A DNA stretch of 64,000 nucleotides from assembly GCF_013401555.1 (NCBI RefSeq), contig NZ_CP058552.1:248001-312000 (forward strand), written 5' to 3'. Below the pieces are notes generated by a model that saw only the letters and a program-made list of their open reading frames with translations, was not told where the DNA came from and did no database searches. The first letter of the stretch is position 1. Every line of letters begins with the position of its first letter. The DNA is from Paenibacillus sp. E222. GTDB lineage: Bacteria; Bacillota; Bacilli; Paenibacillales; Paenibacillaceae. Shown here in pieces: positions 1-64,000 of the stretch. The position numbers and the translations under genes are program-made.

Positions 1-496
1 GATGACGTAGCGTAATTGGTTCCGCATAGGTTGGTGGTATTTTCACCGTTTTCAGATAGGTGTTCACGTCAGTGTCCAGATCAAGCTTTCCCGCCTCAAC
101 CAGCTGCATCACAGCGGTCCATGTAAACAGCTTTGTGGTCGACGCAATCCGAAACAGGCTGGTCTCGGGATCAACGGGTTTATTTTCTTTGATGTTCGAA
201 TGTCCGTACCCTTTGGAGAGCAGAACCTTTCCATCCTTCACAATTGAAATGACTGCGCCCGGAATCTGTAAAGAACCCATTTGCACATCCATAATCCCAT
301 CAATGAAAGCTGCTAGCTGGTCTTTGTCATCCAGATTAACAGCGACTCTCTTCTCTTGTGTACCAGAACCCAATCCGGAGGAATAAGCCTCTGCTGATAA
401 GGGAGCTTTAATCCCTAACCAAGTTGCCCCTAGCGTAGTACCCAACAATACCAGTAACATCATTTTGCAAACCATTTTCCTTATCGATGATGACAT
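1..496 (-). CDS. Serine hydrolase, beta-lactamase (class C/PBP4*) family, N-terminal part
   Basis: The reading frame enters from the left edge and starts at an ATG at 496, so only about 165 N-terminal residues are visible. An N-terminal hydrophobic stretch (residues 8-29) after basic residues is a probable signal peptide or lipid-proximal anchor. The motif S-T-T-K at residues 119-122 matches the catalytic SxxK of the beta-lactamase/DD-peptidase fold, preceded by a typical 'GYG..N' strand. Members of this family (PF00144) are penicillin-binding-protein-like peptidases or esterases working outside the membrane. The substrate cannot be told from this part. The catalytic YxN and the C-terminal domain lie outside the window. 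Confidence 0.85.
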   Translation of the reverse strand, partial: MSSSIRKMVCKMMLLVLLGTTLGATWLGIKAPLSAEAYSSGLGSGTQEKRVAVNLDDKDQLAAFIDGIMDVQMGSLQIPGAVISIVKDGKVLLSKGYGHSNIKENKPVDPETSLFRIASTTKLFTWTAVMQLVEAGKLDLDTDVNTYLKTVKIPPTYAEPITLRH

Positions 497-664
497 AACC
501 AACCTCCACCACTCCGCATATTTTGTTTGATCGCTGTTCCTCGGCTTTCTTTCGAGAGCATATCAGGAACGTATGAACGGAGCGTGAATATTTTTTTCAT
601 ATTTTGCCAAATAGAATTGGGTTTAGTAACATAGGGGAAGGTTGTTTAGAAAGGGAGAAGGGGT

Positions 665-1030
665 ATGCCTGACTTTTTACTAGTCTTATTTTTGTTTAAT
701 TTATCTTTATTTCTACTGCACGAAATGGACGCCATTAGACGATCTGAGTGGAAATTGTTTATCGTGCTGAAAGATATGGAAGATGAAAAAGCCTATAAAT
801 ACTTCACATGTGTTCACCTACCACTCTACACCGTCATACTCGCACTGCTTTTCAGCTCATATCAAACGATTACGTTCTGGGTGCTCGATATATTTTTCAT
901 CATTCATGCGGTACTACACCTATTTTTCGAAAAACACCCTCGTAATGAATTTAAGAATTCATTTTCCAGATCATTCATTTACCCCATGGGGATTATTGGG
1001 GCCATCCATTTGTTAGCTTTATTATTGTAA
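665..1030 (+). CDS. Small integral membrane protein (DUF6713-like)
   Basis: This 121-residue protein has about four hydrophobic segments (roughly residues 3-18, 50-67, 70-86 and 104-121). A charged HEMDAIRRSEW motif follows the first segment, a pattern I associate with the uncharacterised DUF6713 family. A GGAGAAGGGG ribosome site lies just before the ATG. The next gene starts 36 bases downstream, so the two are probably co-transcribed. Function is unknown. The family assignment is from memory of the motif and is moderate. Confidence 0.7.
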   Translation: MPDFLLVLFLFNLSLFLLHEMDAIRRSEWKLFIVLKDMEDEKAYKYFTCVHLPLYTVILALLFSSYQTITFWVLDIFFIIHAVLHLFFEKHPRNEFKNSFSRSFIYPMGIIGAIHLLALLL

Positions 1031-1065
1031 TTTCAGAAAAGTCCAATCATTCGGGAGGTCTGCTT

Positions 1066-2055
1066 ATGCAAGAGCAACATGCTGCACGAGTCGAATTATT
1101 CGTCACCAACACTCAGATCATCAAGAAATCATTCAAGTGGCAAAATGTGATGATGCACCGTCTGGCAGCCCTACTCTATGCAGCGGAAAATAAACAAGCC
1201 GATGGGGAGGCCATCCGTAATAGTCATGAATTGATTAAGCAAAATACCAATCTCTTCTCGGCCTTCAGGGGAAATTCGGCGATCAGCGTTGCCACCTTGC
1301 TCTCGCTTACAACAGATCAGGAAAAGAAACTGGATGACACCCTCCTTATCTATGATCTGATGAAAAAAATGAAATTTCGTACGTCCGATTTTCTGGTTAT
1401 TGCCGCCTATCAGATTGCAGCTCACGCGGCGCCTGACCAATTCGAGCATATGGTCGAACGAGCCAAAGCATTTTATGATCACATGAAAGCCCAACACCGC
1501 TTTCTTACCGGACAGGACGACTATATTTTCGCTGCCATGCTGGCCCTTTCCGATCTCGACGTGGAATCCGGTGTGACTCGTATGGAGCAGCTCTATGCAG
1601 AATTAAAACCTGAGTTCTCACCAGGCAATAGTGTGCAGGCATTAACACAGGTGCTGGTCCTAGGCGATGATAATCCGGAGGCGGGCACTCATGTGATAGC
1701 GTTAAATGAGGCATTCCGCAGACGGGGAATACGATTAGACAAAATGTACACCCTGCCGGCTCTGGGGATCCTCTCTCTACTGCCCGCTGACAGAGATACG
1801 CTGGTAGAACAAGTTGAGGAAACGTATGAGTGGTTGCGTACACAGAAGGGCTTTGGTGCCTGGTCAATCAACAAACAGGAGTTGCTGCTGCTCTCGTCCT
1901 CGCTGGTGGCCGTGCAATATGTGGAGGATCTTCGAAACGGCGTCCTGACCACGACGGTCTCCACTAGCATCACCAACATTATCATTGCCCAGCAGGCCGC
2001 CATGGCCGCTGCTGCAACATCGGCTGCCGTCGTAGCTTCGACTTCATCGAACTAA
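1066..2055 (+). CDS. DUF4003 family protein
   Basis: This is a soluble, mostly helical protein of 329 residues resembling the DUF4003 family of Bacillales, whose function is unknown. It has no signal peptide. Its C-terminus is a low-complexity Ala/Ser/Thr-rich tail (about residues 310-329). The ATG is preceded by GGGAGG at a good distance. It follows the small membrane protein in the same direction and ends before a strong hairpin shared with the convergent kinase gene. No catalytic motif is recognised. Confidence 0.8.
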   Translation: MQEQHAARVELFVTNTQIIKKSFKWQNVMMHRLAALLYAAENKQADGEAIRNSHELIKQNTNLFSAFRGNSAISVATLLSLTTDQEKKLDDTLLIYDLMKKMKFRTSDFLVIAAYQIAAHAAPDQFEHMVERAKAFYDHMKAQHRFLTGQDDYIFAAMLALSDLDVESGVTRMEQLYAELKPEFSPGNSVQALTQVLVLGDDNPEAGTHVIALNEAFRRRGIRLDKMYTLPALGILSLLPADRDTLVEQVEETYEWLRTQKGFGAWSINKQELLLLSSSLVAVQYVEDLRNGVLTTTVSTSITNIIIAQQAAMAAAATSAAVVASTSSN

Positions 2056-2090
2056 GTAAAGGTTATGAAATGCATCTTATAAAATAAAAC

Positions 2091-2125
2091 AGGCCCTCTG
2101 GAAACATCCAGAAGGCCCTCTTTAT
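2091..2125. terminator. Bidirectional rho-independent terminator
   Basis: A GC-rich inverted repeat (GGCCCTCTGG / CCAGAAGGCC with a 6-base loop, one mismatch) is flanked by A-rich DNA on the left and TTTATT on the right. It sits between the converging DUF4003 and kinase genes. Confidence 0.8.
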
Positions 2126-2150
2126 TGGAGTACATCATTGCTGTAAGTCA

Positions 2151-3143
2151 TCAATACTGAACAATTCCTGTGTCACGAAACTCTTCCACAAAACTATCCA
2201 GCCAATCCGAACCATAATCCAGCGCACCCATATCACTCTCAATAAAAGCAACATCCAGACCCATCACCCAGAATCGGCGAGCAACAATAAAGAGATCAAC
2301 GGTCTGTTCATCTTGGGTAGAGAAGCTTCTAACGGAACGATATCCTGCCATGAGCGCATTCCATAACGCTTCTTTTTGCTCACCAGACTGTCTCTTTCGA
2401 GCCTTCACCTGCGCCAGATCGTAGGCACGCCAACCATTAGCCGCCCACTCAAAGTCATAATGGATGAACTGATTCCCCTGTTGAAAAGCGTTATTGTTCC
2501 CATGCATATCGCCATGGCACAGCCCATTGTCCAAACCTAGTTTGGATGCCACGCTGATTCGTTCTTTTAACTCTTTAGCAAACGTATGTAGGAATGATGA
2601 TGCTTCATTTTTTTCACCGATGTAGTTGATGATTCGTTCCAGAGGCTCGTCAATGAGAAACTTCGTATCCAACTCATATCGCGGCTGCTCCAATACGACT
2701 TGGTCCATCGCTTTATGCAGCTCAGCCGCAGACTGACCAAAAGCGTAACAAGACTGTTCATCTTCAAGGTTGTTCTCCATACCCTCAATATACCGAAACA
2801 TTACAGCAACCCGCTTGCCTTCCGCGGCCTCCAACACCGTATATCCAGTATGATCTTTCTTCTCGATGTATTCTCCAATATCGGTATGTACAGATGAACC
2901 TAGAATGCCCTTTAATTGAGATAACAGGGAGAGTTCGTACTGAACATCAGCCTCCGTAATTTCAGTACGGTAGACTCGCAGAATATACATGCCAGTAGAT
3001 GTAGTTACCCGGTAAGTATCATTTAACCCTCTCAGCCAAAATAAACATTCTTCCCACGATCCGATGTCGTATTGATCACTCAATACAAGCTCCAGATATT
3101 TAGGATTGAGCACTGAACGTAAAGCAGTCGGTTGATTGAACAT
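2151..3143 (-). CDS. APH-type phosphotransferase
   Basis: This 330-residue protein has the aminoglycoside phosphotransferase / choline kinase fold (PF01636). The catalytic loop reads HGDMHGNN and the Mg-binding segment HYDFEW, followed by an AYDLAQ helix. Members phosphorylate small hydroxylated substrates such as sugars, homoserine or antibiotics; the substrate here is unknown. I start it at 3143, where AGAAGGAG lies 7 bases upstream, rather than at an in-frame ATG 33 bases earlier that lacks a site. It stands alone and converges on DUF4003. Confidence 0.82.
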   Translation of the reverse strand: MFNQPTALRSVLNPKYLELVLSDQYDIGSWEECLFWLRGLNDTYRVTTSTGMYILRVYRTEITEADVQYELSLLSQLKGILGSSVHTDIGEYIEKKDHTGYTVLEAAEGKRVAVMFRYIEGMENNLEDEQSCYAFGQSAAELHKAMDQVVLEQPRYELDTKFLIDEPLERIINYIGEKNEASSFLHTFAKELKERISVASKLGLDNGLCHGDMHGNNNAFQQGNQFIHYDFEWAANGWRAYDLAQVKARKRQSGEQKEALWNALMAGYRSVRSFSTQDEQTVDLFIVARRFWVMGLDVAFIESDMGALDYGSDWLDSFVEEFRDTGIVQY

Positions 3144-3720
3144 ATGTATGCTCCTTCTGTTTGATATAATTATCACTATAGCCGCAATAGTTGCAGATAA
3201 ATGATCCCTTCATCTATTAATCTATAACATAGTATATTTTTAATTTATTTTCCAGAATATATATTTAAGGGGGGGCGAATGTTTAGCAGAATTTATTTCG
3301 CCTCTTTTATGCGCACTAATCACTTTCGAGCCTTGATCTTAAGTATACTTCATCGGAACCCATGAAGGTTTATTTACCAAACATGAAGCTCGACAAACGG
3401 CTTACCGACCAGGGCATTGACCATAATACCTTTGTTTATTCTAAAATGAATCACGTTGTTCTTTACCCTGTTCAGGCTTTTGTGGAGAGATGATCTCTCC
3501 GACAAAGGCCTTTTTGTGTACCTGCCTAACTCTTGAATAACTGGATGATCTATCAAATTTATCCTTGTTCGGCAAATGTGCGTCCTTTACAATAACTTTA
3601 GAAATTCCCGTATATCGATTTCTTTGTTAAACAATATCCATATATGGTATAGCACTTCCTTAATTACGATATAAGCTCTTCCTTGAGTTTATATAAAAAA
3701 ATGATACAGGAGGCTATCGA
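3144..3720. other. Intergenic region without a supported gene
   Basis: This 577-bp AT-rich stretch holds only short frames without ribosome sites. A frame on the minus strand at 3374-3556 crosses a terminator-like hairpin and has no family likeness. The right end should carry the promoter of the monooxygenase gene, but no clear -35/-10 pair is seen. Confidence 0.6.
3475..3515 (+). terminator. Terminator-like hairpin
   Basis: The perfect repeat GGAGAGA-TGA-TCTCTCC is extended by GGCTTTTGT / GACAAAGGCC and followed by TTTTT on the plus strand. No gene directly upstream uses it. It may end an untranslated transcript or act as attenuator in the leader of the monooxygenase gene about 200 bases downstream. 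Confidence 0.55.
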
Positions 3721-5061
3721 ATGTTCAGATTCATTGTACCGTCTTCCAAGCTAGTATTGATTTGCTGTCTGCTGGTGCTTACAACGGTAAGCATGCTGTT
3801 CAACAGTCCAAAGGCGTTGTCCCATGGTTACGTAGAAGGGCCAGCGAGCCGAGCTGCACTGTGTGCTTCGGGAGTCAATCAAGATTGCGGCAGTATCGTC
3901 TATGAACCCCAAAGCCTTGAAGCGCCTAAGGGCTTCCCTGCTGCAGGACCTACGGATGGCCATATTGCAAGCGCTAATGGCGTCTTCCCTAAGCTCGATG
4001 AGCAATCCGCTACACGTTGGTCAAAAGTGAATATGTCTAGTGGCAGTAATACGTTTACTTGGAAGCTGACAGCGAACCATTCAACGGCAAGCTGGAAATA
4101 TTATATTACGAAAACGAACTGGAATCCGAATGCACCTCTATCCCGTGATTCGTTTGACCTGACACCGTTCTGTTCAGTTCCCTATAATGGAAGCCAACCA
4201 CCATTTAGCTACACCAACTCATGCAACGTTCCCGAACGCAGCGGTTATCATGTCATTCTAGCAGTCTGGGAGGTTGCGGATACTCCCAACGCCTTCTATA
4301 ACGTCATCGACGTAAACTTCTCCGGGACGAACCCGGTTGATCATGTGGCACCGACACCTCCAACTTCACTTGTAGCAACTGCAACTGCTGCGACCAGTAC
4401 ATCCTTATCGTGGAAGGCTTCGTCAGATAATGTAGGCGTAACGGGATATAAAATTTACAACGGGACTACCTTAATAGGCAATGTATCCGGCACAACTACA
4501 AGCTATACCGTAACAGGGCTTACAGCAAGCACGGCTTATACCTTTACGGTCAAAGCAGTCGACGCAGCAGGCAATGAATCTGCAGCCAGTAATAGTGTAA
4601 GCGTTACCACAACTGCACCTCCTGCAAACGACACTACCGCACCCACATCTCCAGGCGGGCTGCATGTGATGGGAACACCAACCGCCTCCAGCATTCAACT
4701 GATGTGGACGGCATCCACGGATAATGTAGGAGTGACAGGGTACAAAATTTATAACGGCTCTACTTTGGTTACAACGACATCCGGGACGGCAACGTCTTAT
4801 ACGGTAACCAATCTTGAAGCGAACACAACCTACAACTTCTCGGTTTATGCTGTTGATGCAGCAGGCAACCAATCTGCGGCTAGCACAGTCAGCGGTAAAA
4901 CAGCCGCAGCTGCTACTGCACCTGCATGGGCAGCCAATACGCAATACACAGTGGGCACAATCGTGAGCTACAATAACCTGACGTACAAATGCCTCCTTAC
5001 ACACACGTCTCAAGTGGATTGGATCCCTTCGGCAACACCAACCCTCTGGCAGCTGCAATAA
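3721..5061 (+). CDS. Secreted lytic polysaccharide monooxygenase AA10 with two FnIII modules and CBM5/12
   Basis: This copper enzyme cleaves crystalline chitin or cellulose oxidatively. A signal peptide (residues 1-34) ends just before His35, which becomes the N-terminal copper ligand after cleavage (SHGYVEGPASR). His120 completes the histidine brace, and Phe192 in AFY is the expected axial residue. The AA10 domain spans about 35-202. Two fibronectin III modules follow (about 209-297 and 305-393), with near-identical SDNVGVTGYKIYNG strands, then a C-terminal CBM5/12 chitin-binding module (about 400-446; WAANTQYTVGTIVSYNN). AGGAGG lies upstream of the ATG. It is monocistronic. The CBM suggests chitin, but the oxidised substrate is not proven. 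Confidence 0.93.
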   Translation: MFRFIVPSSKLVLICCLLVLTTVSMLFNSPKALSHGYVEGPASRAALCASGVNQDCGSIVYEPQSLEAPKGFPAAGPTDGHIASANGVFPKLDEQSATRWSKVNMSSGSNTFTWKLTANHSTASWKYYITKTNWNPNAPLSRDSFDLTPFCSVPYNGSQPPFSYTNSCNVPERSGYHVILAVWEVADTPNAFYNVIDVNFSGTNPVDHVAPTPPTSLVATATAATSTSLSWKASSDNVGVTGYKIYNGTTLIGNVSGTTTSYTVTGLTASTAYTFTVKAVDAAGNESAASNSVSVTTTAPPANDTTAPTSPGGLHVMGTPTASSIQLMWTASTDNVGVTGYKIYNGSTLVTTTSGTATSYTVTNLEANTTYNFSVYAVDAAGNQSAASTVSGKTAAAATAPAWAANTQYTVGTIVSYNNLTYKCLLTHTSQVDWIPSATPTLWQLQ

Positions 5062-5119
5062 GGGGATTGACTGGAGGATTAGTTATAAAGAACATCATTT
5101 AGATTCTGATTACTACCAT

Positions 5120-5146
5120 AGCCGGTCCATATTTAAGGGATCGGCT
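5120..5146. terminator. Weak hairpin between convergent genes
   Basis: AGCCGGTCC and GGATCGGCT pair across a 9-base loop with one G-U pair, lying between the monooxygenase and GH112 genes. There is no clear T-run on the plus side, so its role as terminator is tentative. Confidence 0.4.
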
Positions 5147-5219
5147 GTGAATTACAGCATGCCAAATAAGACGCTTCAGGAATTAATCCCGAACTTCTTA
5201 TTGCTTGCTTTTTACGTTG

Positions 5220-7394
5220 CTATACCGATTTTATCAAGCCAATGTGGGTAATCTTGGTGTCATACGGATCTAATTCCAAAGTTTGTTTTCCATACTCGGT
5301 ATCAATCGTCGTCGTTTGAACCTGATCACTATTATTAATGACGACCAATATTTTACTCTCCGGATAATAAGTACACTCTGTAAATAAGTTATCCGTGATG
5401 TACTTCGAATCATGGGACTCCTGCCCCGCAAAACGAATCAGATTCAGCAGCAGCCTTGTGTTCTCCCAACTGAATTCGAATGAAGGCAGATAGATTCCTT
5501 TTCCTTTACCAAAATCATGTGCAGACAATGTGATCATACCATTCGCTTCATCCACCACAGCAGCTGTTCCATCGGTTAGATATACGTTATGTTTCGGCGT
5601 TATTCTTGCCTCTTCCGGCAACAAACCATGCTCATCGCGAGTCTCATATGTCCATTTTCCATGAACCACCCTGGCGCCAGTATCCTCATCCACCCCAAGA
5701 ACATGTGCCATCCTGAAAAAGCTGTCGTACCCTTCTACCGCCGATGGCTGGTTGATGCCAATAAAGGTACCGCCTTCATACACCCATTCGGTTAGCAGGT
5801 CCACACACTTGAGGTCATTCCAATGTTCTCCGCCGCTCCAGGCTGAACCGGCAGAGCCGGCATTGATCACGACATCTATATGCTGCAGTACGCCCTGACG
5901 GATATCTTCAAAATCAATGAACTGCACTTCAACCGGTAAGCCCGACAAGGCTTCATTAACATGAATCAAGTCATGTATAACCGTTTCATGGAAATGGCCG
6001 GACAACGTCCACGATCTTAGTTTGCCCCAGCTATGCAGAACCGCTACCCTCGTCTTAATCTGATAGGGCTTGCCTGCATGATGCAGCTCTTTTATTTCCC
6101 TGAACTCGTCCGCAATCTTCTCGATATAATCGCAAAAGTCCGGGTAAGGCTCAACCAGATGCAGATATCCACCCAATCCAATCCGGTCAATCGGCTCTCT
6201 GAGCAAAGCGCGTCTAATATTGATCCAATACTTTTTGGCATCCAGCGTGGGGTCTCCGCCCTCCTTAAAGGTAGGAAGTCCGCCTAAACCCACCGGAAAC
6301 AAGTAGGGATGCAGACGAATCTCATGGGTATCCACGTTAACACCTGAACACATCCTTGCCTCATAACCGGAGAACACACATTTAATCATCCCATCGAATC
6401 CAAACTCCTGAAAGCGGTCATTGTAAGGCTCCATGCCAACCCAGCTGTCATCATAGAAGACATACGCCAGCTTGCCGTGGTTATGCACGATATCAATTAA
6501 CTTCTTCCCAAATTCGATCACAAAATCATTGATAAATGCCATCCAGTCCAGCTTGCGCTGATCCGCAGGCATATGAGTGACCCGATATTTGCCGCCATTC
6601 ACAAAATCCTCAGCCGAGAGTGAATACCCATATTTTTGAGCAAACAGATCCAACGCTCTCGAACTTACCGTGAAATCGTATGAGCCCCAATCCGAGAAGA
6701 GATGGCGATTACGCTCGTTGCTGCCCCAGATCCAGGCGAAATTATAAAACAATGAGGTAAAACGAACCACCGTTGTTTCCTGATGCTGCTGACACCAGTC
6801 CTCCATCCAATCCAGCAGATATGTCTGCGTTTCTGAATAGATCGGATCAATTTGCATCAAATGCTCTTTGTCCCAGTGGTTCGTGGTGTGATTGTACATC
6901 GAAATCTCTTCCCAGATCCGATAGGCCATGAAGCTTACCGTGTATTTATGCCAAGGAACGATGCCAGTAATGACCACATGGCCGGATTCCCTCTCATAAT
7001 TCCACTGTCCTCTTGGCACTTCCTCCCCGGTTGTCCGGTCAAAGACCTGCCAATACTTAAACGCTTCTTTGGAATCATTCACCTTGAATTGCTCAGCAAA
7101 AAAATCCTCCATCAGATAGAACGATACATAATCTTGTACAGCTACCTTCGGATTCGTAATAAGAAAACATTGCTGGAGCTTATCTCGATTTTGGGATGCC
7201 CACTCATTATGATCCCGGATAATACAGATAGTCGAATAAATGCCATATCCCGCATTAATAATCTCATCGGATAATTGTGTGCCATCACTGTCACGAATGA
7301 CATCGGCACCCCACCGTTCGGCAAGTTCCAAAGTCAGTGCCTCATAACCGGATTCGCCGGGTAGTGTAAAGGAGCCTTTGATTGGTTTGGACAA
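5220..7394 (-). CDS. GH112 phosphorylase, probably D-galactosyl-beta-1,4-L-rhamnose phosphorylase
   Basis: This 724-residue cytoplasmic protein matches family GH112, inverting phosphorylases that split beta-galactosides of GlcNAc/GalNAc or of L-rhamnose to galactose 1-phosphate. The length and the segments GSFTLPGESGYE, RFTSLFYNF, YVFYDDSWVGMEPY (a candidate catalytic Asp) and NAGSAGSAWSGG are typical. There is no signal peptide. The start is a TTG with AGGGAGGG ahead; that site overlaps the stop of the GH105 gene 13 bases upstream, so the two are one operon. GH105 removes unsaturated uronic acid from rhamnogalacturonan fragments. I therefore prefer the galactosyl-rhamnose activity over lacto-N-biose phosphorylase; this is inference from context. 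Confidence 0.85.
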   Translation of the reverse strand: MSKPIKGSFTLPGESGYEALTLELAERWGADVIRDSDGTQLSDEIINAGYGIYSTICIIRDHNEWASQNRDKLQQCFLITNPKVAVQDYVSFYLMEDFFAEQFKVNDSKEAFKYWQVFDRTTGEEVPRGQWNYERESGHVVITGIVPWHKYTVSFMAYRIWEEISMYNHTTNHWDKEHLMQIDPIYSETQTYLLDWMEDWCQQHQETTVVRFTSLFYNFAWIWGSNERNRHLFSDWGSYDFTVSSRALDLFAQKYGYSLSAEDFVNGGKYRVTHMPADQRKLDWMAFINDFVIEFGKKLIDIVHNHGKLAYVFYDDSWVGMEPYNDRFQEFGFDGMIKCVFSGYEARMCSGVNVDTHEIRLHPYLFPVGLGGLPTFKEGGDPTLDAKKYWINIRRALLREPIDRIGLGGYLHLVEPYPDFCDYIEKIADEFREIKELHHAGKPYQIKTRVAVLHSWGKLRSWTLSGHFHETVIHDLIHVNEALSGLPVEVQFIDFEDIRQGVLQHIDVVINAGSAGSAWSGGEHWNDLKCVDLLTEWVYEGGTFIGINQPSAVEGYDSFFRMAHVLGVDEDTGARVVHGKWTYETRDEHGLLPEEARITPKHNVYLTDGTAAVVDEANGMITLSAHDFGKGKGIYLPSFEFSWENTRLLLNLIRFAGQESHDSKYITDNLFTECTYYPESKILVVINNSDQVQTTTIDTEYGKQTLELDPYDTKITHIGLIKSV

Positions 7395-7407
7395 CTTGGT
7401 TCCCTCC

Positions 7408-8427
7408 CTATTTCAACATGTCGGACAGGAAAGCGAGCGCCAGGCCCTGACCCCAGCCCTGAATCCAGTCTTTTGGAATATTGCGATATCCTTCCCGATC
7501 CTTCATCACCGCTGTACCACCCGATACACCTAGTACACGCCCGTCTTCGCTAATGTTGTTTAGGATACCTTCCAATGCCTTTTGAACGTATTTGGTATGC
7601 AGCGGATTACCGTTATTGATCATGGCTGCTGCAATACCAGCGGAAGCCGACACTTCTTCATACGACTGCTCGTCATCCAGAACTGTCCGCCACAAGCCAT
7701 TCTCTGTCTGCACGAGCTTCAGAGCTGCCAGTTGATCCCGCAGTGAGCACTCCACGTCCATGCACTGTGGATATAGATACCAGTCCTTCAACTGTGGTTT
7801 TACTTGCGACATGGTGTAAGCGCCCCAAGCGTTCGCTCTTCCCCAATATAATCCGGACATGTGGTCCTTGTTAACGTTATTGTAGCCGTGGTACCAGAGG
7901 CCGCTGCTCGGATCTTGCAGGTATTTGATATGCCAGTAATATTGATTCAGAGCATCCTGGATCATGTCCTGATCCTTTAATTTGCTTCCTACACGGAGCA
8001 GGAAAAATGCCGCCATAAACAAGGTATCCGCCCATGCCTGCTCGGGAAAATCATTGGCAATGGATACTGTATGCTGAAGCACGTTATCTCCGAATCGAAG
8101 CGCATGATTTTGTAGATAATCCACCTTGCTCATTACAATATCCCAGTATTTTTGGTTCCCTGTTTCTTCATATAAAGTAATCAGCATATGGCCCATGGCA
8201 CATGTATTTACGGTCCAGTCCGGCAAGCCCAGCTCGATATATTCATCCGCCCATTGGACAAGCCTGTCCAAATACTCTTGATTTCCTGTCGTTTGATAAG
8301 CTCTGGATACACCATAATATGCCACACCGCAAGGCCAATCCCACGTCAAATCCATCGCCAGTGTTTTTTTCGTAACGTTATCCATAACGTTTAAAATTTC
8401 TTCCCTGTCATATTTCACTTGAAGCAT
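7408..8427 (-). CDS. GH105 unsaturated rhamnogalacturonyl hydrolase
   Basis: This 339-residue protein of the YteR/YesR family removes the delta-4,5-unsaturated galacturonosyl residue from the non-reducing end of rhamnogalacturonan-I oligosaccharides. The (alpha/alpha)6 barrel signatures are clear: Asp70 in LPDWTVNTCAMG and Asp134 in WADTLFMA fit the two catalytic aspartates of YteR, and the C-terminal GWGQGLAL motif is present. It lacks a signal peptide, so it acts on imported oligosaccharides. I choose the ATG at 8427, with AGAGGGGAA upstream, over an in-frame start 60 bases earlier. It is the first gene of an operon with GH112 and is divergent from an AraC regulator. A cre-like site lies at its promoter. 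Confidence 0.9.
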   Translation of the reverse strand: MLQVKYDREEILNVMDNVTKKTLAMDLTWDWPCGVAYYGVSRAYQTTGNQEYLDRLVQWADEYIELGLPDWTVNTCAMGHMLITLYEETGNQKYWDIVMSKVDYLQNHALRFGDNVLQHTVSIANDFPEQAWADTLFMAAFFLLRVGSKLKDQDMIQDALNQYYWHIKYLQDPSSGLWYHGYNNVNKDHMSGLYWGRANAWGAYTMSQVKPQLKDWYLYPQCMDVECSLRDQLAALKLVQTENGLWRTVLDDEQSYEEVSASAGIAAAMINNGNPLHTKYVQKALEGILNNISEDGRVLGVSGGTAVMKDREGYRNIPKDWIQGWGQGLALAFLSDMLK

Positions 8428-8489
8428 CGGTGGTTCCCCTCTCGTAGCGCACACGCCCCCAAATGTGCTTGAGAGCTGCCCGTCCATAG

Positions 8490-8507
8490 TTTGAAAACGC
8501 TTTACTT
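8490..8507. promoter_or_regulatory. Probable cre (CcpA) site
   Basis: TTTGAAAACGCTTTACTT matches 16 of 18 positions of the Bacillus cre consensus WWTGNAARCGNWWWCAWW. It lies immediately downstream of the proposed -10 of the GH105-GH112 operon, as expected for carbon catabolite repression of a glycosidase operon. Confidence 0.65.
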
Positions 8508-8537
8508 ATTCCATTGTACGCAGTAAAATAGTGTCAA
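8508..8537 (-). promoter_or_regulatory. Probable sigma-A promoter of the GH105-GH112 operon
   Basis: Read on the minus strand: TTGACA, an 18-base spacer and TGGAAT. The -35 is perfect and the -10 is poor, which suits an activator-dependent promoter. The divergent AraC protein is the obvious candidate activator. Confidence 0.45.
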
Positions 8538-8599
8538 TCTAAGCATATTCGCAACAAAACTGCGCAATTTCAATCATTTATGAATGGGAGTTATCGAAT

Positions 8600-9544
8600 G
8601 TGCCCAGAAAAAAGCAGCCCATTATTGAATACCGCCACTATAGCTTGCCGATCCATTTTCCAATTCTGCTGTTAAGCGGTGAACGTTGGAAAATCTCCGA
8701 TATCAAAAGTGAACATCTTCATTTCCACAACCATCTGGAGATTGGTATTTGCCATTCGGATAGCGGCATGATGGAGATCAAAGGTGAATCGGTACCTTTT
8801 AAAGCCGGTGACGTGACCTTTATCCCCAGATATCTTCCTCATACAACGTATAGTTCACCCAATGAAGCCAGCTTATGGTCTTATCTCTTTTTCTCGCCCG
8901 AGGACCTCTTTCAACAATCGTTTAAGAGCAGTGCCTACAGTAATTTCGAGCCCAATTTGAGGACCATTAAGGGATTGAACTGCATTCTAAACAGGAAGGA
9001 ACATCCGAAGATTTATACCCTTGCGACATCCGTTGTAGAGGAATTAAAGCAGAAAAATCCTTTATATCAGGAAAGTGCCTATGGCTTATTGCTATCCCTT
9101 TATATCGAACTCCTGCGAACCCATTCCCGGCATGAACCCTTGGCAGACCAAGAAACGCAGCATAATCTAAAAGGTGATCTTGTTATTTCTCCGGTTCTGG
9201 AGTATATCACCAAAAACTATATGTCGCCCATCACCATCGATTTTCTCGCTGATTTGTGCCACCTAAGCACCACTCATTTTCGAAGAAAATTCCATGACAT
9301 CATGGGAACCGCACCCCTGGATTTCCTAAACAGCACCCGAATTGAAGAAGCCTGCAAACAATTAAAAAGCACGGACGCTTCCATTCTTTCAATCTCCGAA
9401 CAAGTCGGTTTTCAGTCCATTTCCAGCTTCAATCGCTGCTTCTCCAAACTTATGGGGAAATCGCCGAAAGAATGGCGCAAAGGCGCACAGTCCGAAGTGC
9501 AATCTGCCAAAGCCTCCATTTTGGAGTTTACGGGGTGGGTGTAG
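8600..9544 (+). CDS. AraC-family regulator with N-terminal cupin
   Basis: This 314-residue transcription factor has a sugar-sensing AraC-type cupin (about residues 15-110; HFHNHLEIGICHSDSG and PHTTYSSPNEASLW) and a C-terminal double helix-turn-helix (about 205-295; LADLCHLSTTHFRRKFHDIMG and ISEQVGFQSISSFNRCFSKLMG). The GTG start is preceded by GGGAG at 9 bases. It is divergent from the GH105-GH112 operon across about 170 bases, so it most likely controls that operon in response to a rhamnogalacturonan-derived sugar. The effector is not known. Confidence 0.9.
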   Translation: MPRKKQPIIEYRHYSLPIHFPILLLSGERWKISDIKSEHLHFHNHLEIGICHSDSGMMEIKGESVPFKAGDVTFIPRYLPHTTYSSPNEASLWSYLFFSPEDLFQQSFKSSAYSNFEPNLRTIKGLNCILNRKEHPKIYTLATSVVEELKQKNPLYQESAYGLLLSLYIELLRTHSRHEPLADQETQHNLKGDLVISPVLEYITKNYMSPITIDFLADLCHLSTTHFRRKFHDIMGTAPLDFLNSTRIEEACKQLKSTDASILSISEQVGFQSISSFNRCFSKLMGKSPKEWRKGAQSEVQSAKASILEFTGWV

Positions 9545-9581
9545 GGAAGGGATATCTGCGATAGAGTTTATAGGCAAATTA

Positions 9582-9614
9582 AAGACGCTTCGGGAGCGAG
9601 TCTCGAGCGTCTTC
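9582..9614. terminator. Terminator between convergent genes
   Basis: AAGACGCTTCG pairs with CGAGCGTCTT (one bulge), followed on the plus strand by a short pyrimidine run and on the minus strand by TTAATTTG. It separates the AraC and DUF4317 genes. Confidence 0.6.
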
Positions 9615-9674
9615 TTACGTTCCTTGGATTATTATTCATTAATTCAACACGAATAAAGGGATTGATAAACGAGT

Positions 9675-10847
9675 CTACAGTACCTCTGTCGTAAGCGTGA
9701 ACCCTTCAATCACGACATCTTCGTCCACTTCAATCATGATACACCGTCTGCCTTGAAAATTCACTTGTTTCACATATCTCAAGTCTTGGGGGCTAACCGA
9801 AATCGTAGCAACTTTGGTTTCAATCTTAATGGACTTGGACGTAAACTTCGGCATAACACTGGTTGCTTTCATTTCATAATTCTTGTTGTCGACGATGGTT
9901 TCAAAAGCACGTTCCACTTTCTCCGACGTCAGGTCCTCTACACCGCTTGCAGTCAGCACACGTTCCAGATCTTTATAATCGAGCTTCGGAGGTTCTTCCT
10001 CATGTGACTCTTCGTTAATTTCGATGACCCGGTTGATCTCCTCGTAAACATGTGCAATGGTGGCGGAGTCGAGCTGTTCACCGGCCACTTCCTTCACGAT
10101 ATCTTCGAAGATCGCCCGTTCTTCCAGTGCTGTAACTGATCGTTCTCCATTCAATACATTTTCAACAAAATGAGGGTCCGGGAAATTGGATTTCCCTGTG
10201 CAATATAGAACACGATTCACATCGGAATAGTTGTCCGTCACGCTGGGGTACAGGAAACCCTGCTCCGGTGTGCTTAATTTGACAACCGGATCTACAATCA
10301 CATTGTACTTAAATTCTCTCTCCACGTAGTCAAACAAGAGCGTTTTCCGCTGCTTCTCCGTCGAATTCACACTGCACAGAATGAATGGATGTGCGAACAC
10401 TTCGTTTTTCTCGCTCTCTTCCGTAGCTTCGTTTCTAGCCTTAGTCGGCAGATAATACTGTCCACGAACGAACGTGACCACCATATCCCGTTCATACTTG
10501 GCATCCGCCAACATTCTTTCCACCAGCAGGAGCATCAGGTCCTGCCATTCCTCCGGATCTCCTGTTACCAGTGCTTGGTGCAGCATCACCTGAGCTGGCT
10601 CTTCTGCTTGCTCCTGGAACTTCAACTCAAACAATTTCTGATCTAGCTCACCTGTCAGCAATTTTTTGAAATTGCCCATGTACAGTTCCTGTTTCTCTCT
10701 GTCCACCAGCTCAAACGGATGGCGCTCCCAATGATAGATCTCGTTCGTTTCTTTCGTAATATACACGTTGAGAATATCGTAAATATTCAGTAAATCATGA
10801 TCCATCTTAAACTGTTTACGTATATGCGCGACTTCTTTTTTATTCAT
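9675..10847 (-). CDS. DUF4317 family protein
   Basis: This 390-residue soluble protein starts MNKKEVAHIRKQFK and has the architecture of DUF4317, a Firmicutes family of unknown function. It is acidic and without signal peptide or membrane segments. A KSNFPDPHFVENVLNG segment lies near the middle and a conserved IMIEVDEDVVIEGF strand at the C-terminus. It is monocistronic. The 358-bp region upstream is largely filled by a long palindromic element, so its promoter must lie between that element and the ATG. Confidence 0.85.
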   Translation of the reverse strand: MNKKEVAHIRKQFKMDHDLLNIYDILNVYITKETNEIYHWERHPFELVDREKQELYMGNFKKLLTGELDQKLFELKFQEQAEEPAQVMLHQALVTGDPEEWQDLMLLLVERMLADAKYERDMVVTFVRGQYYLPTKARNEATEESEKNEVFAHPFILCSVNSTEKQRKTLLFDYVEREFKYNVIVDPVVKLSTPEQGFLYPSVTDNYSDVNRVLYCTGKSNFPDPHFVENVLNGERSVTALEERAIFEDIVKEVAGEQLDSATIAHVYEEINRVIEINEESHEEEPPKLDYKDLERVLTASGVEDLTSEKVERAFETIVDNKNYEMKATSVMPKFTSKSIKIETKVATISVSPQDLRYVKQVNFQGRRCIMIEVDEDVVIEGFTLTTEVL

Positions 10848-10891
10848 GATTCGTTAGACAACTCCTCAAGTAAATTGGCCTTACAAGTATA

Positions 10892-11119
10892 AACGATATA
10901 AAAAACCTTCGCTATATAAGTTCAACTAAAGAATATTTCCACGGGTACTCCGCCGATGACAGAACAACCTTCCGATCACTGTTATCCCCAGATTTTTTTG
11001 ATTTTTTTAATGGTAAAATCCGGGGATAAAGGCGAACGCTTCGCTTCTTCAGGTTATTTCTGTCCTCTCCGTTATCGTGAAAATGTTAATTGAACTTATA
11101 TAAAAGGACCTTTATCGTT
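10892..11119. repeat. 228-bp imperfect palindromic intergenic element (MITE/REP-like)
   Basis: The two halves are inverted copies. Outer arms AACGATA...TATATAAGTTCAACTAA (left) match the complement of TTAATTGAACTTATATA...TATCGTT (right). Inner arms TATCCCCAGATTTT and AAAATCCGGGGATA pair with one mismatch around a T-rich loop. There is no coding frame. The size and fold fit a non-autonomous palindromic mobile element or a large structured RNA. Such long palindromes would be expected in many copies in the genome. Confidence 0.75.
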
Positions 11120-11140
11120 ATATGTCATCTGCGGTAACTA

Positions 11141-11177
11141 AAAAGAAAGACGCATCAGGAATGTTTCCTGTGCGTCT
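11141..11177 (-). terminator. Terminator of the lpdA-hlyD-permease operon
   Basis: On the minus strand AGACGCA-CAGGAA pairs with TTCCTG-TGCGTCT (one bulge), followed by TTTCTTTTTAG. It lies 29 bases after the permease stop. Confidence 0.8.
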
Positions 11178-11205
11178 GTTCTCGTTTTACTGCTTATCTT
11201 TTCAT

Positions 11206-12381
11206 TTAACTGCTGATTGGCAACATATCTCCATTCAATAGGGGTTCACGGCTGGGAGACACTTTCTTCCCTTCACGCAAAAACAGTAACCCCATGAACA
11301 AGGACACAACGCCAATAATAATTAGCAATGCCCCCAACTCCTGACTGTAGGCTGCAAGTGCTCCGTCCCGAAAAGCCATCCCGCGAATCAGGCGGTTAAG
11401 CCAGTTCATCGGTAAAGCCCATGCGAAAATTTGGAATGGTACTGGAAATGCCAGCGGCGTTAGTTGAATTCCCGTAGCCAGAAAGGAGGGATACAATACA
11501 AAGCTGGTTCGTAGGCTGACTTTGGATATGTCTTTGGCTGTGTATCCAATCAACATACCCATGAGTGACAAGGCGAAGGAATAAATAACCAGTGGGATAA
11601 TAAAAAGATAAGGCTCCGCTTCAAATCGCATTCCTCCCACCTGCTTTAACAATCCATAGGATAAGAGCAGCGAAAGTGAACTTAACACTGCGTAAGGTAC
11701 AGACCGAATCCATAGCTGGAAAGGTGACTTTCCGTTTGCAAACAGTTTTCCTTCCTGACGAAGCCGAGGTGCAATCGAGCCCGCTGCGCTTGTCGTAATC
11801 ATCAATACTACGATATTCACAAATCCTAGCACCATAAAACCGACATAACTGGAGGTTGGATTAAACAGCATACGCTGCTGAAGGGATAACGGTGACACGA
11901 TTCCTTTAGCTGTTTCGGCATCCATCCCTTTCTGGATCAGACGTGTTATGGAAAGGGTCATATTTTCTGTCTGGATGATCTCCTGAATTGCGGTCCGGAT
12001 TCCGGTTAGCCCCGAGGGCATGGTGTTATCCATCAATATGCCGATATTCGTCGATTTCCCTTGTTGTTGACGCATTACCAAATGATTGGGGAGCATAATG
12101 ACCGCAACAGCCTGCTCATTGGCAAGCAATGTTTCCGGACTCATTCGGCTCGCATACACACTTTTGACGCTCATATATGGTGAGGCATTTATTTTGGAGA
12201 TCAACTGCCGTGAATATTCGCTATGATCCTCATCAATGACCACAACTGGTGATTTACTGAGTTGATTCTGCGAAAACATTAAACCAAAAAATAGGGCTGC
12301 AATCATTGGCCCAATAAAAATTAGCCGTATATACTTACTTCCTACGACGTACTTCCACTCGTCAATCAGTGATTTCATCAA
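11206..12381 (-). CDS. ABC-2 type transporter permease (YbhR/YhgE-like)
   Basis: This 391-residue membrane protein has one N-terminal membrane helix (about residues 19-37), a large extracytoplasmic domain (about 40-165), then five or six helices (about 170-375), the ABC2_membrane_3 layout of drug-export permeases. It overlaps the end of the HlyD-like gene by 20 bases, so the two are translationally linked and probably form one export complex. No ABC ATPase is present in this operon. The permease would need an ATPase encoded elsewhere, or works as a different type of exporter. The substrate is unknown. Confidence 0.85.
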   Translation of the reverse strand: MMKSLIDEWKYVVGSKYIRLIFIGPMIAALFFGLMFSQNQLSKSPVVVIDEDHSEYSRQLISKINASPYMSVKSVYASRMSPETLLANEQAVAVIMLPNHLVMRQQQGKSTNIGILMDNTMPSGLTGIRTAIQEIIQTENMTLSITRLIQKGMDAETAKGIVSPLSLQQRMLFNPTSSYVGFMVLGFVNIVVLMITTSAAGSIAPRLRQEGKLFANGKSPFQLWIRSVPYAVLSSLSLLLSYGLLKQVGGMRFEAEPYLFIIPLVIYSFALSLMGMLIGYTAKDISKVSLRTSFVLYPSFLATGIQLTPLAFPVPFQIFAWALPMNWLNRLIRGMAFRDGALAAYSQELGALLIIIGVVSLFMGLLFLREGKKVSPSREPLLNGDMLPISS

Positions 12382-12994
12382 GTTTCACCTCTGCCGTCAT
12401 CCCGGGAAGCAGATCAGCATTCGAATCCATCGATATTCGGACCAGAAACATACTTAGATCAGCTTGCCCTTTTTCCCGTGACATGCGCAAGCTCGCGAAT
12501 TGTGGGGCAGATGAGATGGAAGTAACAACCCCACTCAACTGTGCTGGCTGATCCAAATACGGAAAATGAACATCAATGCTTTGATTCACTTCAAGCTTTT
12601 GAACTTCACTTTCCTGGATGTAGAGGTCCGTATAGTAATTATTCTTTTGCAGAACCGCCAGCGGCACTCCTGCTTGCACTTGATCTCCCTGCTTTACAGT
12701 AACTCGGTCAACCAAACCATCATACGGCGCGAGTACATCCACTTCTCCTTCCCCAGCTGATTTCACTTTGAAAAGCACCTCTCCCTCTTTCACGGAGTCA
12801 CCTGCAGAAGCACCTGCCTCTACAATTGCCCCAGGACTATTCTGATAAAATAAAGTCGTTTGTTCTGCCTCAAGTATGCCTTGTTTCCTGCTCTCAGCCT
12901 GACTTACAGCATCCTTCCCTTTAACAGCCAGAAGTGAACCTCCAACAATGAGCACCATCGCAATTCCGATATACAAACCTGCTTTTATCTTCAT
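12362..12994 (-). CDS. HlyD/biotin-lipoyl-type efflux adaptor
   Basis: This 210-residue protein has an N-terminal membrane anchor (about residues 5-24), a lipoyl/barrel-sandwich domain (GDSVKEGEVLFKVKS ... APYDGLVDRVTVKQGDQVQAG, about 65-115) and a C-terminal beta-barrel ending PGMTAEVKLDEI. It is much shorter than classic HlyD and lacks the long coiled-coil hairpin, as is common in Gram-positive adaptors. It lies between lpdA (49 bases upstream) and the overlapping permease gene, implying a joint export function. Confidence 0.85.
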   Translation of the reverse strand: MKIKAGLYIGIAMVLIVGGSLLAVKGKDAVSQAESRKQGILEAEQTTLFYQNSPGAIVEAGASAGDSVKEGEVLFKVKSAGEGEVDVLAPYDGLVDRVTVKQGDQVQAGVPLAVLQKNNYYTDLYIQESEVQKLEVNQSIDVHFPYLDQPAQLSGVVTSISSAPQFASLRMSREKGQADLSMFLVRISMDSNADLLPGMTAEVKLDEITD

Positions 12995-13043
12995 TCTTTT
13001 ATCTCTCCCGTTCCCAATCCTCGTGTATGGTTAAATTTGCTGA

Positions 13044-14429
13044 CTATTTTTGCTTTTTCATTTTGGTGACCGCGTTCTCGGCTGCCTCCATGATCACTTC
13101 TCCCAAAGTGGGATGAGGGTGAATCGTCATGGCCAGATCCTCTACGGTTGCGCCCATTTCAATTGCAAGTGCGAGCTCCGATATCAGTGTGGATGCCTCC
13201 ACGCCAACGATTTGCGCACCAATGACAATTCCTGAAGTCGGGTCAACCACTATTTTCACAAAACCTTCGGTTTCCCTTAACGCCAATGCTCTTCCGTTGA
13301 TCCCAAAAGAAGATTTTCCGATAACCACCGGAATGGCCTGTGCTTTGGCTTCCGTCTCACTTACTCCAACACTGGATAGCTCTGGATTAGAAAAGACAAC
13401 AAGCGGAATCACCTTGTAATCCACTTTGGAGGTGAGACCCGCAATGGCCTCTGCTGCTACTTTCGCTTCGTAAGATGCTTTGTGAGCGAGTGCCGGACCT
13501 GCTGTTATATCTCCAATGGCATAAATGTGAGGGATAACCGTTCTGCACTGTTCATCCGTCTCAACCAGTCCTTTGTTCGTTACGGGCAAACCTATGCGTT
13601 CCAGTCCTAACTGGCCGTCTGTATTGGGTTTCCTGCCGATTGTGACCAATACATATTCTGCTGTAACTTGTTGCTGCTCCTGATTTTTTGAATAATGCAG
13701 TGTAATGGAATCCGCATTGTGCTCCACCTTTTCGGCAATCGCTCCGGTTACGATGTGGATGCCGTCCGCCTTTAATTGTTTGACTACCGGGGCTGCAAGT
13801 TCCGCCTCGAATCCGGGCAATACCTGTGCTCCACCCTCCAAAATCGTTACCTTTGTTCCGAATTTCGCATACATCTGTCCAAGCTCCACCCCAATATAAC
13901 CTCCGCCGATCACAACCAGACTACTCGGAACCTCCTGCAGAGACAGTGCCTCTGTGGAAGACAAGATGCGACCTCCAACCGGAAATGCGGGCAGCTCAAT
14001 CGGACGAGATCCCGTTGCCAGTATGAGGTTTTTAAAAGAAATGCTTTGCTCCTGTCCAGTTTGATGGATCATCGCTGTGTGCTCATCCACCAGACTGGCC
14101 TCTCCTTCGAGAATGGTCACATTCGCAGTCTTTAACAAATAGCGGACGCCACCTGCCTGTTTATTCACAACCCCCTGCTTGAAATGCTGAGCAATCTTAA
14201 ATGTCGCTGCCGCGTCAGCTTGATTGAACCGTCTGAACAAATCATGCCGATGTGATTCCGCAATCAATGCTTTGGATGGTATGCAACCCACATGCGTGCA
14301 GACCCCGCCGAGCTGGTGACGTTCGACGATTGCCGTCTTCATTCCCAGTTGCGAAGAACGAAGCGCCGCCACATATCCTCCCGGACCTGATCCAATAACT
14401 AACGTATCTACAGACTCAAGTTTACTCAT
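13044..14429 (-). CDS. lpdA: Dihydrolipoyl dehydrogenase
   Basis: This 461-residue flavoprotein disulfide reductase has the FAD-binding GSGPGG (13-18), the redox pair Cys44/Cys49 in GGVCTHVGCIPSK, the NAD-binding GGGYIGVE (about 174) and the C-terminal HPHPTLGE (about 440) that supplies the catalytic His and Glu. In the family it reoxidises dihydrolipoamide of 2-oxoacid dehydrogenases. Here no E1 or E2 gene is near. Instead it leads an operon with an efflux adaptor and permease and is divergent from a TetR gene. A role in redox stress or thiol/disulfide chemistry linked to export is possible but is inference. Confidence 0.9.
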   Translation of the reverse strand: MSKLESVDTLVIGSGPGGYVAALRSSQLGMKTAIVERHQLGGVCTHVGCIPSKALIAESHRHDLFRRFNQADAAATFKIAQHFKQGVVNKQAGGVRYLLKTANVTILEGEASLVDEHTAMIHQTGQEQSISFKNLILATGSRPIELPAFPVGGRILSSTEALSLQEVPSSLVVIGGGYIGVELGQMYAKFGTKVTILEGGAQVLPGFEAELAAPVVKQLKADGIHIVTGAIAEKVEHNADSITLHYSKNQEQQQVTAEYVLVTIGRKPNTDGQLGLERIGLPVTNKGLVETDEQCRTVIPHIYAIGDITAGPALAHKASYEAKVAAEAIAGLTSKVDYKVIPLVVFSNPELSSVGVSETEAKAQAIPVVIGKSSFGINGRALALRETEGFVKIVVDPTSGIVIGAQIVGVEASTLISELALAIEMGATVEDLAMTIHPHPTLGEVIMEAAENAVTKMKKQK

Positions 14430-14460
14430 ATCCTGATACCTCCCGTTTTGAAGTCAATTT

Positions 14461-14511
14461 AAAATATGATGATCATAATATATTATAACCATCATATTTT
14501 AAGGCCGTCAA
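14461..14511 (-). promoter_or_regulatory. lpdA-operon promoter with operator-like dyads
   Basis: Read on the minus strand: TTGACG, an 18-base spacer and TATAAT (plus-strand 14506-14511 and 14482-14487). The -10 lies inside a perfect 10-base inverted repeat, AAAATATGAT at 14461-14470 and ATCATATTTT at 14491-14500. The motif ATGATGRYTATAAT recurs at the tetR promoter, marking a likely TetR operator. Confidence 0.7.
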
Positions 14512-14559
14512 CAACCGTAATTAACCCTTTTGTAAAGCAACAGATATTCAGTCGCCAAA

Positions 14560-14589
14560 TTGACAAGCTTTATTATGATGACTATAATA
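14560..14589 (+). promoter_or_regulatory. tetR promoter, consensus sigma-A, with overlapping operator
   Basis: TTGACA (14560-14565), a 17-base spacer and TATAAT (14583-14588) match the sigma-A consensus exactly. The dyad TATTAT-N7-ATAATA (14571-14589) covers spacer and -10, and shares ATGATGRYTATAAT with the divergent lpdA promoter. Confidence 0.75.
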
Positions 14590-14629
14590 TTTTAAAAAGC
14601 AGAATCATAAAATTATGGAGTGAATGATA

Positions 14630-15205
14630 ATGCCCTATCCCAAAGGCCATAAAATAAAAGTACGAGGTAAAATTGTTGAGAGTGCGGCTCGGGCTTTTCG
14701 CACCAATGGTATTCAGGACGTCAGTGTACCGTTCATTATGAAGGGAGCCGGATTGACTCATGGAGGGTTCTACTCACACTTTGACAACAAGGAACAGTTG
14801 GTCGCCGAAGCCTGTGAATATGCCATCAGTGATACCATCGCACTTCTTCAGAAAGTCGCTGATCAGGAAGAGCAGAATCCCAAAATCAATACAGTCATCG
14901 ATTATTATCTCAGTCCCTATCACCGCGACAAAACAGAAATGAGCTGCATTTTTCCTGCACTTTCTGGCGAAATCTCCCGCTCCTCCAAAGAGGTTCGGCA
15001 GGTGTTCACTCATGAACTGGAGCGGATGATTGCTTTTATCTCCAATCTGGCAGATATGGATGTGTCCAAAGGTCGTGCACTGTTCAGTACCATGGTTGGC
15101 TCGCTTGTTCTTGCGCGGTCTGTTAGTGATCCTGAACTAAGCGACAGCTTCCTCGCGGCGGGCAGGCTGCAAGCCAAAGAAATGCTTAGAAGTATGCAGG
15201 GGTAA
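14630..15205 (+). CDS. TetR/AcrR-family repressor
   Basis: This 191-residue regulator has an N-terminal TetR helix-turn-helix (about residues 8-55; FRTNGIQDVSVPFIMKGAGL then THGGFYSHFDNKEQL) and a C-terminal ligand/dimer domain with a single Cys (MSCIFPALSGE). Of two close ATGs, the one at 14630 is 9 bases from GGAG and is preferred over that at 14624. It is divergent from lpdA-hlyD-permease and both promoters share a dyad, so it probably represses both. The inducer is unknown. Confidence 0.88.
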   Translation: MPYPKGHKIKVRGKIVESAARAFRTNGIQDVSVPFIMKGAGLTHGGFYSHFDNKEQLVAEACEYAISDTIALLQKVADQEEQNPKINTVIDYYLSPYHRDKTEMSCIFPALSGEISRSSKEVRQVFTHELERMIAFISNLADMDVSKGRALFSTMVGSLVLARSVSDPELSDSFLAAGRLQAKEMLRSMQG

Positions 15206-15210
15206 ACATA

Positions 15211-15237
15211 AAAACACGCCTATAAATGGCGTGTTTT
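15211..15237 (+). terminator. Terminator of the TetR gene
   Basis: A perfect 10-base stem, AAAACACGCC and GGCGTGTTTT, with a 7-base loop and T-rich tail, lies 5 bases after the stop codon. Confidence 0.9.
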
Positions 15238-15372
15238 CTCTTATTTGTTTTCAACTAAATAATTCTTCATACTAGCCACCGTAACGCTATTTTCACATTC
15301 ACTGTATTGGGTAATGATCACGCCAAGACTTTTATGAAAACGAATTATTGTCATCTATTAGCTCCAAGAAAA

Positions 15373-15384
15373 ATATGGTATACT
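15373..15384 (+). promoter_or_regulatory. Extended -10 promoter of the small toxin gene
   Basis: TGG-TATACT is an extended -10 element about 65 bases upstream of the toxin start. No good -35 is present at the right spacing. Confidence 0.45.
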
Positions 15385-15448
15385 CACAGAGCAATGGAAA
15401 GGCTTATATGGGCTGTCGGCTAATCTCCCGGGAGGGAGGTGATGCCTT

Positions 15449-15529
15449 GTGACAGTATTTGAAACAATTATGCTAATGCTTACCTTCGGTTTGCTGCTTG
15501 TAGCGCTGCTGTCCAATAAAGACAAATAG
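15449..15529 (+). CDS. Holin-like type I toxin peptide (Hol_Tox family)
   Basis: This 26-codon gene encodes a single hydrophobic helix: MTVFETIMLMLTF, then GLLLVALL, then a charged SNKDK tail. The pattern M-x-V-[FY]-E-[TA]-I-x-L-M followed by a membrane helix and lysines is that of putative holin-like toxins (PF16935) and of TxpA/BsrG-type membrane toxins. The start is a GTG behind a very strong GGGAGGTGA site at 6 bases. An oppositely directed promoter and terminator downstream indicate an overlapping antisense RNA. The peptide is expected to insert in the cell's own membrane when not silenced. Confidence 0.8.
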   Translation: MTVFETIMLMLTFGLLLVALLSNKDK

Positions 15530-15661
15530 ACCGCCCTCTGGCTAAGGGATGCGGTCTATTTAGTCGGTACCCTGCTTGTTAAGCCCACCGCCCTTAAAAG
15601 CGGCTATTGCATCGGAGAGTCGTGTTAGCGCACGGCTCTCTTTGCATTATAAGCTGTTTCT
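15520..15661 (-). ncRNA. Antisense RNA antitoxin (RatA/SR4-like), proposed
   Basis: A strong minus-strand promoter at 15668-15695 would start RNA near 15661. A hairpin (minus strand ATAGACCGC ... GCGGTCTAT, plus coordinates 15526-15559) followed by TTGTCTTTATT would end it at about 15520. The roughly 140-nt RNA overlaps the 3' part of the toxin message, including its stop codon, as in convergent type I systems. The RNA itself is inferred from signals. Confidence 0.65.
15615..15645 (+). terminator. Terminator of the toxin message
   Basis: GAGAGTCGTG and CACGGCTCTC form a 10-bp stem with one G-U pair and a 6-base loop, followed by TTTGCATTAT. Confidence 0.65.
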
Positions 15662-15667
15662 GTCCTT

Positions 15668-15695
15668 ATTATAACATGGTGATTGTGGATTTCAA
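15668..15695 (-). promoter_or_regulatory. Promoter of the antisense RNA
   Basis: On the minus strand TTGAAA, a 16-base spacer and TGT-TATAAT form an extended -10 promoter close to consensus, stronger than the toxin promoter. Excess antisense RNA is usual for type I antitoxins. Confidence 0.75.
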
Positions 15696-15758
15696 TCCAA
15701 AGCATAGCCATGTTATTCACATGTTCACTATGCCAAAACTGACGATAAGGCGAAAGCA

Positions 15759-16466
15759 TCAGCATCTTACATATTTACGCTTGAACCCCGTTCGCCCTTT
15801 ATCCACTGCCTTTTGAATATTTTCGGAAGCTTGCAGGAACTTGCTCTTAGGTTTGTCCTTGTCGACTTCAACAGGTCCCACGGCCTTAGCTGTCTCCACT
15901 GCCTGATCGTGCAGCGGTTGATAGGATGTCGCGATGGTGTACAGGAAGTTGTTCATCGAATATTTCGTTCGTTCCGGAGATTCGTGAATCGTCTTTTTCA
16001 CCCGTTCGAGCATCTCCATCATTTTATTTTCGGAGAATTCGCTATCCGGTCGGCTACCAAGCAACCAACAGTAGCAGCTCCATCCTGCTGACATTTTCAG
16101 CTCATCTCCGCTCGCGATCCACTTATCCGAAACTTCTTGAGCAATATCCGTCTCTGCCAACGTGACGGCAACGATAAAATCAGAGATCATGTAAAAATAA
16201 GCAGCGTCGATCCAACGGTCAAAATCAGCTTCCGTCATCGCTTGGGGATCGGCAATTACGCCAGCAAAGTACATTGCATCATAATTCCCCGTAGCGTAAA
16301 GCTGCTCAGCCAAAGGTTGATCCTTTTTAATTTTCTTCGCCATGGGTTTCATCGCTCCGGTTGCCACCCCAAAAAGCGGTTCATGTGCGCCATTGGACAT
16401 ATATATTTTCTTTGTTCGTTCTTTGCCCAGTGCCTCCAGCTCTTGCATTACTTCATCCAGATTCAA
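15759..16466 (-). CDS. DNA alkylation repair protein (AlkD-like HEAT repeat)
   Basis: This 235-residue all-helical protein matches the PF08713 family (AlkC/AlkD glycosylases removing alkylated purines). Recognisable are GVATGAMKPMAKKIKKD near the N-terminus, the repeated helical FDRWIDAAYFYMISDFIV segment, and the lysine-rich C-terminus GRTGFKRKYVRC. The start is TTG with AAGGGGTG at 8 bases. It lies 36 bases after the AAA ATPase gene in the same direction and may be co-transcribed. The exact catalytic Asp was not assigned, so enzymatic activity is inferred from family. Confidence 0.85.
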   Translation of the reverse strand: MNLDEVMQELEALGKERTKKIYMSNGAHEPLFGVATGAMKPMAKKIKKDQPLAEQLYATGNYDAMYFAGVIADPQAMTEADFDRWIDAAYFYMISDFIVAVTLAETDIAQEVSDKWIASGDELKMSAGWSCYCWLLGSRPDSEFSENKMMEMLERVKKTIHESPERTKYSMNNFLYTIATSYQPLHDQAVETAKAVGPVEVDKDKPKSKFLQASENIQKAVDKGRTGFKRKYVRC

Positions 16467-16502
16467 TTCCCAACACCCCTTAACCCTATTAAATTTTTAT
16501 GC

Positions 16503-17312
16503 CTAATCAAACAGACGCTTATGTTTGTCGAAAAACTGGTGGAAAAATCGCACATTGTCCAGTTCGAACCATTCTGCCGTTTGCAAAATCGTTCCGTCGA
16601 GATTGTAAATTTTAGCATGAAGCGTCCCCAAAACAAAGGGCGAGTGCGTCGAAATAATAAATTGACTATCAAAATAACGCGCCAACTCATTGATTTGCTC
16701 TGCCAGCCTGATTTGGTTAGCAGGAGAAAGCGACGTTTCTGGTTCATCCAATAAATATAATTGGCCCGGAAGCAGGTACTCTTCGAAAAACTGCATGGAG
16801 GTTTCCCCATTAGAGTATTTTTCCTGAGAAAACTGAATGTTATCCAGTTTTTTCTTAAAAGCATAGGAATGCTCTAACTCTTCTGTCTCGGCTTTGCTCA
16901 TTCCTTGCTGAATCTGTTCATACAACAGTCCTTCGCGGAGCGCATTTGCTTGCTGAATTTTCTTAATTTCATACAAAATGTCCTCTGACTTGATGTATAG
17001 GCTCCCTTCCGGCAGTTGCCGGATGACACGCTCCTGTTCATCACGCCCAAGCTCATAATGGCTCATATCCAGAAAACGCTGCACATAGGCGTTATGTCCA
17101 TAAGTTGTCATTCGTTCAGAACCCGAGATTCCCAACTTGTTGGCGATTACGTTCAGCAAGGTGGATTTGCCAGAACCGTTGCTGCCATAGAGCACCGTAA
17201 CTCGATCAAAAAAAAGGGCTTCCCCTGACATATGCTTGAATACATGATCAGGATATATATTGGGATTGCTGGAAATTTCCGAAGACAGTTTGAAATTGCT
17301 TAAATAAATCAT
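16503..17312 (-). CDS. AAA/ABC-type ATPase
   Basis: This 269-residue soluble ATPase has Walker A GSNGSGKST (about 43-51), an ABC-like signature YSNGETS (about 167), Walker B LYLLDEPE (about 187-194) and a switch His in ISTHSPF (about 222). This is the SMC/RecF-like AAA_21 type with no membrane partner, unlike transport ATPases. GGAGTGAG lies before the ATG. It precedes the alkylation repair gene, which hints at DNA-related work, but the function is unassigned. Confidence 0.82.
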   Translation of the reverse strand: MIYLSNFKLSSEISSNPNIYPDHVFKHMSGEALFFDRVTVLYGSNGSGKSTLLNVIANKLGISGSERMTTYGHNAYVQRFLDMSHYELGRDEQERVIRQLPEGSLYIKSEDILYEIKKIQQANALREGLLYEQIQQGMSKAETEELEHSYAFKKKLDNIQFSQEKYSNGETSMQFFEEYLLPGQLYLLDEPETSLSPANQIRLAEQINELARYFDSQFIISTHSPFVLGTLHAKIYNLDGTILQTAEWFELDNVRFFHQFFDKHKRLFD

Positions 17313-17634
17313 CTGCTCACTCCTTATCCCTCATTCTGTTAGAGGACGGATGACCGTACACATCCTGGGCCAACAAATGGATAGCTCAGAAAGAATTCGC
17401 ACAAGACACCTAAAAGAATATAACTTCTTCGCAGGCGGACATTTCTCCTTTCTTATGCTTATTCCGACAACATTCTAAATATCTGCCACTTGTCTGATCG
17501 GGAAAGCTGCTTCCACCAGTAGAGCATCATATGTCCATGTCCAAGCAACGTCTAGCTATGGCTGGAAAGGGTGTTCATCGTTTAAATTCAGTTTAGTTCT
17601 ACTAACGATACTGAGAAGAGGAAGGATGCGAAAT
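17313..17634. other. Divergent intergenic region
   Basis: These 322 bases between the ATPase gene and the alpha-galactosidase gene hold no coding frame. The promoters of both genes must lie here, but no pair close to consensus was found. Confidence 0.5.
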
Positions 17635-18798
17635 ATGAGCAGCAACCAAATGTTAGGATTTGCCCCCGCCCTGGGCTGGAATTCGTGGAATACCTTTACG
17701 TGGGATATTAACGAACAATTAATTCGGGATGTCGCTGATGTGTTCGTATCGGAAGGTTATCTGGCCGCCGGCTACGAGTACATCGTAATCGATGATTGCT
17801 GGAGCCTGAAAGAACGGGACGCAAGCGGCAATCTCGTAGCAGATCCCGAGAAATTCCCAAGCGGAATGAGAGCGCTCGCCGACTATATTCATGGCAAAGG
17901 ACTGAAGTTCGGTATGTATTCATGCGTTGGCACGCATACTTGTGCCGGGTATCCAGGCAGCTTTGAGCATGAATTCCAGGATGCCGCCCTTTTTGCCGAA
18001 TGGGGAGTTGATTATTTGAAGTATGATTACTGCTTCAAGCCGCGCCATATCTCAGGCGAGCTGCTGTACAAGCGGATGAGCCTCGCGCTCAAAAACTGCG
18101 GACGCGATATCCTCTTCTCCGCCTGCAACTGGGGAGCCGACGATGTATACGATTGGATTCGGGAATCGGGGGCTCATATGTACCGCTCTACCGGGGATAT
18201 CCGCGACAACTGGGATTCAGTAAAAGAACTTGCCTTGTCCCAATTGGGGAAGCAAAGTTACACCGGCTCTTTCTGCCATAACGACATGGACATGCTGATT
18301 GTGGGTATGTACGGTGGAAGCAACAATGATTATATTGGCAGTATCGGCGGATGCAACGACATTGAGTATAAAACTCACTTCTCGCTTTGGTCCATGATGG
18401 GTTCACCATTGATGATTGGATGTGACGTGCGTAAGGCTAACCAAGTCACGAAGGATATTCTGCTGAACCCCGACCTGATCGCCATCAATCAGGATATGGA
18501 GGCACGCGGAGCTTACCGTATTAAACCGGAGCCACAATGGTTTCACACAGACGATGTATTTATGCTCGTGAAAGTGCTGACAGACGGCGATCTGGCCATC
18601 GGTTTCTTCAATCTGAGTGATAGCCAGCGGGAATTGTCTTTGCAATTTTGGGATATGGGTCTGCCTTACGCTGCCGGTTATGCCTTGTCAATGTACGACT
18701 GCTGGGAGCATAAGGAACTGGGCGTGTTCCGCGAACGCTTCGCTCCCGTTGTTGCAGCACATGATTGCCTCATTGTCCGGGCCAAGCTGGTGAAGTAG
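17635..18798 (+). CDS. GH27 alpha-galactosidase (melibiase)
   Basis: This roughly 387-residue enzyme removes terminal alpha-1,6-galactose from oligosaccharides or galactomannan fragments. The GH27 signature GWNSWNTF opens the protein. The nucleophile Asp131 lies in YLKYDYC and the acid/base Asp188 in RSTGDIRDNW, with the usual CNWG and GSPLMIGCD motifs. No signal peptide is present, so it is intracellular. AAGAGGAAGG suits the ATG at 17635 (9 bases) better than the one at 17626. Its TAG is followed directly by the ATG of a small zinc-ribbon gene, and a convergent AraC gene lies beyond. Confidence 0.93.
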   Translation: MSSNQMLGFAPALGWNSWNTFTWDINEQLIRDVADVFVSEGYLAAGYEYIVIDDCWSLKERDASGNLVADPEKFPSGMRALADYIHGKGLKFGMYSCVGTHTCAGYPGSFEHEFQDAALFAEWGVDYLKYDYCFKPRHISGELLYKRMSLALKNCGRDILFSACNWGADDVYDWIRESGAHMYRSTGDIRDNWDSVKELALSQLGKQSYTGSFCHNDMDMLIVGMYGGSNNDYIGSIGGCNDIEYKTHFSLWSMMGSPLMIGCDVRKANQVTKDILLNPDLIAINQDMEARGAYRIKPEPQWFHTDDVFMLVKVLTDGDLAIGFFNLSDSQRELSLQFWDMGLPYAAGYALSMYDCWEHKELGVFRERFAPVVAAHDCLIVRAKLVK

Positions 18799-19002
18799 AT
18801 GGTCAGCAACCGCCTGTGCCAGTCCTGTCAGGTTCCTCTTGCGGCGGACGATGTGGCTATCTACCTGAAGCTGGTATCCCGCTCTGCCCAGCAATTTTCG
18901 TGCATCGACTGCCTTGGCAAGAAGCTGAATTGCGGGCGAGAGCCTATTGAGAGGCTGATTCGTTATTTTCGGGAATCCGGCAACTGCGCTCTGTTCCGCT
19001 GA
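18799..19002 (+). CDS. Small zinc-ribbon protein coupled to alpha-galactosidase
   Basis: This 67-residue protein has Cys pairs CQSC and CIDC plus a further Cys (KLNC), spaced as in a zinc ribbon, and a C-terminal ESGNCALF motif. I recall a family of short Firmicutes proteins with the same pattern (CxxC, 'DDVAIYLKLV', CxDCL, 'ESGCTLF'), of unknown function. Its ATG abuts the TAG of the alpha-galactosidase, so translation is probably coupled. Its last 40 bases overlap the 3' end of the convergent AraC gene. It could modulate a regulator or bind metal; no function is claimed. Confidence 0.72.
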   Translation: MVSNRLCQSCQVPLAADDVAIYLKLVSRSAQQFSCIDCLGKKLNCGREPIERLIRYFRESGNCALFR

Positions 19003-19829
19003 AGCTCTGTTGGTTCCGCATGCAGCATCAAGTACGCTGATGGCGTAAGTGATGTTGCTTTCTTGAATACTTTGGAGAAATATAACGGATCATTGTAGCC
19101 TACCGAGTAAGCCACCGATTGAATGGGCAAGCCCGACGTCTTCAGCAGTTCACAGGCACGCCGGATTCGGCACGATGTAATATACTCCAACACAGACTTG
19201 CCGGTAGCTCCCTTAAACCGTCGAAACAAATAGCTGCGCTCCAGATTGACTGCCTTTACGATTTCCGTGACGGTCAAGGCTGGCTTCCAATAATTCTGCT
19301 CAATGTACTTTCTGGCCAGCCAGACATAATCCTTGGTGTCCACCTGCGGCTCCTTCGGATAATATTCCATGTAATAGGAGAGCAGCAGACGTAAACGAGC
19401 ATCCGCCCGCAGCATTTCGCAGTGCGATACGCCCGCGTTCCACGCCAGATGAAAAAAGGGCTGCAGCGTCTCCGGCGCCTTCGTCAGCACGGGTTGTACC
19501 TCTGAAAGCTGTGTCAGTTCCAGCAAACGCCCGGCGTCAGCTCCGCTGAACTCCACCCAGACATACTCCCACGGATCGTACGCGTCCGGGTAATAGTAGA
19601 TCTCTTTTTGCGGGAAAATGATGAAGCTTTCCCCCGCACCCAGCCGAAAAACGTCGCCGCCCGTCTCAAGCGTCCCTTGGCCGCGAATAATATAGTGCAG
19701 CGCATACACGTCACGTACTCCTGGCCCCCATTGGTGAAGGTTAGCTGGCTTGTGACCGCCGCTGATAAAATACAAATGACTTGCTCTGCTGCTCTCTTGC
19801 CAAATCGGATTCAACCTTGATTCCCCCAT
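18963..19829 (-). CDS. AraC-family regulator
   Basis: This protein of about 288 residues has an N-terminal cupin (LHQWGPGVRDVYALHYIIRG, then GESFIIFPQKEIYYYPD) and a C-terminal double helix-turn-helix (VTEIVKAVNLERSYLFRRFKG and AYSVGYNDPLYFSKVFKK). The open frame extends upstream to 20234, but that part is antisense to the carboxylesterase gene and unlike any protein. The first sensible start is the ATG at 19829, which lacks a good ribosome site. It is divergent from the carboxylesterase gene and convergent with the alpha-galactosidase pair, and may regulate either. Confidence 0.83.
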   Translation of the reverse strand: MGESRLNPIWQESSRASHLYFISGGHKPANLHQWGPGVRDVYALHYIIRGQGTLETGGDVFRLGAGESFIIFPQKEIYYYPDAYDPWEYVWVEFSGADAGRLLELTQLSEVQPVLTKAPETLQPFFHLAWNAGVSHCEMLRADARLRLLLSYYMEYYPKEPQVDTKDYVWLARKYIEQNYWKPALTVTEIVKAVNLERSYLFRRFKGATGKSVLEYITSCRIRRACELLKTSGLPIQSVAYSVGYNDPLYFSKVFKKATSLTPSAYLMLHAEPTELQRNRAQLPDSRK

Positions 19830-19941
19830 TTCTGAAGACGCCCTGTTCTGGCGTTCGGTGTACCTATTTACTATCGTTTGGTACTGGAAACATCGCTGCA
19901 AGTTGCTTATTATGGAAATAGAGGGCAATGCGCCCCACATA

Positions 19942-19959
19942 ATTGTAAGCGCATCCACA
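19942..19959. promoter_or_regulatory. Probable cre site
   Basis: ATTGTAAGCGCATCCACA matches 16 of 18 positions of the cre consensus and lies 52 bases upstream of the carboxylesterase start, in the AraC/esterase divergent region. Confidence 0.55.
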
Positions 19960-20010
19960 CGTCTTTGATCGGCATGATTGATATACGCTAAATCCAGAGA
20001 GGAGAATGTT

Positions 20011-21549
20011 GTGTTGCTTAGAATGGTAACGGTAGAACACGGACAAGTGCAAGGACTGCCCGCAGCGGACCCGCGTATTACCAGCTTTAAGGGAATCCCT
20101 TTTGCCGCACCTCCTGTAGGTGAGAATCGCTGGCGCGCTCCACAGCCGCAGACCAACTGGAATGGCACTCTGAAAGCTTTTGACTTTGCCCCCACCTCCA
20201 TGCAAGCCAAAACGGTCATAGACGATAACAACATCTATACCCGCGAATGGGCCGTTGATCCGGATCTGCCTATGGACGAGGATTGTCTGTATCTGAACGT
20301 CTGGACACCCGCCAAACGAACAGATGAGAAACTGCCTGTCTTTGTCTGGTATTTTGGGGGAGGCCTTCAGGTCGGGAACACTGCCGAAATGGAATTTGAT
20401 GGCGAGCGAATTGCCCGCAGAGGCATTGTCGTCGTCACAATTAACTATCGCCTGAATGCCTTCGGCTTCCTGTGTCACCCCGAGATCAGTGCCGAATCTC
20501 CACATGCACCGGCCAACTTCGGACATCTCGATCAGCAAGCAGGTACCCAGTGGGTCAAACGCAACATTGCCGCCTTTGGCGGTGATCCTGACCAGATCAC
20601 GATTGGTGGGCAGTCGGCAGGCGGAGGCAGTGTGCTCAGCCAGATGACCTCTCCACAAAATAAAGGCTTGTTCCAGCGAGCCGTCATCATGAGCGGCATC
20701 GCTACCGAGCTGTACCCGAAGGTCCGCGTGCCTGCGGTCCGCACCACACTGCGGGATGCAGAGCAGGAAGGCGTTGAATTTTTCCGCTTCCTTGGCGTAT
20801 CCTCTCTGGCTGAGGCCAGACAACTGGATGCCGAATATCTGCGTGACAAAGCCCTGGAATACAAAGGCTTTTGGGGAACCGTCATCGACGATCAATTCTG
20901 CGCAGGTGATCCATTTACCCGCTTTATTCAGCAGGAACGCGAGCCGATCCCCGTGATGCTGGGGCATACCTCTTCCGAATTTTGGACCCGTCCCGCTGCA
21001 GACAATCTGGATGAACTGAAGCAGATGGCTGTAGAGCTTTTCGGCGAGGATGCTCCTGTCTTTTTGCAGCTATGCGAGGCCGATACCGGTCAATTCGAGC
21101 ATGCCCTGCAACAAGCTTCTGTCCGCATGATCCAGCATGCCATCTTGCTCGCCATCCGTGCGAATAGCGGTCATCCATCTGAAACGCCGCTCTACTATTA
21201 CAACTTCGACGCCGAGATTCCCGGCTGGGACCAGCCTGGTACCTTCCACTCTGTCGATCTGTGGTTTTTCTTCGAAACACTCGCCAAATGCTGGCGCCCT
21301 TTCGTGGGTAAACATTATGATCTGGCCCGCCAGATGTGCAATTATTTGTCCAATTTTATTGCTACCGGTGACCCGAACGGCCCAGATACCACCGGAAATC
21401 TGATGCCTCATTGGATTCCTTGCACCACTGCTCAGCCGTATCTCATGGAATTCGGGGATCAGTCTCAATTACAGAAGGCAGATCCTGAACCGATGCTCGC
21501 GTTTCTAATGGATCAATATTTCAAGAAGCAGAATGTACATGCTGTTTAA
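20011..21549 (+). CDS. Type B carboxylesterase
   Basis: This 512-residue alpha/beta hydrolase of the carboxylesterase/lipase family (PF00135) has the family motif DEDCLYLNVWTP (about 88-99), the oxyanion-hole loop FGGGLQVG (about 115-122) and the nucleophile elbow GGQSAGGGS (Ser about 193). It hydrolyses carboxylic esters in the cytoplasm; there is no signal peptide. The frame opens earlier, but the GTG at 20011, six bases after AGGAGAAT, fits best. It is divergent from an AraC regulator and close to a cre-like site, so deacylation of plant-derived sugars is possible. Confidence 0.88.
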   Translation: MLLRMVTVEHGQVQGLPAADPRITSFKGIPFAAPPVGENRWRAPQPQTNWNGTLKAFDFAPTSMQAKTVIDDNNIYTREWAVDPDLPMDEDCLYLNVWTPAKRTDEKLPVFVWYFGGGLQVGNTAEMEFDGERIARRGIVVVTINYRLNAFGFLCHPEISAESPHAPANFGHLDQQAGTQWVKRNIAAFGGDPDQITIGGQSAGGGSVLSQMTSPQNKGLFQRAVIMSGIATELYPKVRVPAVRTTLRDAEQEGVEFFRFLGVSSLAEARQLDAEYLRDKALEYKGFWGTVIDDQFCAGDPFTRFIQQEREPIPVMLGHTSSEFWTRPAADNLDELKQMAVELFGEDAPVFLQLCEADTGQFEHALQQASVRMIQHAILLAIRANSGHPSETPLYYYNFDAEIPGWDQPGTFHSVDLWFFFETLAKCWRPFVGKHYDLARQMCNYLSNFIATGDPNGPDTTGNLMPHWIPCTTAQPYLMEFGDQSQLQKADPEPMLAFLMDQYFKKQNVHAV

Positions 21550-21581
21550 GAAATGAGCCTGTCCTTTCATAATATATGTAT

Positions 21582-21610
21582 GGGCCATGCTGACGCATGG
21601 CTCTCTTTTT
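21582..21610 (+). terminator. Terminator of the carboxylesterase gene
   Basis: GGCCATGC and GCATGGCT pair around TGAC, followed by CTCTTTTT. Confidence 0.85.
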
Positions 21611-21635
21611 ACAGTGTGATGGTTGAGCCATTTTT

Positions 21636-22250
21636 TCATTCGCCTGTTTGCGCGTCTTCCCCACCATTGAGTATTGATGATGTGATTGCATAGTCTTTTC
21701 TTAGCATACCGTAAATTTCCAAGTCGACAATTCCTTTACCTGACCATAAGGTAGCTTGTCTAAGCGTTCCCTCATGGATGAAACCGTTTTTTAATAACAC
21801 CTTTTTCGAATGTTCATTTGCAGGCATCACTTCTGCCTGAATCCTATTAACGTTAACCTTCATAAACAAAAATTCGAGCAACATCCCTACCGCTTGGGTC
21901 GCAATTCCCTTCCCCCATTGAGATTCTGCTAAAAAGTAACCAATCGTCACCATATTCACTTTCAGGTTGAAATCGACGGCTTCAATAATGCCAAGCAACC
22001 GATCGGGTTCATTACTGGCAAATATCCCCCACTTCACCCTTGATCTCTTATGATAATCTCTCTCGAAATGCCCAATCATCTTCTTCACAGTCTCTTTATT
22101 GTGTTTGGGTATGATACCGCAGTATTCAAACACATTGACATTATCATAGATTTCATAAACTTCGTTAACATGCTGATCTTCAATCTTTTTCAACACCAGT
22201 TCATCTGATTTTAGGATCGGAAGTTGATCATAAACTGCATCCAAATTCAT
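21636..22250 (-). CDS. GNAT N-acetyltransferase, RimJ/RimL type
   Basis: This 204-residue acetyltransferase opens with the RimJ/RimL-like segment LKSDELVLKKI. It has the acetyl-CoA-binding strand-loop QWGKGIATQAVGMLLEF (about 112-128) and the conserved NEHSKKVLLKNGF helix (about 146-158). Members acetylate N-terminal amines of proteins or small molecules. It lies 12 bases after the AraC-GyrI gene in the same direction and is probably co-transcribed with it. Confidence 0.87.
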   Translation of the reverse strand: MNLDAVYDQLPILKSDELVLKKIEDQHVNEVYEIYDNVNVFEYCGIIPKHNKETVKKMIGHFERDYHKRSRVKWGIFASNEPDRLLGIIEAVDFNLKVNMVTIGYFLAESQWGKGIATQAVGMLLEFLFMKVNVNRIQAEVMPANEHSKKVLLKNGFIHEGTLRQATLWSGKGIVDLEIYGMLRKDYAITSSILNGGEDAQTGE

Positions 22251-22262
22251 TCTGTCACATCC

Positions 22263-23177
22263 CTATATCTTCTTGATCGGAATACATAAATCGATTTTGC
22301 ATTTCCCTTGCTCATCCTTCGCCGGATCATTCATGCAGTACTCAAGGCTTGGTCTGTCATCGGCATCATACTCACTATTCGGCAACCATAAGCCAAATAC
22401 ATTTTCATAGGCGAGAACGAATTGATCAATGGTGTCGTAGAATGGATATACAGCGTACATTCCACCAGATAGCGTTCTAAATTCTACTTGCCCCTGATGT
22501 TGAAACTTCTCAAATCCAGGGGGCAATGTTACACAAGCATCGTATCGGCAAGCCCATTCTTCGACGAAATTTCCATCATCCAAAGACACCCCAATATAAT
22601 AATGATCAGTCGGAGTAATTCCTTGCTCGCTTGCCCAGCGCCCCAACTTCTCCCATGCCACATGAGTATGCAAATAACTCCCCACATGTCTGACATACGC
22701 CACTTCATAATCTGGAAGTTCCTTGATGGTTATCATTTTCCCCCAAGCCCTCCTTAAAAGATGATTTCTTCCATTTCCATTGTAATCATCCAACGGAGAT
22801 AACTCTTCTTGCTTCTTGCTAAAATGTAAGGGATAATTGCTATGTTTTCTGATGTTATTTCGAACTTCACTTGGGGTCTTACCATAGTGCTTCTTAAAGA
22901 GAGCATTGAAGGCGGATACCGATTCAAAGCCGCAATAATTAGATATCTCTAATATGGTTCTATTGTTTTCACCCAAAAGATATACAGACTTCTGTAAACG
23001 CTCTCGATTTACAAATGCTATTGGAGACACACCTTCCAACGATGTGAATATTCTTGTGAAATGATATTTTGAAAAACCTGAAACGTCAGCCAACATATCG
23101 AGGTTGAGCTTTTGATGACTATTTTGCCTAATATATTGGATCACTCTATCCATTCTATCTTTATATTCACTATTCAT
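22263..23177 (-). CDS. AraC-family regulator with GyrI-like effector domain
   Basis: This 304-residue protein has an N-terminal AraC double helix-turn-helix (about 8-110; LADVSGFSKYHFTRIFTSLEG and ISNYCGFESVSAFNALFKKHYG) joined to a C-terminal GyrI-like small-molecule-binding domain (about 145-304; DYEVAYVRHVGSYL ... SGGMYAVYPFYDT). This is the Rob/BltR-like layout of multidrug-responsive activators. It leads a two-gene unit with a GNAT gene; the AT-rich upstream DNA should hold its promoter. Confidence 0.9.
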   Translation of the reverse strand: MNSEYKDRMDRVIQYIRQNSHQKLNLDMLADVSGFSKYHFTRIFTSLEGVSPIAFVNRERLQKSVYLLGENNRTILEISNYCGFESVSAFNALFKKHYGKTPSEVRNNIRKHSNYPLHFSKKQEELSPLDDYNGNGRNHLLRRAWGKMITIKELPDYEVAYVRHVGSYLHTHVAWEKLGRWASEQGITPTDHYYIGVSLDDGNFVEEWACRYDACVTLPPGFEKFQHQGQVEFRTLSGGMYAVYPFYDTIDQFVLAYENVFGLWLPNSEYDADDRPSLEYCMNDPAKDEQGKCKIDLCIPIKKI

Positions 23178-23331
23178 GTGTTGAACCCCTCAATTAGTCT
23201 ATGTATTATGAACTACCAAAATTATACACTCAGTATATCCGAACAGGATACCTTACAGGTACTTCGATTGTATAAAATTTCTATAGAGTACTACTGCTTT
23301 ATTCGTATACGTATCCATGCCCAAAACAAAA

Positions 23332-23360
23332 AAGCTCAAGTCGCCATACCACTTGAGCTT
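23332..23360 (-). terminator. Terminator of the DUF4256 gene
   Basis: A perfect 10-base inverted repeat, AAGCTCAAGT and ACTTGAGCTT, with TTTTTTGTTTT following on the minus strand. Confidence 0.88.
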
Positions 23361-23402
23361 AAAACATAGGTGATATTATTTAGGTTTAGTGGGCTTAATA
23401 AT

Positions 23403-23978
23403 TTAGACCTTTAACGATCCGCGAAATCCTCTTGCACCATAGTAAGATTCTGCTCCATTGTGGTAGACAAACACCGTATCATAGCGACGATCGCAAAAAA
23501 TGGCCCCGCCCCGTTTTCTAATATTAGCAGGTGTTGTCACCCAACTCGACGATTTCAAATCATAGTTTTCCAGCTTCTGCAGCTCCCGGTACTGCTCTTC
23601 TGTTAAAAGCTCAATGCCCATGTCCTCTGCCATTCCAACCGCACTATTCTGTGGTTTATGCTCTTTCCTTGACTCCAGCGCTTCACGGTCATAACAGACA
23701 CTTCTCCGTCCCTTGGGACTTTCCGCTGAACAATCCACAAAAGTATATTCGTCTGCCTTGCTGTCATAATGCACAACATCCGGTTCGCCGCCAGTCCTCT
23801 CCATTTCATGGAGTGACCACAGTTTTTCAGGTTGAGCCTCAAATTTGGCTTCCAGGCTGGCCCATTCCATACCTGGATGACGGTTCATGTTTTTTTCAAA
23901 ACGGGCTTTCAAGGTGGTGAGCAGTCCCTCGCGTTGTTCTGGCGATAACTCCCTCTCATCCATTGGGCTTGTTGTCAT
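23403..23978 (-). CDS. DUF4256 family protein
   Basis: This 191-residue soluble protein resembles the DUF4256 family. Typical segments are GMEWASLEAKFE, RTGGEPDVV, CSAESPKGRRSVCYDREAL, LLTEEQYRELQ and the C-terminal FVYHNGAESYYGARGFRG. It has no signal or membrane segment. The function of the family is unknown. It is monocistronic with its own terminator. Confidence 0.85.
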   Translation of the reverse strand: MTTSPMDERELSPEQREGLLTTLKARFEKNMNRHPGMEWASLEAKFEAQPEKLWSLHEMERTGGEPDVVHYDSKADEYTFVDCSAESPKGRRSVCYDREALESRKEHKPQNSAVGMAEDMGIELLTEEQYRELQKLENYDLKSSSWVTTPANIRKRGGAIFCDRRYDTVFVYHNGAESYYGARGFRGSLKV

Positions 23979-24132
23979 CTATATTTCTCCCTTCAATAGG
24001 TTGTTGCATGCATGGTGGAATGTTACAAAGTCAGATGTCACAGAAGCGCTATCCGCTTCATCCTGTCAGAGTATCCCTTCGAGTCCAGCTTCATGAACAC
24101 TCGTTCCTTGTCCAACGTTGGTTGGTTCATTT

Positions 24133-25479
24133 TCATAACGTCTTAAGGTGAGTCTGCTCTGTTTGGATGACGGGCAGCACGATTTGCAGTGAAAAGGTAC
24201 CTTCTTCCTGCGATATCCTCAGCGTGCCGCTATGCTGCTCTATGATTTTCTGACAACTCATCAGCCCGATCTCGTTGCTGTCTTTCTTTTTATCTACAGG
24301 TTTAATCTTATTCACTATTTCAATCAAGACCGTTTGTTGCTGCAAAGCTACCTTGATAAGAACAGGATATGAGGTATCCGCGTATTTCTTAATATTGGAA
24401 AATATATTGTCAAATACACGCCGTATAGCCACCAGATTGATCTCCAGCAAAAATTTAGGATGATCAGCATCCGGCTGAACCTGGACATCGACATGATCCA
24501 AGACCACCAACTGCTCATCAATGAGTTGATCTATAAGCGCTCTGCCCTCATACATTTCAAATTCCACTTCCTCTTCTTCCGCAGCAGAGGATACCGTGAA
24601 ATACTCAAACAGTTTGTCCGACAGCGCTTTGATCTGATATGCTTTCTCTCGGCTGTTATGGATATACTGCAACAGATCATCCTGTGTCTTAAACTTGTTA
24701 AGCTCTATGATGTCCATATATCCCAGCAGAATCGTAAGCGGAGTACGCAAGTCATGAGATATCGCTGTGATCAACTCGCGGTTGGCCATTCTCACTCTCT
24801 CCTCGCTGCTGAGTCGCTCCACAAATGATTTTCTCATCTCATCAATACTTAAGGCAAGCGAAGACAGTTCATCCTTCCCCGACACCGTGATGCTGTAATC
24901 CAGATTTCCACCTTCCAGTATTTTGATCTCACGTTCTAGCAAACCAATATACGACGTCTTTTTGTTAATCATCAGCAGGAAGGAAATAATGAATACAATG
25001 AGCGCGAAGAATACACCAAGAATCAGAATGAGGTTGTAGTATTGATATTCATAGAAACCAACCAGATAGATTTGGGCATCCCGATCAGCGAAATGAATGG
25101 TGGTAACCGGTATTTTCGATGGCACGAATTGAGTTAACAGCTCTTCATTAATGGCAGGATCAATCTCCGTGTTGGAGGAATATATCAATTGGTCTTTTGC
25201 AAAAATATACAGATTTAAGTAGCGCTCATGACTTATCCAAGCAGACAATTGCTCATGATCACGGGTTGACACGTTCTGGTTACTCACGAAGGTTTCGAAT
25301 CGATTCAGTGCATCTCGCTGCCGATTCTCTACAAAAGTGGATTTGCTTAAATAACTATCCAATGCAGTCTCGCCAACAACTTGTAACACAATGAACGCAC
25401 AGATGGAGAACATCAAAGAAATAACTATGGCGAGAACCAGTTTGAGCTTCAGTTTTTTTCCGATGAGCAATCTATTCAA
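24133..25479 (-). CDS. Membrane sensor histidine kinase (VanS-like)
   Basis: This 448-residue kinase has two membrane helices (about 13-35 and 149-171) bracketing an extracellular domain of about 113 residues, a HAMP segment (172-224), the phospho-acceptor His242 in ISHDLRTPLT, an N box in FDNIFSNIKKYAD and a G-type motif NEIGLMSCQKII. The ATP lid is short and lacks the usual double DxGxG, as in VanS-like kinases. Its start overlaps the response regulator stop by 8 bases, so the pair is one operon. The signal is unknown; cell-envelope stress is a fair guess. Confidence 0.9.
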   Translation of the reverse strand: MNRLLIGKKLKLKLVLAIVISLMFSICAFIVLQVVGETALDSYLSKSTFVENRQRDALNRFETFVSNQNVSTRDHEQLSAWISHERYLNLYIFAKDQLIYSSNTEIDPAINEELLTQFVPSKIPVTTIHFADRDAQIYLVGFYEYQYYNLILILGVFFALIVFIISFLLMINKKTSYIGLLEREIKILEGGNLDYSITVSGKDELSSLALSIDEMRKSFVERLSSEERVRMANRELITAISHDLRTPLTILLGYMDIIELNKFKTQDDLLQYIHNSREKAYQIKALSDKLFEYFTVSSAAEEEEVEFEMYEGRALIDQLIDEQLVVLDHVDVQVQPDADHPKFLLEINLVAIRRVFDNIFSNIKKYADTSYPVLIKVALQQQTVLIEIVNKIKPVDKKKDSNEIGLMSCQKIIEQHSGTLRISQEEGTFSLQIVLPVIQTEQTHLKTL

Positions 25480-26164
25480 TTTTGTACCCCTTCCCCCAAA
25501 CGGTCTTCACATATTTAGGGTTCTGCGGATCATCTTCCAGCTTACTTCTCAAATTACGAATATGAACCATCACCGTGTTATTACACGTATAAAAGTAGGG
25601 TTGTTTCCATACACTCTCATAGATATTTTCCGCGGAAAATACCTTTCGTCGTTTCTTAGCCAGCAACAGTAGAATCTGATATTCAATATCCGTCAACGAG
25701 ATTTCCTTCTCGCCAATAAATACGTTTTTTGCATCCTGATGGACCTTAAGATCCTTAATGATAATTTGGTCCGCTTCTTCTGTCTTCTCCTTGCCCCGAT
25801 AAACATAATACCTCCGCAGTAAAGCCTTCACCCTCGAAACGAGTTCTGTATAGGAGAAGGGTTTGGACAAAAAGTCATCACTGCCTGAGGAAAAGGCCAA
25901 TTGTTTATCCGAATCCTGCGTTTTCGCCGTGAGAAACAGGATCGGTGCGCTTGTTTTTTCACGAATCTCCAGACACGCCTTCAGCCCCGATTTATTGGGC
26001 ATCATCATATCCAAAATAATGAGATCCGTCTCTTCGTTCACTTTATCAATCGCATCTTGACCATCTATCGCTTCAATCACTTCATAATTCTCGCTCTCCA
26101 ACAAAATCCTTACAATTTCACGAATTTCACTGTTATCATCAGCAATTAGGATTTTCTTGCTCAT
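25472..26164 (-). CDS. OmpR/VanR-type response regulator
   Basis: This 230-residue regulator has a receiver domain (about 3-115; acidic pocket ADD at 8-10, phospho-acceptor Asp52 in LDMMMPN, Lys in SKPFSY) and a winged-helix domain (about 130-228; LTDIEYQILLLLAKK ... VMVHIRNLRSKLEDD ... KTVWGKGYKIE). GGAGGGATCAG before the ATG at 26164 fixes the start; the frame upstream of it is non-coding. It overlaps the kinase gene and is divergent from a VTT-family membrane protein gene that may be a target. Confidence 0.92.
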   Translation of the reverse strand: MSKKILIADDNSEIREIVRILLESENYEVIEAIDGQDAIDKVNEETDLIILDMMMPNKSGLKACLEIREKTSAPILFLTAKTQDSDKQLAFSSGSDDFLSKPFSYTELVSRVKALLRRYYVYRGKEKTEEADQIIIKDLKVHQDAKNVFIGEKEISLTDIEYQILLLLAKKRRKVFSAENIYESVWKQPYFYTCNNTVMVHIRNLRSKLEDDPQNPKYVKTVWGKGYKIE

Positions 26165-26323
26165 CTGATCCCTCCGTCTAATTTCAGTATAATATGCGCT
26201 ATTAGCGACTACCAGCAAATCCAATCGACTTAAGAATTCTTCAGAAGTTATGTAGGTATCTCTTAATAATTTCGATTTATACTTTAAATATGTAGAGGTC
26301 ATTACACAAAGGGGTCGTCAGCT

Positions 26324-27064
26324 ATGCCACAACCTTCAAAAAAAGTAATGATTAACGTATTGTTGGGTCTGTTAATCATAATGTCCATTGGTCTACTGGT
26401 CTATTATTCTCCTGCCATTATTAAAACCATGTCGTCCCTGGACAACTTCAGAGCGTATATTCATTCAACAGGTCATTGGGGCCCGGTTATGTTTATTTTA
26501 TTCCAGATTCTTCAGATCGTGGTTGCACCTATTCCAGGAGAAGTTGTACAAGTCGCAGGCGGATATATTTACGGTACAGCCATTGGTTCATTGTATACCA
26601 CTGTAGGTTTGATATTAGGCTCAGCGATCGCCTTTTATTTCACGCGTTTTATCGGTCGCGCTTATATTTCACGGCTGCTGCAAAAGAAAAATAATAAGTG
26701 GATGTCCTTCATTCATGATGAGAAGAAGTTTTCTGCTTTTTTATTTATCTTTTTCGTGATTCCCGGCTTGCCCAAAGACATGCTTGTATTTGTCGCCGCT
26801 CTTACATCGATTCGTTCGGTTAGATTCTTCACGATCCTTATCGTCGGTCGTCTGCCGTGGATCATCGCATCTGCCGCTGTAGGGTCCACAATTCATATGC
26901 AACAATACACGCTTGCCATTATTATTTCTGTTATCGCAGTGATCGGGTTCGTAATCGGCTATATGTATAGGGAGAAATTGGTGAGATTATTCTCCCGGTC
27001 AGACAGAACCAAAGCCAAACCTAAATCCAAACCCAAAGCTATCCCCTCCTATAGTAAAGAATAG
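26324..27064 (+). CDS. TVP38/TMEM64 (VTT) family membrane protein
   Basis: This 246-residue protein has about six hydrophobic segments, with the family motifs PIPGEVVQVAGGYIYG (about 71-86), GSAIAFYFTRFIGR (about 99-112) and FVIPGLPKDMLVFVAALT (about 144-161). VTT proteins are related to DedA and are linked to lipid scrambling and membrane homeostasis. The C-terminal tail is Lys-rich (KPKSKPKAIPSYSKE). It is divergent from the VanRS-like pair over 159 bases, suggesting that the pair controls it. Confidence 0.88.
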   Translation: MPQPSKKVMINVLLGLLIIMSIGLLVYYSPAIIKTMSSLDNFRAYIHSTGHWGPVMFILFQILQIVVAPIPGEVVQVAGGYIYGTAIGSLYTTVGLILGSAIAFYFTRFIGRAYISRLLQKKNNKWMSFIHDEKKFSAFLFIFFVIPGLPKDMLVFVAALTSIRSVRFFTILIVGRLPWIIASAAVGSTIHMQQYTLAIIISVIAVIGFVIGYMYREKLVRLFSRSDRTKAKPKSKPKAIPSYSKE

Positions 27065-27138
27065 TGAGCCTGGTAGAATAAAAAGAGATTCAACATGAAC
27101 GAAGCCAATCTATGGATATGAAACCGGAGGTATATCTC

Positions 27139-27716
27139 ATGCAAACCCTTGAAACCAATCGATTAATCCTGCGAAATTTCACCGCAGCGGACGCAGCAGG
27201 ACTGTTGGAATACACAGCAAATCCAAGAGTGAACTGCTTTATGGATCATCGGATTTCAACGTTGGAAGACGCGGCGGCTGAGGTTGCAAAAAGAAGCAGT
27301 GACGATTCCTACATCGCGGTCTGCCTGAAAGACAGTAACGAGCTGATCGGTGAGCTGTTTGGTATGAGGGAAGATCGGGATTCCAATACGGATAAGGATT
27401 CGAATTCCGATACGTATAGTATTGGTTGGAATTTTAATGGAAGATTTGAAGGGAAAGGGTACGCGAGTGAAAGCGCCAGTGCTTTCATCGAGCATCTCTT
27501 TATGGAACAGGGAATAAGAAGACTGTACGCTTATGTCGAGGATGACAACTTCCGTTCCCAGAAGCTTTGTGAGAAGCTGGGCATGCGCCGGGAAGGTCTT
27601 TTTTGGAGTTCATTTCATTTGTCAAAAATGAGGACGGCACACCGAAATACGAGAATACGTATCAATATGCTTTGTTAAAAAAGGAATGGCTGGCACAGCG
27701 TGAACAGCAGAAATAA
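27139..27716 (+). pseudogene. GNAT N-acetyltransferase with a -1 frameshift near its 3' end
   Basis: The ATG at 27139 follows GGAGG. The protein reads as a RimJ/RimL-type acetyltransferase (LETNRLILRNF ... GKGYASESASAFIEHLF ... DNFRSQKLCEKLGMRREG). After the run of six T at 27599-27604 the frame gives an unrelated tail ending at 27678. One extra T would restore FLEFISFVKNEDGTPKYENT, then YQYALLKKEW, the normal family C-terminus, ending at 27716. The original frame would make about 180 residues with a wrong tail. The loss could be real or a homopolymer read error. Confidence 0.8.
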
Positions 27717-27796
27717 TGAATCAAGCCTCATCATTAGTTCAAAAAAATTATAGCAATGAGAACATATCCATACGTACGTTCCAACACCAAACAAAT

Positions 27797-27848
27797 ACGG
27801 CGGCTTCTCCCTGAACGGATTCCAGAGGAAAAGTCGCCGTTTTATTAT
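27797..27848. terminator. Bidirectional terminator
   Basis: ACGGCGGCTTCTCC pairs imperfectly with GGAAAAGTCGCCGT, followed by TTTTATTAT on the plus strand, between the broken GNAT gene and the convergent MetE-like gene. Confidence 0.7.
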
Positions 27849-27910
27849 CGTACAGAACACTCTTGAATGGGCAATGCGTTTATACAGTCACAACATATTC
27901 AACCTGAATC

Positions 27911-29077
27911 CTAGACGGTGGTGCCCCAGTATTGCTTGGCAATTTTCTGACCTTGAACGATTTTGGCCCATTGCTCAGCTTCGCTTAGTTCGTTACCGCC
28001 ATCGCAGGATGCAAAGCCGCATTGGTGCGAAAGCAACAGGCGATCCTTATCGATAATTTTGGAGGCTTCGTCAAGCAAACGGATTACGCGCTCTTCATCA
28101 TCCAGTGTATTGGTCTTCGATGACAACAGCCCTAATACGATTTCCGTTTCCGGTCTGTCCTTGAACACCTCCAAGGCTTCGATAGAACCCGCACGATCAT
28201 CATCCCACTCCAGGAAGAAACGATCATATTTCAATTGCTTCAGGAACAGGTTAGCGATTTTCGCGTAAGATCCGCCTCCCATGTTGCGGGAATCATAGTT
28301 GCCACGGCAGTTGTGTGTCCACATTTTCAAGCCCAGGCTATGACCAAAGTCAATCACCGTGTTATTAATATAAATGAATTCGGTGGCGAGACCCTGTACT
28401 TCCTCTTGCTTAATATGCTCCCCCGTAAACGGAGAGTTCGGGTTGTCGTCTGCAAACAGCTCCCACAAGCAATCATCGAATTGCAGGATTTTACCGCCTA
28501 CCGCAGCGAATTCCTCCACAAACTCCTTATACGCCTTCACAAGACCCGCTTTGAGCTCCTGAATGTTCTGATAAACAGCGTCCTTACCGCCGATATTATC
28601 CGACCAGGAGAGTTCTCCAAAAATATGGGATGGCGACGGAACGCAAAGTTTCGTTTGCTGGTCACCCGCCGTGTCTTGCAGCTGTTTGAACAGTTGAATG
28701 AAATGATGATTTTTACCGCTCAATTCGCCAGTTATGCGCAGGCCAATATCTTTACGTGTTTCATATTTTGAAGAGCCATCCACATCACGGAAAAAATAGC
28801 CATGGTCTGCGATATAACGCTCAACTCCACCAAAGCCCCACACAAAATCCAGATGCCACATCGATTTGGAGAACTCGCCATCTGTAATGATCGACAGGTC
28901 ATGCTCGATTTCCTTTTTCACCACTTGTTTGATGGCCTCAGTCTCGCATTTCTCATAACCTTCAAAACTTTCATAGAATGGATACTGGATATCATCACGA
29001 TGTTCAATTTGCGTTTTATATGTCAGCAGCTCTTCAGGACGCAACAAACTTCCTACGATCTGGAACTTATCAGTCAT
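27911..29077 (-). CDS. Cobalamin-independent methionine synthase-like protein (YxjG/YxjH type)
   Basis: This 388-residue protein matches the C-terminal barrel of MetE, as stand-alone YxjG/YxjH-type enzymes do. Candidate zinc ligands are the His and Cys in HNCRGN and the Cys residues in HQCGFASC. The N-terminus (QIVGSLLRPEELL) and TDGEFSKSMWHLDF are family hallmarks. Such proteins may transfer methyl groups from a non-folate donor. I saw no S-box or T-box structure in the 235-base upstream region. The gene stands alone. Confidence 0.85.
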   Translation of the reverse strand: MTDKFQIVGSLLRPEELLTYKTQIEHRDDIQYPFYESFEGYEKCETEAIKQVVKKEIEHDLSIITDGEFSKSMWHLDFVWGFGGVERYIADHGYFFRDVDGSSKYETRKDIGLRITGELSGKNHHFIQLFKQLQDTAGDQQTKLCVPSPSHIFGELSWSDNIGGKDAVYQNIQELKAGLVKAYKEFVEEFAAVGGKILQFDDCLWELFADDNPNSPFTGEHIKQEEVQGLATEFIYINNTVIDFGHSLGLKMWTHNCRGNYDSRNMGGGSYAKIANLFLKQLKYDRFFLEWDDDRAGSIEALEVFKDRPETEIVLGLLSSKTNTLDDEERVIRLLDEASKIIDKDRLLLSHQCGFASCDGGNELSEAEQWAKIVQGQKIAKQYWGTTV

Positions 29078-29190
29078 GTCAAAACCCCCTCGTTGTATAC
29101 CATTATCATATCATGCAGAACGAGGCTGACTGAGATACTTAAATACCATAACTAGTTATAGTTAAAAGCTATAGCAGAAAAAAATCGAAT

Positions 29191-29232
29191 AAAAAAAGTA
29201 GACTTTCCTACATGCACAGGTTGAAGTCTACT
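29191..29232 (-). terminator. Terminator downstream of the Dus operon
   Basis: AGTAGACTT and AAGTCTACT form a perfect 9-bp stem; on the minus strand it is followed by TTTTTTATT. Confidence 0.8.
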
Positions 29233-29312
29233 GATCATCAATTCTCTTATTAAGCTAATGTTCATTAGGACACCCTTGATACAGGGTGCCTGTCATTGAA
29301 ATTAATTAATTT

Positions 29313-29882
29313 TCACAACGTTCTACGCCGCAACTCATAAAAATACTGCACAGCTGGATGCTTTAACTTGATCTGCTCAGACATATTTAGAATTCGCTTC
29401 TTGCCAACTCGTCTGTCTATCAAAGCCAGAATATTCAACAAGATATCGTTGCTCTCCAGTTTATCCTCTATCGAAGTAGATAAAAACGTAGTCGCTGCAA
29501 CGGTAAAATTGGATTTACTTAATGATGACTGTGCTGACAGGAGCTCTTTTGCATGTCCTGTGCTTTTTCTGCTTCTTGCTATGACTTGAAGACGATCCTC
29601 TGGAACGGTCCCTTTGGTTTCTTTTCTGACGGCTTCAATCTCTTCATGGCTCACAGGAATCATGATCTCCGAATCGCTCTTGATCTCCTGCTCCGTCTGA
29701 TACCATCGGATTGGGGTTGTTGTATCACTCATGTTGAGTACATTCTTTTTATCTACAGTAATATAACAATTGCCAGATTTATCAGGTAAATAGCGGTAGC
29801 TGGTCGCCCGGTATTCGACGGTTCCAACTAACGTGGGACTAAGAAAACTCTCCAGTTGCTGCTTCAATTTACTCCAGGACAT
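29313..29882 (-). CDS. Conserved hypothetical protein (SF0329-like)
   Basis: This 189-residue protein begins MSWSKLKQQLESFLSP, followed by a strand-rich segment with Tyr residues (VEYRATSYRYLPDK) and a basic C-terminus (KHPAVQYFYELRRRTL). I associate this with the 'SF0329 family' of conserved hypotheticals; the recall is not certain. There is no signal peptide or membrane segment. It starts 15 bases after the Dus gene, with a shared terminator downstream, so it is the second gene of that operon. Function unknown. Confidence 0.7.
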   Translation of the reverse strand: MSWSKLKQQLESFLSPTLVGTVEYRATSYRYLPDKSGNCYITVDKKNVLNMSDTTTPIRWYQTEQEIKSDSEIMIPVSHEEIEAVRKETKGTVPEDRLQVIARSRKSTGHAKELLSAQSSLSKSNFTVAATTFLSTSIEDKLESNDILLNILALIDRRVGKKRILNMSEQIKLKHPAVQYFYELRRRTL

Positions 29883-29897
29883 ATGACCTCCTGTATT

Positions 29898-30884
29898 CTA
29901 TTCATTTTCCTCTGCCCCATCATGATCCTTGCTACCAAATTCATCGAGCAATTCCCTTACTCTAGTCGTTGTTTTGGCGTTCATCAAGCTATTTCTAAGC
30001 TCACTTGCCCCGCGGAATCCACGGACGTAGATTTTGAAAAAGCGGGCCAGTGGGCTGAACGAACGCGGTTCAATCTCTGAATATTGATCATGCAGGTCCA
30101 GGTGCAGCCGCAGCAAATGAAGGAACTCCTCTGTGGTATGCTCCCTTGGCTCTTTTTCAAAAGCAAACGGATTTTGGAAAATGCCTCGTCCAATCATAAC
30201 GCCATCCACACCATATTGCTCCACGAGTCTCAGGCCTGTTTCACGGTCAGGAATGTCTCCATTAATGGTTAACAGCGTATTCGGTGCAATCTCATCCCGA
30301 AGTTTCTTGATCTCCGGGATCAGCTCCCAGTGTGCATCGACCTTGCTCATTTCCTCTCTTGTACGCAGATGAATGGACAGATTCACAATGTTTTGCTGCA
30401 AAATATGAGTCAACCAGTCGCGCCATTCGTCCACCTCGGTGAACCCGAGGCGAGTTTTGACACTGACGGGCAAGCCACCGGCTTTGGCCGCCTGAATGAT
30501 CTCTGCTGCAAGCGCAGGACGGCAGATCAGACCGCTTCCTTTTCCATTCTCAGCGACATTCGCAACAGGACAGCCCATATTAATATCGATGCCTTTAAAG
30601 CCTTCCTTCGCCATTCCGATGCTCATCTCGCGGAAGAACTCCGGCTTGTCTCCCCAAATATGTGCCACAATCGGCTGTTCATCTTCTGTAAACGTCAACC
30701 GCCCGCGCACACTTTTGTTCCCCTCCGGGTGACAGTAACTCTCTGTATTCGCAAACTCCGTAAAAAACACATCCGGTCTGCCCGCTTCGCTTACGACATG
30801 ACGAAACACAACATCCGTCACATCTTCCATCGGTGCCAGTATAAAAAATGGCCGTGGTAAATCAAGCCAAAAATTTTCTTTCAT
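29898..30884 (-). CDS. tRNA-dihydrouridine synthase family protein
   Basis: This 328-residue FMN enzyme reduces uridine to dihydrouridine in the D-loop of tRNA. It shows the Dus signatures APMEDVTD near the N-terminus, [11 protein letters not shown] (about 99-109) with the catalytic Cys, VKTRLGF, and the FMN-phosphate loop [13 protein letters not shown]. The ATG at 30884 has AGAGGAG upstream; the frame opens earlier without a site. Its C-terminus is extended and acidic ([12 protein letters not shown]). It is co-transcribed with the hypothetical gene 15 bases downstream. Confidence 0.9.
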
Positions 30885-31195
30885 ATTAGAAACTCCTCTA
30901 TATATAGCAGGACAATCTTTGTCCTCATTAATAATAAAAAATCGTAAGCCATACATCTGCAATCGTATCATTTACATTAGCAGATTCGTTGCAATTTACA
31001 TTTTGATGCCCTTGCTTCTTCTTCACTTATACCTTTTCTCCATTGATCACTCCACCAATTTTACCACGTCTTTAGTTGATTTTCAGCACGGGTTTATTCA
31101 TGATTATTTGAAGCATAACTTTACCTTCTCGTTTTGGCCCCCCAGTATAGAAATCAGACCGCCTCCATCGTTTTAAAGGATCGCTTCGTTTGCTC
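30885..31195. other. Divergent intergenic region
   Basis: This 311-bp stretch between the Dus operon and yrzA holds no convincing gene on either strand. AT-rich segments next to 30900 should include the Dus promoter. Confidence 0.5.
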
Positions 31196-31224
31196 TTGCC
31201 GAACCGGACAAGCTCCTCTACAAT
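31196..31224 (+). promoter_or_regulatory. Sigma-A promoter of yrzA
   Basis: TTGCCG (31196-31201), a 17-base spacer and TACAAT (31219-31224), 60 bases before the start codon. Confidence 0.6.
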
Positions 31225-31283
31225 AAAAGCTCGGCAGGCTTTTGTACCTGCAAATCGTGACATGGAGGAGGCCTGAAACAAAC

Positions 31284-31490
31284 ATGGAAATTTCACTCGA
31301 TATTATCAAAGACAAAGTCGAATGCCTGCAGGCTTATGACTTCCGGGAACTGGAACGAGCGATCGAAGAACGAATCGGAATGAACAAAGCGCTGATGCTG
31401 CGGGTGAAGCAGGTTCAGCATCAAGTGACGTTCGACCCTCTTCGCAACAAGATGTTATTTAGTGCAGTTGTGCATTTTTCTGCAGATTGA
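31284..31490 (+). CDS. yrzA: DUF2536 (YrzA) family protein
   Basis: This 68-residue protein matches B. subtilis YrzA almost throughout: MEISLDIIKDKVECL, FRELERAIEERI, and a C-terminal FDPLRNKMLFSAVVHFSA. Function is unknown; it is a small soluble protein. The ATG at 31284 lies 12 bases after GGAGGAGG, a rather long spacing, but an upstream in-frame start has no better site. It is monocistronic with its own promoter and a downstream hairpin. Confidence 0.85.
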   Translation: MEISLDIIKDKVECLQAYDFRELERAIEERIGMNKALMLRVKQVQHQVTFDPLRNKMLFSAVVHFSAD

Positions 31491-31560
31491 TGAAAGAGGT
31501 TTTTTACTTTGTTAGCGCAACATGCGGTTGTACTCATCCACATATGGCATACACAAGAAA

Positions 31561-31588
31561 GGACGCAAAATCGTTTGCGTCCACTTTT
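31561..31588. terminator. Bidirectional terminator
   Basis: GGACGCAAA-ATCG-TTTGCGTCC is a perfect 9-bp stem with T-rich flanks on both strands, between yrzA and the convergent esterase gene. Confidence 0.85.
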
Positions 31589-31632
31589 CATACCAAATTC
31601 AGTTATCTCATACTCATAGATTTCAAATGAAC

Positions 31633-33486
31633 CTATTGAAACAGATCCGGTAAAATATCATAAATATACTGGTTCACCCAAGACCAAGCATGCGTGCCGC
31701 CGTCAGCTACGATAAAGTAGAAATTTCCTTTTGTCAGATCCGATGAATAGACGAAGGTATTTGTTAGTTGCTTCATGGCATCAATCTGAGGTTTCAAGTT
31801 AGGGTAAGCGGTATCCGCACTGCCTGTAGCACTGAATACATAGAAATCCTTCGATCCGTATCCGGCATCTTTTGCAGCCTTGGCCAGGTATTCTGCCGTT
31901 TCCACCGGTTTACTGCCTCCACCTGTTTGGCCCACGACCCAGCTGTCACCACTTAATGGCATAAAGTACTTGAAGTAATCAAGCCCATGAACAAAAGTAT
32001 ACCAGGTCGTTACGGAACCCATGGAGAACCCGCCGAAGGCCCGGTGTGCTCTGGCTGCTTTTAAGTCGTCCCGACTTGCCGATTCGGTGTAGGTGTTAAA
32101 TTCGGTTTCCACTAAGGGAAGCACAATATTAATCAGTTCCTCGTGGAATGTAGCCGTGTCATTGGTGCCGCCATAGAAGGAAGGGGTTACCACAATAAGA
32201 GGCTCGATATCCCCTTTTGCAATCATGTTATCTATGATGATCTTCAACTCTTTACTCTGGCCAGGACCGCCGAAGATCGTATCCACATTCTCTCCGCCGC
32301 CGTGCATCAGATACAAAACATTATATTTCTTCGTTTTATCCGAGGAGTCATATCCGTAAGGAAGATAAACATTCACTCTCTTGTCGTCCATTCCGTTCAC
32401 TAAATTAGGTGCTTTGTACGTTACACTCTGGATCGTCCCCGGTTTTTCGCTCTGGACGCGATATTCATTGGGAACCGCTTCGAAATATTTCTCGTTTGCC
32501 GCTTCATCTGTCATTTCCAATTTTCCGATTGCATTTTGCAAAGCAGTATACTGTTGATCCATTTGTTCTTGAGTGATCTTATGATTGTCCAGAACGTGCT
32601 CGGAGACAACTTTCATCATGGCATCTTGTACGACATTTGCATTTTTATACAGATTAAAATCCATCTCGATCGTATGCTTGACCAAATTCAAAAGATCATA
32701 AGGATTCACACCGCTGATATCCCCCTTGCTCTTGCCGGTAAGCAAAACCTCTCCAAACTTCCCTGTATCATTCCAGGCGGTGCCTGTTGAGTCGAAAACA
32801 TTAATGGTCCCGATTCGCTCCGATCCCTTCGCATCATTCACTTGCAGCTCGATGCCCATCACTTTTCCGTTTTCCGGTTTTGATTGGAGTGCGATCCTTG
32901 TTTCAACGACATATCCACCCTGCACCTTTTTCGCAGATGAATAGATCTGCTCGGGTTTGCCGTTATCAATAGACTGGAAGTTCTCATAATTTACCCGATA
33001 ATGCAAATCGTCCACACCATACTCTTGTGTCTTGTTATTGTTCTCATCAAGGAATACTTCCACGGAATCCTGCATATACGGTGTTACAGATTGTGCAGAT
33101 AAGTCTTTGTCCTTAACTTCTGCAAGAATATAGAGTGCATGATCATCCCATAAAGCCTTAAATTCTACCGAAGTGTCGAGGTTGTCTGACACATGTTTAG
33201 GTGTAACCGCTTTAGCTTTGCTCCACACTTTATCCATATTACCGTCAATAACTGGCGATCCGAATTGGGCCACCATTCTTCCGTTAGCATCGAACCCGTT
33301 TTGGTCGTAAGAGACCTTTCCCGGTTCTGGGGATGGTATTTTGGATGCGTTATTCACAACAATCTTGGTCTGGTGCATAGGCGCTGCTGAAACAGGAGAC
33401 CGGAAACCGAAAGCACTTGTACATACCAAAGGTATAACAACCATGGTAACCAAAATAGGTTTTAACCACATTCTTGTTCTAGTCAT
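31633..33486 (-). CDS. Secreted CBM9-CE1 carbohydrate esterase (feruloyl/acetyl-xylan esterase type)
   Basis: This 617-residue exported protein has a signal peptide (about 1-35), a CBM9-like sugar-binding module (about 75-252; SPVIDGNMDKVWSKAKA ... FKALWDDHALYILAEVKD), a short helical linker (about 260-340) and a CE1 esterase domain (about 350-615). The nucleophile elbow is GGFSMGS (Ser488), with the oxyanion region LMHGGGEN (about 393-400) and catalytic His599 in GGTHAW. CE1 enzymes free ferulate or acetate from xylan. It lies downstream of the SLH-anchored GH10 xylanase, whose CBM9 is similar, so the two probably act together on xylan. Confidence 0.9.
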   Translation of the reverse strand: MTRTRMWLKPILVTMVVIPLVCTSAFGFRSPVSAAPMHQTKIVVNNASKIPSPEPGKVSYDQNGFDANGRMVAQFGSPVIDGNMDKVWSKAKAVTPKHVSDNLDTSVEFKALWDDHALYILAEVKDKDLSAQSVTPYMQDSVEVFLDENNNKTQEYGVDDLHYRVNYENFQSIDNGKPEQIYSSAKKVQGGYVVETRIALQSKPENGKVMGIELQVNDAKGSERIGTINVFDSTGTAWNDTGKFGEVLLTGKSKGDISGVNPYDLLNLVKHTIEMDFNLYKNANVVQDAMMKVVSEHVLDNHKITQEQMDQQYTALQNAIGKLEMTDEAANEKYFEAVPNEYRVQSEKPGTIQSVTYKAPNLVNGMDDKRVNVYLPYGYDSSDKTKKYNVLYLMHGGGENVDTIFGGPGQSKELKIIIDNMIAKGDIEPLIVVTPSFYGGTNDTATFHEELINIVLPLVETEFNTYTESASRDDLKAARAHRAFGGFSMGSVTTWYTFVHGLDYFKYFMPLSGDSWVVGQTGGGSKPVETAEYLAKAAKDAGYGSKDFYVFSATGSADTAYPNLKPQIDAMKQLTNTFVYSSDLTKGNFYFIVADGGTHAWSWVNQYIYDILPDLFQ

Positions 33487-33675
33487 CTGAATATCTCCTC
33501 CCCAGTCATCTATCTCATCAAACGTTGTACCGATCGGCCAATGGATGAAAAATTCTTAACGGGTTCTGTCTGTGGCAATAATGTCTCAACAGAGACTACA
33601 CCAGTGCCCAACCTGCTATTCATAGCGAGGCCAAATGGATATAGCCAGGCCGGCGTAAGTCGACTTAATAGAAGA

Positions 33676-33713
33676 ACTACCCCCGTTAGATCATATACGG
33701 GGGAGTCTTTTTT
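33676..33713 (+). terminator. Terminator-like hairpin without a plus-strand gene
   Basis: ACTACCCCCGT pairs with ACGGGGGAGT, followed by CTTTTTT on the plus strand, within the 267-bp gap between two minus-strand genes. It may be a relic of a lost plus-strand element. Confidence 0.6.
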
Positions 33714-33753
33714 AATCAGCTTATTCAATTAAACTTTAAATTTACATTTACAT

Positions 33754-36700
33754 TTACATGTTCCAGATCCGGTAGAGAACCATAGCTGCTTCTGCACGGG
33801 TCAATGTGTCGGCTGGTGCAATTTTGCCATCTTTGCCGTTGACGATTCCGCTTCCTATGAGGGAAGTTACACTATCCACCGCATAAGTGGAAATACTTGC
33901 AGCATCCGAATAAGGAGCCAGATTCCCGCTGCCGGCAGTTTGCTTACCTGCTGCTTTCAGGGCTTTCGCCGTAAGAACCATCATGTCTTGACGGGAAATG
34001 CTGTTACCTGGTTTGAATGTGTTGTCTTCGAATCCAGAGGCAATTCCAAGTTCTTTGGCAATAGCCACGGCCTCTGCATAGTGAGCGGTTGGCTGTACAT
34101 CGCTGAAGGCTGCCGTGTTCGTGCCCGGACCCTTCAATTCAAGTGCTCGGACAAGCAAGGTGATAAAGTCGGCTCTCGTGATAGAAGCTGCAGGCGCGAA
34201 GCTGTCATCAGAGATTCCTTTAATAATATCGCGTGCAGCCATCGCTTCAACTGCTTGTTTTGCCCACAGGATATGCTGTACATCGGCAAAAGACTTGGTT
34301 ACGTAGGCTACAGCATAGGTGCTGAAATGAGTTGTTTTGAACACCATCGAGCCAGATTTAGCATCATAGTGTCCGCTTGGTACGGCTGCTGCCTGTCCTT
34401 GATTATCAATGTAAAGAATCACGATCTGATGTGCATTGCCAAGCTCCTGTGCAGCAGGCGTGTACGGAACAGATACCGTTACTGGCGCTGCGGGATTGTT
34501 CCAGGCAAGGAGACGGTCACCAGCTTTTACGCTTAGATCAATCACCGGACGGCTGCCCACAACAGCGCGAACATCTGCGCTCAGAAGATCTGCCGAGACT
34601 TTGTTAATCTCAATAGAGACTTGATCGGCTTGCTCCGTAATATTAGAAAGCATATTGGACGGAATATGAAGTGTTACATTCTCCGTCCTAAGAACAAACT
34701 CAACATTATTGTTGCTTTGCAGGCTGGAAGTCGGCATCTGCACCACATAGGATTGGGCATTGGCCTGCTTCGGCACTTCGATGGTAACCTGCTTCTTGCC
34801 ATTCGCACCTAGAGAAGCTTTTTCAATCGCTTTATTCAGGCTGTCGCTTGAAATGGTTGCTGTGGCTGTTCCATTTTCGACTTTAATTACCGGCACAATC
34901 GCCGAATCGCTGCCTGGAAGCTGTGGTTGAGGCTGCGGCTGCGGTTGCGGAGTAGTCCCGGAGTTCGATCCGCCACTGCTGCCACTATTATTCCCCCCGC
35001 TGTTGTTGCCTCCACCGTTGTTGCCGCCACCGTCGTTACCTCCTGAAGAAGGCTTGCCCGTGAGCGTCAATTCACCGAATACGGACGTATCCTGGTAACC
35101 TTGACCGGATGCATCGTTCCATGCATTCACGCTGATTCTGTTGCCATCTTTGGCATCATTGATCTGCGCATCAAAGCCAATTTTGGCATTGTTCGTTGGC
35201 TTAACCTTTTTGAATGGAATTTTCATCTCGACCGTGTAGTTGGTACCGGAAACAGAGACTTTGGATTCGAAACCTGCAGCGATTTCCGCAGGATTAAAGG
35301 AAGCTAGGTTCTCGAAGTTCACTCTGTATTGTCCATCATCATCCTGGAAGCTGGACGTTTTTCCGTTATTTTCATCGACGAATATTTCGACGGAATCCTG
35401 CTCCCATACATTTGGATTGGACTTGTTCAGCTGATCGTCTCTGACTTGAACGAGCACATAGAGATTGTCGTCATCCCACAGTACTTTTGCCGTTCCTGTC
35501 GCACCGGACCACGCCATTTGCTTCGTATCCAGTTTCAATTCAGGAGCTTTGCTCCATACACTGTCTACGGAGCCATCAATAGCTGGTGTCCCATAGTGCG
35601 CGCTTGATTTCTTATATTCAAGCTCTTCAGGTGGATTTTCCGCCAGGTACTTCTCCGGATCAACAACCCCGTAGAACGCCTCTTTGGCTTGAAAATTTTT
35701 GTCAAACAAGGTTGGATTCTGCTCGGCTCTCCAGCTGGTGCTGTCATTTAATCCCCAGAAGGTGACACGCGGAATATGCTCGCTGTTCTTCTTATACAGA
35801 TCCATCAATTGGGCATACAGATAGGCCTGCTGCTTCGCTTCTTTTTCAGTGATTGTAGAATTGGTGCCTGCCATAATGTCCAACTCGGTGACACTGACTT
35901 CTACTCCCAAGGAAATGAAACGCTCGAGCGACATCTTGACATTATCCAATCTCGTGCCCAAATTGTAGTGGGCTTGCATGCCGATGCCGTCAATCAGTTT
36001 CTCGCCAGGGTGATCTTTGGCGTACTTCTCATTGATCTCTTTCACCATGCTGTAGATGGCTGTAGATTTATTCTGGTTGTCATCGTTGTAGTCATTGTAA
36101 TAAAGCTTGATATCCCAGCCGTTTTCATCAATGACTTCTTTGGCTGCAAGGAATGCCTCCTCAAGAAAATCAGGGCCGATGGCCTGTAACCAGCCTGAAT
36201 TACGCAACGCATTTTTCCAGTCTTCCGGATTAGCCGGGTTATCGTTCATGGCTTCATTGACAACGTCCCAGGAAATAACTTGGTCACCAAAATGCTCAAC
36301 GACCGTTTTAATATGTGTTCTCAGGTTCGTCAGAGCTTCTTCACGGCTCAAAGGTTCGCCGTTTGCTGCCGTATGAAGCCATGTAGGAGACTGAGCATGC
36401 CATACGAGCACGTGACCGTGCAAATCAAGGCCTGCATCCTGTACTTTTTGGACAAGGGCATCTTCTGCAGTGAAATCAAATTGTCTGTCCGCGTTATATG
36501 CATAATCCGGCTTCATATCATTCTCAAACGTAACGACATTGTGATGCTTCGTCAGAAGCTTGAGCCGAGTCTCGTCAAAGGTAGCCGGATTCACAATGTT
36601 CCCGATCAGAAAATCATTCTTGTAAATATCCTTGAGGTTAGGAAGGTTTTCTTGAATCGGAGGTGCGGCAGTTACAGGTCCCACATATTTTAGAGCAAAG

Positions 36701-38226
36701 TCATCCAAGAAGAAGGTACGGTTGCCGCCGTCATTGTTTGCTGTTTCAATATAAGCATTAAGTACGCTTGGAGTAGTGGTGAGCGTATACTTACCCGTTA
36801 AGTGTACCCATTCCTGATCTGTAACGGTTGCATTTGGTGAAACGTTCGCAAAGCCGCTGTCAGCATATTGAACACTTATACGAAGTGTTGTGGGTTCTTG
36901 TCCAGGTGCCATTTTCACCCAAGCAGACAGCTCATATTCGTGATTCTTTGCCATTTTGCCATCAGCATTAACCAAGGCTGCATCATATTGTGCCTTAGTC
37001 GTCACAAGCAAGCTTTGTTTGCCGCCAGATGTATGATTATCGTCTTGGGAAAGAGCTACCGTTTCACGGCCGTTCCGTGCTTTGAATCCATCCAGGCCAT
37101 TCTCAAAATCGGTAGCGATGCCTGTTTTATCTACAATCTCTGGTGCGGTTTGATCAGGGGTTACATCGGTGATGATGACTTCATCAATGTAGATATCGGA
37201 GGTTAACGTATTGTTTGATGGTTCAACATAGATGATGACCTCATTCGTTTTAGAAGGAACTTCATAGCCTTTGGTTTCAAATAGTGTCCATTCGGAAGCG
37301 GTTACAAGTTTGTTCCCTATAATCCAAGGGTACTTCTGGTCTCCCGACAATATTTCAGAATCTATCTTGGAAGCCAGATGGAACTGGCCTTCACCTGAAC
37401 TGATTTTAACCTTGAGGGAAATATCATACTTATGGTCGGATTTCATTTTGCCAGTAAGTACGAGAGCAGGAACGGCCTTCTCATCGGCCCGGTTGAAGAA
37501 CTTCAGAGATCTCGTGCCTTCGGAGGCTACGTCGTTAACGACCGTTGTGTCCCCATTCGATCCCCAACCCAGTTTGCTCCATCCACCGGTATTCCCGTCT
37601 TCAAAGCTTTGGTTAAGGACTACCGTGGGTTCGACAGGTGTTACTGTCTGGGTGATCGTGATATTCCCGATATAGAAAGAGACACCCTTACCTGCTTCAT
37701 CAGACTTGATTCGCAGAGCCGTATTCTCCACACTGTTAACGGAGAGATCGGCGGATAGTGTAATGCCTTGTCCTGCTTTAAAGTCAGCAGAGCTAATTCC
37801 AGTGTATGCCTCAGATCCATCAACGCCCTTATTGCTTACAATTTCCAGAACGGCTTTCCCGTCTGCAGATGGGTTAGCATCAGTATCGACATATACGGAA
37901 GCGGTTACAGAATACTCTTTGCCAACTGACAAACCAAGGTCATCAAAAGCGAGGTCCACGCCATCCCAGTTATTAGATCGATTGCTAACATGTAGAGCCG
38001 CTCCATCATCATTGCCTTCAAACGGCTTACCTGTTACAGCGTCCAGCTGGGCACCGCCTGATGGAGTTGCCTTGCCTTGACCATTCTGGAATGTTTCCTG
38101 ATACACAATTTGTGAATTAGTTGCCACTAGATCTGCAGCGCTAACTGCCGGAGCTATCAAGCCGCCCGGAAGAAGCAGAGCCGCTGTGAGTAACCCGGAA
38201 ACGACCTGCTTAAACGATTTCCTCAT
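33754..38226 (-). CDS. Cell-surface GH10 endo-1,4-beta-xylanase with CBM22-like, CBM9 and SLH modules
   Basis: This very large exported xylanase has about 1490 residues. Order: signal peptide (1-30), three CBM22/CBM4_9-type modules (about 35-195, 200-358, 370-516), a GH10 barrel (about 527-860) with acid/base Glu658 in WDVVNEAM and nucleophile Glu781 in VTELDI, a CBM9 module (about 872-1057), a Gly/Asn and Pro-Gln linker (about 1060-1105), an unassigned beta-rich domain (about 1110-1300) and three SLH repeats ending KIAPADTLTRAEAAMVLYRI. SLH repeats anchor it to pyruvylated wall polymer. The ATG at 38226 sits 10 bases after GGGGGG and is preferred to upstream ATGs. A cre-like site precedes it, and a CE1 esterase follows. 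Confidence 0.94.
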   Translation of the reverse strand: MRKSFKQVVSGLLTAALLLPGGLIAPAVSAADLVATNSQIVYQETFQNGQGKATPSGGAQLDAVTGKPFEGNDDGAALHVSNRSNNWDGVDLAFDDLGLSVGKEYSVTASVYVDTDANPSADGKAVLEIVSNKGVDGSEAYTGISSADFKAGQGITLSADLSVNSVENTALRIKSDEAGKGVSFYIGNITITQTVTPVEPTVVLNQSFEDGNTGGWSKLGWGSNGDTTVVNDVASEGTRSLKFFNRADEKAVPALVLTGKMKSDHKYDISLKVKISSGEGQFHLASKIDSEILSGDQKYPWIIGNKLVTASEWTLFETKGYEVPSKTNEVIIYVEPSNNTLTSDIYIDEVIITDVTPDQTAPEIVDKTGIATDFENGLDGFKARNGRETVALSQDDNHTSGGKQSLLVTTKAQYDAALVNADGKMAKNHEYELSAWVKMAPGQEPTTLRISVQYADSGFANVSPNATVTDQEWVHLTGKYTLTTTPSVLNAYIETANNDGGNRTFFLDDFALKYVGPVTAAPPIQENLPNLKDIYKNDFLIGNIVNPATFDETRLKLLTKHHNVVTFENDMKPDYAYNADRQFDFTAEDALVQKVQDAGLDLHGHVLVWHAQSPTWLHTAANGEPLSREEALTNLRTHIKTVVEHFGDQVISWDVVNEAMNDNPANPEDWKNALRNSGWLQAIGPDFLEEAFLAAKEVIDENGWDIKLYYNDYNDDNQNKSTAIYSMVKEINEKYAKDHPGEKLIDGIGMQAHYNLGTRLDNVKMSLERFISLGVEVSVTELDIMAGTNSTITEKEAKQQAYLYAQLMDLYKKNSEHIPRVTFWGLNDSTSWRAEQNPTLFDKNFQAKEAFYGVVDPEKYLAENPPEELEYKKSSAHYGTPAIDGSVDSVWSKAPELKLDTKQMAWSGATGTAKVLWDDDNLYVLVQVRDDQLNKSNPNVWEQDSVEIFVDENNGKTSSFQDDDGQYRVNFENLASFNPAEIAAGFESKVSVSGTNYTVEMKIPFKKVKPTNNAKIGFDAQINDAKDGNRISVNAWNDASGQGYQDTSVFGELTLTGKPSSGGNDGGGNNGGGNNSGGNNSGSSGGSNSGTTPQPQPQPQPQLPGSDSAIVPVIKVENGTATATISSDSLNKAIEKASLGANGKKQVTIEVPKQANAQSYVVQMPTSSLQSNNNVEFVLRTENVTLHIPSNMLSNITEQADQVSIEINKVSADLLSADVRAVVGSRPVIDLSVKAGDRLLAWNNPAAPVTVSVPYTPAAQELGNAHQIVILYIDNQGQAAAVPSGHYDAKSGSMVFKTTHFSTYAVAYVTKSFADVQHILWAKQAVEAMAARDIIKGISDDSFAPAASITRADFITLLVRALELKGPGTNTAAFSDVQPTAHYAEAVAIAKELGIASGFEDNTFKPGNSISRQDMMVLTAKALKAAGKQTAGSGNLAPYSDAASISTYAVDSVTSLIGSGIVNGKDGKIAPADTLTRAEAAMVLYRIWNM

Positions 38227-38265
38227 GCGAAGCATTCCCCCCACACCAAATTTTAAAAAAAACAC

Positions 38266-38280
38266 ATAAAGCGCTTACAT
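38266..38280. promoter_or_regulatory. Possible cre site before the xylanase gene
   Basis: ATAAAGCGCTTACAT contains the palindromic AAGCGCTT core and matches 12 of 14 positions of TGWAANCGNTNWCA. It lies about 40 bases upstream of the chosen start. Confidence 0.5.
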
Positions 38281-38692
38281 AATTATTGTGATCAGCCTCC
38301 TTTCACCCAGATAATACCACTTCATGGAAGAGAAATCTTACTCCAAATTAAAGGGGAATCCTAGTTTTTTTCATATATATGCAAAGTCTGATACAGGTAC
38401 GGACATGCTCTTCGTTCCGCTGATCAGGCCGAGGCAGATAGAATCGTGAATCTATATAAGTTGAAACGTTGTTCATTACTAGAAACGAAATTGTTTTTGT
38501 TATGTTCAAATATCATGATAAATCTCTATCAAATACATAAAAACCACATTTAATTAACACCACTTGGCCTATTGAAAAGGTGTCAGGTATACGGCGTTTC
38601 CGTGAATTCGATGCTTGTTAAACCAGTTGAAGTAAAGGATAATACCCATTAATATACAAATAGTTACTTTTGAGGACTAAGGGGGAAAGACC
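38281..38692. other. Divergent intergenic region
   Basis: These 412 AT-rich bases between the xylanase and GNAT genes carry no supported coding frame. Both promoters should lie here; none matches consensus well. Confidence 0.5.
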
Positions 38693-39574
38693 TTGCAGGA
38701 ATTTATATTTAAGAAGGATTATAGAAACAATGAAGCACTTCGAACAAGTTTTTTCGAACTTGCTGCTAACACTTTTGATATAAAATTTGAAAATTGGTAT
38801 CAACAAGGGTGTTGGGGAGAACGATACATACCTTTTTCATTTGTAGTTGGAGACCAGGTTATTGCCAACGCTTCTGTTAACATCCTTGAGCTCATCATTC
38901 ACGGGGAGAAGAAAAAAGCGATTCAAATCGGCACGGTGATGACACATCCCGATTATCGAGGAAGAGGATTATCTGCGAGTTTAATGAACATGGTTTTAGA
39001 GGAATACGAGAACAAGGTCGATTACATGTACCTTTTTGCCAATGAATCTGTGCTTGATTTTTACCCCAAGTTTGGGTTTAAGCCTGTGGAAGAACATCTA
39101 TTTCCAATGGATTTTACGGCAAAAAAATCATCGGAGCCTGCCAACTTTCAGAAACTCGATGTTACTAACGCGGAGGATTTGCGCCTTATCCATAAATTTG
39201 CATCCGAAAGACTACCTGTTTCGCAGCATTTTGCAACTGATCATGTCCAGGGCATATTCATGTTTTACTGCCTGAATGTTTTTAGTGATGATATTTATTA
39301 CTTGGAAAATGAAAACGTCATCGTTATTTATCAGAAAGAAGACAATCATATTGAGCTCTTCGACGTTGTTAGCTTAAACGAAATGAATATGAAAGATATC
39401 TTGGATAAGATTGCAGATGAAGATACGGAGAAAGTAACCTTTCATTTCACGCCAGATGCAACAGAACATATCGTTCTAAAAAGTACAATCACCAATGAAG
39501 GTTTATTTGTAAGAACCCATGGTGAACATCTCTACCCTGTGCACGTTAAACATCCGATTACTTCGATCGCTTAA
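38693..39574 (+). CDS. GNAT N-acetyltransferase (Eis-like, two-part)
   Basis: This 293-residue protein has an N-terminal GNAT domain (about 1-145) with the acetyl-CoA loop THPDYRGRGLSASLMNMVL (about 84-102) and the NESVLDFYPKFGF helix, followed by a second, degenerate acetyltransferase-like domain (about 150-290), the layout of Eis-type enzymes. Start is TTG with GGGGGAAAG ahead. It stands alone, followed by a hairpin. The substrate is unknown. Confidence 0.85.
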   Translation: MQEFIFKKDYRNNEALRTSFFELAANTFDIKFENWYQQGCWGERYIPFSFVVGDQVIANASVNILELIIHGEKKKAIQIGTVMTHPDYRGRGLSASLMNMVLEEYENKVDYMYLFANESVLDFYPKFGFKPVEEHLFPMDFTAKKSSEPANFQKLDVTNAEDLRLIHKFASERLPVSQHFATDHVQGIFMFYCLNVFSDDIYYLENENVIVIYQKEDNHIELFDVVSLNEMNMKDILDKIADEDTEKVTFHFTPDATEHIVLKSTITNEGLFVRTHGEHLYPVHVKHPITSIA

Positions 39575-39623
39575 TGATTTATTCCCAATAATGCCTACCA
39601 CCAGCCATACTTAAAAAGATCAA

Positions 39624-39650
39624 GAAGGAGCAGGATTCCCCTGCTCCTTC
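39624..39650. terminator. Hairpin after the GNAT gene
   Basis: GAAGGAGCAGG and CCTGCTCCTTC form an 11-bp stem with a 5-base loop. The T-run is absent on the plus strand, but the stem is very strong. Confidence 0.6.
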
Positions 39651-39759
39651 GCTATGTGAAACTTCTTTCTCTCATCAAACGTAAATTCACAAGGTATAAT
39701 GAAATCAGATGACCGTTCAGCATGATCTTATGACCATCATAATGAAGGAGGGGATATTC

Positions 39760-41625
39760 GTGGCGTTTATCCCGTTAAACTGTCCCAATTGCAACGGAAG
39801 AATTGAATACAAAGAGGGTGAGATTTTAAAGTGTCCCTATTGTGAAACAGAGCTTTTATTGAAGCAAAATCACGTCTACTATGTGGACCAGACCATTAAT
39901 CACTACCATGGAACGCCCCCTAAAGCACAGCGGAAGCAGACTGTCTCCGTAAAGCTAATGCTGATACTGATGTTAGTCCTAACTGGCGCCATCGGTACTT
40001 ATTTTTATTATAGCAACAGCTCCACCTATCCAAAAACAGAAGCCAATCTGCCTGTGCGAAAGATGCCCGAAAGTGAGGTTCTGCTCTCCTTTTTGCGAGA
40101 TATCTTCGATAAAGGGTCTGCCTTGCCGACAGAGGAGGAATTGGCTCGTCTTCGCTATTTAACCGTAGCGCATTCGGAGAATGATCAGTGGATGTTTACA
40201 TATAGCCTCTCCGATCCCTTCAGCGATGAACAGGCCGAGAAGATCACTTATATTACTCAGGACAAGAAACTGAATAGCCAGCGGATTGATCAGCGCGATT
40301 TTGAAGCTTTTAAGGGACTGACGGCATTGGACCTGACGAATACCTATGAAATCTCCCAGACGGACCAAACCACTTTGGCCCATATGTCCGGATTAAAAAG
40401 TTATGGAGGCGCTTTTAACGAATCCTTTAGCAAATTTTCGGGCTACTTTGGCGACAAGACTAAGATTACGGAGCTTTCCACTCAGCTTCGCAGCAATCAG
40501 GAATTGGCCATGCTGCTGGAATTTCCTAATCTGAGCTCGTTATCCATTACCTATGTGGATGAATCCGTAACGGATTTCTTTCTATTGAACAAGCTGCCGC
40601 TCAAGTCCCTGTCGCTCACCTTTGTCGATGAACTCGGATGGTTGTCGTCCATGACCGGGCTGACCTCCCTGTCCATCAATTACAGTGAAGCCACAGACCT
40701 ACAGCCGCTATACGCCTTGACCCAGCTTCAGGAGCTTCGGCTGTCCTTCTTAACGAATGTAAAGTCCATCGACTTTGTACAAAATATGCCTGCTCTACAA
40801 ACGCTTGATCTCGAAAACGTAAACTTCTCAAGCCTGGAGCCCTTGGCCGGCAAAAACTCCATTACTACCTTACGTCTGGCTTCTCTAAGTCAACTTGGCT
40901 CGGTAAAGGCCATAAACAGTCTGCCCTCTCTGCGGGAATTAACGTTGTCCGGTTACTACGAGAATGCAGAAGCGCTGACATTACCTAATGTGGGGCGAGT
41001 GGAAATTCCAAGTTCCTTTCTCACCGGGCTAAAGGCCCCGACTACAACAAGTCTGACGCTTCGTGGTGGAAGCGGGGAATTGAACTTGGCTGCGCTGGGG
41101 AAATTCCCAAAACTGGAGCAACTATCGCTCTGGGAGATCGATGAAATAACCCGTCTTGGCGCCCTGGACGGCTTGTCCAGCCTAGAGGCCCTAAGCATTT
41201 ACGACTCGTCACTGTTCAAGGAAAGCGCTGCCTTATTTCGTTTAAAACAGGTCAAATCTCTGATGTGCTCCGAGTGCAGGCTGAACTTTGAACAAAAGGC
41301 GGCCGCGGAAAACAGCGTGCTTGAACATTTGACCTTAGAGCAGCCATATTTCAGCATAAACAACACCTCTGTTACTGAAGTTGACCAGATGATGCCTTAC
41401 TTTGCCAACATGTCCGCTCTACGTTCCTTCACTCTGCAAGACAGCAATTTAGCTTCTCTCGAATTTATGAGTCACTGGCAGGCCATAGAAGAGCTTCATC
41501 TCGAGAACAATGCCATTTCCAATATCGAGACCCTAAGCCAGCTGCCTAATCTGCAAAAGGTATATCTATCCGGTAATTCCGTACAAAATAAATCCGTGCT
41601 TGGTACGGGTGTGCACGTATATTAA
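39760..41625 (+). CDS. Membrane-anchored leucine-rich repeat protein with N-terminal zinc ribbon
   Basis: This roughly 621-residue protein begins with a zinc ribbon (CPNCNG ... CPYCE, about residues 8-31), followed by one membrane helix (about 64-82) and a large outer part holding about 15 irregular leucine-rich repeats (about 180-615; LTSLSINYS, LQELRLSFL, LQTLDLENV, LEQLSLWEI, IEELHLENNAIS). A cytosolic zinc ribbon with an external LRR domain suggests a sensing or protein-protein role at the surface. I choose the GTG at 39760, six to seven bases after GGAGGGG; the frame opens 51 bases earlier. It is monocistronic with a very strong terminator. Exact function unknown. Confidence 0.85.
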   Translation: MAFIPLNCPNCNGRIEYKEGEILKCPYCETELLLKQNHVYYVDQTINHYHGTPPKAQRKQTVSVKLMLILMLVLTGAIGTYFYYSNSSTYPKTEANLPVRKMPESEVLLSFLRDIFDKGSALPTEEELARLRYLTVAHSENDQWMFTYSLSDPFSDEQAEKITYITQDKKLNSQRIDQRDFEAFKGLTALDLTNTYEISQTDQTTLAHMSGLKSYGGAFNESFSKFSGYFGDKTKITELSTQLRSNQELAMLLEFPNLSSLSITYVDESVTDFFLLNKLPLKSLSLTFVDELGWLSSMTGLTSLSINYSEATDLQPLYALTQLQELRLSFLTNVKSIDFVQNMPALQTLDLENVNFSSLEPLAGKNSITTLRLASLSQLGSVKAINSLPSLRELTLSGYYENAEALTLPNVGRVEIPSSFLTGLKAPTTTSLTLRGGSGELNLAALGKFPKLEQLSLWEIDEITRLGALDGLSSLEALSIYDSSLFKESAALFRLKQVKSLMCSECRLNFEQKAAAENSVLEHLTLEQPYFSINNTSVTEVDQMMPYFANMSALRSFTLQDSNLASLEFMSHWQAIEELHLENNAISNIETLSQLPNLQKVYLSGNSVQNKSVLGTGVHVY

Positions 41626-41721
41626 TTACCGGCTGGGATGATGGGGAGTTTTAGACTACTTTAATTAATGAACTCACTCCAGAATTACTCACAAATTAAT
41701 GAATAGTATTAAAACAAAGAC

Positions 41722-41768
41722 AAAAAGGGGTTCGAGAATTATGTATACATTCTCGAACCCCTTTTTTT
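41722..41768. terminator. Strong bidirectional terminator
   Basis: An 18-bp perfect stem (AAAAAGGGGTTCGAGAAT and its complement) with a 9-base loop ends in a run of T, between the LRR gene and the convergent TetR gene. Confidence 0.93.
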
Positions 41769-41794
41769 TATGTTTAGGTTTCTAACCAACATCG

Positions 41795-42376
41795 CTACAC
41801 TCCAGAGCGTTGCGGATTGACCGTGCTAAAGATATGATACGGTGTTATCCCCTTTGAAAATAGACTATCGATCAGCTTGATCAATTCCTCCGACGATAGA
41901 TCTTTGTCTCTCTGTATCCAAAGACGAAACATAGATATTAATGTTGATATGTAAAACTCAATGATGTATGGTGCCAAGACATCATCTGTTGAAAAATCCA
42001 TAATCAATCGCTCAAAGGGAATTTCTCTTTTCAAGCGTTCCACAAAATGAACAGAACCATAGTCGCCCAATACAGCTTTAAGAACTGTAATTTCCTCTGC
42101 ATTTTCCAAGCATTGAAGTGCATCTTGGATAGTATGTGTAGAAAACTCTCTGCCTGCCATTTCCTCCTTGATCGATTTCAACATACGCTCTTCAACGCAG
42201 TCCAACAACTCATAGATATCTGTAAAGTATTGATAAAATGTACTCCGATTATATCCTGATTGGTTAGCAATCTCTTGAATGGATATCTTTTCGATTGGTT
42301 TTCGGCAATATAAATCACAGAATACATTTATAAATGTCTGCCTTGTTTTTTCCGTAATTTCAGGTTGCTTATTCAT
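41795..42376 (-). CDS. TetR/AcrR-family regulator
   Basis: This 193-residue regulator has an N-terminal TetR helix-turn-helix (about 10-55; ISIQEIANQSGYNRSTFYQYF) and a C-terminal domain of the TetR_C_33 type (FYISTLISMFRLWIQRDKDLSSEELIKLI). It is divergent from the decayed ketopantoate-reductase-like gene, so it may have controlled it. Its 3' end overlaps a short DNA segment resembling the repeated rRNA methyltransferase tail discussed below. Confidence 0.88.
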   Translation of the reverse strand: MNKQPEITEKTRQTFINVFCDLYCRKPIEKISIQEIANQSGYNRSTFYQYFTDIYELLDCVEERMLKSIKEEMAGREFSTHTIQDALQCLENAEEITVLKAVLGDYGSVHFVERLKREIPFERLIMDFSTDDVLAPYIIEFYISTLISMFRLWIQRDKDLSSEELIKLIDSLFSKGITPYHIFSTVNPQRSGV

Positions 42377-42498
42377 TGTTAACCTCCATTTTCTGTTGAA
42401 TTGATTATACGACAGATATTAAAAATCTGATGGTTGATGACCAAATAGTGAATCTATACAATAACATTATACAACACGTTGTTGGATCATCAACAAAG

Positions 42499-43428
42499 AT
42501 GAATATGGATATTAGGAGGCTATCGACCCAATACGCTTGGGCTTTAGAGAAGGCAGGGCATACCGTTGAGTTTTACGTTAGAAAAGGGAGAAAAGAAACG
42601 TTCGGAAGTCATATCGCGCTTGAAATGTGGGACGCACGAAGAGGAAAACAGTTCATCCAAGAAAGCTGGAAAATCAAGCTGCATGAGGAGATAAGCCCAA
42701 ATTACGATCTCATTATTGCGAGTGTCAATACGGAGCAACTTCCCGAAGCAGCAAGAATACTTTCGACTACTGCTGGTAACACCCCGATCCTAATATTCAA
42801 TAATATTTGGCAGGATTTAAAATCATCAATCTTGCCCCTGTCTATGAACAACGTTGTCTTTGGGTTCCCAGGAGCAGGAGGCGGCATTGAGGACAATAAG
42901 CTTAGGGGCGGCTTTTTAAAAATGATATTTCTGGAAAAACCACGGGTTGGCACGGAACAGATAAACAACAAGGTCAAAGAACTATTTGAAAGCGCCAATT
43001 TTAAAATCAATTGGATCAAGGATATGCAAAGCTGGCTATGGAATCACTATGCCATGAATGCGGCGATGGAGACCGAGGTGCTCAAACGGGAAAGTTTCCC
43101 AGCAATCTTGAATCACAGTGACTCATTCGCAAATGTCGGCAACAGTATGCGGGAAATGACCCCTGTACTTAAAGCAAGAGGCGCCAAGATGGACGCGATT
43201 ACTCTACTGTTGACCAAGATTCCACCAGCACTTCTCGGCATGCTGTTTAACAAGGTTATTTTTGCAAAGGGCAGCTTACCACGACTTTTCATTGAATACA
43301 ATAATAGTACATCCAGTTTTGCAGTACTTGAAGTTGTGAGAGAAGCCAAAAAGTTAGGTATACCTTTGCCACGTCTTACCTCGGCATTAGAAAACACTGA
43401 ACAACACACAAGTATCGAAAACGGATAA
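42499..43428 (+). pseudogene. Ketopantoate reductase-like gene, N-terminus decayed
   Basis: Residues after YAWALEKAGHTVEFYVRKG follow the PanE/ApbA family to the C-terminus (WNHYAMNAAMETEVLK ... EVVREAKKLGIPLPRLTSAL). In the family the N-terminus should carry a GxGxxG nucleotide-binding loop. Here it reads MNMDIRRLSTQYAWA; fragments such as TTAGGAG and TATCG of the expected loop are visible out of frame, so a deletion/frameshift removed it. The open frame extends up to 42430 without family likeness. NADPH binding should be lost. A truncated relative lies at 58907-59152. Confidence 0.75.
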
Positions 43429-43653
43429 ACTGGAAAACTTGATATTGTTCAGACCAACATCAACTCTACTAATTATTATATAAACCATCATCCGATGAAC
43501 GGAAGCCTCATCTTGCGCTGCGATGAATTAATTACTGTGGTTATAACAGATATAGCCCGAACTTTAGAAGCTTCGGGCTAGGTAGCTATTTAAACAGGTG
43601 CATGTAGCTCCAGAACACTATACCCTCATAAACATCGCCACTGACTCCACATG
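43165..43653. repeat. Left copy of a diverged direct repeat flanking the biosynthetic island
   Basis: It spans the last 264 bases of the ketopantoate-reductase-like gene, its terminator and an RlmD-like tail. It aligns in order and orientation with 58907-59402, at roughly 80 percent identity by eye. Between the copies lie the 14-kb gene set and mobile-element scars. Confidence 0.8.
43553..43580 (+). terminator. Terminator after the ketopantoate-reductase-like gene
   Basis: TAGCCCGAA and TTCGGGCTA pair across a short A/T-rich loop; the same structure is kept in the right repeat copy at 59296-59326. Confidence 0.65.
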
Positions 43654-43671
43654 CTCCGTATGCGGGTAACG
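43618..43671 (-). pseudogene. 3'-end remnant resembling RlmD-type 23S rRNA methyltransferase
   Basis: On the minus strand this reads RYPHTEHVESVAMFMRV followed by a stop, matching the C-terminal 'PHT.HVE.V' signature of RlmD/RumA uracil methyltransferases. Nothing upstream continues the gene. It is one of four or five such tails in this region. Confidence 0.5.
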
Positions 43672-43687
43672 ATCCTATTATCAGGGG

Positions 43688-43789
43688 TTCGACTACGTCA
43701 ACTGGTTCAACCGGCATCGAATTCATGGATCACTAGGGTATTTGACGCCTGTTCAGTATCGCCAAGAAGCCTTAAAAAAAGTGGTCTGA
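43688..43789 (+). pseudogene. IS3-family transposase C-terminal remnant
   Basis: The frame reads FDYVNWFNRHRIHGSLGY, then LTPVQYRQEALKKVV and a stop, the typical end of an IS3/IS150 OrfB integrase. It is cut off at its 5' side next to the RlmD-like tail. Confidence 0.8.
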
Positions 43790-43929
43790 TTTAATGTTGA
43801 CAATCTATTGGTGAAATTTCCAGGCGGATATAACAAGCCTTAACCTACATAAGAGACAGTATCTTTTTCACTGGGGGGGAAGAGCGGCAGTTGTCAGCCA
43901 CTCCTAATCAAACCTATGGTCAAAAAAGA

Positions 43930-43947
43930 AGCGGGACATTACCCGCT
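43930..43947. terminator. Short hairpin
   Basis: AGCGGG-ACATTA-CCCGCT, in the non-coding edge of the island before a second RlmD-like tail. Confidence 0.4.
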
Positions 43948-43987
43948 CCGTTGCTGTATACACCAATACACCTCACTATTAGCTTTT

Positions 43988-44022
43988 TTAACCAACATCG
44001 CCACCAACTCCACATGACTAGC
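43988..44022 (-). pseudogene. Second RlmD-like tail remnant
   Basis: On the minus strand SHVELVAMLVKKAN follows the same C-terminal pattern as the tail at 43618-43671. The DNA AACATCGCCACCAACTCCAC resembles that copy closely. Together with the IS3 remnant it fills most of the gap 43429-44184, in which I see no intact gene. Confidence 0.4.
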
Positions 44023-44184
44023 GTGCTGTTACAAAATCAAAACAAAAAAAAACAGCATCTCTGCCGTTTGTGTTTAAAGTGTTGATACAGACAGCGGTTA
44101 CGGATTCTCTGTTCGCGGCGGTTTTCATACGATGAAAAGACACATGCACAGTATGCCTGTTGATGCGGCTCATTTCTAGCAATA

Positions 44185-45231
44185 TTAGATGTGATTTTCC
44201 CTGAAAGCCTTTAACATTAAAAATAATTGATTATTAAAATGCACTTCATTCGTATATATTTTTGTAAATAAACCAATGCACTTGTCTATGATTTCCCCAG
44301 TGAACTTTTGGGACATGATGGCTTTATTCGAATAGATCCTTACTGTCTTCCAGTCATGAATAATTTGGTCCAATAACGGGTCAAGCGTATGTTTTGCATG
44401 GATATGATCAATGTTGTACTTATAGAGCGTATTTAACCTGTATTTCTCAGAACATTTTCTATAAATAGTACTGCTAAGTGTTTCTATAATCGTTTCATTT
44501 TTTATAATGAGCTCGTAATTTTCTGCGAGCAACAGTATATTATCCAAATTTTCTGTTATTTCATTTTGATACCTGCACATATTTTCTACGAATGTATTGA
44601 TGGTTGTGTGTGCTGACTTCTTATTGTTCAGAATCTCATGGTTACCGAGGGGCACTAGCGCATATTCCCAAAAGTAATCTGGCATCTTTACGTGTTCCGA
44701 AGTCATGCATGACCATTTAAATTCTGAAAATGGCAGAGAATATTGTCTGTATTCTGTAATATCATCAACCGTATATATTTCCTCGTTCGTAAGATTGAAG
44801 CCATAGACAAAAACAGGGTGCAGTCCATGTTTTTTGTTATAGTAAAAGTCTCTCCCGCGTTGATAAAATAAATCAATAAATATGGAAATCGGATGACCAC
44901 TAGAAATAGAGTTTATGATCTCATCTTGTAACGTATCTAGTGCAGGGGATTTTTTACGAATAGAGATCCCCATTTCTTCAAGGATCTGATCTCCCTCCTC
45001 AAGATCCAACACCTCTAACTTGAAATATCCTCTTGTTTGTATTTTTTGTTTATCAAATCTATAAATACTAATGACATTATTCAAAATCGGCAGCTCATCT
45101 TTTTTAAAATATCTGGCAAGCGTTAACAACAAATTGTAGTCGCAATTAAAATAAGGAAAATTATGATGAGGAAACATTTTTGTCATGCCGTCGAAGGGCT
45201 GAAAGGTGTCCAGGGAAATCATTTCTTCCAT
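44185..45231 (-). CDS. BtrH-like papain-fold protein (candidate acyltransferase)
   Basis: This 348-residue AT-rich gene is last in the island operon. Its N-terminal half resembles the BtrH N-terminal domain (butirosin protein H, which moves an acyl group from a carrier protein to an amine). A candidate nucleophile is Cys30 in YFNCDYNLLLTLARYF. His138 lies in HGLHPVFVYGF and an Asp at 156-157 in IYTVDDI, a Cys-His-Asp order. The C-terminal half is helical and variable. AGGAGAAATATT precedes the ATG. A paralogue at 55416-56483 lacks the Cys. If the fold is right, it would release or transfer a carrier-bound acyl group. The family match is by eye. Confidence 0.6.
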   Translation of the reverse strand: MEEMISLDTFQPFDGMTKMFPHHNFPYFNCDYNLLLTLARYFKKDELPILNNVISIYRFDKQKIQTRGYFKLEVLDLEEGDQILEEMGISIRKKSPALDTLQDEIINSISSGHPISIFIDLFYQRGRDFYYNKKHGLHPVFVYGFNLTNEEIYTVDDITEYRQYSLPFSEFKWSCMTSEHVKMPDYFWEYALVPLGNHEILNNKKSAHTTINTFVENMCRYQNEITENLDNILLLAENYELIIKNETIIETLSSTIYRKCSEKYRLNTLYKYNIDHIHAKHTLDPLLDQIIHDWKTVRIYSNKAIMSQKFTGEIIDKCIGLFTKIYTNEVHFNNQLFLMLKAFRENHI

Positions 45232-45277
45232 ACAATATTTCTCCTATACTAAAAGTATTGTCGATATTACGGCTATA

Positions 45278-46231
45278 TTACCTCTTAACAAGGTTCATCA
45301 TACGGTATTGCCGCGTTCCAGCCTTCATCTCTTCATATTTCTTCGAGCCGGGCAATGCGATGAAATCATTAATATCTCCAATATTCGTGCTTGCTTTGGC
45401 GTTGCTCGCAATCCCTTGTGTGCCAGTACGCTGCTTCGCACTCTCATCACATGATAGAAGAACATTCGAAGTCACATCCTGATTACGGATTACAGACAGG
45501 CCTGCTTCCTCTAACAGCCTGACGTTCTGCGCTACCTGATCTCCCAGCATCAGCTCCGTATACAGAAATACACCGCCAACTCTCATTATCCGGTACACCT
45601 CTTCATAGAAGCGTGATCGGTTCGGATAGGCATGCGCGGATTCTATATTTAACACCACATCGAAGCTCTCGTCTGCAAACGGTATATTCTCCGCATCGCC
45701 GACGAGATACAAAGATTCACCCCCTCGGGATTTGGCATTGCAATAGGCAATATTCTCCGGGCAGATGTCGAGACCGACAATAGACAGCGGCTTGAAATAT
45801 TTAGACAGAGCTGCTATGTTCCCTCCCCTGCCGCATCCGATGTCGATCACCTGCCGCTCCCGAATCGCCGTCCTGCCCACTGTCTCAAGCAGCAGCTTGA
45901 CTGAGTTTCTATTCCATGCATCGCCCGGCTCGATCACCGCATGTTGCTCATTCCCGTCCGGGACGTAACCATAATTTAAGAAGGTGGCGAATCGGCCTAT
46001 ACCGGACAGCGCAAGGGAGTGCGAAATCTCGCTATAATCCCGAATTTCAGCCTCTTTCCGGTTCCAATCGGAAGGGTGAGCAACCTGCTCACGCCGGTCG
46101 AGCATCGATACATAACGCTCATCTTTCGTATATACCGCATCGCAGCTGCAGCATTGCAGCAATGCCTCCGACTGGACCAGCACGCCCTTGCAGCTGGAGC
46201 ATACCAACCTTGCATGCAGATGCTGTAGCAT
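45278..46231 (-). CDS. SAM-dependent methyltransferase with N-terminal zinc ribbon
   Basis: This 317-residue class I methyltransferase begins with a zinc ribbon of Trm112-like spacing (CSSC ... CCSC, about 11-31), then the SAM-binding motif VIDIGCGRGGN (about 130-140), DAENIPFADESFD (about 183) and LRVGG-like RIMRVGGVFLY. The start is the ATG at 46231 preceded by GGGGGATAATC. It lies 2 bases after the FkbM gene and 46 before the BtrH-like gene. It probably methylates the product of the island; the position is unknown. Confidence 0.85.
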   Translation of the reverse strand: MLQHLHARLVCSSCKGVLVQSEALLQCCSCDAVYTKDERYVSMLDRREQVAHPSDWNRKEAEIRDYSEISHSLALSGIGRFATFLNYGYVPDGNEQHAVIEPGDAWNRNSVKLLLETVGRTAIRERQVIDIGCGRGGNIAALSKYFKPLSIVGLDICPENIAYCNAKSRGGESLYLVGDAENIPFADESFDVVLNIESAHAYPNRSRFYEEVYRIMRVGGVFLYTELMLGDQVAQNVRLLEEAGLSVIRNQDVTSNVLLSCDESAKQRTGTQGIASNAKASTNIGDINDFIALPGSKKYEEMKAGTRQYRMMNLVKR

Positions 46232-46233
46232 GA

Positions 46234-47085
46234 TTATCCCCCAGCCGAAATATGCATTTGATTCAATGCATACACATTGTAGTAATTGGGTATATTCAAG
46301 TCTTCGTAGTAATCGATCAAGACATGGAAGCCGTTGGTTCGGAAGATGTTCTCGAGCCTGCTGATCTGTTCTCCGTCCAGTCCGTGTACCTCCATAACAA
46401 TTTGCCTGATTTTGCCCCAATCCTCCGGCTCTATGCCTTCCAGGACCTCAAATTCACTTTTTTCCACGTCGATTTTGAGCAGATCAATGGTGTTCAGATC
46501 GTAATAGCGGATCATTTCAGAGATCGTAGTTAGCTTGCATCGATGGATTTGTTCATTCAGAAGCTTCGGCGACATAAGTTGATCCACAAACCGGTTTAGC
46601 ATGCGCGGGTCGTCGAAATGATCCCGGTAATGGTTGATTAACCCGTATCGGAGATCTTGATCGTGGTTCTCCCGGAATTTGATCTGCACAGAATCCGTGG
46701 ACATCGTAGGAAAATAGGCAAACTCCGCTTCCTTGATCTCATTGGAAAGCCCGACGTTAACCGTTGTTACGCGAGGCAGCGAGCTCGTATTCATCTTCAA
46801 GAGCTTAAACGTCGGAGGCAGTGGCTCAAAGGCATATACCCTGCAGTTGCTCTTGCTGCTGACATACAGGGTGAACATGCCGATATTAGCCCCGACGTCC
46901 ATGACCGTGCCATGATCCGGGAGCGTAATCCCGTGCTTGAAATACATCTCCTTCTGGAAAATCTCGTTGTAGAGGAACTCGGTCTCGCCTTCGTTGTTTT
47001 GATAGATTTCGATCCCGTTGTGCAGCTGCTTCTTGGCAGTGGCCTCTGTCTGCGGCGAAAAGCTCTTGTACTCCATCCCGCTCAT
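46234..47085 (-). CDS. FkbM-family methyltransferase
   Basis: This roughly 283-residue enzyme has the FkbM SAM-binding motif VMDVGANIGMFTLYVS (about 61-76), the acidic VYAFEPLPPTFKLLK loop and the C-terminal IDLLKIDVEKSEFEVLEG motif typical of FkbM O-methyltransferases. GAGAGGGTGA lies before the ATG at 47085; an ATG at 47106 is possible but lacks a site. It lies between the ABC permeases and a second methyltransferase, so it is likely a tailoring enzyme for a hydroxyl group of the product. Confidence 0.88.
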   Translation of the reverse strand: MSGMEYKSFSPQTEATAKKQLHNGIEIYQNNEGETEFLYNEIFQKEMYFKHGITLPDHGTVMDVGANIGMFTLYVSSKSNCRVYAFEPLPPTFKLLKMNTSSLPRVTTVNVGLSNEIKEAEFAYFPTMSTDSVQIKFRENHDQDLRYGLINHYRDHFDDPRMLNRFVDQLMSPKLLNEQIHRCKLTTISEMIRYYDLNTIDLLKIDVEKSEFEVLEGIEPEDWGKIRQIVMEVHGLDGEQISRLENIFRTNGFHVLIDYYEDLNIPNYYNVYALNQMHISAGG

Positions 47086-47123
47086 TCGATTCACCCTCTC
47101 AACCATTTGTTTTTGGCATTTCT

Positions 47124-47936
47124 CTAACTGCTGGCGCTCTCATAGTGTCTGACGGCCAGCTTCCAGAACAGCCTGACCACTAGAAGCGATATCACAGGAG
47201 CTGCAAAAATCCATATCCCAAGGAAGAAGTCCAAGCGGTCGATCAAATAAACCGACGGCATGTTGGTGATAAACAAGATAGGCACGACATACAGCCCCAT
47301 CCTCTGCAGCCATTTGGGGTATATGTACATCGGCATATTGTTCAAATCCCAACATTTGTCCAGAATGTCGAAGATCGAACCGGACTTCACCGTCCAGAAA
47401 GCAAGAATTTGCGGAAGCAGAAGCACCGAGTACATCACGATCGTGCTGCTCAAGATCACGCCGATATATCCCGCCAAGTGGATGAAGCTTGGCTCGATGC
47501 CAAGCCGCCGCCAAGCCAGTACGATCATCGTGATCCCGGCGATCAGGTTCGGAATCGGAAACGCGTAGTTAACGTTCCGGAATGAAATCATGAACTGCAG
47601 CGATAGCGGCTTCGTCATATACAAGTCCAGCGTTCCGTTGCGGATATGGCCGGCGAATCTATAAAAGTTATCCATAAACAATCCTGTATAGATTGCGATC
47701 ATAATCGTATAGGTCCCGGTGAAGATCATCATCTGATCAGGAGAAATGCCATTAATTTCGATCCCCAGCCGGAAAACGAAGATGATATAGATCAGCTTGG
47801 AAAACAGAAATACGGTCTCCATGATCAAACCGGAGTAGAAATTCGCTTTGTATTCCATATAACCGACCAAACTGTTCTTTGCGAAAATAAAAAACATGCG
47901 TACGTGCTTCCGAATCTCACTCAAGCGGATACTCAC
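47124..47936 (-). CDS. ABC-2 type permease (ABC2_membrane_6/DUF990 family), second subunit
   Basis: This 270-residue protein has six membrane segments and the DUF990-like pattern (KNSLVGYMEYKANFYSGLI near the N-terminus, GHIRNGTLDLYMTKPLS in the middle). Such permeases come as pairs with one ATPase. The GTG at 47936 is preceded by TTGGAGGTT, so it starts 4 bases after the first permease's stop. It should form an exporter heterodimer with the preceding gene product. Confidence 0.85.
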   Translation of the reverse strand: MSIRLSEIRKHVRMFFIFAKNSLVGYMEYKANFYSGLIMETVFLFSKLIYIIFVFRLGIEINGISPDQMMIFTGTYTIMIAIYTGLFMDNFYRFAGHIRNGTLDLYMTKPLSLQFMISFRNVNYAFPIPNLIAGITMIVLAWRRLGIEPSFIHLAGYIGVILSSTIVMYSVLLLPQILAFWTVKSGSIFDILDKCWDLNNMPMYIYPKWLQRMGLYVVPILFITNMPSVYLIDRLDFFLGIWIFAAPVISLLVVRLFWKLAVRHYESASS

Positions 47937-47940
47937 AGAT

Positions 47941-48750
47941 CTAACCTCCAACCGCTACATATTTCTTCATCCCGGAATCCCAGGACAACTTGGAAATGAC
48001 CAAAAGCACAATTACCCAAACCGCCTGTACGAGGAGCCCGCTCACGATCTCATGAACCGCCAAGCTCCCGATGATGATCTTAACCGGGAAGAATACGACA
48101 TACTGGAACGGTAAATAGCTGGAGATTGTGGCAAACGTATCCCCGAAAATATTAAGCGGAAAGATGGCGCCGCTGAGCAGATAGACGCCTTGGTTGAACG
48201 CGATATACACGCCCCAAACCTCAGTAATGATGAACGCGAGCGCACTAATCGAATAAAAAAGCAGAAAGTTGATGAGCATTCCGAACAGAATACTGACCAG
48301 GAACATAACGATCTGCCCCACTCTAAGCGGAAACTCCCAAATCTGAGTAAACACGGTCATCAATATGACGAATAAGACAAGGACGACCCCGGTCTGAACC
48401 GTTTTCTCACCGAAGAAATTGCATATCCGATAGCTGAAATAATGAATGGGCTGAGCGATAAATTTGCTTAGTCCGCCCGTCTTGATATCATTCGCAATCT
48501 CCCCTTCGAAGCCGGCAGAAACCAGCTTGGAGACGACGCCGGACAACACGGAATAAATGATGATCTGTGAATACGTATAGCCGTTAATAATCTCTTGGGG
48601 CGAGCTGCGGAACACGGCTGTCCAGAGGAAGCATTGGACGAGTATGATAAAGCCGCCGCTGATAATACTCATCAGGAAATCGGTCCGGTACTCCATCGCA
48701 TTCTGAAGCGCAAGGATGTACGTCCTTTTATACTTCTGCAAGGCTTTCAT
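47941..48750 (-). CDS. ABC-2 type permease (ABC2_membrane_6/DUF990 family), first subunit
   Basis: This 269-residue protein with six membrane segments has the same order of motifs as its partner (LQNAMEYRTDFLMSIISG, IANDIKTGGLSKFIAQP). Its ATG overlaps the TGA of the ATPase gene (ATGA), so translation is coupled. It forms the transport channel with the second permease and the ATPase. The substrate is probably the island's product. Confidence 0.87.
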   Translation of the reverse strand: MKALQKYKRTYILALQNAMEYRTDFLMSIISGGFIILVQCFLWTAVFRSSPQEIINGYTYSQIIIYSVLSGVVSKLVSAGFEGEIANDIKTGGLSKFIAQPIHYFSYRICNFFGEKTVQTGVVLVLFVILMTVFTQIWEFPLRVGQIVMFLVSILFGMLINFLLFYSISALAFIITEVWGVYIAFNQGVYLLSGAIFPLNIFGDTFATISSYLPFQYVVFFPVKIIIGSLAVHEIVSGLLVQAVWVIVLLVISKLSWDSGMKKYVAVGG

Positions 48751-49733
48751 GTCTGTACCACATCTTTCTGATATAAGCTTTCAATGCCTCGCTCGACAGG
48801 TATATCTTCAACTGTGAAATCGAGGATCGGGAACCGGTCCAGTATCATTTTCGAAAGCCGCTGGAGGTCATGCTTATTGATTTCCATGACGACATTCATG
48901 CCGTCATGTTGAGTTATAGTGCCATAGTCGCTTAGCGCTTGCCTCGGTACTTCGTCCGTAAATTGCAGCTTGATAATCTTTTTGGCATGGAACAGCTCGT
49001 TCACACGCCGAAGATCGCCGTCGTATACGATCTTCCCTTGATTGATGATGATCGTTCGTTTGCATAGATCCTCAATATCCGCCATGTAGTGGCTTGTCAG
49101 AATGACCGTTGCCTTCGTCTGCTGGTTATAATACTTCAGGAACTCCCGAATGCGCTTCTGCGAAATCAGATCGAGTCCGATTGTAGGCTCATCCAGGAAA
49201 ATCACCTTGGGCCGGTGGATGAGGGACGCAATAAGCTCCATCTTCATCCGTTCCCCCAGCGAGAGTCTCCGCACCTGAATATTTAGCAGTTCTTTAACGT
49301 CAAGCATCTCCGTAAGCTCATCCAGGACAAGGTTGTAGGGCTTATCCTCGACCTCATAAATGCATTTGTTCAGGTACAACGATTCGTTCGCCGGCAAATC
49401 CCACCACAACTGCGATTTCTGCCCCATCACGATCGAGAACTGCATCTTGAATTCTTTTTTTCGCTCCCAAGGGACATAGCCTAATACCGTCGCTTGCCCG
49501 CTTGTCGGATACAAGATGCCGGACAGCATCTTAAGCGTAGTCGTTTTGCCTGAACCGTTCGGGCCTAAAAATCCGACCATCTCACCCTGCTCGATTACAA
49601 GAGATATTTCGCTAACCGCTTCTTTGATCAGTGATTTCCGCTTCACTAAATTTTTGAGCGATTTTTTGAGCCCCAGTTCTTTCTCGTAATACTTGAAGCT
49701 TTTGGATAACCCCTCCATCTGGATAATACTCAC
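48747..49733 (-). CDS. ABC transporter ATP-binding protein
   Basis: This 328-residue ATPase of the ABC-2 export type has Walker A GPNGSGKTT (about 57-65), a Q-loop at MGQKSQLWWDLPA, signature LSLGERMKME (about 158-167), Walker B VIFLDEPTIGLD (about 177-188), an H-loop in LTSHYM, and a C-terminal extension of about 95 residues. The GTG start has GAGGTG at 5 bases. It is followed by two permease genes with overlapping start/stop, together a complete exporter. Confidence 0.93.
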   Translation of the reverse strand: MSIIQMEGLSKSFKYYEKELGLKKSLKNLVKRKSLIKEAVSEISLVIEQGEMVGFLGPNGSGKTTTLKMLSGILYPTSGQATVLGYVPWERKKEFKMQFSIVMGQKSQLWWDLPANESLYLNKCIYEVEDKPYNLVLDELTEMLDVKELLNIQVRRLSLGERMKMELIASLIHRPKVIFLDEPTIGLDLISQKRIREFLKYYNQQTKATVILTSHYMADIEDLCKRTIIINQGKIVYDGDLRRVNELFHAKKIIKLQFTDEVPRQALSDYGTITQHDGMNVVMEINKHDLQRLSKMILDRFPILDFTVEDIPVERGIESLYQKDVVQT

Positions 49734-49765
49734 TTGCGCACCTCATTTATGTGAATTTAGAATCG

Positions 49766-50944
49766 TTATACACCATGCAAATGCAAGACACTGCACTTGG
49801 AACATGCCGGTGTCAGTCTTTCATCCATCATTTCCCTTATCCTTCTGTAGGTCATGCTATGCCATAATTCCTGTACGGACGTATCATGTAATTTGCCGAT
49901 CTCGAACTCCTTGAAAAATTTGCATGCGATAATTGTTCCATCGGGCGTAATATCCATCCGATTCGAGAGAGCCAGGCACTTCTTGTTCATCGTGCCGTTA
50001 CCTCTCACCTCTTTGCCAAGCACGAAATCTTCGATCTGGTCATGATCCAGATTCGGCTGGTAGCGTAAACGCATTTTCCAGACCCGATTATTCACCCGGT
50101 CCAACTCGCTCATCAAAGCAGGGATACGCTCCGGATCGAGCTTGTAGTTAAAGGCGTGCCAGCTTCGTTCGCCCTTGTGCTCGCTCGCCGGAAGGAAGTC
50201 GAACTTCTGGTCAAAGTAATCGTCCATTCCCTGCGTGCATTCGTCCGAGATGTACCACGGGAAGCAGACCATGACCATATCTACACCGACGTCCTCCAGA
50301 AAGTCCAGCAGATCGTAAAGCCTGTCAGTCATACCATCGTTAACGACGGTATGGATCGTAATTTTGCCCCTGAATCGGTTTTCTTTGCGCAGCTCGACTA
50401 GCATCCGAATAGCATCTATCGCCTTGTTGAATACCCCTTTGCCGCGAAGCGCATCATTCTCTTCTTCGAATCCATCAAGCGCAATGAGCAGCTCCAGGTT
50501 GTCGGAGATTCTCAGCAAGGCGTCCAGCTTTCGCTCGATCAGCACCGCGTTCGTGCAGATCGTCGTCTCACGGGGATGGGCTTCAAGCAAATCGGCCAAA
50601 CGGTCGAAATGGCTGTATACGAGCGGCTCGCCGCCCCAGATATAGAGTCTCGACTTGGCTGGTTCCGTCTCGAGGATCAGCTTCTCCAGCAGCCCGTAGT
50701 CGAGCTGTTCGCGCTGCTGCTCCGGTGTCATGAAGTGATGGTAGCCGGTGTCGTTCCATTGATAGCAATGTTTGCAGCGCAAGTTGCATTGGTTTGTCAG
50801 TTTAATCCCGACCGACTCTGGCAGCGGTGTCGCGTAACCCGCTGTTTTCTCCATGTTCCGCTTGGTTTCCACCGTATTCTTGATAGTACGTTTCAATATT
50901 TGCAGATCCTTTGCGGAATGCTTAATCTCAGATTTCGGATTCAT
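49766..50944 (-). CDS. Radical SAM/SPASM enzyme 1
   Basis: This 392-residue enzyme has the 4Fe-4S motif CNLRCKHC (Cys53, 57, 60), the GGEP loop (WGGEPLVYSHFD) and a C-terminal SPASM domain with cysteines in KKCLALSNRMDITPDG, ACKFF and ACSKCSVLH for auxiliary clusters. SPASM enzymes modify peptides or, as in BtrN-like proteins, sugars. The nearest ATG with AAGAAGGGTG gives the start. It stands next to a second, distinct radical SAM gene. With no precursor peptide visible nearby, its substrate may be carrier-bound or a sugar. Confidence 0.9.
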   Translation of the reverse strand: MNPKSEIKHSAKDLQILKRTIKNTVETKRNMEKTAGYATPLPESVGIKLTNQCNLRCKHCYQWNDTGYHHFMTPEQQREQLDYGLLEKLILETEPAKSRLYIWGGEPLVYSHFDRLADLLEAHPRETTICTNAVLIERKLDALLRISDNLELLIALDGFEEENDALRGKGVFNKAIDAIRMLVELRKENRFRGKITIHTVVNDGMTDRLYDLLDFLEDVGVDMVMVCFPWYISDECTQGMDDYFDQKFDFLPASEHKGERSWHAFNYKLDPERIPALMSELDRVNNRVWKMRLRYQPNLDHDQIEDFVLGKEVRGNGTMNKKCLALSNRMDITPDGTIIACKFFKEFEIGKLHDTSVQELWHSMTYRRIREMMDERLTPACSKCSVLHLHGV

Positions 50945-50986
50945 ATCAACACACCCTTCTTAAACGTAATAGGTCATTCACATGAA

Positions 50987-52075
50987 TCAGTAGATATAAT
51001 ACCTTGAACAAGCCGTACAAATCGGAAGCATATTTTTTTTCATATACGCACGATACTCTTTGTAATTGTCACTGCGCCAGATATCCAGCAAATTCGCTTC
51101 GTTCACGTTGCCGAAGGTCAAATCATAGAAAGCATGGCAGGGCGAAACGTCGCCCCTTGCCGTAATCTCCGCATAAGTCCATGGAAGGGAGCAGCGTTTT
51201 CGTTTATCTGCCATCTGATGGAATTGTCCCGAGAAATAGTTGTGCAAATTCTGTTCATCTATCGTCTTCGGATAGGTGATCACATGGATACGGTTTTTCA
51301 GGCAATAATCTTTAACATTATTGAGCTGTCTCGTCAATTCGGGAATATCGATCTGGCTGAACGAACCGATGTCTTGCCAGACCATCCCCTTGGCATACGG
51401 AGCTTCATACACGCCGAATTCCTCACGAAGAACCTCCACATATTGGGCATACTGCTCTTCCGTGGCATAGAGCTGCACTTCCATGCTGATATGGTCCAAC
51501 ATCGACAAGTCGATATACTTAAAGAAAAATTCCTCGACGTACATATAGTTCAAGGGCGTAATGATAAAGGAAACACCCATCTTCGGAAATTGCTTGCCTT
51601 TGCTTTGCCGGAGCTCATAGAGCTTCTCGATCCCTTTGATTACTTTCTTGAATACGCCTTTGCCCCTCTGCCTGTCGTTGATTTCCTCAGGTCCGTCGAG
51701 CGACACCCAGATCTTATTGGGCGGAGTCTCGACTAGCATCTCGGCATGCTTCTCAAGCAGTGTGCCGTTCGTGGGGAAGTCCGCTATGCTTCCATAATGA
51801 TTGATCATGGCGAGAATGTCGCTCAGCCAAGGGTACATCAGCGGCTCGCCGCCGAAGAAATCGTAATACGGCTTGCCGGGGCTGCACTCGGCGATGATCT
51901 TTTTGATCAGCTCCGGGTCCAGCTGCGCTAATGTTTTTTTGCTTTTGTAGGGTCCTTCGAGTCCCCATTCATAACACATTTTGCATCGCAAATTGCACTC
52001 CTCTAGCAGCTGCAAGACGATCCATCTCGGATAGCTTACCGTATCCTTGGCAACACTCAATTGATTTAAGCTCAT
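50987..52075 (-). CDS. Radical SAM/SPASM enzyme 2
   Basis: This 362-residue enzyme has CNLRCKMC (Cys27, 31, 34), a GGEP loop (FFGGEPLMYPWL) and a C-terminal SPASM region (RCSLPWTYAEITARGDVSPC ... CTACSRY). The two radical SAM proteins share layout but are only distantly alike, so they probably catalyse different steps. GAGGGGG precedes the ATG. It lies 42 bases upstream of enzyme 1 and 27 after the glycosyltransferase gene. Confidence 0.9.
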   Translation of the reverse strand: MSLNQLSVAKDTVSYPRWIVLQLLEECNLRCKMCYEWGLEGPYKSKKTLAQLDPELIKKIIAECSPGKPYYDFFGGEPLMYPWLSDILAMINHYGSIADFPTNGTLLEKHAEMLVETPPNKIWVSLDGPEEINDRQRGKGVFKKVIKGIEKLYELRQSKGKQFPKMGVSFIITPLNYMYVEEFFFKYIDLSMLDHISMEVQLYATEEQYAQYVEVLREEFGVYEAPYAKGMVWQDIGSFSQIDIPELTRQLNNVKDYCLKNRIHVITYPKTIDEQNLHNYFSGQFHQMADKRKRCSLPWTYAEITARGDVSPCHAFYDLTFGNVNEANLLDIWRSDNYKEYRAYMKKNMLPICTACSRYYIY

Positions 52076-52102
52076 CGCATAACCCCCTCTGCCATTGAAA
52101 TC

Positions 52103-53218
52103 TTACCTCTTCGTTAACGCAACCCTTGAACAATAGTGATCCACATAATTCGTCCGTTCACCGGGTCTGTTCTGGATCGCTTGATGCATCTCCTTAAGGA
52201 TATCTACAGAAAAATCCATCTCTCGCCACTTCTCGTAGCGTATTCCGAACCCAAGCGACTCCCACAATTCCAGATTGCTAAGCTCATGACTGCCGAACGG
52301 CTCCAGAAGAATAAGAGGGGTTTCGGAGGCAAGCGAGTCGATCAATGTGCCCGCTCCAGGCTTGGCCACGATAGCCATCGCCTCAGAAGCGACGTCAAAT
52401 AACCAATGATGATCAGCCTCAGCGGTGTATGAATTCGTATCTTCTCCCGCTATTTCAATATATGGCGGAAATTCGTGCAGGCCGTTCGCGCTCTTCACCC
52501 ATGAACACCATTCCGGATCGTTCATCCAATATCGGTGATCGGGATCGGGCTTCGCTTCCTTCCAGTCGTAAGCTACAATATCAAGCCCATAGTTATGGCC
52601 GGCAAGCTCTGGAATTGTACTTTGATAAGTGCCCATCCCCCAGCCGCCGCCATGAACAACAAGCCGCCGCTTCCTTGATTCGAAGGGCAGTGACGTACCA
52701 GGAAGAACCGAGATTTCGCATAGAATCGCCATCTTATCGGTGTCATAGAGACAAGCATTGTAATAATGCTCGTCATACAAGGGATGAAACTTCTTCAGGC
52801 TCTTCCAGGACGGGGCCAGATCTGAATCGACGTAGAGCAGGTCTACATGAATTGGATTCGGCAGCATCTTCTCCCTATACCAATCCAGAATATAGACCCA
52901 GTGTCCGGATAGCGATATGAATTCGTAGCGTTCTTCCGCTTTCCACGCCTCCAGCAATCGCTCGACCTGGGCGTAATCTATACTACCCCGGATATCCATC
53001 GGCATTCGGGCCGAAAAATTGGCAAGTGCGAAATTATTGTGGTACGCCGTCCTGCTGTCTGCTATATGCTCCCTCTTGTCATGCTCCAAATAGCTTTCGA
53101 ACACGAGCACTTCCGTCGCAATATCTCTTTTCCCGAAATCGCTTGCAGCTAACAGGCCGGGAATATAGAACCCCAGACCGAAACCCGAGCATAGAATCGT
53201 TACTTTCCGCTCCCCCAT
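52103..53218 (-). CDS. GT-B type glycosyltransferase (MurG/UGT-like)
   Basis: This roughly 371-residue protein has an N-terminal Rossmann start ILCSGFGLGFYIPGLLAA, typical of GT28/UGT-like enzymes, and a C-terminal nucleotide-sugar site: VAKPGAGTLIDSLASETP, then LILLEPFGSHELSN (about 306-337). The ATG at 53218 follows GGAGGAAGAG and is preferred over one 45 bases upstream. It probably attaches a sugar to the island's product. The donor is unknown; a sugar epimerase stub lies upstream in the operon. Confidence 0.75.
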   Translation of the reverse strand: MGERKVTILCSGFGLGFYIPGLLAASDFGKRDIATEVLVFESYLEHDKREHIADSRTAYHNNFALANFSARMPMDIRGSIDYAQVERLLEAWKAEERYEFISLSGHWVYILDWYREKMLPNPIHVDLLYVDSDLAPSWKSLKKFHPLYDEHYYNACLYDTDKMAILCEISVLPGTSLPFESRKRRLVVHGGGWGMGTYQSTIPELAGHNYGLDIVAYDWKEAKPDPDHRYWMNDPEWCSWVKSANGLHEFPPYIEIAGEDTNSYTAEADHHWLFDVASEAMAIVAKPGAGTLIDSLASETPLILLEPFGSHELSNLELWESLGFGIRYEKWREMDFSVDILKEMHQAIQNRPGERTNYVDHYCSRVALTKR

Positions 53219-53262
53219 AAACTCTCTTCCTCCATCCATGGTTTCAAGCACTTCGGAATGCA

Positions 53263-54621
53263 TCAGCGGGCGATCTTGAAGGATAGCGACAACAGAACCT
53301 CCTTAAGCTTCGCGGATAATCGTTCGTTATCCCCTGTCCCCTCGATCAGCGAATAATACAATCTGCCCTTCACCTGCTTATTCCGGATCCCCTTGCACTC
53401 GCTGACGACCTTGTTAATAAAGAGCGTATTCGCGCTTAACGGTAGTATGCCAAACCCTTGATTAGGCTTATATAGAACACCCTCGCGGTCCAGCGATTCC
53501 AGCAATTGATCGAATGATACATCACCTGCAAACTGTAACGTCGCATGTGTCATGCTCCCGGCCGTATCGTGCTTCTCGAGATACCGGTCAACGTAATGCT
53601 TGATCAGACTCATCGATCTTCTTGCATTGACCTCAACAATCGGAACGATGCGGCCGTCTCTTAGCAGCATTGAATCAACGCATACGTCGCCGTGATAACC
53701 CGACTGGTAAAGCTCGCGGGCCGCCAGCTTCATTACATCAAAGTACTCCGCTTCGTGCAGCATATGAAGCAGCCTGTCATCGGCTGTATAGGTGCCTTGG
53801 TAAGCGAAATTGTGATTGACCAATTGCTGTACAGAGATATGCCGGTACGTACCGTCCTGATCGATGTGGAATTGGCAAGAGAAATCCAGCTCCTTGAGGA
53901 GGAACGGCTCAATAATAAACCGAACCGTTCTTCCCTTTCTGCACTGATCGGCGAGATAGGATGTGACCCGCTGCAGAATCGCTTCCGACTCGATTAGCAA
54001 ATTCCCCTTTCCAGATACTCCAAACTCATCTTTGATCAGGAAGGGGCCTTGTTTTAGCAGAGCCAGGCCGCTTGACAGCAGTTCTTCGTGGGAATAGACC
54101 GTCTGGCTGTCACACTGAAGCTCAAGGCGACGGTTCAATTCGGTTGAATACAGCTTAGAGTTGACCGTCTGAACCGTCTCAACAGCTGGACAATCCTGTT
54201 CCAGACCGAAACGCGCAGCAGCACGGTCCGCCCCCGGAATGACCGCAAAGGGCGACAACCGGGCGCCGTTCAGCCATTCTGGATCCATGTCACCCACATG
54301 ATCAGTTGAGGTGAGCAGGTCGAATATATTGGCGGTTTTGCCTGCGCTTCCTCCATCAGGACTCTCAAGATCGGTTGAATTGGACAGAAATTGGAATCCG
54401 ATCTCATGCAAATACGCTTTATGAGAAGCGTTCATTCGATAACGGGTAATGAGCTTATCCTGCGCCCCGCAAAATGGGAAGAGCAGCTCATCCATGGCCA
54501 TCACGACATTCTCCATTGCAGGATCGTGAAACGACGGCAGTTTGGCTTGATTAGGGTCGCGCCAGAAGCGTTCCGCATCAAACGTCCCGATAATGAGCTC
54601 GAACTTGCGTCTATCGTTCAT
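53263..54621 (-). CDS. ATP-grasp ligase
   Basis: This 452-residue protein shows an ATP-grasp core: FLIKDEFGVSGKGN (about 219-232; flexible glycine loop), FIIEPFLLKELDFSCQF, GDVCVDSMLLRDG and the Mg-binding EVNARRSMSLIKHY. ATP-grasp enzymes join carboxylates to amines through acyl phosphates. In butirosin, BtrJ loads glutamate onto a carrier protein in this way. Its ATG overlaps the TGA of the carrier protein gene (ATGA), which suggests that the carrier is its partner. The loaded amino acid is unknown. Confidence 0.78.
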   Translation of the reverse strand: MNDRRKFELIIGTFDAERFWRDPNQAKLPSFHDPAMENVVMAMDELLFPFCGAQDKLITRYRMNASHKAYLHEIGFQFLSNSTDLESPDGGSAGKTANIFDLLTSTDHVGDMDPEWLNGARLSPFAVIPGADRAAARFGLEQDCPAVETVQTVNSKLYSTELNRRLELQCDSQTVYSHEELLSSGLALLKQGPFLIKDEFGVSGKGNLLIESEAILQRVTSYLADQCRKGRTVRFIIEPFLLKELDFSCQFHIDQDGTYRHISVQQLVNHNFAYQGTYTADDRLLHMLHEAEYFDVMKLAARELYQSGYHGDVCVDSMLLRDGRIVPIVEVNARRSMSLIKHYVDRYLEKHDTAGSMTHATLQFAGDVSFDQLLESLDREGVLYKPNQGFGILPLSANTLFINKVVSECKGIRNKQVKGRLYYSLIEGTGDNERLSAKLKEVLLSLSFKIAR

Positions 54622-54869
54622 GCAGATGCCGTCTTCTGCAGCTCCGAGATATAATTGCAGAAGACTGTAACCGATTCCATGCAATCGAAGTCGAATTGTT
54701 CGAAATCAATTTCAATGCCGAATCGCTCCTCCACCTTCAATAAGAAAGTAATTAGCTGTAAAGAGTCCAATCCCCCGTCTTCCATGATGCTGGAATGACC
54801 GTTCAAGCTGATTGCCAGCTGGGCATCGTCCTTGACTTCGCTTATCATCGCTATGATCTGTTCTTGCAT
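54618..54869 (-). CDS. Acyl/aminoacyl carrier protein
   Basis: This 83-residue carrier protein has the phosphopantetheine site GGLDSLQL (Ser about 35) and the usual helix pattern. The ATG at 54869 has GGGAGG 5 bases away. The open frame continues upstream into a sugar-epimerase stub, but the strong ribosome site marks the true start. It is coupled to the ATP-grasp gene. With no NRPS or PKS nearby, it probably carries an amino acid for the ATP-grasp and BtrH-like proteins. Confidence 0.88.
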   Translation of the reverse strand: MQEQIIAMISEVKDDAQLAISLNGHSSIMEDGGLDSLQLITFLLKVEERFGIEIDFEQFDFDCMESVTVFCNYISELQKTASA

Positions 54870-55106
54870 AGGTACCTCCCGTTTAATGGATATATTGACT
54901 TGGTAATAATGGATCGTTCTAGCGAGTGCATCATGCAAACTGATCGCCGGTTCCCAGTCCATGATCGTCCTTGAAATGGTTGTATCCCGATTCCCCAAAT
55001 GGACTGGCTGTTCATACGTGGTGCCCAGAAGTCTTATCATCCCTTCCAGCAAATCGTCGATATACTGAAAGCTTCTCGTCTGTCTGTTAAATATGGTTCT
55101 ATGCAT
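54870..55106 (-). pseudogene. NDP-sugar epimerase/dehydratase C-terminal stub
   Basis: In frame with the carrier protein, this stretch reads RTIFNRQTRSFQYIDDLLEG, then MIRLLGTTYEQPVHLGN, then MDWEPAISLHDALARTIHYY. These match the end of extended SDR nucleotide-sugar enzymes (UDP-xylose synthase/dTDP-glucose dehydratase type). About 25-30 residues usual between 'HLGN' and 'WEP' are missing, and the Rossmann part is absent. A decayed sugar gene once preceded the carrier gene. Confidence 0.7.
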
Positions 55107-55415
55107 GAATCACAAGATGTCGGGTCAAATACCAGGAGAGATTCTTGAGGTGAGTGGATTCGCTGTGGTTGTGCCGGAAAAAAGCGCTTGAAGCAATGCG
55201 GATCGTTGAAAGACAAGAAAGCAATAGGCTGTCAGCAAACGGAATTTTTAAGACAAGAGCAACGGTCTAGCTTACTCAATACGCTGTATCGCAACGATTA
55301 TAATCCCGGCATCACTCCCTCCAAAAAATGCCCTGATCACCACGGGCTCCGGGCTAAGGCTTCTATTCGATACAAGAAGAGATATCCACAACTGACATCA
55401 TCTGCTCCCTCAACA
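55107..55415. other. Gap between island sub-blocks, no recognised gene
   Basis: This 309-bp stretch separates the GC-richer block (45.3-55.1 kb) from the AT-rich block (55.4-58.3 kb). A plus-strand frame at 55188-55496 with scattered Cys/Lys runs into the BtrH-like gene and has no ribosome site or family likeness. It is probably debris at a junction. Confidence 0.45.
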
Positions 55416-56483
55416 TTACTGAATGCCTACCTTCTTCAGCCATCCTTCAAGGAATATGGATTCTTCATTTTCTATATTCGTAATCAGCGTTTGTAAGCTT
55501 TCGGAAATACTCGTATCCCTTGTCAAATTATATTTAATCGCTACATTCACAAGTATCTTAGCCTTAAGTTCAATGGCTGTGAATTCATCTATATGCTCTT
55601 GATTTAATTTATTTAAATGCCGATTATCGTACAAGTACTTGAATCTTAGCGTCATTATCTTCTTATGATCATAAAGTAAATGAAAGGGTCTTATATCAAG
55701 CATAGCCTTATGTTCCGATGTCTCTTTCGCATAATTTAATAGAGTTGTGTATATTTGCATGCCGAAGTCAAGATTATCCCTGTCGCCCCCGTAGTTGAAC
55801 ATCTCCCAATACTCCGGCGTTTTGTTAGTGAAATAATTTCTTATAGAATTCACTAGGGTATCTGCACTGAATTTATCCTGATATTGATCATTGAATGTAT
55901 ACAGATAAACCATTTCTCTAAGGTAATCATGATTCGTTGTTAGATGATTCGTGTCGAACGCAAGATTGAAATCATTAAATGATATCTCAGCCTGACTATA
56001 CAAGCCGTTCTTGAAAAAATCGGAAACATACAATATCTCTCTATCCAAATCATAGCCGTAAACAAATATGTCATGATGCAATTGAAGTTTATTGTAGCGA
56101 TCGCTTAGAGGCACGTAGAAATAATTGATCATGGTGTGGACATAGTTATTAGCATTAATATTTTCTACAATAAAATGAATAACAGAGTCCCATTTAGTTG
56201 TTACAGTATCTCTATGTATCTTTTGAGTAGTAATCCATTTGCACGTATCCGAAGGCCGCAGCTCATAAGTCACAGGGAAATAAAAATCTCCCCAATGATG
56301 ATTATAATCTTTGTTAATAAATAATTGGATATAATTGCTAAATATCCATGGGTGTGCGCACTCGTAATGGGTAAGTATGGACAAGAGATGAGCATGTTGC
56401 GTATAGGTTGTAATCATCGGATAACTGACCGGCAATATTTTTCTCCTTAACGTTTGAGTTGAATTCTTCAACCTTTCGTTCAC
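55416..56483 (-). CDS. BtrH-like papain-fold protein lacking the nucleophile Cys
   Basis: This 355-residue AT-rich gene is a distant paralogue of the BtrH-like gene at 44185. It keeps the central HHDIFVYGYDLDREILYVSD motif (His137, Asp155) and the N-terminal AHLLSILTHYE helix. Where the paralogue has Cys30 it has Gln29 or a neighbour; the nearest Cys is 42. It may be a partner or scaffold, or use another residue. The GTG at 56483 is weakly supported; a TTG at 56471 with GGGGTG ahead is possible. It lies 38 bases after the ligase gene. Confidence 0.6.
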   Translation of the reverse strand: MNERLKNSTQTLRRKILPVSYPMITTYTQHAHLLSILTHYECAHPWIFSNYIQLFINKDYNHHWGDFYFPVTYELRPSDTCKWITTQKIHRDTVTTKWDSVIHFIVENINANNYVHTMINYFYVPLSDRYNKLQLHHDIFVYGYDLDREILYVSDFFKNGLYSQAEISFNDFNLAFDTNHLTTNHDYLREMVYLYTFNDQYQDKFSADTLVNSIRNYFTNKTPEYWEMFNYGGDRDNLDFGMQIYTTLLNYAKETSEHKAMLDIRPFHLLYDHKKIMTLRFKYLYDNRHLNKLNQEHIDEFTAIELKAKILVNVAIKYNLTRDTSISESLQTLITNIENEESIFLEGWLKKVGIQ

Positions 56484-56521
56484 CCCTGGTTATTTTGGTT
56501 AAATGGCTTAAGGATTCCGAA

Positions 56522-58015
56522 TCAGTATATCTCATTTAGCAATAAGCGCTTCGTGCTTGCCCTGTCCAGTTTTCCTGTTTTTGTTTTTGGAATGTCATCT
56601 ATAATCCTCCATTGTCTAGGCACTTTATACGATGACAAATGCAAGTTGCAATGTCGTGTCAGTGCATCTATATCCATCGGGTATTCATTAAAAACTTTCA
56701 GAAATGCGATGGGAACTTCACCTAACAGATCATCGTGTATACCAACAACCATGACCTCCTCCACTTCTTTCAAGCCGTACAAAAATTCCTCAATTTCTTC
56801 CGGATAGATATTGATACCGCCGGATATAATGATATTCTTCTTTCGGCCTGTGAGTATAAGACACCCTGATTCATTCCAATATCCCAAATCTCCTGTCTTT
56901 AACCAACCCTCAACAATGGTTGCGTTCGTTAACTCCGGGTTTTTGTAATAACCGAGCATCACATTCGGGCCCTTGACCCAAATTTCTCCGATAGCTGCTC
57001 CTTCTACCTCATTCTCTTCTTCGTCAACAAGACGAATAGAAACGTCATTTATGGGTGATCCACAGGATAAGCAGCGCTCTCCCCGTTCCATCATGCTCAC
57101 CCGCGGAGAAGCTTCGGTCAATCCATAGGTTTGAATAATGTCCGCGTGAGGAAATACAGCCTGAAGATGGTCTACTAATTTCGCGGGAATCGCCGCACCG
57201 CTAATTACAATAAATTCAATGGAATCAAAGGCACTCCATTTCTTTGTCTGATGGAAATCGGAAACAAAGTGCATCAACTGCGTAGGCACCGCTGAGAATG
57301 CCGTGACCGCCTTATTCTGAAACAGTTTAAACGCTGTGCGCGGCAGCAAGGGCAAGCTGACAAGTTTAATTCGGGCTCCATATAGCATGCAAGAAATCAA
57401 TTGCGTGACAATCGTAGAACTGAAATGAACGGGCATCGTTACAAGAAACGAATCCTGATCCGTATACCCCACCTTTTCGCCATGTGCCAACGCATTCGTT
57501 AATACATTCCAATGGGATAACATCACGATTTTAGATTTTCCGGTTGTGCCCGATGTAGGAAGGAGAATCGCACATTGATTGGGATCGGACTGATTTGTTA
57601 ACGAGATCGATTCGAACGAAGGCATTGCTTCTTGCGATAAATCCTGAGCGGTAACCCAAGGAATGTCGCAATTTAAATGCGCAGGCTGTGCATATTTGCT
57701 GATAACCAATTTGGCGTCACTGGCATTTAAAATATTTTCGATTTCAGTATTGGATGCCGAATAAGGAACCGGTACTAACACATAACCGCAGAATTGAATG
57801 CCCAGCGCCGCAAAAATGAACAAGGGCTCATTATTTGTGTATAGTGCAAGATGACTTCCGGACTCAAGCTCAAAATTCTTGTGGATATATAGAGCAATCA
57901 AGTAAGCTTCTGTCATCACCTCTGCGTAAGTCCATTGCTGCTTTAGATCTTCAAGGATAATATGATCTTGGCGATCAGAGGCCTCCAGAAATAGACGCTG
58001 AATGATAGTCATCAT
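56522..58015 (-). CDS. AMP-forming acyl/amino-acid ligase (ANL superfamily)
   Basis: This 497-residue adenylating enzyme has the core motifs LLPTSGTTGKSK (about 149-160), YGLTEASPRVS (about 294), LKTGDLGYW (about 370), GRKKNIIISGG (about 388) and the C-terminal catalytic Lys in KTKTGKLDR (about 484). It activates a carboxylic acid as adenylate and loads it on a thiol. Its start overlaps the stop of the carrier protein gene by 4 bases, so the carrier is its likely acceptor. The acid is unknown; the protein resembles acyl-CoA synthetases more than NRPS domains. Confidence 0.9.
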   Translation of the reverse strand: MMTIIQRLFLEASDRQDHIILEDLKQQWTYAEVMTEAYLIALYIHKNFELESGSHLALYTNNEPLFIFAALGIQFCGYVLVPVPYSASNTEIENILNASDAKLVISKYAQPAHLNCDIPWVTAQDLSQEAMPSFESISLTNQSDPNQCAILLPTSGTTGKSKIVMLSHWNVLTNALAHGEKVGYTDQDSFLVTMPVHFSSTIVTQLISCMLYGARIKLVSLPLLPRTAFKLFQNKAVTAFSAVPTQLMHFVSDFHQTKKWSAFDSIEFIVISGAAIPAKLVDHLQAVFPHADIIQTYGLTEASPRVSMMERGERCLSCGSPINDVSIRLVDEEENEVEGAAIGEIWVKGPNVMLGYYKNPELTNATIVEGWLKTGDLGYWNESGCLILTGRKKNIIISGGINIYPEEIEEFLYGLKEVEEVMVVGIHDDLLGEVPIAFLKVFNEYPMDIDALTRHCNLHLSSYKVPRQWRIIDDIPKTKTGKLDRASTKRLLLNEIY

Positions 58016-58254
58016 AGCGTTTTCTCAGTCAAATAATTAAGGATTAATCCAGCCGTGGAGAACTTCTCAAATAACAGATCTTCATCAGGGATCGAGATGT
58101 TAAACTTCGATTCCATTGAAACAATAAGCTTGATGAAGCCTACTGAGTCGATCCCTTGGTCCAACAAACGGGTATCGTGGTCTTGCGGATATTCAATGTC
58201 CAGCTCAGTAAAAATTTCATCTCTCAAGATAGATTCTATTGATTTAGACATCAT
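58012..58254 (-). CDS. Acyl carrier protein, first gene of the island operon
   Basis: This 80-residue carrier protein has the phosphopantetheine site GIDSVGF (Ser about 37) and a C-terminal SIPDEDLLFEKFSTAGLILNYL helix pair. GGGGGAAAC lies before two tandem ATGs (58254 and 58251). It overlaps the ligase gene by 4 bases. A promoter close to consensus about 480 bases upstream would start the whole minus-strand operon here. Confidence 0.88.
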   Translation of the reverse strand: MMSKSIESILRDEIFTELDIEYPQDHDTRLLDQGIDSVGFIKLIVSMESKFNISIPDEDLLFEKFSTAGLILNYLTEKTL

Positions 58255-58354
58255 GTTTCCCCCGTTAGATAATCTTTAGAAAAAGGCTGATTAAAGAGGA
58301 TCGTATAAGTGATGAGCAAATGAAAGTGATTGTGAAGAAGAATAAGTTCATAAC

Positions 58355-58621
58355 GATGGACAAGGTGAATTTGCACTGAAAGAGTTGTTTGCAGAGATGC
58401 TGCAATTCATGCTGGAGGCGGAGTATGACACGATGCAGGACATAAAAAGCTTGACGAGAAGAGTACAACGATGGAAATAATCGAGGGTTACCATCGTCAA
58501 CATCGCAAAGCCTAAAGAAAAAAGCATTTTCCCAAGCAATGAAGCTTTGCTGAAAATGCTTTACAAAACTAAGAGGAATGTCACTCGTAAATGGACAGGG
58601 CGTGCACAAAACTGGGACTAA
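58355..58621 (+). pseudogene. IS256-family transposase remnant, internally deleted
   Basis: The frame gives EFALKELFAEMLQFMLEAE and MQDIKSLTRRVQRWK with a stop at 58480. In a shifted frame it then gives KPKEKSIFPSNEALLKMLY and RNVTRKWTGRAQNWD with a stop at 58621. These match the start and the very end of an IS256-type transposase with the middle deleted. Confidence 0.8.
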
Positions 58622-58738
58622 TTTCACCCCGTCACCTCTCCATTTTCTTCCTCGACGTGATCGAACTATATTGCGTAAAGTTTTGCTTGGAGAGCGTTTA
58701 CACTAGTAGATTTACAGCACCAAGCGCCTGATATATTT

Positions 58739-58767
58739 AATATAATTCCATATATGCCAATTGTCAA
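58739..58767 (-). promoter_or_regulatory. Probable sigma-A promoter of the island operon
   Basis: On the minus strand TTGACA (58762-58767), a 17-base spacer and TATATT (58739-58744). Transcription would run through the antisense strand of the IS256 remnant into the carrier protein gene at 58254, giving a leader of about 480 bases. Confidence 0.6.
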
Positions 58768-58906
58768 CAATCTCAAAAAAGCCCGTTGATGCCCTCTGGA
58801 ATTTCATTCGTCATCTGGCTGTTTATCTCATTTGCGATTGTACGCCCAATACAATAAACATTGTCAGAATGCTTCATAGCTACAATGTCGAAGTGTTTTC
58901 GTCTAG

Positions 58907-59152
58907 GTACTCCAAGCAAGAGGTGCAAAGCTTGAAATGATTTCTCACCTGCTAACCGAAATTCCACCGGTACTTCTCGGCACACGTTTTAACAAGGTTA
59001 TTTTTTCAAAGGACAGCCTACCCAGAATTTTCATGGAATACAACAACAGCAAACCAGGTTTTGCGATATTTGAAGTTGTGAGAGAAGCCAAAAAGTCAGG
59101 CATACCTTTACCACGTCTTACTACAGCACTTGATAACATTGAACAACATTAA
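58907..59152 (+). pseudogene. Ketopantoate reductase-like 3' fragment
   Basis: The frame VLQARGAKLEMISHLLTEIP ... EVVREAKKSGIPLPRLTTAL matches the end of the gene at 42499-43428 (PVLKARGAKMDA ... EVVREAKKLGIPLPRLTSAL), ending at a stop at 59152. Homology begins abruptly at 58907, a junction point. The left neighbour (58773-58906) gives an unassigned minus-strand peptide. Confidence 0.85.
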
Positions 59153-59295
59153 AGTTATTGAAAGCTGAAAAAATCGACAACTTGATATTGTTCAGACTTC
59201 AACTCTACTAATGATTATATAAAACGATTCTCCCTCCGACGAACGGAAGCCTCATCTTACGCTGCGCTGAATTAATTACTGTGGTTATAACAAAA

Positions 59296-59326
59296 ATAGC
59301 CCTAGCTTTAGAAGCTTCGGGCTATA
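59296..59326 (+). terminator. Terminator in the right repeat copy
   Basis: ATAGCCC and GGGCTAT with inner CTAGCTT/AAGCTTCG pairing; equivalent to 43553-43580. Confidence 0.55.
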
Positions 59327-59365
59327 TAGCTATTTATTAAAGCAGGTAAATGCCAGCGCAAAACA

Positions 59366-59401
59366 CTAGACCCTTACCAATATCGCCACTGACTTTACAT
59401 G
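59366..59401 (-). pseudogene. Third RlmD-like tail remnant
   Basis: On the minus strand HVKSVAILVRV and a stop, matching the tail at 43618-43671 at the same place in the repeat. The rest of 59403-59715 shows no gene. Confidence 0.4.
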
Positions 59402-59715
59402 TAACGTGTTGATACTTAAAACAAATTACAGGAATAGCACTTGCTCAATCAGGGGCGACTGACAGAAGCCGTCCTTATTTTCTAACCGATAGTATCAGTT
59501 CATTGCTGAACAATCGTTCTGATGTGACAATAAAACTAATGTCATACTTATGACCAATCAGTAACTAGGGGTTCATAAATGCCTAAAAATTAACGTATAT
59601 GTATAAAACATACCTTTGCTGACACAGGGAGCAACTACTAAACTGACATTTGAACGCCTTCATGCTTCTAAACCACTAAAAACTTCATTATACAAAAATC
59701 CCCACCCTCAACAGT

Positions 59716-60246
59716 TTACTTCCTCTTAGCAGGTCTCCATTTGAAACCACAGTTCATACAGCCGTTAACAATTTCACTTCTTCCAACAAACCCGACTAAG
59801 ATACTCACAGGTAAGGATACAAAAATTGAAATCCCGCAAATAACACCGATGATAGTTAATAGACTTTCGAAAGCTTCACTTCCGGTGCTACTTACACCAC
59901 TTCCTTTACTACTTACACCACTTCCGACTTGAACATTCATATTGTAATAAAAAGCCCACATCGTAAATCCCAACACTAATACGAGAGGAAGTAACCACAT
60001 CCATCCCATTGTTTTAAACATGTTTGCGAAACTGTACCCTCTTTTGTTGGCTACTACTTGCTGTGACTTGCATTTGCGGCATGCAACAGCATTAACTTTA
60101 TTTGCAGTGTTCAATTGACTCCCTGTTCCTTCTACTTGTCCGACTGTTCTGTTTACTTGGGGGCTAGCCACCCTAGATTTCCCCCTAGCAGGGGCGGACG
60201 TTGTCCTGTTGGGCTGATTGACTGATGGTCTAGTAGTACGTTGCAT
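59716..60246 (-). CDS. Zinc-ribbon membrane protein of unknown function
   Basis: This 176-residue protein has a disordered basic N-terminus, a Cys pair CRKC (about 56-59), two membrane helices (about 83-103 and 128-152) separated by a Ser/Gly-rich loop with a duplicated GSGVSS motif, and a second Cys pair CMNC near the C-terminus (KWRPAKRK tail). The two pairs could form one zinc ribbon on the cytosolic side. GGAGGAG precedes the ATG. I do not recognise a named family. It stands alone in the remnant-rich zone. Confidence 0.7.
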   Translation of the reverse strand: MQRTTRPSVNQPNRTTSAPARGKSRVASPQVNRTVGQVEGTGSQLNTANKVNAVACRKCKSQQVVANKRGYSFANMFKTMGWMWLLPLVLVLGFTMWAFYYNMNVQVGSGVSSKGSGVSSTGSEAFESLLTIIGVICGISIFVSLPVSILVGFVGRSEIVNGCMNCGFKWRPAKRK

Positions 60247-60550
60247 TTCTTTTGACTCCTCCTGATGATCTTTTGTAGGTACTTAGAACTATTCGGCAAA
60301 ACTTTCCAAAAACCTCTATACAGCCTTCCTAGATGTTAGGCATAAATCAATGACCTTATTGTAGAACAAACACCCCGCAATATTGGGTATACGTTCTTCT
60401 GCAACATAGGCATTTCCATAGCATAGCGCGAACTATATCGTCCGTTACATCTTCGAAAGAAACCGAGAGCTCGCTACGCTCAAAGTATTAAGCTAACCTG
60501 CTACTAAAATGAAAAATGTCTCGTATCGCTATGATCGAATCACTAAAAGG

Positions 60551-60570
60551 GTTGGAATAGCTATCCCAAC
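60551..60570. promoter_or_regulatory. Operator-like palindrome before the MFS gene
   Basis: GTTGGAATAGCTATCCCAAC is a 20-base near-perfect palindrome just upstream of the proposed promoter, a likely binding site for an unlinked regulator. The rest of 60247-60669 has no gene. Confidence 0.5.
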
Positions 60571-60579
60571 TTTGAGGGA

Positions 60580-60609
60580 TTGAAGAGTGATTGCGTATAT
60601 CTCTATAAT
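60580..60609 (+). promoter_or_regulatory. Possible sigma-A promoter of the MFS gene
   Basis: TTGAAG (60580-60585), an 18-base spacer and TATAAT (60604-60609), about 60 bases before the start codon. Confidence 0.5.
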
Positions 60610-60669
60610 TCAGATATTGGATTAAAGATAATCTAGATAGCGGCAGGGGTGCCGAAAAGGAGGGTGCAT

Positions 60670-62025
60670 ATGAATAACCAAACAGCAATGGCTCCGAAAC
60701 GGCAAAAAAGCCGCTCTGACAGAGTAGATGAATACGTAAAATCGCCGGAGAAGCAGAAGAAGCTGTATAAAAAAACGTTATGGCTTGTTGTTGTCTCACA
60801 AATATTCGGAGGAGCGGGGCTGGCTGCCGGGCTTACTGTTGGAGCGCTGCTTGCGCAGGACATGCTAGGCAGCGACAGCCTTTCCGGTCTTCCCGCAGCT
60901 TTGTTTACGCTAGGCTCTGCGGCGGCGGCGCTGATCGTGGGAAGGTTGTCACAGCGATTTGGACGCAGAGTCGGGCTGGCTGCCGGATTTATAGCGGGTG
61001 GAGCTGGAGCAACTGGCGTTGTGTTTGCCGCGCTTTGGGATCAAATAGCGCTGCTATTTGTGTCACTGTTGATTTATGGAGCGGGCACGGCAACCAATCT
61101 GCAAGCCCGGTACGCGGGTACGGACCTGGCGCTGCCGAATCAGCGGGCCAAAGCAATCAGTACAGCGCTGGTGTTTACGACGATTGGCGCGGTGGCAGGT
61201 CCCAATCTGGTAGAGCCGACTGGTCACATGGCGACCTCCATCGGTCTTCCTGCTTTGTCGGGGCCGTTTATTCTAGCGGCAGTTGCCTATTTGATAGCAG
61301 GCCTGGTACTGCTGCTGTTTCTTCGTCCTGATCCGTTTATCGTTGCCAAAGCGATTGACGAAGAGGAAATATTGAATAAAGGGTCGCAGGTGAAAGACGG
61401 CAAAAGTCTTCAGGGGAAGGGAGACGCAAGCCGCCCGGAGAGCTCTCATAACCGAAAAGGACTTATTGTGGGAGCAACGGTTATGGTGCTTACCCAAATC
61501 GTAATGGTGGGTATCATGGTCATGACGCCCGTTCATATGAAGCAGCATGGCCATGAGCTTGGAGATGCAGGTCTGGTGATTGGCATCCATATCGCATTCA
61601 TGTATTTGCCTTCCCTGCTGACTGGCGTGCTGGTGGATAAGCTTGGCCGTACCTTTATGTCCTATGCATCAGGAGTAACGCTGCTGCTGGCAGGTTTGAC
61701 CGCGGCTTTTGCACCAGGCGAATCCATGGGCTTACTTATTGTAGCGTTGGCACTTCTCGGCCTAGGCTGGAACTTTGGCCTGATTAGCGGAACGGCGGCC
61801 ATTATCGACTCCACAACGCCGAAGGTTCGCGCGAAGACACAAGGCACGGTTGACGTTCTGATTGCACTGGCCGGCGCGTCCGGCGGCGCTTTGTCAGGCA
61901 TGGTTATGGCTGGCGTTGGCTACTCCATGCTTTCCCTTGCCGGAGGATTGATGTCCTTGCTGCTTATTCCAGTGGTGGCCTGGTCATGGAGGAAAAATTC
62001 AACCTCTCATTCTGAAAAGGGGTAA
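60670..62025 (+). CDS. Major facilitator superfamily transporter
   Basis: This 451-residue protein has about 12 membrane segments in two halves joined by a hydrophilic loop (about 235-275). The MFS motif A reads GRLSQRFGRRVGL in the first half, with a related GVLVDKLGRTFMS in the second. The N-terminal 35 residues are basic and cytosolic. AAGGAGGG at the right distance fixes the ATG at 60670. It has higher GC than its surroundings, suggesting separate acquisition. It may be a drug or metabolite exporter; the substrate is unknown. Confidence 0.9.
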   Translation: MNNQTAMAPKRQKSRSDRVDEYVKSPEKQKKLYKKTLWLVVVSQIFGGAGLAAGLTVGALLAQDMLGSDSLSGLPAALFTLGSAAAALIVGRLSQRFGRRVGLAAGFIAGGAGATGVVFAALWDQIALLFVSLLIYGAGTATNLQARYAGTDLALPNQRAKAISTALVFTTIGAVAGPNLVEPTGHMATSIGLPALSGPFILAAVAYLIAGLVLLLFLRPDPFIVAKAIDEEEILNKGSQVKDGKSLQGKGDASRPESSHNRKGLIVGATVMVLTQIVMVGIMVMTPVHMKQHGHELGDAGLVIGIHIAFMYLPSLLTGVLVDKLGRTFMSYASGVTLLLAGLTAAFAPGESMGLLIVALALLGLGWNFGLISGTAAIIDSTTPKVRAKTQGTVDVLIALAGASGGALSGMVMAGVGYSMLSLAGGLMSLLLIPVVAWSWRKNSTSHSEKG

Positions 62026-62266
62026 ATGCTTTGTCATCCTTTTACAGAGCCGGCTGTAATGCCCTAATTGCTCAAGCTTCTCAGTACCCGGCCCATGCTT
62101 ATCAAACCGTATTCCAGCTAGCAACGCAGTTCGAATGAAAATGCCAATGGCTCTAGATAATACTCTTGCACTTTATTAATCACAGACCACGTAAATGCCT
62201 GGGTTGGAGAACCGCTCACGCCCCTTTTCAGAGGAACTGTCGCACTTAGCTTGACAATCCGTCATT
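62026..62266. other. Intergenic stretch without a supported gene
   Basis: These 241 bases after the MFS gene show no coding frame. They may be eroded upstream parts of the recombinase gene, but I could not see its catalytic domain. Confidence 0.4.
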
Positions 62267-62836
62267 TACAAATACGCTTTCTATGGTGATTGTGGACGTG
62301 GAATGCATTATAAGAAGAACTTTAAGGGATATGTTTGGGGTACTATAACAAGCCAGGTAAAAACGGGAGAGTAAAGTGTAGTGACCATCTCGTACGTGAA
62401 GCAGATTTAAAATTAGCTATTATCGAGGATATTCGAACGCTCGCATCCAATCTCTCAAATGCTACAATTTATAAAAAACTTGAAAATCAGCTACAGAAAA
62501 TCAATTGGCAAAATGAAAAACAAATAAGTTCGGTAGAAAGTGAATTTGACAAGTTGAAAACTCGAAAGAAAAAAGCACGAGACAAAAATCTGGATGGCAA
62601 CATGACAGATTTTGGCGTTCAGCGAATTAAAACAGCTCCTCGGAGAATTTTTGTCCTTCAGGGAGTTGACTCCAGAGATTTTGCACCGACTAATTAATCG
62701 AATTGAGATTAAAGCAAACGAGAGTCCGAGAATCTTTTACAGATTCTCGAACCCTTCTGCTTATTCTTTAATCCTCACTATCATCGCAACGCTCTCCACA
62801 TGCACCGTATGCGGGATCATGTGGGAGTTGGTTTGA
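62267..62836 (+). pseudogene. Large serine recombinase, C-terminal part with two frameshifts
   Basis: The pieces YGDCGRGMHYKKNFKGYVW, GYYNKPGKNGRVKCSDHLVR and LGEFLSFRELTPEILHRLIN lie in three frames and together match the zinc-ribbon and coiled-coil end of large serine recombinases. Shifts fall near 62335 and 62610. The catalytic serine domain is missing. The last frame runs on through an RlmD-like tail (62761-62820), as expected if the recombinase gene abuts the attachment site. Confidence 0.8.
62761..62820 (-). pseudogene. RlmD-like tail remnant next to the recombinase
   Basis: On the minus strand MIPHTVHVESVAMIVRIKE and a stop. It resembles the tail at 43618-43671, with common DNA CTCCACATGC and CCGTATGCGGG. 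It is the best candidate for an attachment-site scar. Confidence 0.5.
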
Positions 62837-63171
62837 ATCTGTATCAGTTGGCTAAAAGCCTTGATATATAGAGTGTTCTTGAAACGCAGACTATTCTTTT
62901 TGTTTGGATTTTAATAGCTGTTGACGTTGTTCGTCAACAAGTAGTCAACAACTATTGTTGAATATCGATTTATTAAATCACGCAATAGGATGAGATCAAG
63001 GGGCGAGTTTAATTAGGTTCTCTGAAACCCATTTTAGTTTAAAATCATTCCTTATTAGCACTTACGGCTTCATCCTTTTCACTTCCGAATGATCCGAAGC
63101 GTTTAGCACAGTCGGCAAGGTATTGCCTAAGCCCTGGCCAAACGCTCTCCATCCGACTTCTATGAATTTTA
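62837..63171. other. Intergenic region with stacked dyads
   Basis: There is no coding frame in these 335 bases. GTTGACG-TTGTT-CGTCAAC (62920-62938) is followed at once by CAACAA-CTA-TTGTTG (about 62946-62960), two adjacent hairpins sharing a GTTGAC/CAACA theme. They could be binding sites or a recombination site. Confidence 0.5.
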
Positions 63172-63954
63172 TTATAATTGCTCCTTACTGATTGCCCAAT
63201 TTATAGAAATAGTTGTATACACATTTTTTTTCGCTACTAGTTTTTCATAAGGGTTTTGAATTAATTTAATATTGGGTATGCCATCCAGGTTACTTACCAA
63301 TACTAAAATATACCTTTCCCCCAATTCTTTTGCCACAATCCACTCTTTATCCGTAAATACTACTCCCCCAATTATAGCCGATAGCCCTTTAACCTCAAAG
63401 ACAAAAGGAAGGGATGAGTCCAGTTCAAAGTCAAAACCACAGCCATCATTTCTTCTATCTTTTAGCCCCCCTCCAAATCCGTCAATTTTATTCTTAAGGA
63501 ATGACTCATAAAAAAATTCTTCCGCTCTTTTACCCGTTATGCCTCTTGTACTAAATTTTCGAGTAGCGTGCTTTGTTTCATCATCTTCCTGTATTGTATC
63601 AATATATACTTGAATGTTTTTATCTAATTCAGTAGTCCGATTCAACGTACTATAAGATAAAATGTCTTTTACTATCCCCAATAATGCTGACTCACTCAAT
63701 TCCTCATATTTCTCCAAAACTTCAAGACGGCTTGGCCTCAGTTCTCTTTGATACCACCCTCTTCTATTATTAGGATGAAAGGGATCGAATTCATCTCTCA
63801 TATTCTTAATCGTATTAGGTTTAACACTTAGTTTAAAACCAATGTCTTCAAAAGCGGCTGTGAAATTTGAGTATCCAAGATTCTCTAAAGCTATCTCATT
63901 GTACTTTGAAAGAAAGTAAGCAACAATTAAAGCTAACTTATGATTATCCAGCAT
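63172..63954 (-). CDS. DUF3883 (Mrr-like fold) protein
   Basis: This 260-residue protein has a helical N-terminal part (about 1-130) and a C-terminal DUF3883 domain (about 140-245). The nuclease-like motif reads GCGFDFELDSSLPFVFEVKG (D..ExK pattern), followed by FTDKEWIVAKELGERYILVLV and NPYEKL. DUF3883 is found in restriction- and defence-associated proteins and in NOV-like proteins. GAGGTG 6 bases before the ATG at 63954 supports the start. It is AT-rich and lies beyond the recombinase remnant, in keeping with an accessory origin. Nuclease activity is not proven. Confidence 0.8.
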   Translation of the reverse strand: MLDNHKLALIVAYFLSKYNEIALENLGYSNFTAAFEDIGFKLSVKPNTIKNMRDEFDPFHPNNRRGWYQRELRPSRLEVLEKYEELSESALLGIVKDILSYSTLNRTTELDKNIQVYIDTIQEDDETKHATRKFSTRGITGKRAEEFFYESFLKNKIDGFGGGLKDRRNDGCGFDFELDSSLPFVFEVKGLSAIIGGVVFTDKEWIVAKELGERYILVLVSNLDGIPNIKLIQNPYEKLVAKKNVYTTISINWAISKEQL

Positions 63955-64000
63955 TACGAACACCTCTTTTTTCTTACTTTATCAACACAGAATAAGAAAA

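Follow-up and report, generated by a model that had tools for sequence, protein, structure and literature searches.

What might be made by an operon that encodes two free-standing carrier proteins without NRPS or PKS modules? The question is raised by 14 genes (44185-58254) of Paenibacillus sp. E222, in a window of 64,000 nucleotides to whose minus strand all coordinates below refer. Every class of gene that had been named from sequence inspection (the sequence-only reading) is present, and the Pfam scans listed no condensation, ketosynthase or thioesterase domain for any of the 14, in keeping with the proposed absence of NRPS and PKS modules. The operon combines free-standing carriers bearing a phosphopantetheine-accepting serine with free-standing predicted loading enzymes, as is characteristic of an NRPS-independent thiotemplated pathway. 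We think it probable, with modest confidence, that these genes form such a pathway and that its product is a small, exported, glycosylated metabolite.

Of 20 loci compared, 18 of them chosen as the closest ATP-grasp relatives, 15 contain the whole 14-gene set with its gene order kept; the operon is thus real rather than a chance assembly, and it recurs as a unit, as the sequence-only reading required. Each of the 14 genes gave Ka/Ks values between 0.09 and 0.41 (three comparisons). The same genome contains a second such cluster and two matches to the phosphopantetheinyl-transferase family (PF01648). Among five sources searched for a T-box or riboswitch that might give a clue to an amino acid, there was a single Rfam match, and none lay within the operon region.

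A wider survey separated constant from variable genes. We gathered 80 loci through the ATP-grasp gene (the best 80 of 250 matches); conditional on that gene, 77 of the 80 encode a quartet of carrier protein, ATP-grasp ligase, GT-B glycosyltransferase and radical SAM enzyme, and the three exceptions are all situated at contig ends. The glycosyltransferase is the next same-strand gene after the ATP-grasp gene in 75 of these 77 loci, and pairwise distances of the ATP-grasp, glycosyltransferase and radical SAM proteins correlate at 0.91 to 0.94. Because exporter genes were detected in only 49 to 54 of the 80 best matches, we regard the quartet as the core. The 14 genes are a widely shared core of four plus a variable periphery, and the Paenibacillus operon represents one form of a larger family whose genes outside the quartet are variable add-ons.

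Most of the loci (66 of the 80 best matches) are labelled Paenibacillus or Cohnella; the quartet also reaches Clostridium, Lachnospiraceae and bins labelled Nostoc, Methylococcaceae, Chlorobiaceae and Cyclobacteriaceae. Nine of the other 14 loci are metagenome bins (L125, L140, L144, L151, L153, L157, L158, L165 and L169), so their phylum assignments depend on binning; L157, the Nostoc bin, has its radical SAM gene on the opposite strand at a distance of ∼6.5 kb. Occurrence in cyanobacteria is supported by glycosyltransferase proteins labelled Nostoc and Kamptonema. The ATP-grasp family was found in 105 of 295 Paenibacillaceae genomes at a loose threshold that takes in distant members; in a phylum sample of 398 genomes, 4 had it at E 1e-40, including one that is not from Paenibacillaceae, which argues that the family is rare beyond Paenibacillaceae. 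Genes for UDP-glucose dehydrogenase, an epimerase and a nucleotidyltransferase adjoin some relatives and point to a nucleotide-sugar donor. Some relatives carry a butirosin-like set (a second ATP-grasp protein, a PLP decarboxylase, a BtrH-type protein and sometimes a further ACP). In the 80 best matches, PLP decarboxylases of the BtrK type were detected in 12 loci and BtrH-type genes in only 46. Open-licence literature yielded no paper describing the quartet, or the combination of ATP-grasp, BtrH, carrier protein and radical SAM with or without Paenibacillus. Neither the core ATP-grasp protein nor the core glycosyltransferase passes a curated cut-off, and only generic domains are recognized in the carrier and radical SAM proteins (Pfam; NCBIfam among the matches listed), so that rules based on domains may flag these clusters poorly.

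The two carrier genes each overlap a ligase gene, and the two ligases are of different types, as had been read from the sequence. Carrier 1 (58012-58254; 80 aa, IDSV motif; PF00550, 36.9 bits, cut-off 20.8) is present in the 15 loci with all 14 genes; its closest NCBIfam model among the matches listed, below cut-off, is the cispentacin ACP AmcB. It overlaps by 4 nt the gene for an AMP-forming acyl/aryl ligase (56522-58015; PF00501, 222.9 bits; PF13193), its presumed loader, whose nearest solved relatives are 2-succinylbenzoate, fatty-acyl, feruloyl and 4-coumarate CoA ligases. Carrier 2, core gene 1 (54618-54869; LDSL motif; PF00550, 29.4 bits against the same 20.8), shares an ATGA at 54618-54621 with the ATP-grasp ligase gene, core gene 2 (53263-54621), whose product presumably loads it; the two carriers would thus be loaded by different chemistries. 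The ATP-grasp ligase has no Pfam match over cut-off, and its family alignment keeps K197, E238, D316, E330, N332 and R334, which we take to be ATP-grasp positions. Its profile matched one chain among solved structures, 8ynd (2.2e-7), whose title, "ATP-grasp peptide ligase," names no substrate.

Carrier 2 had been read as a protein of 162 aa, of which only the carrier itself stands: it has 83 aa and begins at Met80 of the listed frame, a start placed from relatives with an intact upstream epimerase gene. The first 79 codons belong instead to the debris (54900-55133) of a gene resembling those for NDP-sugar epimerases and UDP-glucuronate decarboxylases, whose fragments match its intact counterpart in locus L040 at residues 202-252 (with two stops) and 290-318. 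Of 18 orthologous loci, 14 have an intact epimerase gene and four have lost it. Its loss both in the window and in these relatives shows that the pathway can do without this local sugar gene; a gene with 49% identity to it lies elsewhere in the genome.

The third core gene (52103-53263) encodes a 386-aa protein with no Pfam match at E 0.05. Its AF2 model (pLDDT 90.1) has a predicted GT-B fold, which supports the earlier assignment as a GT-B glycosyltransferase, and Foldseek aligned it with CalG3, SnogD and MurG at TM-scores of ∼0.5 to 0.6. Both radical SAM/SPASM proteins contain PF04055 and PF13186, as anticipated. Radical SAM enzyme 2, core gene 4 (49766-50944), has a four-cysteine auxiliary site; cysteines 53, 57, 60, 323, 341, 381 and 384 are conserved in 78 of 78 family members, and its profile matches the C-terminal region of BtrN (5.8e-9). 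Radical SAM enzyme 1 (50987-52075) is accessory, being detected in 22 of the 80 best matches, and likewise has a BtrN-like C-terminal region.

Of the two BtrH-like proteins that had been proposed, both score below the Pfam gathering threshold for BtrH_N (PF14399; 19.9 and 16.8 bits against 29.7), and one of them lacks the expected nucleophile. For g3 (55416-56483), the predicted structure can be aligned with CcbD, CtaG and AziU3 along most of the protein (Foldseek; TM-scores ∼0.5 to 0.6): residues 19-352 align to CcbD and 20-352 to CtaG, in a papain-like fold followed by a C-terminal helical bundle. The relationship is visible by fold comparison only, since the g3 profile found nothing among solved structures better than E 0.11. 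His137 is kept in g3, and cysteine is absent from the expected place in g3 and in 30 of 31 aligned sequences (all except L087 10483-11313). The second protein, g14 (44185-45231), a BtrH/C39-like protein with sub-threshold matches to PF13529 and PF14399, keeps Cys30 (18 of 18 family members), His138 (18 of 18) and Asp156 (17 of 18); neither g14 nor a BtrH-like relative has a sequence match in the PDB.

The remaining genes include the complete ABC-2 exporter and the two methyltransferases noted earlier: a DrrA-like ATPase (48747-49733; PF00005; TIGR01188 below cut-off), permeases 1 (47941-48750; PF06182, 80.6 bits) and 2 (47124-47951; PF06182, 134.9 bits), an FkbM-family methyltransferase (46234-47106; PF05050, 66.2 bits; TIGR01444 above cut-off), and a class I methyltransferase (45278-46231; PF08241) that starts at Met64 of the listed frame and has a Cys-rich N terminus. 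A relative of the last, in L067, carries a Trm112p-like domain.

We infer the following substrates, order of steps and product class. The ATP-grasp ligase would charge the phosphopantetheine of carrier 2 with an amino acid or something similar, and the GT-B enzyme would glycosylate this acid while it is carrier bound, as in mitomycin; the core radical SAM enzyme would then oxidize the bound conjugate or alter a C-C bond in it. Within the variable part, the AMP ligase would load a second acyl or aryl acid onto carrier 1, g14, with its Cys-His-Asp set, may form an amide, and g3, with the same fold and no cysteine, may work on a carrier-bound substrate either noncovalently or through a different reaction. 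Radical SAM enzyme 1 and the two methyltransferases would decorate the product, and the ABC-2 transporter would export it. This pathway is supported by the resemblance of the g3 model to the carrier-dependent CcbD and CtaG, the ability of CcbD to make amides from acyl groups on carriers, the mitomycin precedent for a ligase, ACP, glycosyltransferase and radical SAM set, the near-constant quartet and gene order in the 80 best matches (77 of 80; 75 of 77), the correlated protein distances, the sugar-nucleotide and butirosin-like genes beside some relatives, and the PF01648 matches and Ka/Ks values. Counting against it, glycosylation could occur before loading or after release, the glycosyltransferase profile resembles a diacylglycerol glucosyltransferase, the core radical SAM profile has the peptide maturase SkfB, ahead of BtrN, as its best solved match, the TM-scores are only ∼0.5 to 0.6, and the epimerase is lost, leaving the local sugar gene dispensable.

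The sequence-only reading knew of no named pathway with this combination; that view has to be revised, because closthioamide offers a proposed precedent for dual carrier loading and mitomycin one for ACP-bound glycosylation with a proposed radical SAM step (PMC6772006, PMC8621148, as far as the available text of each goes). In Ruminiclostridium cellulolyticum, the ATP-grasp protein CtaD is the predicted loader of one closthioamide carrier and the acetyl-CoA-synthetase-like CtaI that of the other, and CtaG is a peptidyl transferase (PMC6772006). The likeness extends to the absence of an NRPS and to the CtaG fold predicted for g3. However, Pfam scans of the 14 Paenibacillus genes show no domain of the AANH-type thioamide synthetase CtaC, and the available part of the closthioamide account mentions neither a glycosyltransferase nor a radical SAM enzyme; a glycosyltransferase of the present family (P0156) is labelled Ruminiclostridium cellulolyticum. 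The early stage of mitomycin biosynthesis (MitE, MmcB, MitB, MitC and MitD) would be a precedent for the core: in the available description it combines a ligase, a free ACP, an ACP-dependent glycosyltransferase, a deacetylase and a radical SAM enzyme proposed to act in C-C bonding (PMC8621148). A PIG-L deacetylase gene was detected in 5 of the 80 best matches. There a CoA ligase loads the carrier, as opposed to the presumed ATP-grasp loading here, and MitB (∼33 kDa with tag) is shorter than the 386-aa GT-B enzyme, so the parallel is functional and need not reflect homology.

Among alternatives to carrier-bound glycosylation, the likeliest, although we consider it improbable, is that the glycosyltransferase modifies a free or released molecule, with amide formation as the carriers' sole task, acyl groups being passed to the amine of a separately made amino sugar, as in lincosamides and butirosin. 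In butirosin, BtrI, BtrJ, BtrK and BtrH make up the side-chain unit and BtrN is a radical SAM enzyme; the ATP-grasp enzyme BtrJ loads a carrier, BtrH transfers the finished acyl group, and BtrK is a PLP decarboxylase that works with the carrier. The operon shares with that system an ATP-grasp and carrier pair, BtrH-type proteins and the BtrN-like C-terminal region, and some relatives have butirosin-like accessory sets; it differs in that Pfam scans show no PLP decarboxylase among the 14 genes, and the core ATP-grasp protein is only 24 to 25% identical to the second ATP-grasp proteins of L056, L057 and L062, the L056 copy having PGM1-type domains. According to the accessible portions of the reports, BtrH is an ACP:aminoglycoside acyltransferase (PMC10318531), CcbD uses a catalytic cysteine to form amides from carrier-bound acyl groups, linking an amino sugar with an amino acid that is carrier bound (PMC12945683), and AziU3/U2 of azinomycin, whose AziU3 component the g3 model resembles, is functionally an aziridine synthase (PMC12559475). 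Compared with CcbD/LmbD, g3 lacks the cysteine and shows 8% identity over aligned residues. Against this alternative, Pfam scans of the 14 genes show no aminotransferase or other gene of amino-sugar synthesis, and BtrH-type genes were detected in only 46 of the 80 best matches versus 77 for carrier plus glycosyltransferase, which argues that the carrier has a role where no BtrH-type transferase is identified.

It is still less probable that the operon modifies a glycolipid or the cell envelope, with a MurG- or diacylglycerol-glucosyltransferase-like enzyme, a fatty acyl group on carrier 1 and ABC-2 export to the envelope. The glycosyltransferase profile does match a processive diacylglycerol glucosyltransferase (2e-8), the AMP ligase has a long-chain acyl-CoA ligase subfamily as its best NCBIfam model among the matches listed (below cut-off), and its solved relatives include a fatty-acyl-CoA synthase; however, the top structural matches of the glycosyltransferase model are antibiotic glycosyltransferases, and secondary metabolism typically shows such a patchy spread (105 of 295 at the loose threshold; 4 of 398) and such variable tailoring. 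RiPP-type maturation of a peptide seems very improbable. SPASM proteins are often peptide maturases, many NCBIfam peptide-maturase models match below cut-off (among the matches listed), and SkfB leads the solved matches, but the carrier-ATP-grasp pair is near universal and same-strand short ORFs (18 to 110 aa, outside genes) recur in at most 8 of 16 orthologous loci, the one found in 8 overlapping the end of g3; this comparison gave no good candidate for a precursor peptide gene, as had been claimed. That the operon is a decaying, nonfunctional remnant in E222 is scarcely credible: the epimerase gene is destroyed, but the 14 other genes are open with Ka/Ks values of 0.09 to 0.41, and all four relatives that lost the epimerase keep all 14.

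Returning to the thiotemplated pathway, we suggest tentatively, with somewhat less than even confidence, that the quartet, with its one-auxiliary-cluster radical SAM enzyme, defines an undescribed cross-phylum pathway class. A glycosyl amino acid would be assembled and radically remodelled on a dedicated carrier and then receive its cap from acyl-transfer modules that can replace one another; in one type of module, a member of the BtrH/CcbD/CtaG fold that lacks the cysteine would catalyze a reaction unlike that of the fold's known acyltransferases. If our reading is true, this would be a class of glycosylated natural products whose ATP-grasp family occurs in part of the sampled Paenibacillaceae and in other bacterial groups, and the quartet would provide a simple four-protein set for reconstituting carrier-bound glycosylation and radical chemistry in vitro.

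We found an operon of 14 genes on the minus strand, spanning 58254-44185, whose members overlap or are separated by short gaps. It encodes carrier 1, an AMP ligase, g3 (a CcbD/CtaG/BtrH-fold protein without the nucleophilic cysteine), carrier 2, an ATP-grasp ligase, a GT-B glycosyltransferase (GT), two radical SAM enzymes, an ABC ATPase, two permeases, FkbM and class I methyltransferases, and g14 (a BtrH/C39-like protein with Cys30). At an E value of 1e-3, the ATP-grasp protein has matches, distant members included, in 105 of 295 genomes of the family; in 17 of these 105, counting the genome of the window itself, identity is at least 81% over nearly the whole protein. For operon comparison we fetched 20 loci (L-numbers below denote fetched loci), 18 from the nearest relatives plus two of another kind. 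All 14 genes occur in unchanged order in 15 of the 20. The sequence-only observation of this gene set at 44185-58254 stands. Carrier 1, AMP ligase, and g3 genes are missing from L050; in L052 and L053 the stretch from carrier 2 to FkbM is preserved but several outer genes are absent; and L054 and L055 contain a different, shorter cluster. Comparison with three relatives gave Ka/Ks values of 0.09 to 0.41 for every one of the 14 genes, the highest being that of the class I methyltransferase.

The longest gap in the operon (55107-55415; 309 nt), together with the first 79 codons of the frame listed as carrier 2, is occupied by the wreck of an epimerase gene; carrier 2 proper is 83 amino acids long (54618-54869). 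Two pieces of the epimerase are all that the window retains: residues 202-252, interrupted by two stops, and residues 290-318. L040 encodes an intact 323-amino-acid NAD-dependent epimerase at the corresponding site. Among 18 orthologous loci, 14 carry the whole gene; in the other four (L036, L037, L038, and L051), as in the window, only debris is left. An epimerase with 49% identity is encoded elsewhere in the same genome. A short opposite-strand frame in the operon leader (58265-58627), at 58385-58480, recurs in 11 of 16 orthologous loci; judged by eye, it may be transposase debris.

Beyond these close relatives, the useful unit is a four-gene core (carrier 2, the ATP-grasp ligase, the GT, and radical SAM enzyme 2) rather than the 14-gene set; the initial interpretation was partly right. 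Among 36 further loci of the family, both a GT and a radical SAM enzyme of these families were detected in 31; the five exceptions are L072, where the GT was undetected, and L075, L085, L086, and L087, which have only an ATP-grasp at 25-27% identity. We then scanned DNA for ATP-grasp relatives and kept the best 80 of 250 matching loci, scoring core genes by BLAST matches over 45 bits. The complete core was detected in 69 of the 80, and in eight more a carrier with an LDSL/MDSL motif was seen when the frames upstream of the ATP-grasp gene were read, for a total of 77; each of the other three (L136, L140, and L144) is located at the end of a contig. In 75 of the 77, the first gene on the same strand after that of the ATP-grasp ligase encodes the GT. 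Raw distance-matrix correlations (r) were 0.94 for ATP-grasp/GT, 0.91 for ATP-grasp/radical SAM, 0.91 for GT/radical SAM, and 0.77-0.79 where the short carrier was involved.

Accessory genes, counted among the same best 80 of 250 loci at a loose 45-bit threshold, vary in frequency. The exporter is the most common (ABC ATPase in 54 loci, or 50 at 200 bits; permeases in 50 and 49), followed by BtrH-type (46) and Gfo/Idh (39) proteins, radical SAM enzyme 1 (22), a class I methyltransferase of the type found in L067 (19), epimerase (16), FkbM (15), a second ATP-grasp (13), decarboxylase and AMP ligase (12 each), nucleotidyltransferase (8), and PIG-L (5). A butirosin-like set (second ATP-grasp, decarboxylase, and BtrH-type) is interleaved with core genes in L118, L120, L121, L126, L133, L135, L142, L147, and L150. 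Fourteen of the 80 loci are labeled as neither Paenibacillus nor Cohnella: Clostridium (4), Lachnospiraceae (2), unnamed Bacillota bins (3), Methylococcaceae and Methylumidiphilus bins (2), and one bin each of Chlorobiaceae, Nostoc, and Cyclobacteriaceae. In an even sample of the phylum, 4 of 398 genomes were positive.

The window's own genome holds another cluster of this family, a shorter one: L054 is part of this genome (4246151-4266150), with the cluster at L054 positions 9706-17355 (genome 4255856-4263505). It encodes a carrier, ATP-grasp, GT, radical SAM, ABC, two permeases, and a BtrH-like protein, at 23-67% identity to the window. The BtrH-like protein likewise lacks the cysteine, as do 30 of 31 relatives of g3.

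We compared five proteins flanking the operon with 18 loci, whose fetched flanks are short. Downstream, a convergent gene at 42430-43428 encodes a protein matched next to the end of the cluster in six of the 18 (L037, L038, L041, L043, L044, and L046); because of this recurrence, the loci may share a chromosomal site, and the gene may be a candidate member of the cluster. The other four have matches in few or none of these 18 short-flanked loci. Elsewhere in the window, a leucine-rich-repeat protein is encoded at 39709-41625, with a weak, below-cutoff N-terminal match resembling a zinc ribbon, and 15390-15638 (plus strand) matches the Rfam BsrG small RNA at 70 bits against a gathering threshold of 55.

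Thiotemplated logic without NRPS modules is already known. From gene association and the mitomycin pathway, the GT would act on an acid held by the carrier: there (PMC8621148), MitB glycosylates AHBA bound to MmcB, and C-C bonding is proposed for the radical SAM enzyme MitD. UDP-glucuronate or a pentose derivative is suggested as the sugar donor, since UDP-glucose dehydrogenase and epimerase genes adjoin some relatives and several GT relatives are labeled "UDP-glucuronosyltransferase," although such automatic labels prove nothing. By analogy to closthioamide (PMC6772006), the two carriers would be charged by different ligases. One GT-family relative, P0156, is labeled as coming from the closthioamide producer Ruminiclostridium cellulolyticum. 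Amide formation would proceed by acyl transfer from a carrier, on the model of CcbD, for which PMC12945683 describes passage of the acyl group from carrier to the enzyme's cysteine. The operon is best explained as a pathway in which a carrier-bound acid would be loaded by the ATP-grasp ligase, glycosylated by the GT, tailored by radical chemistry, joined to a second acyl group, and exported.
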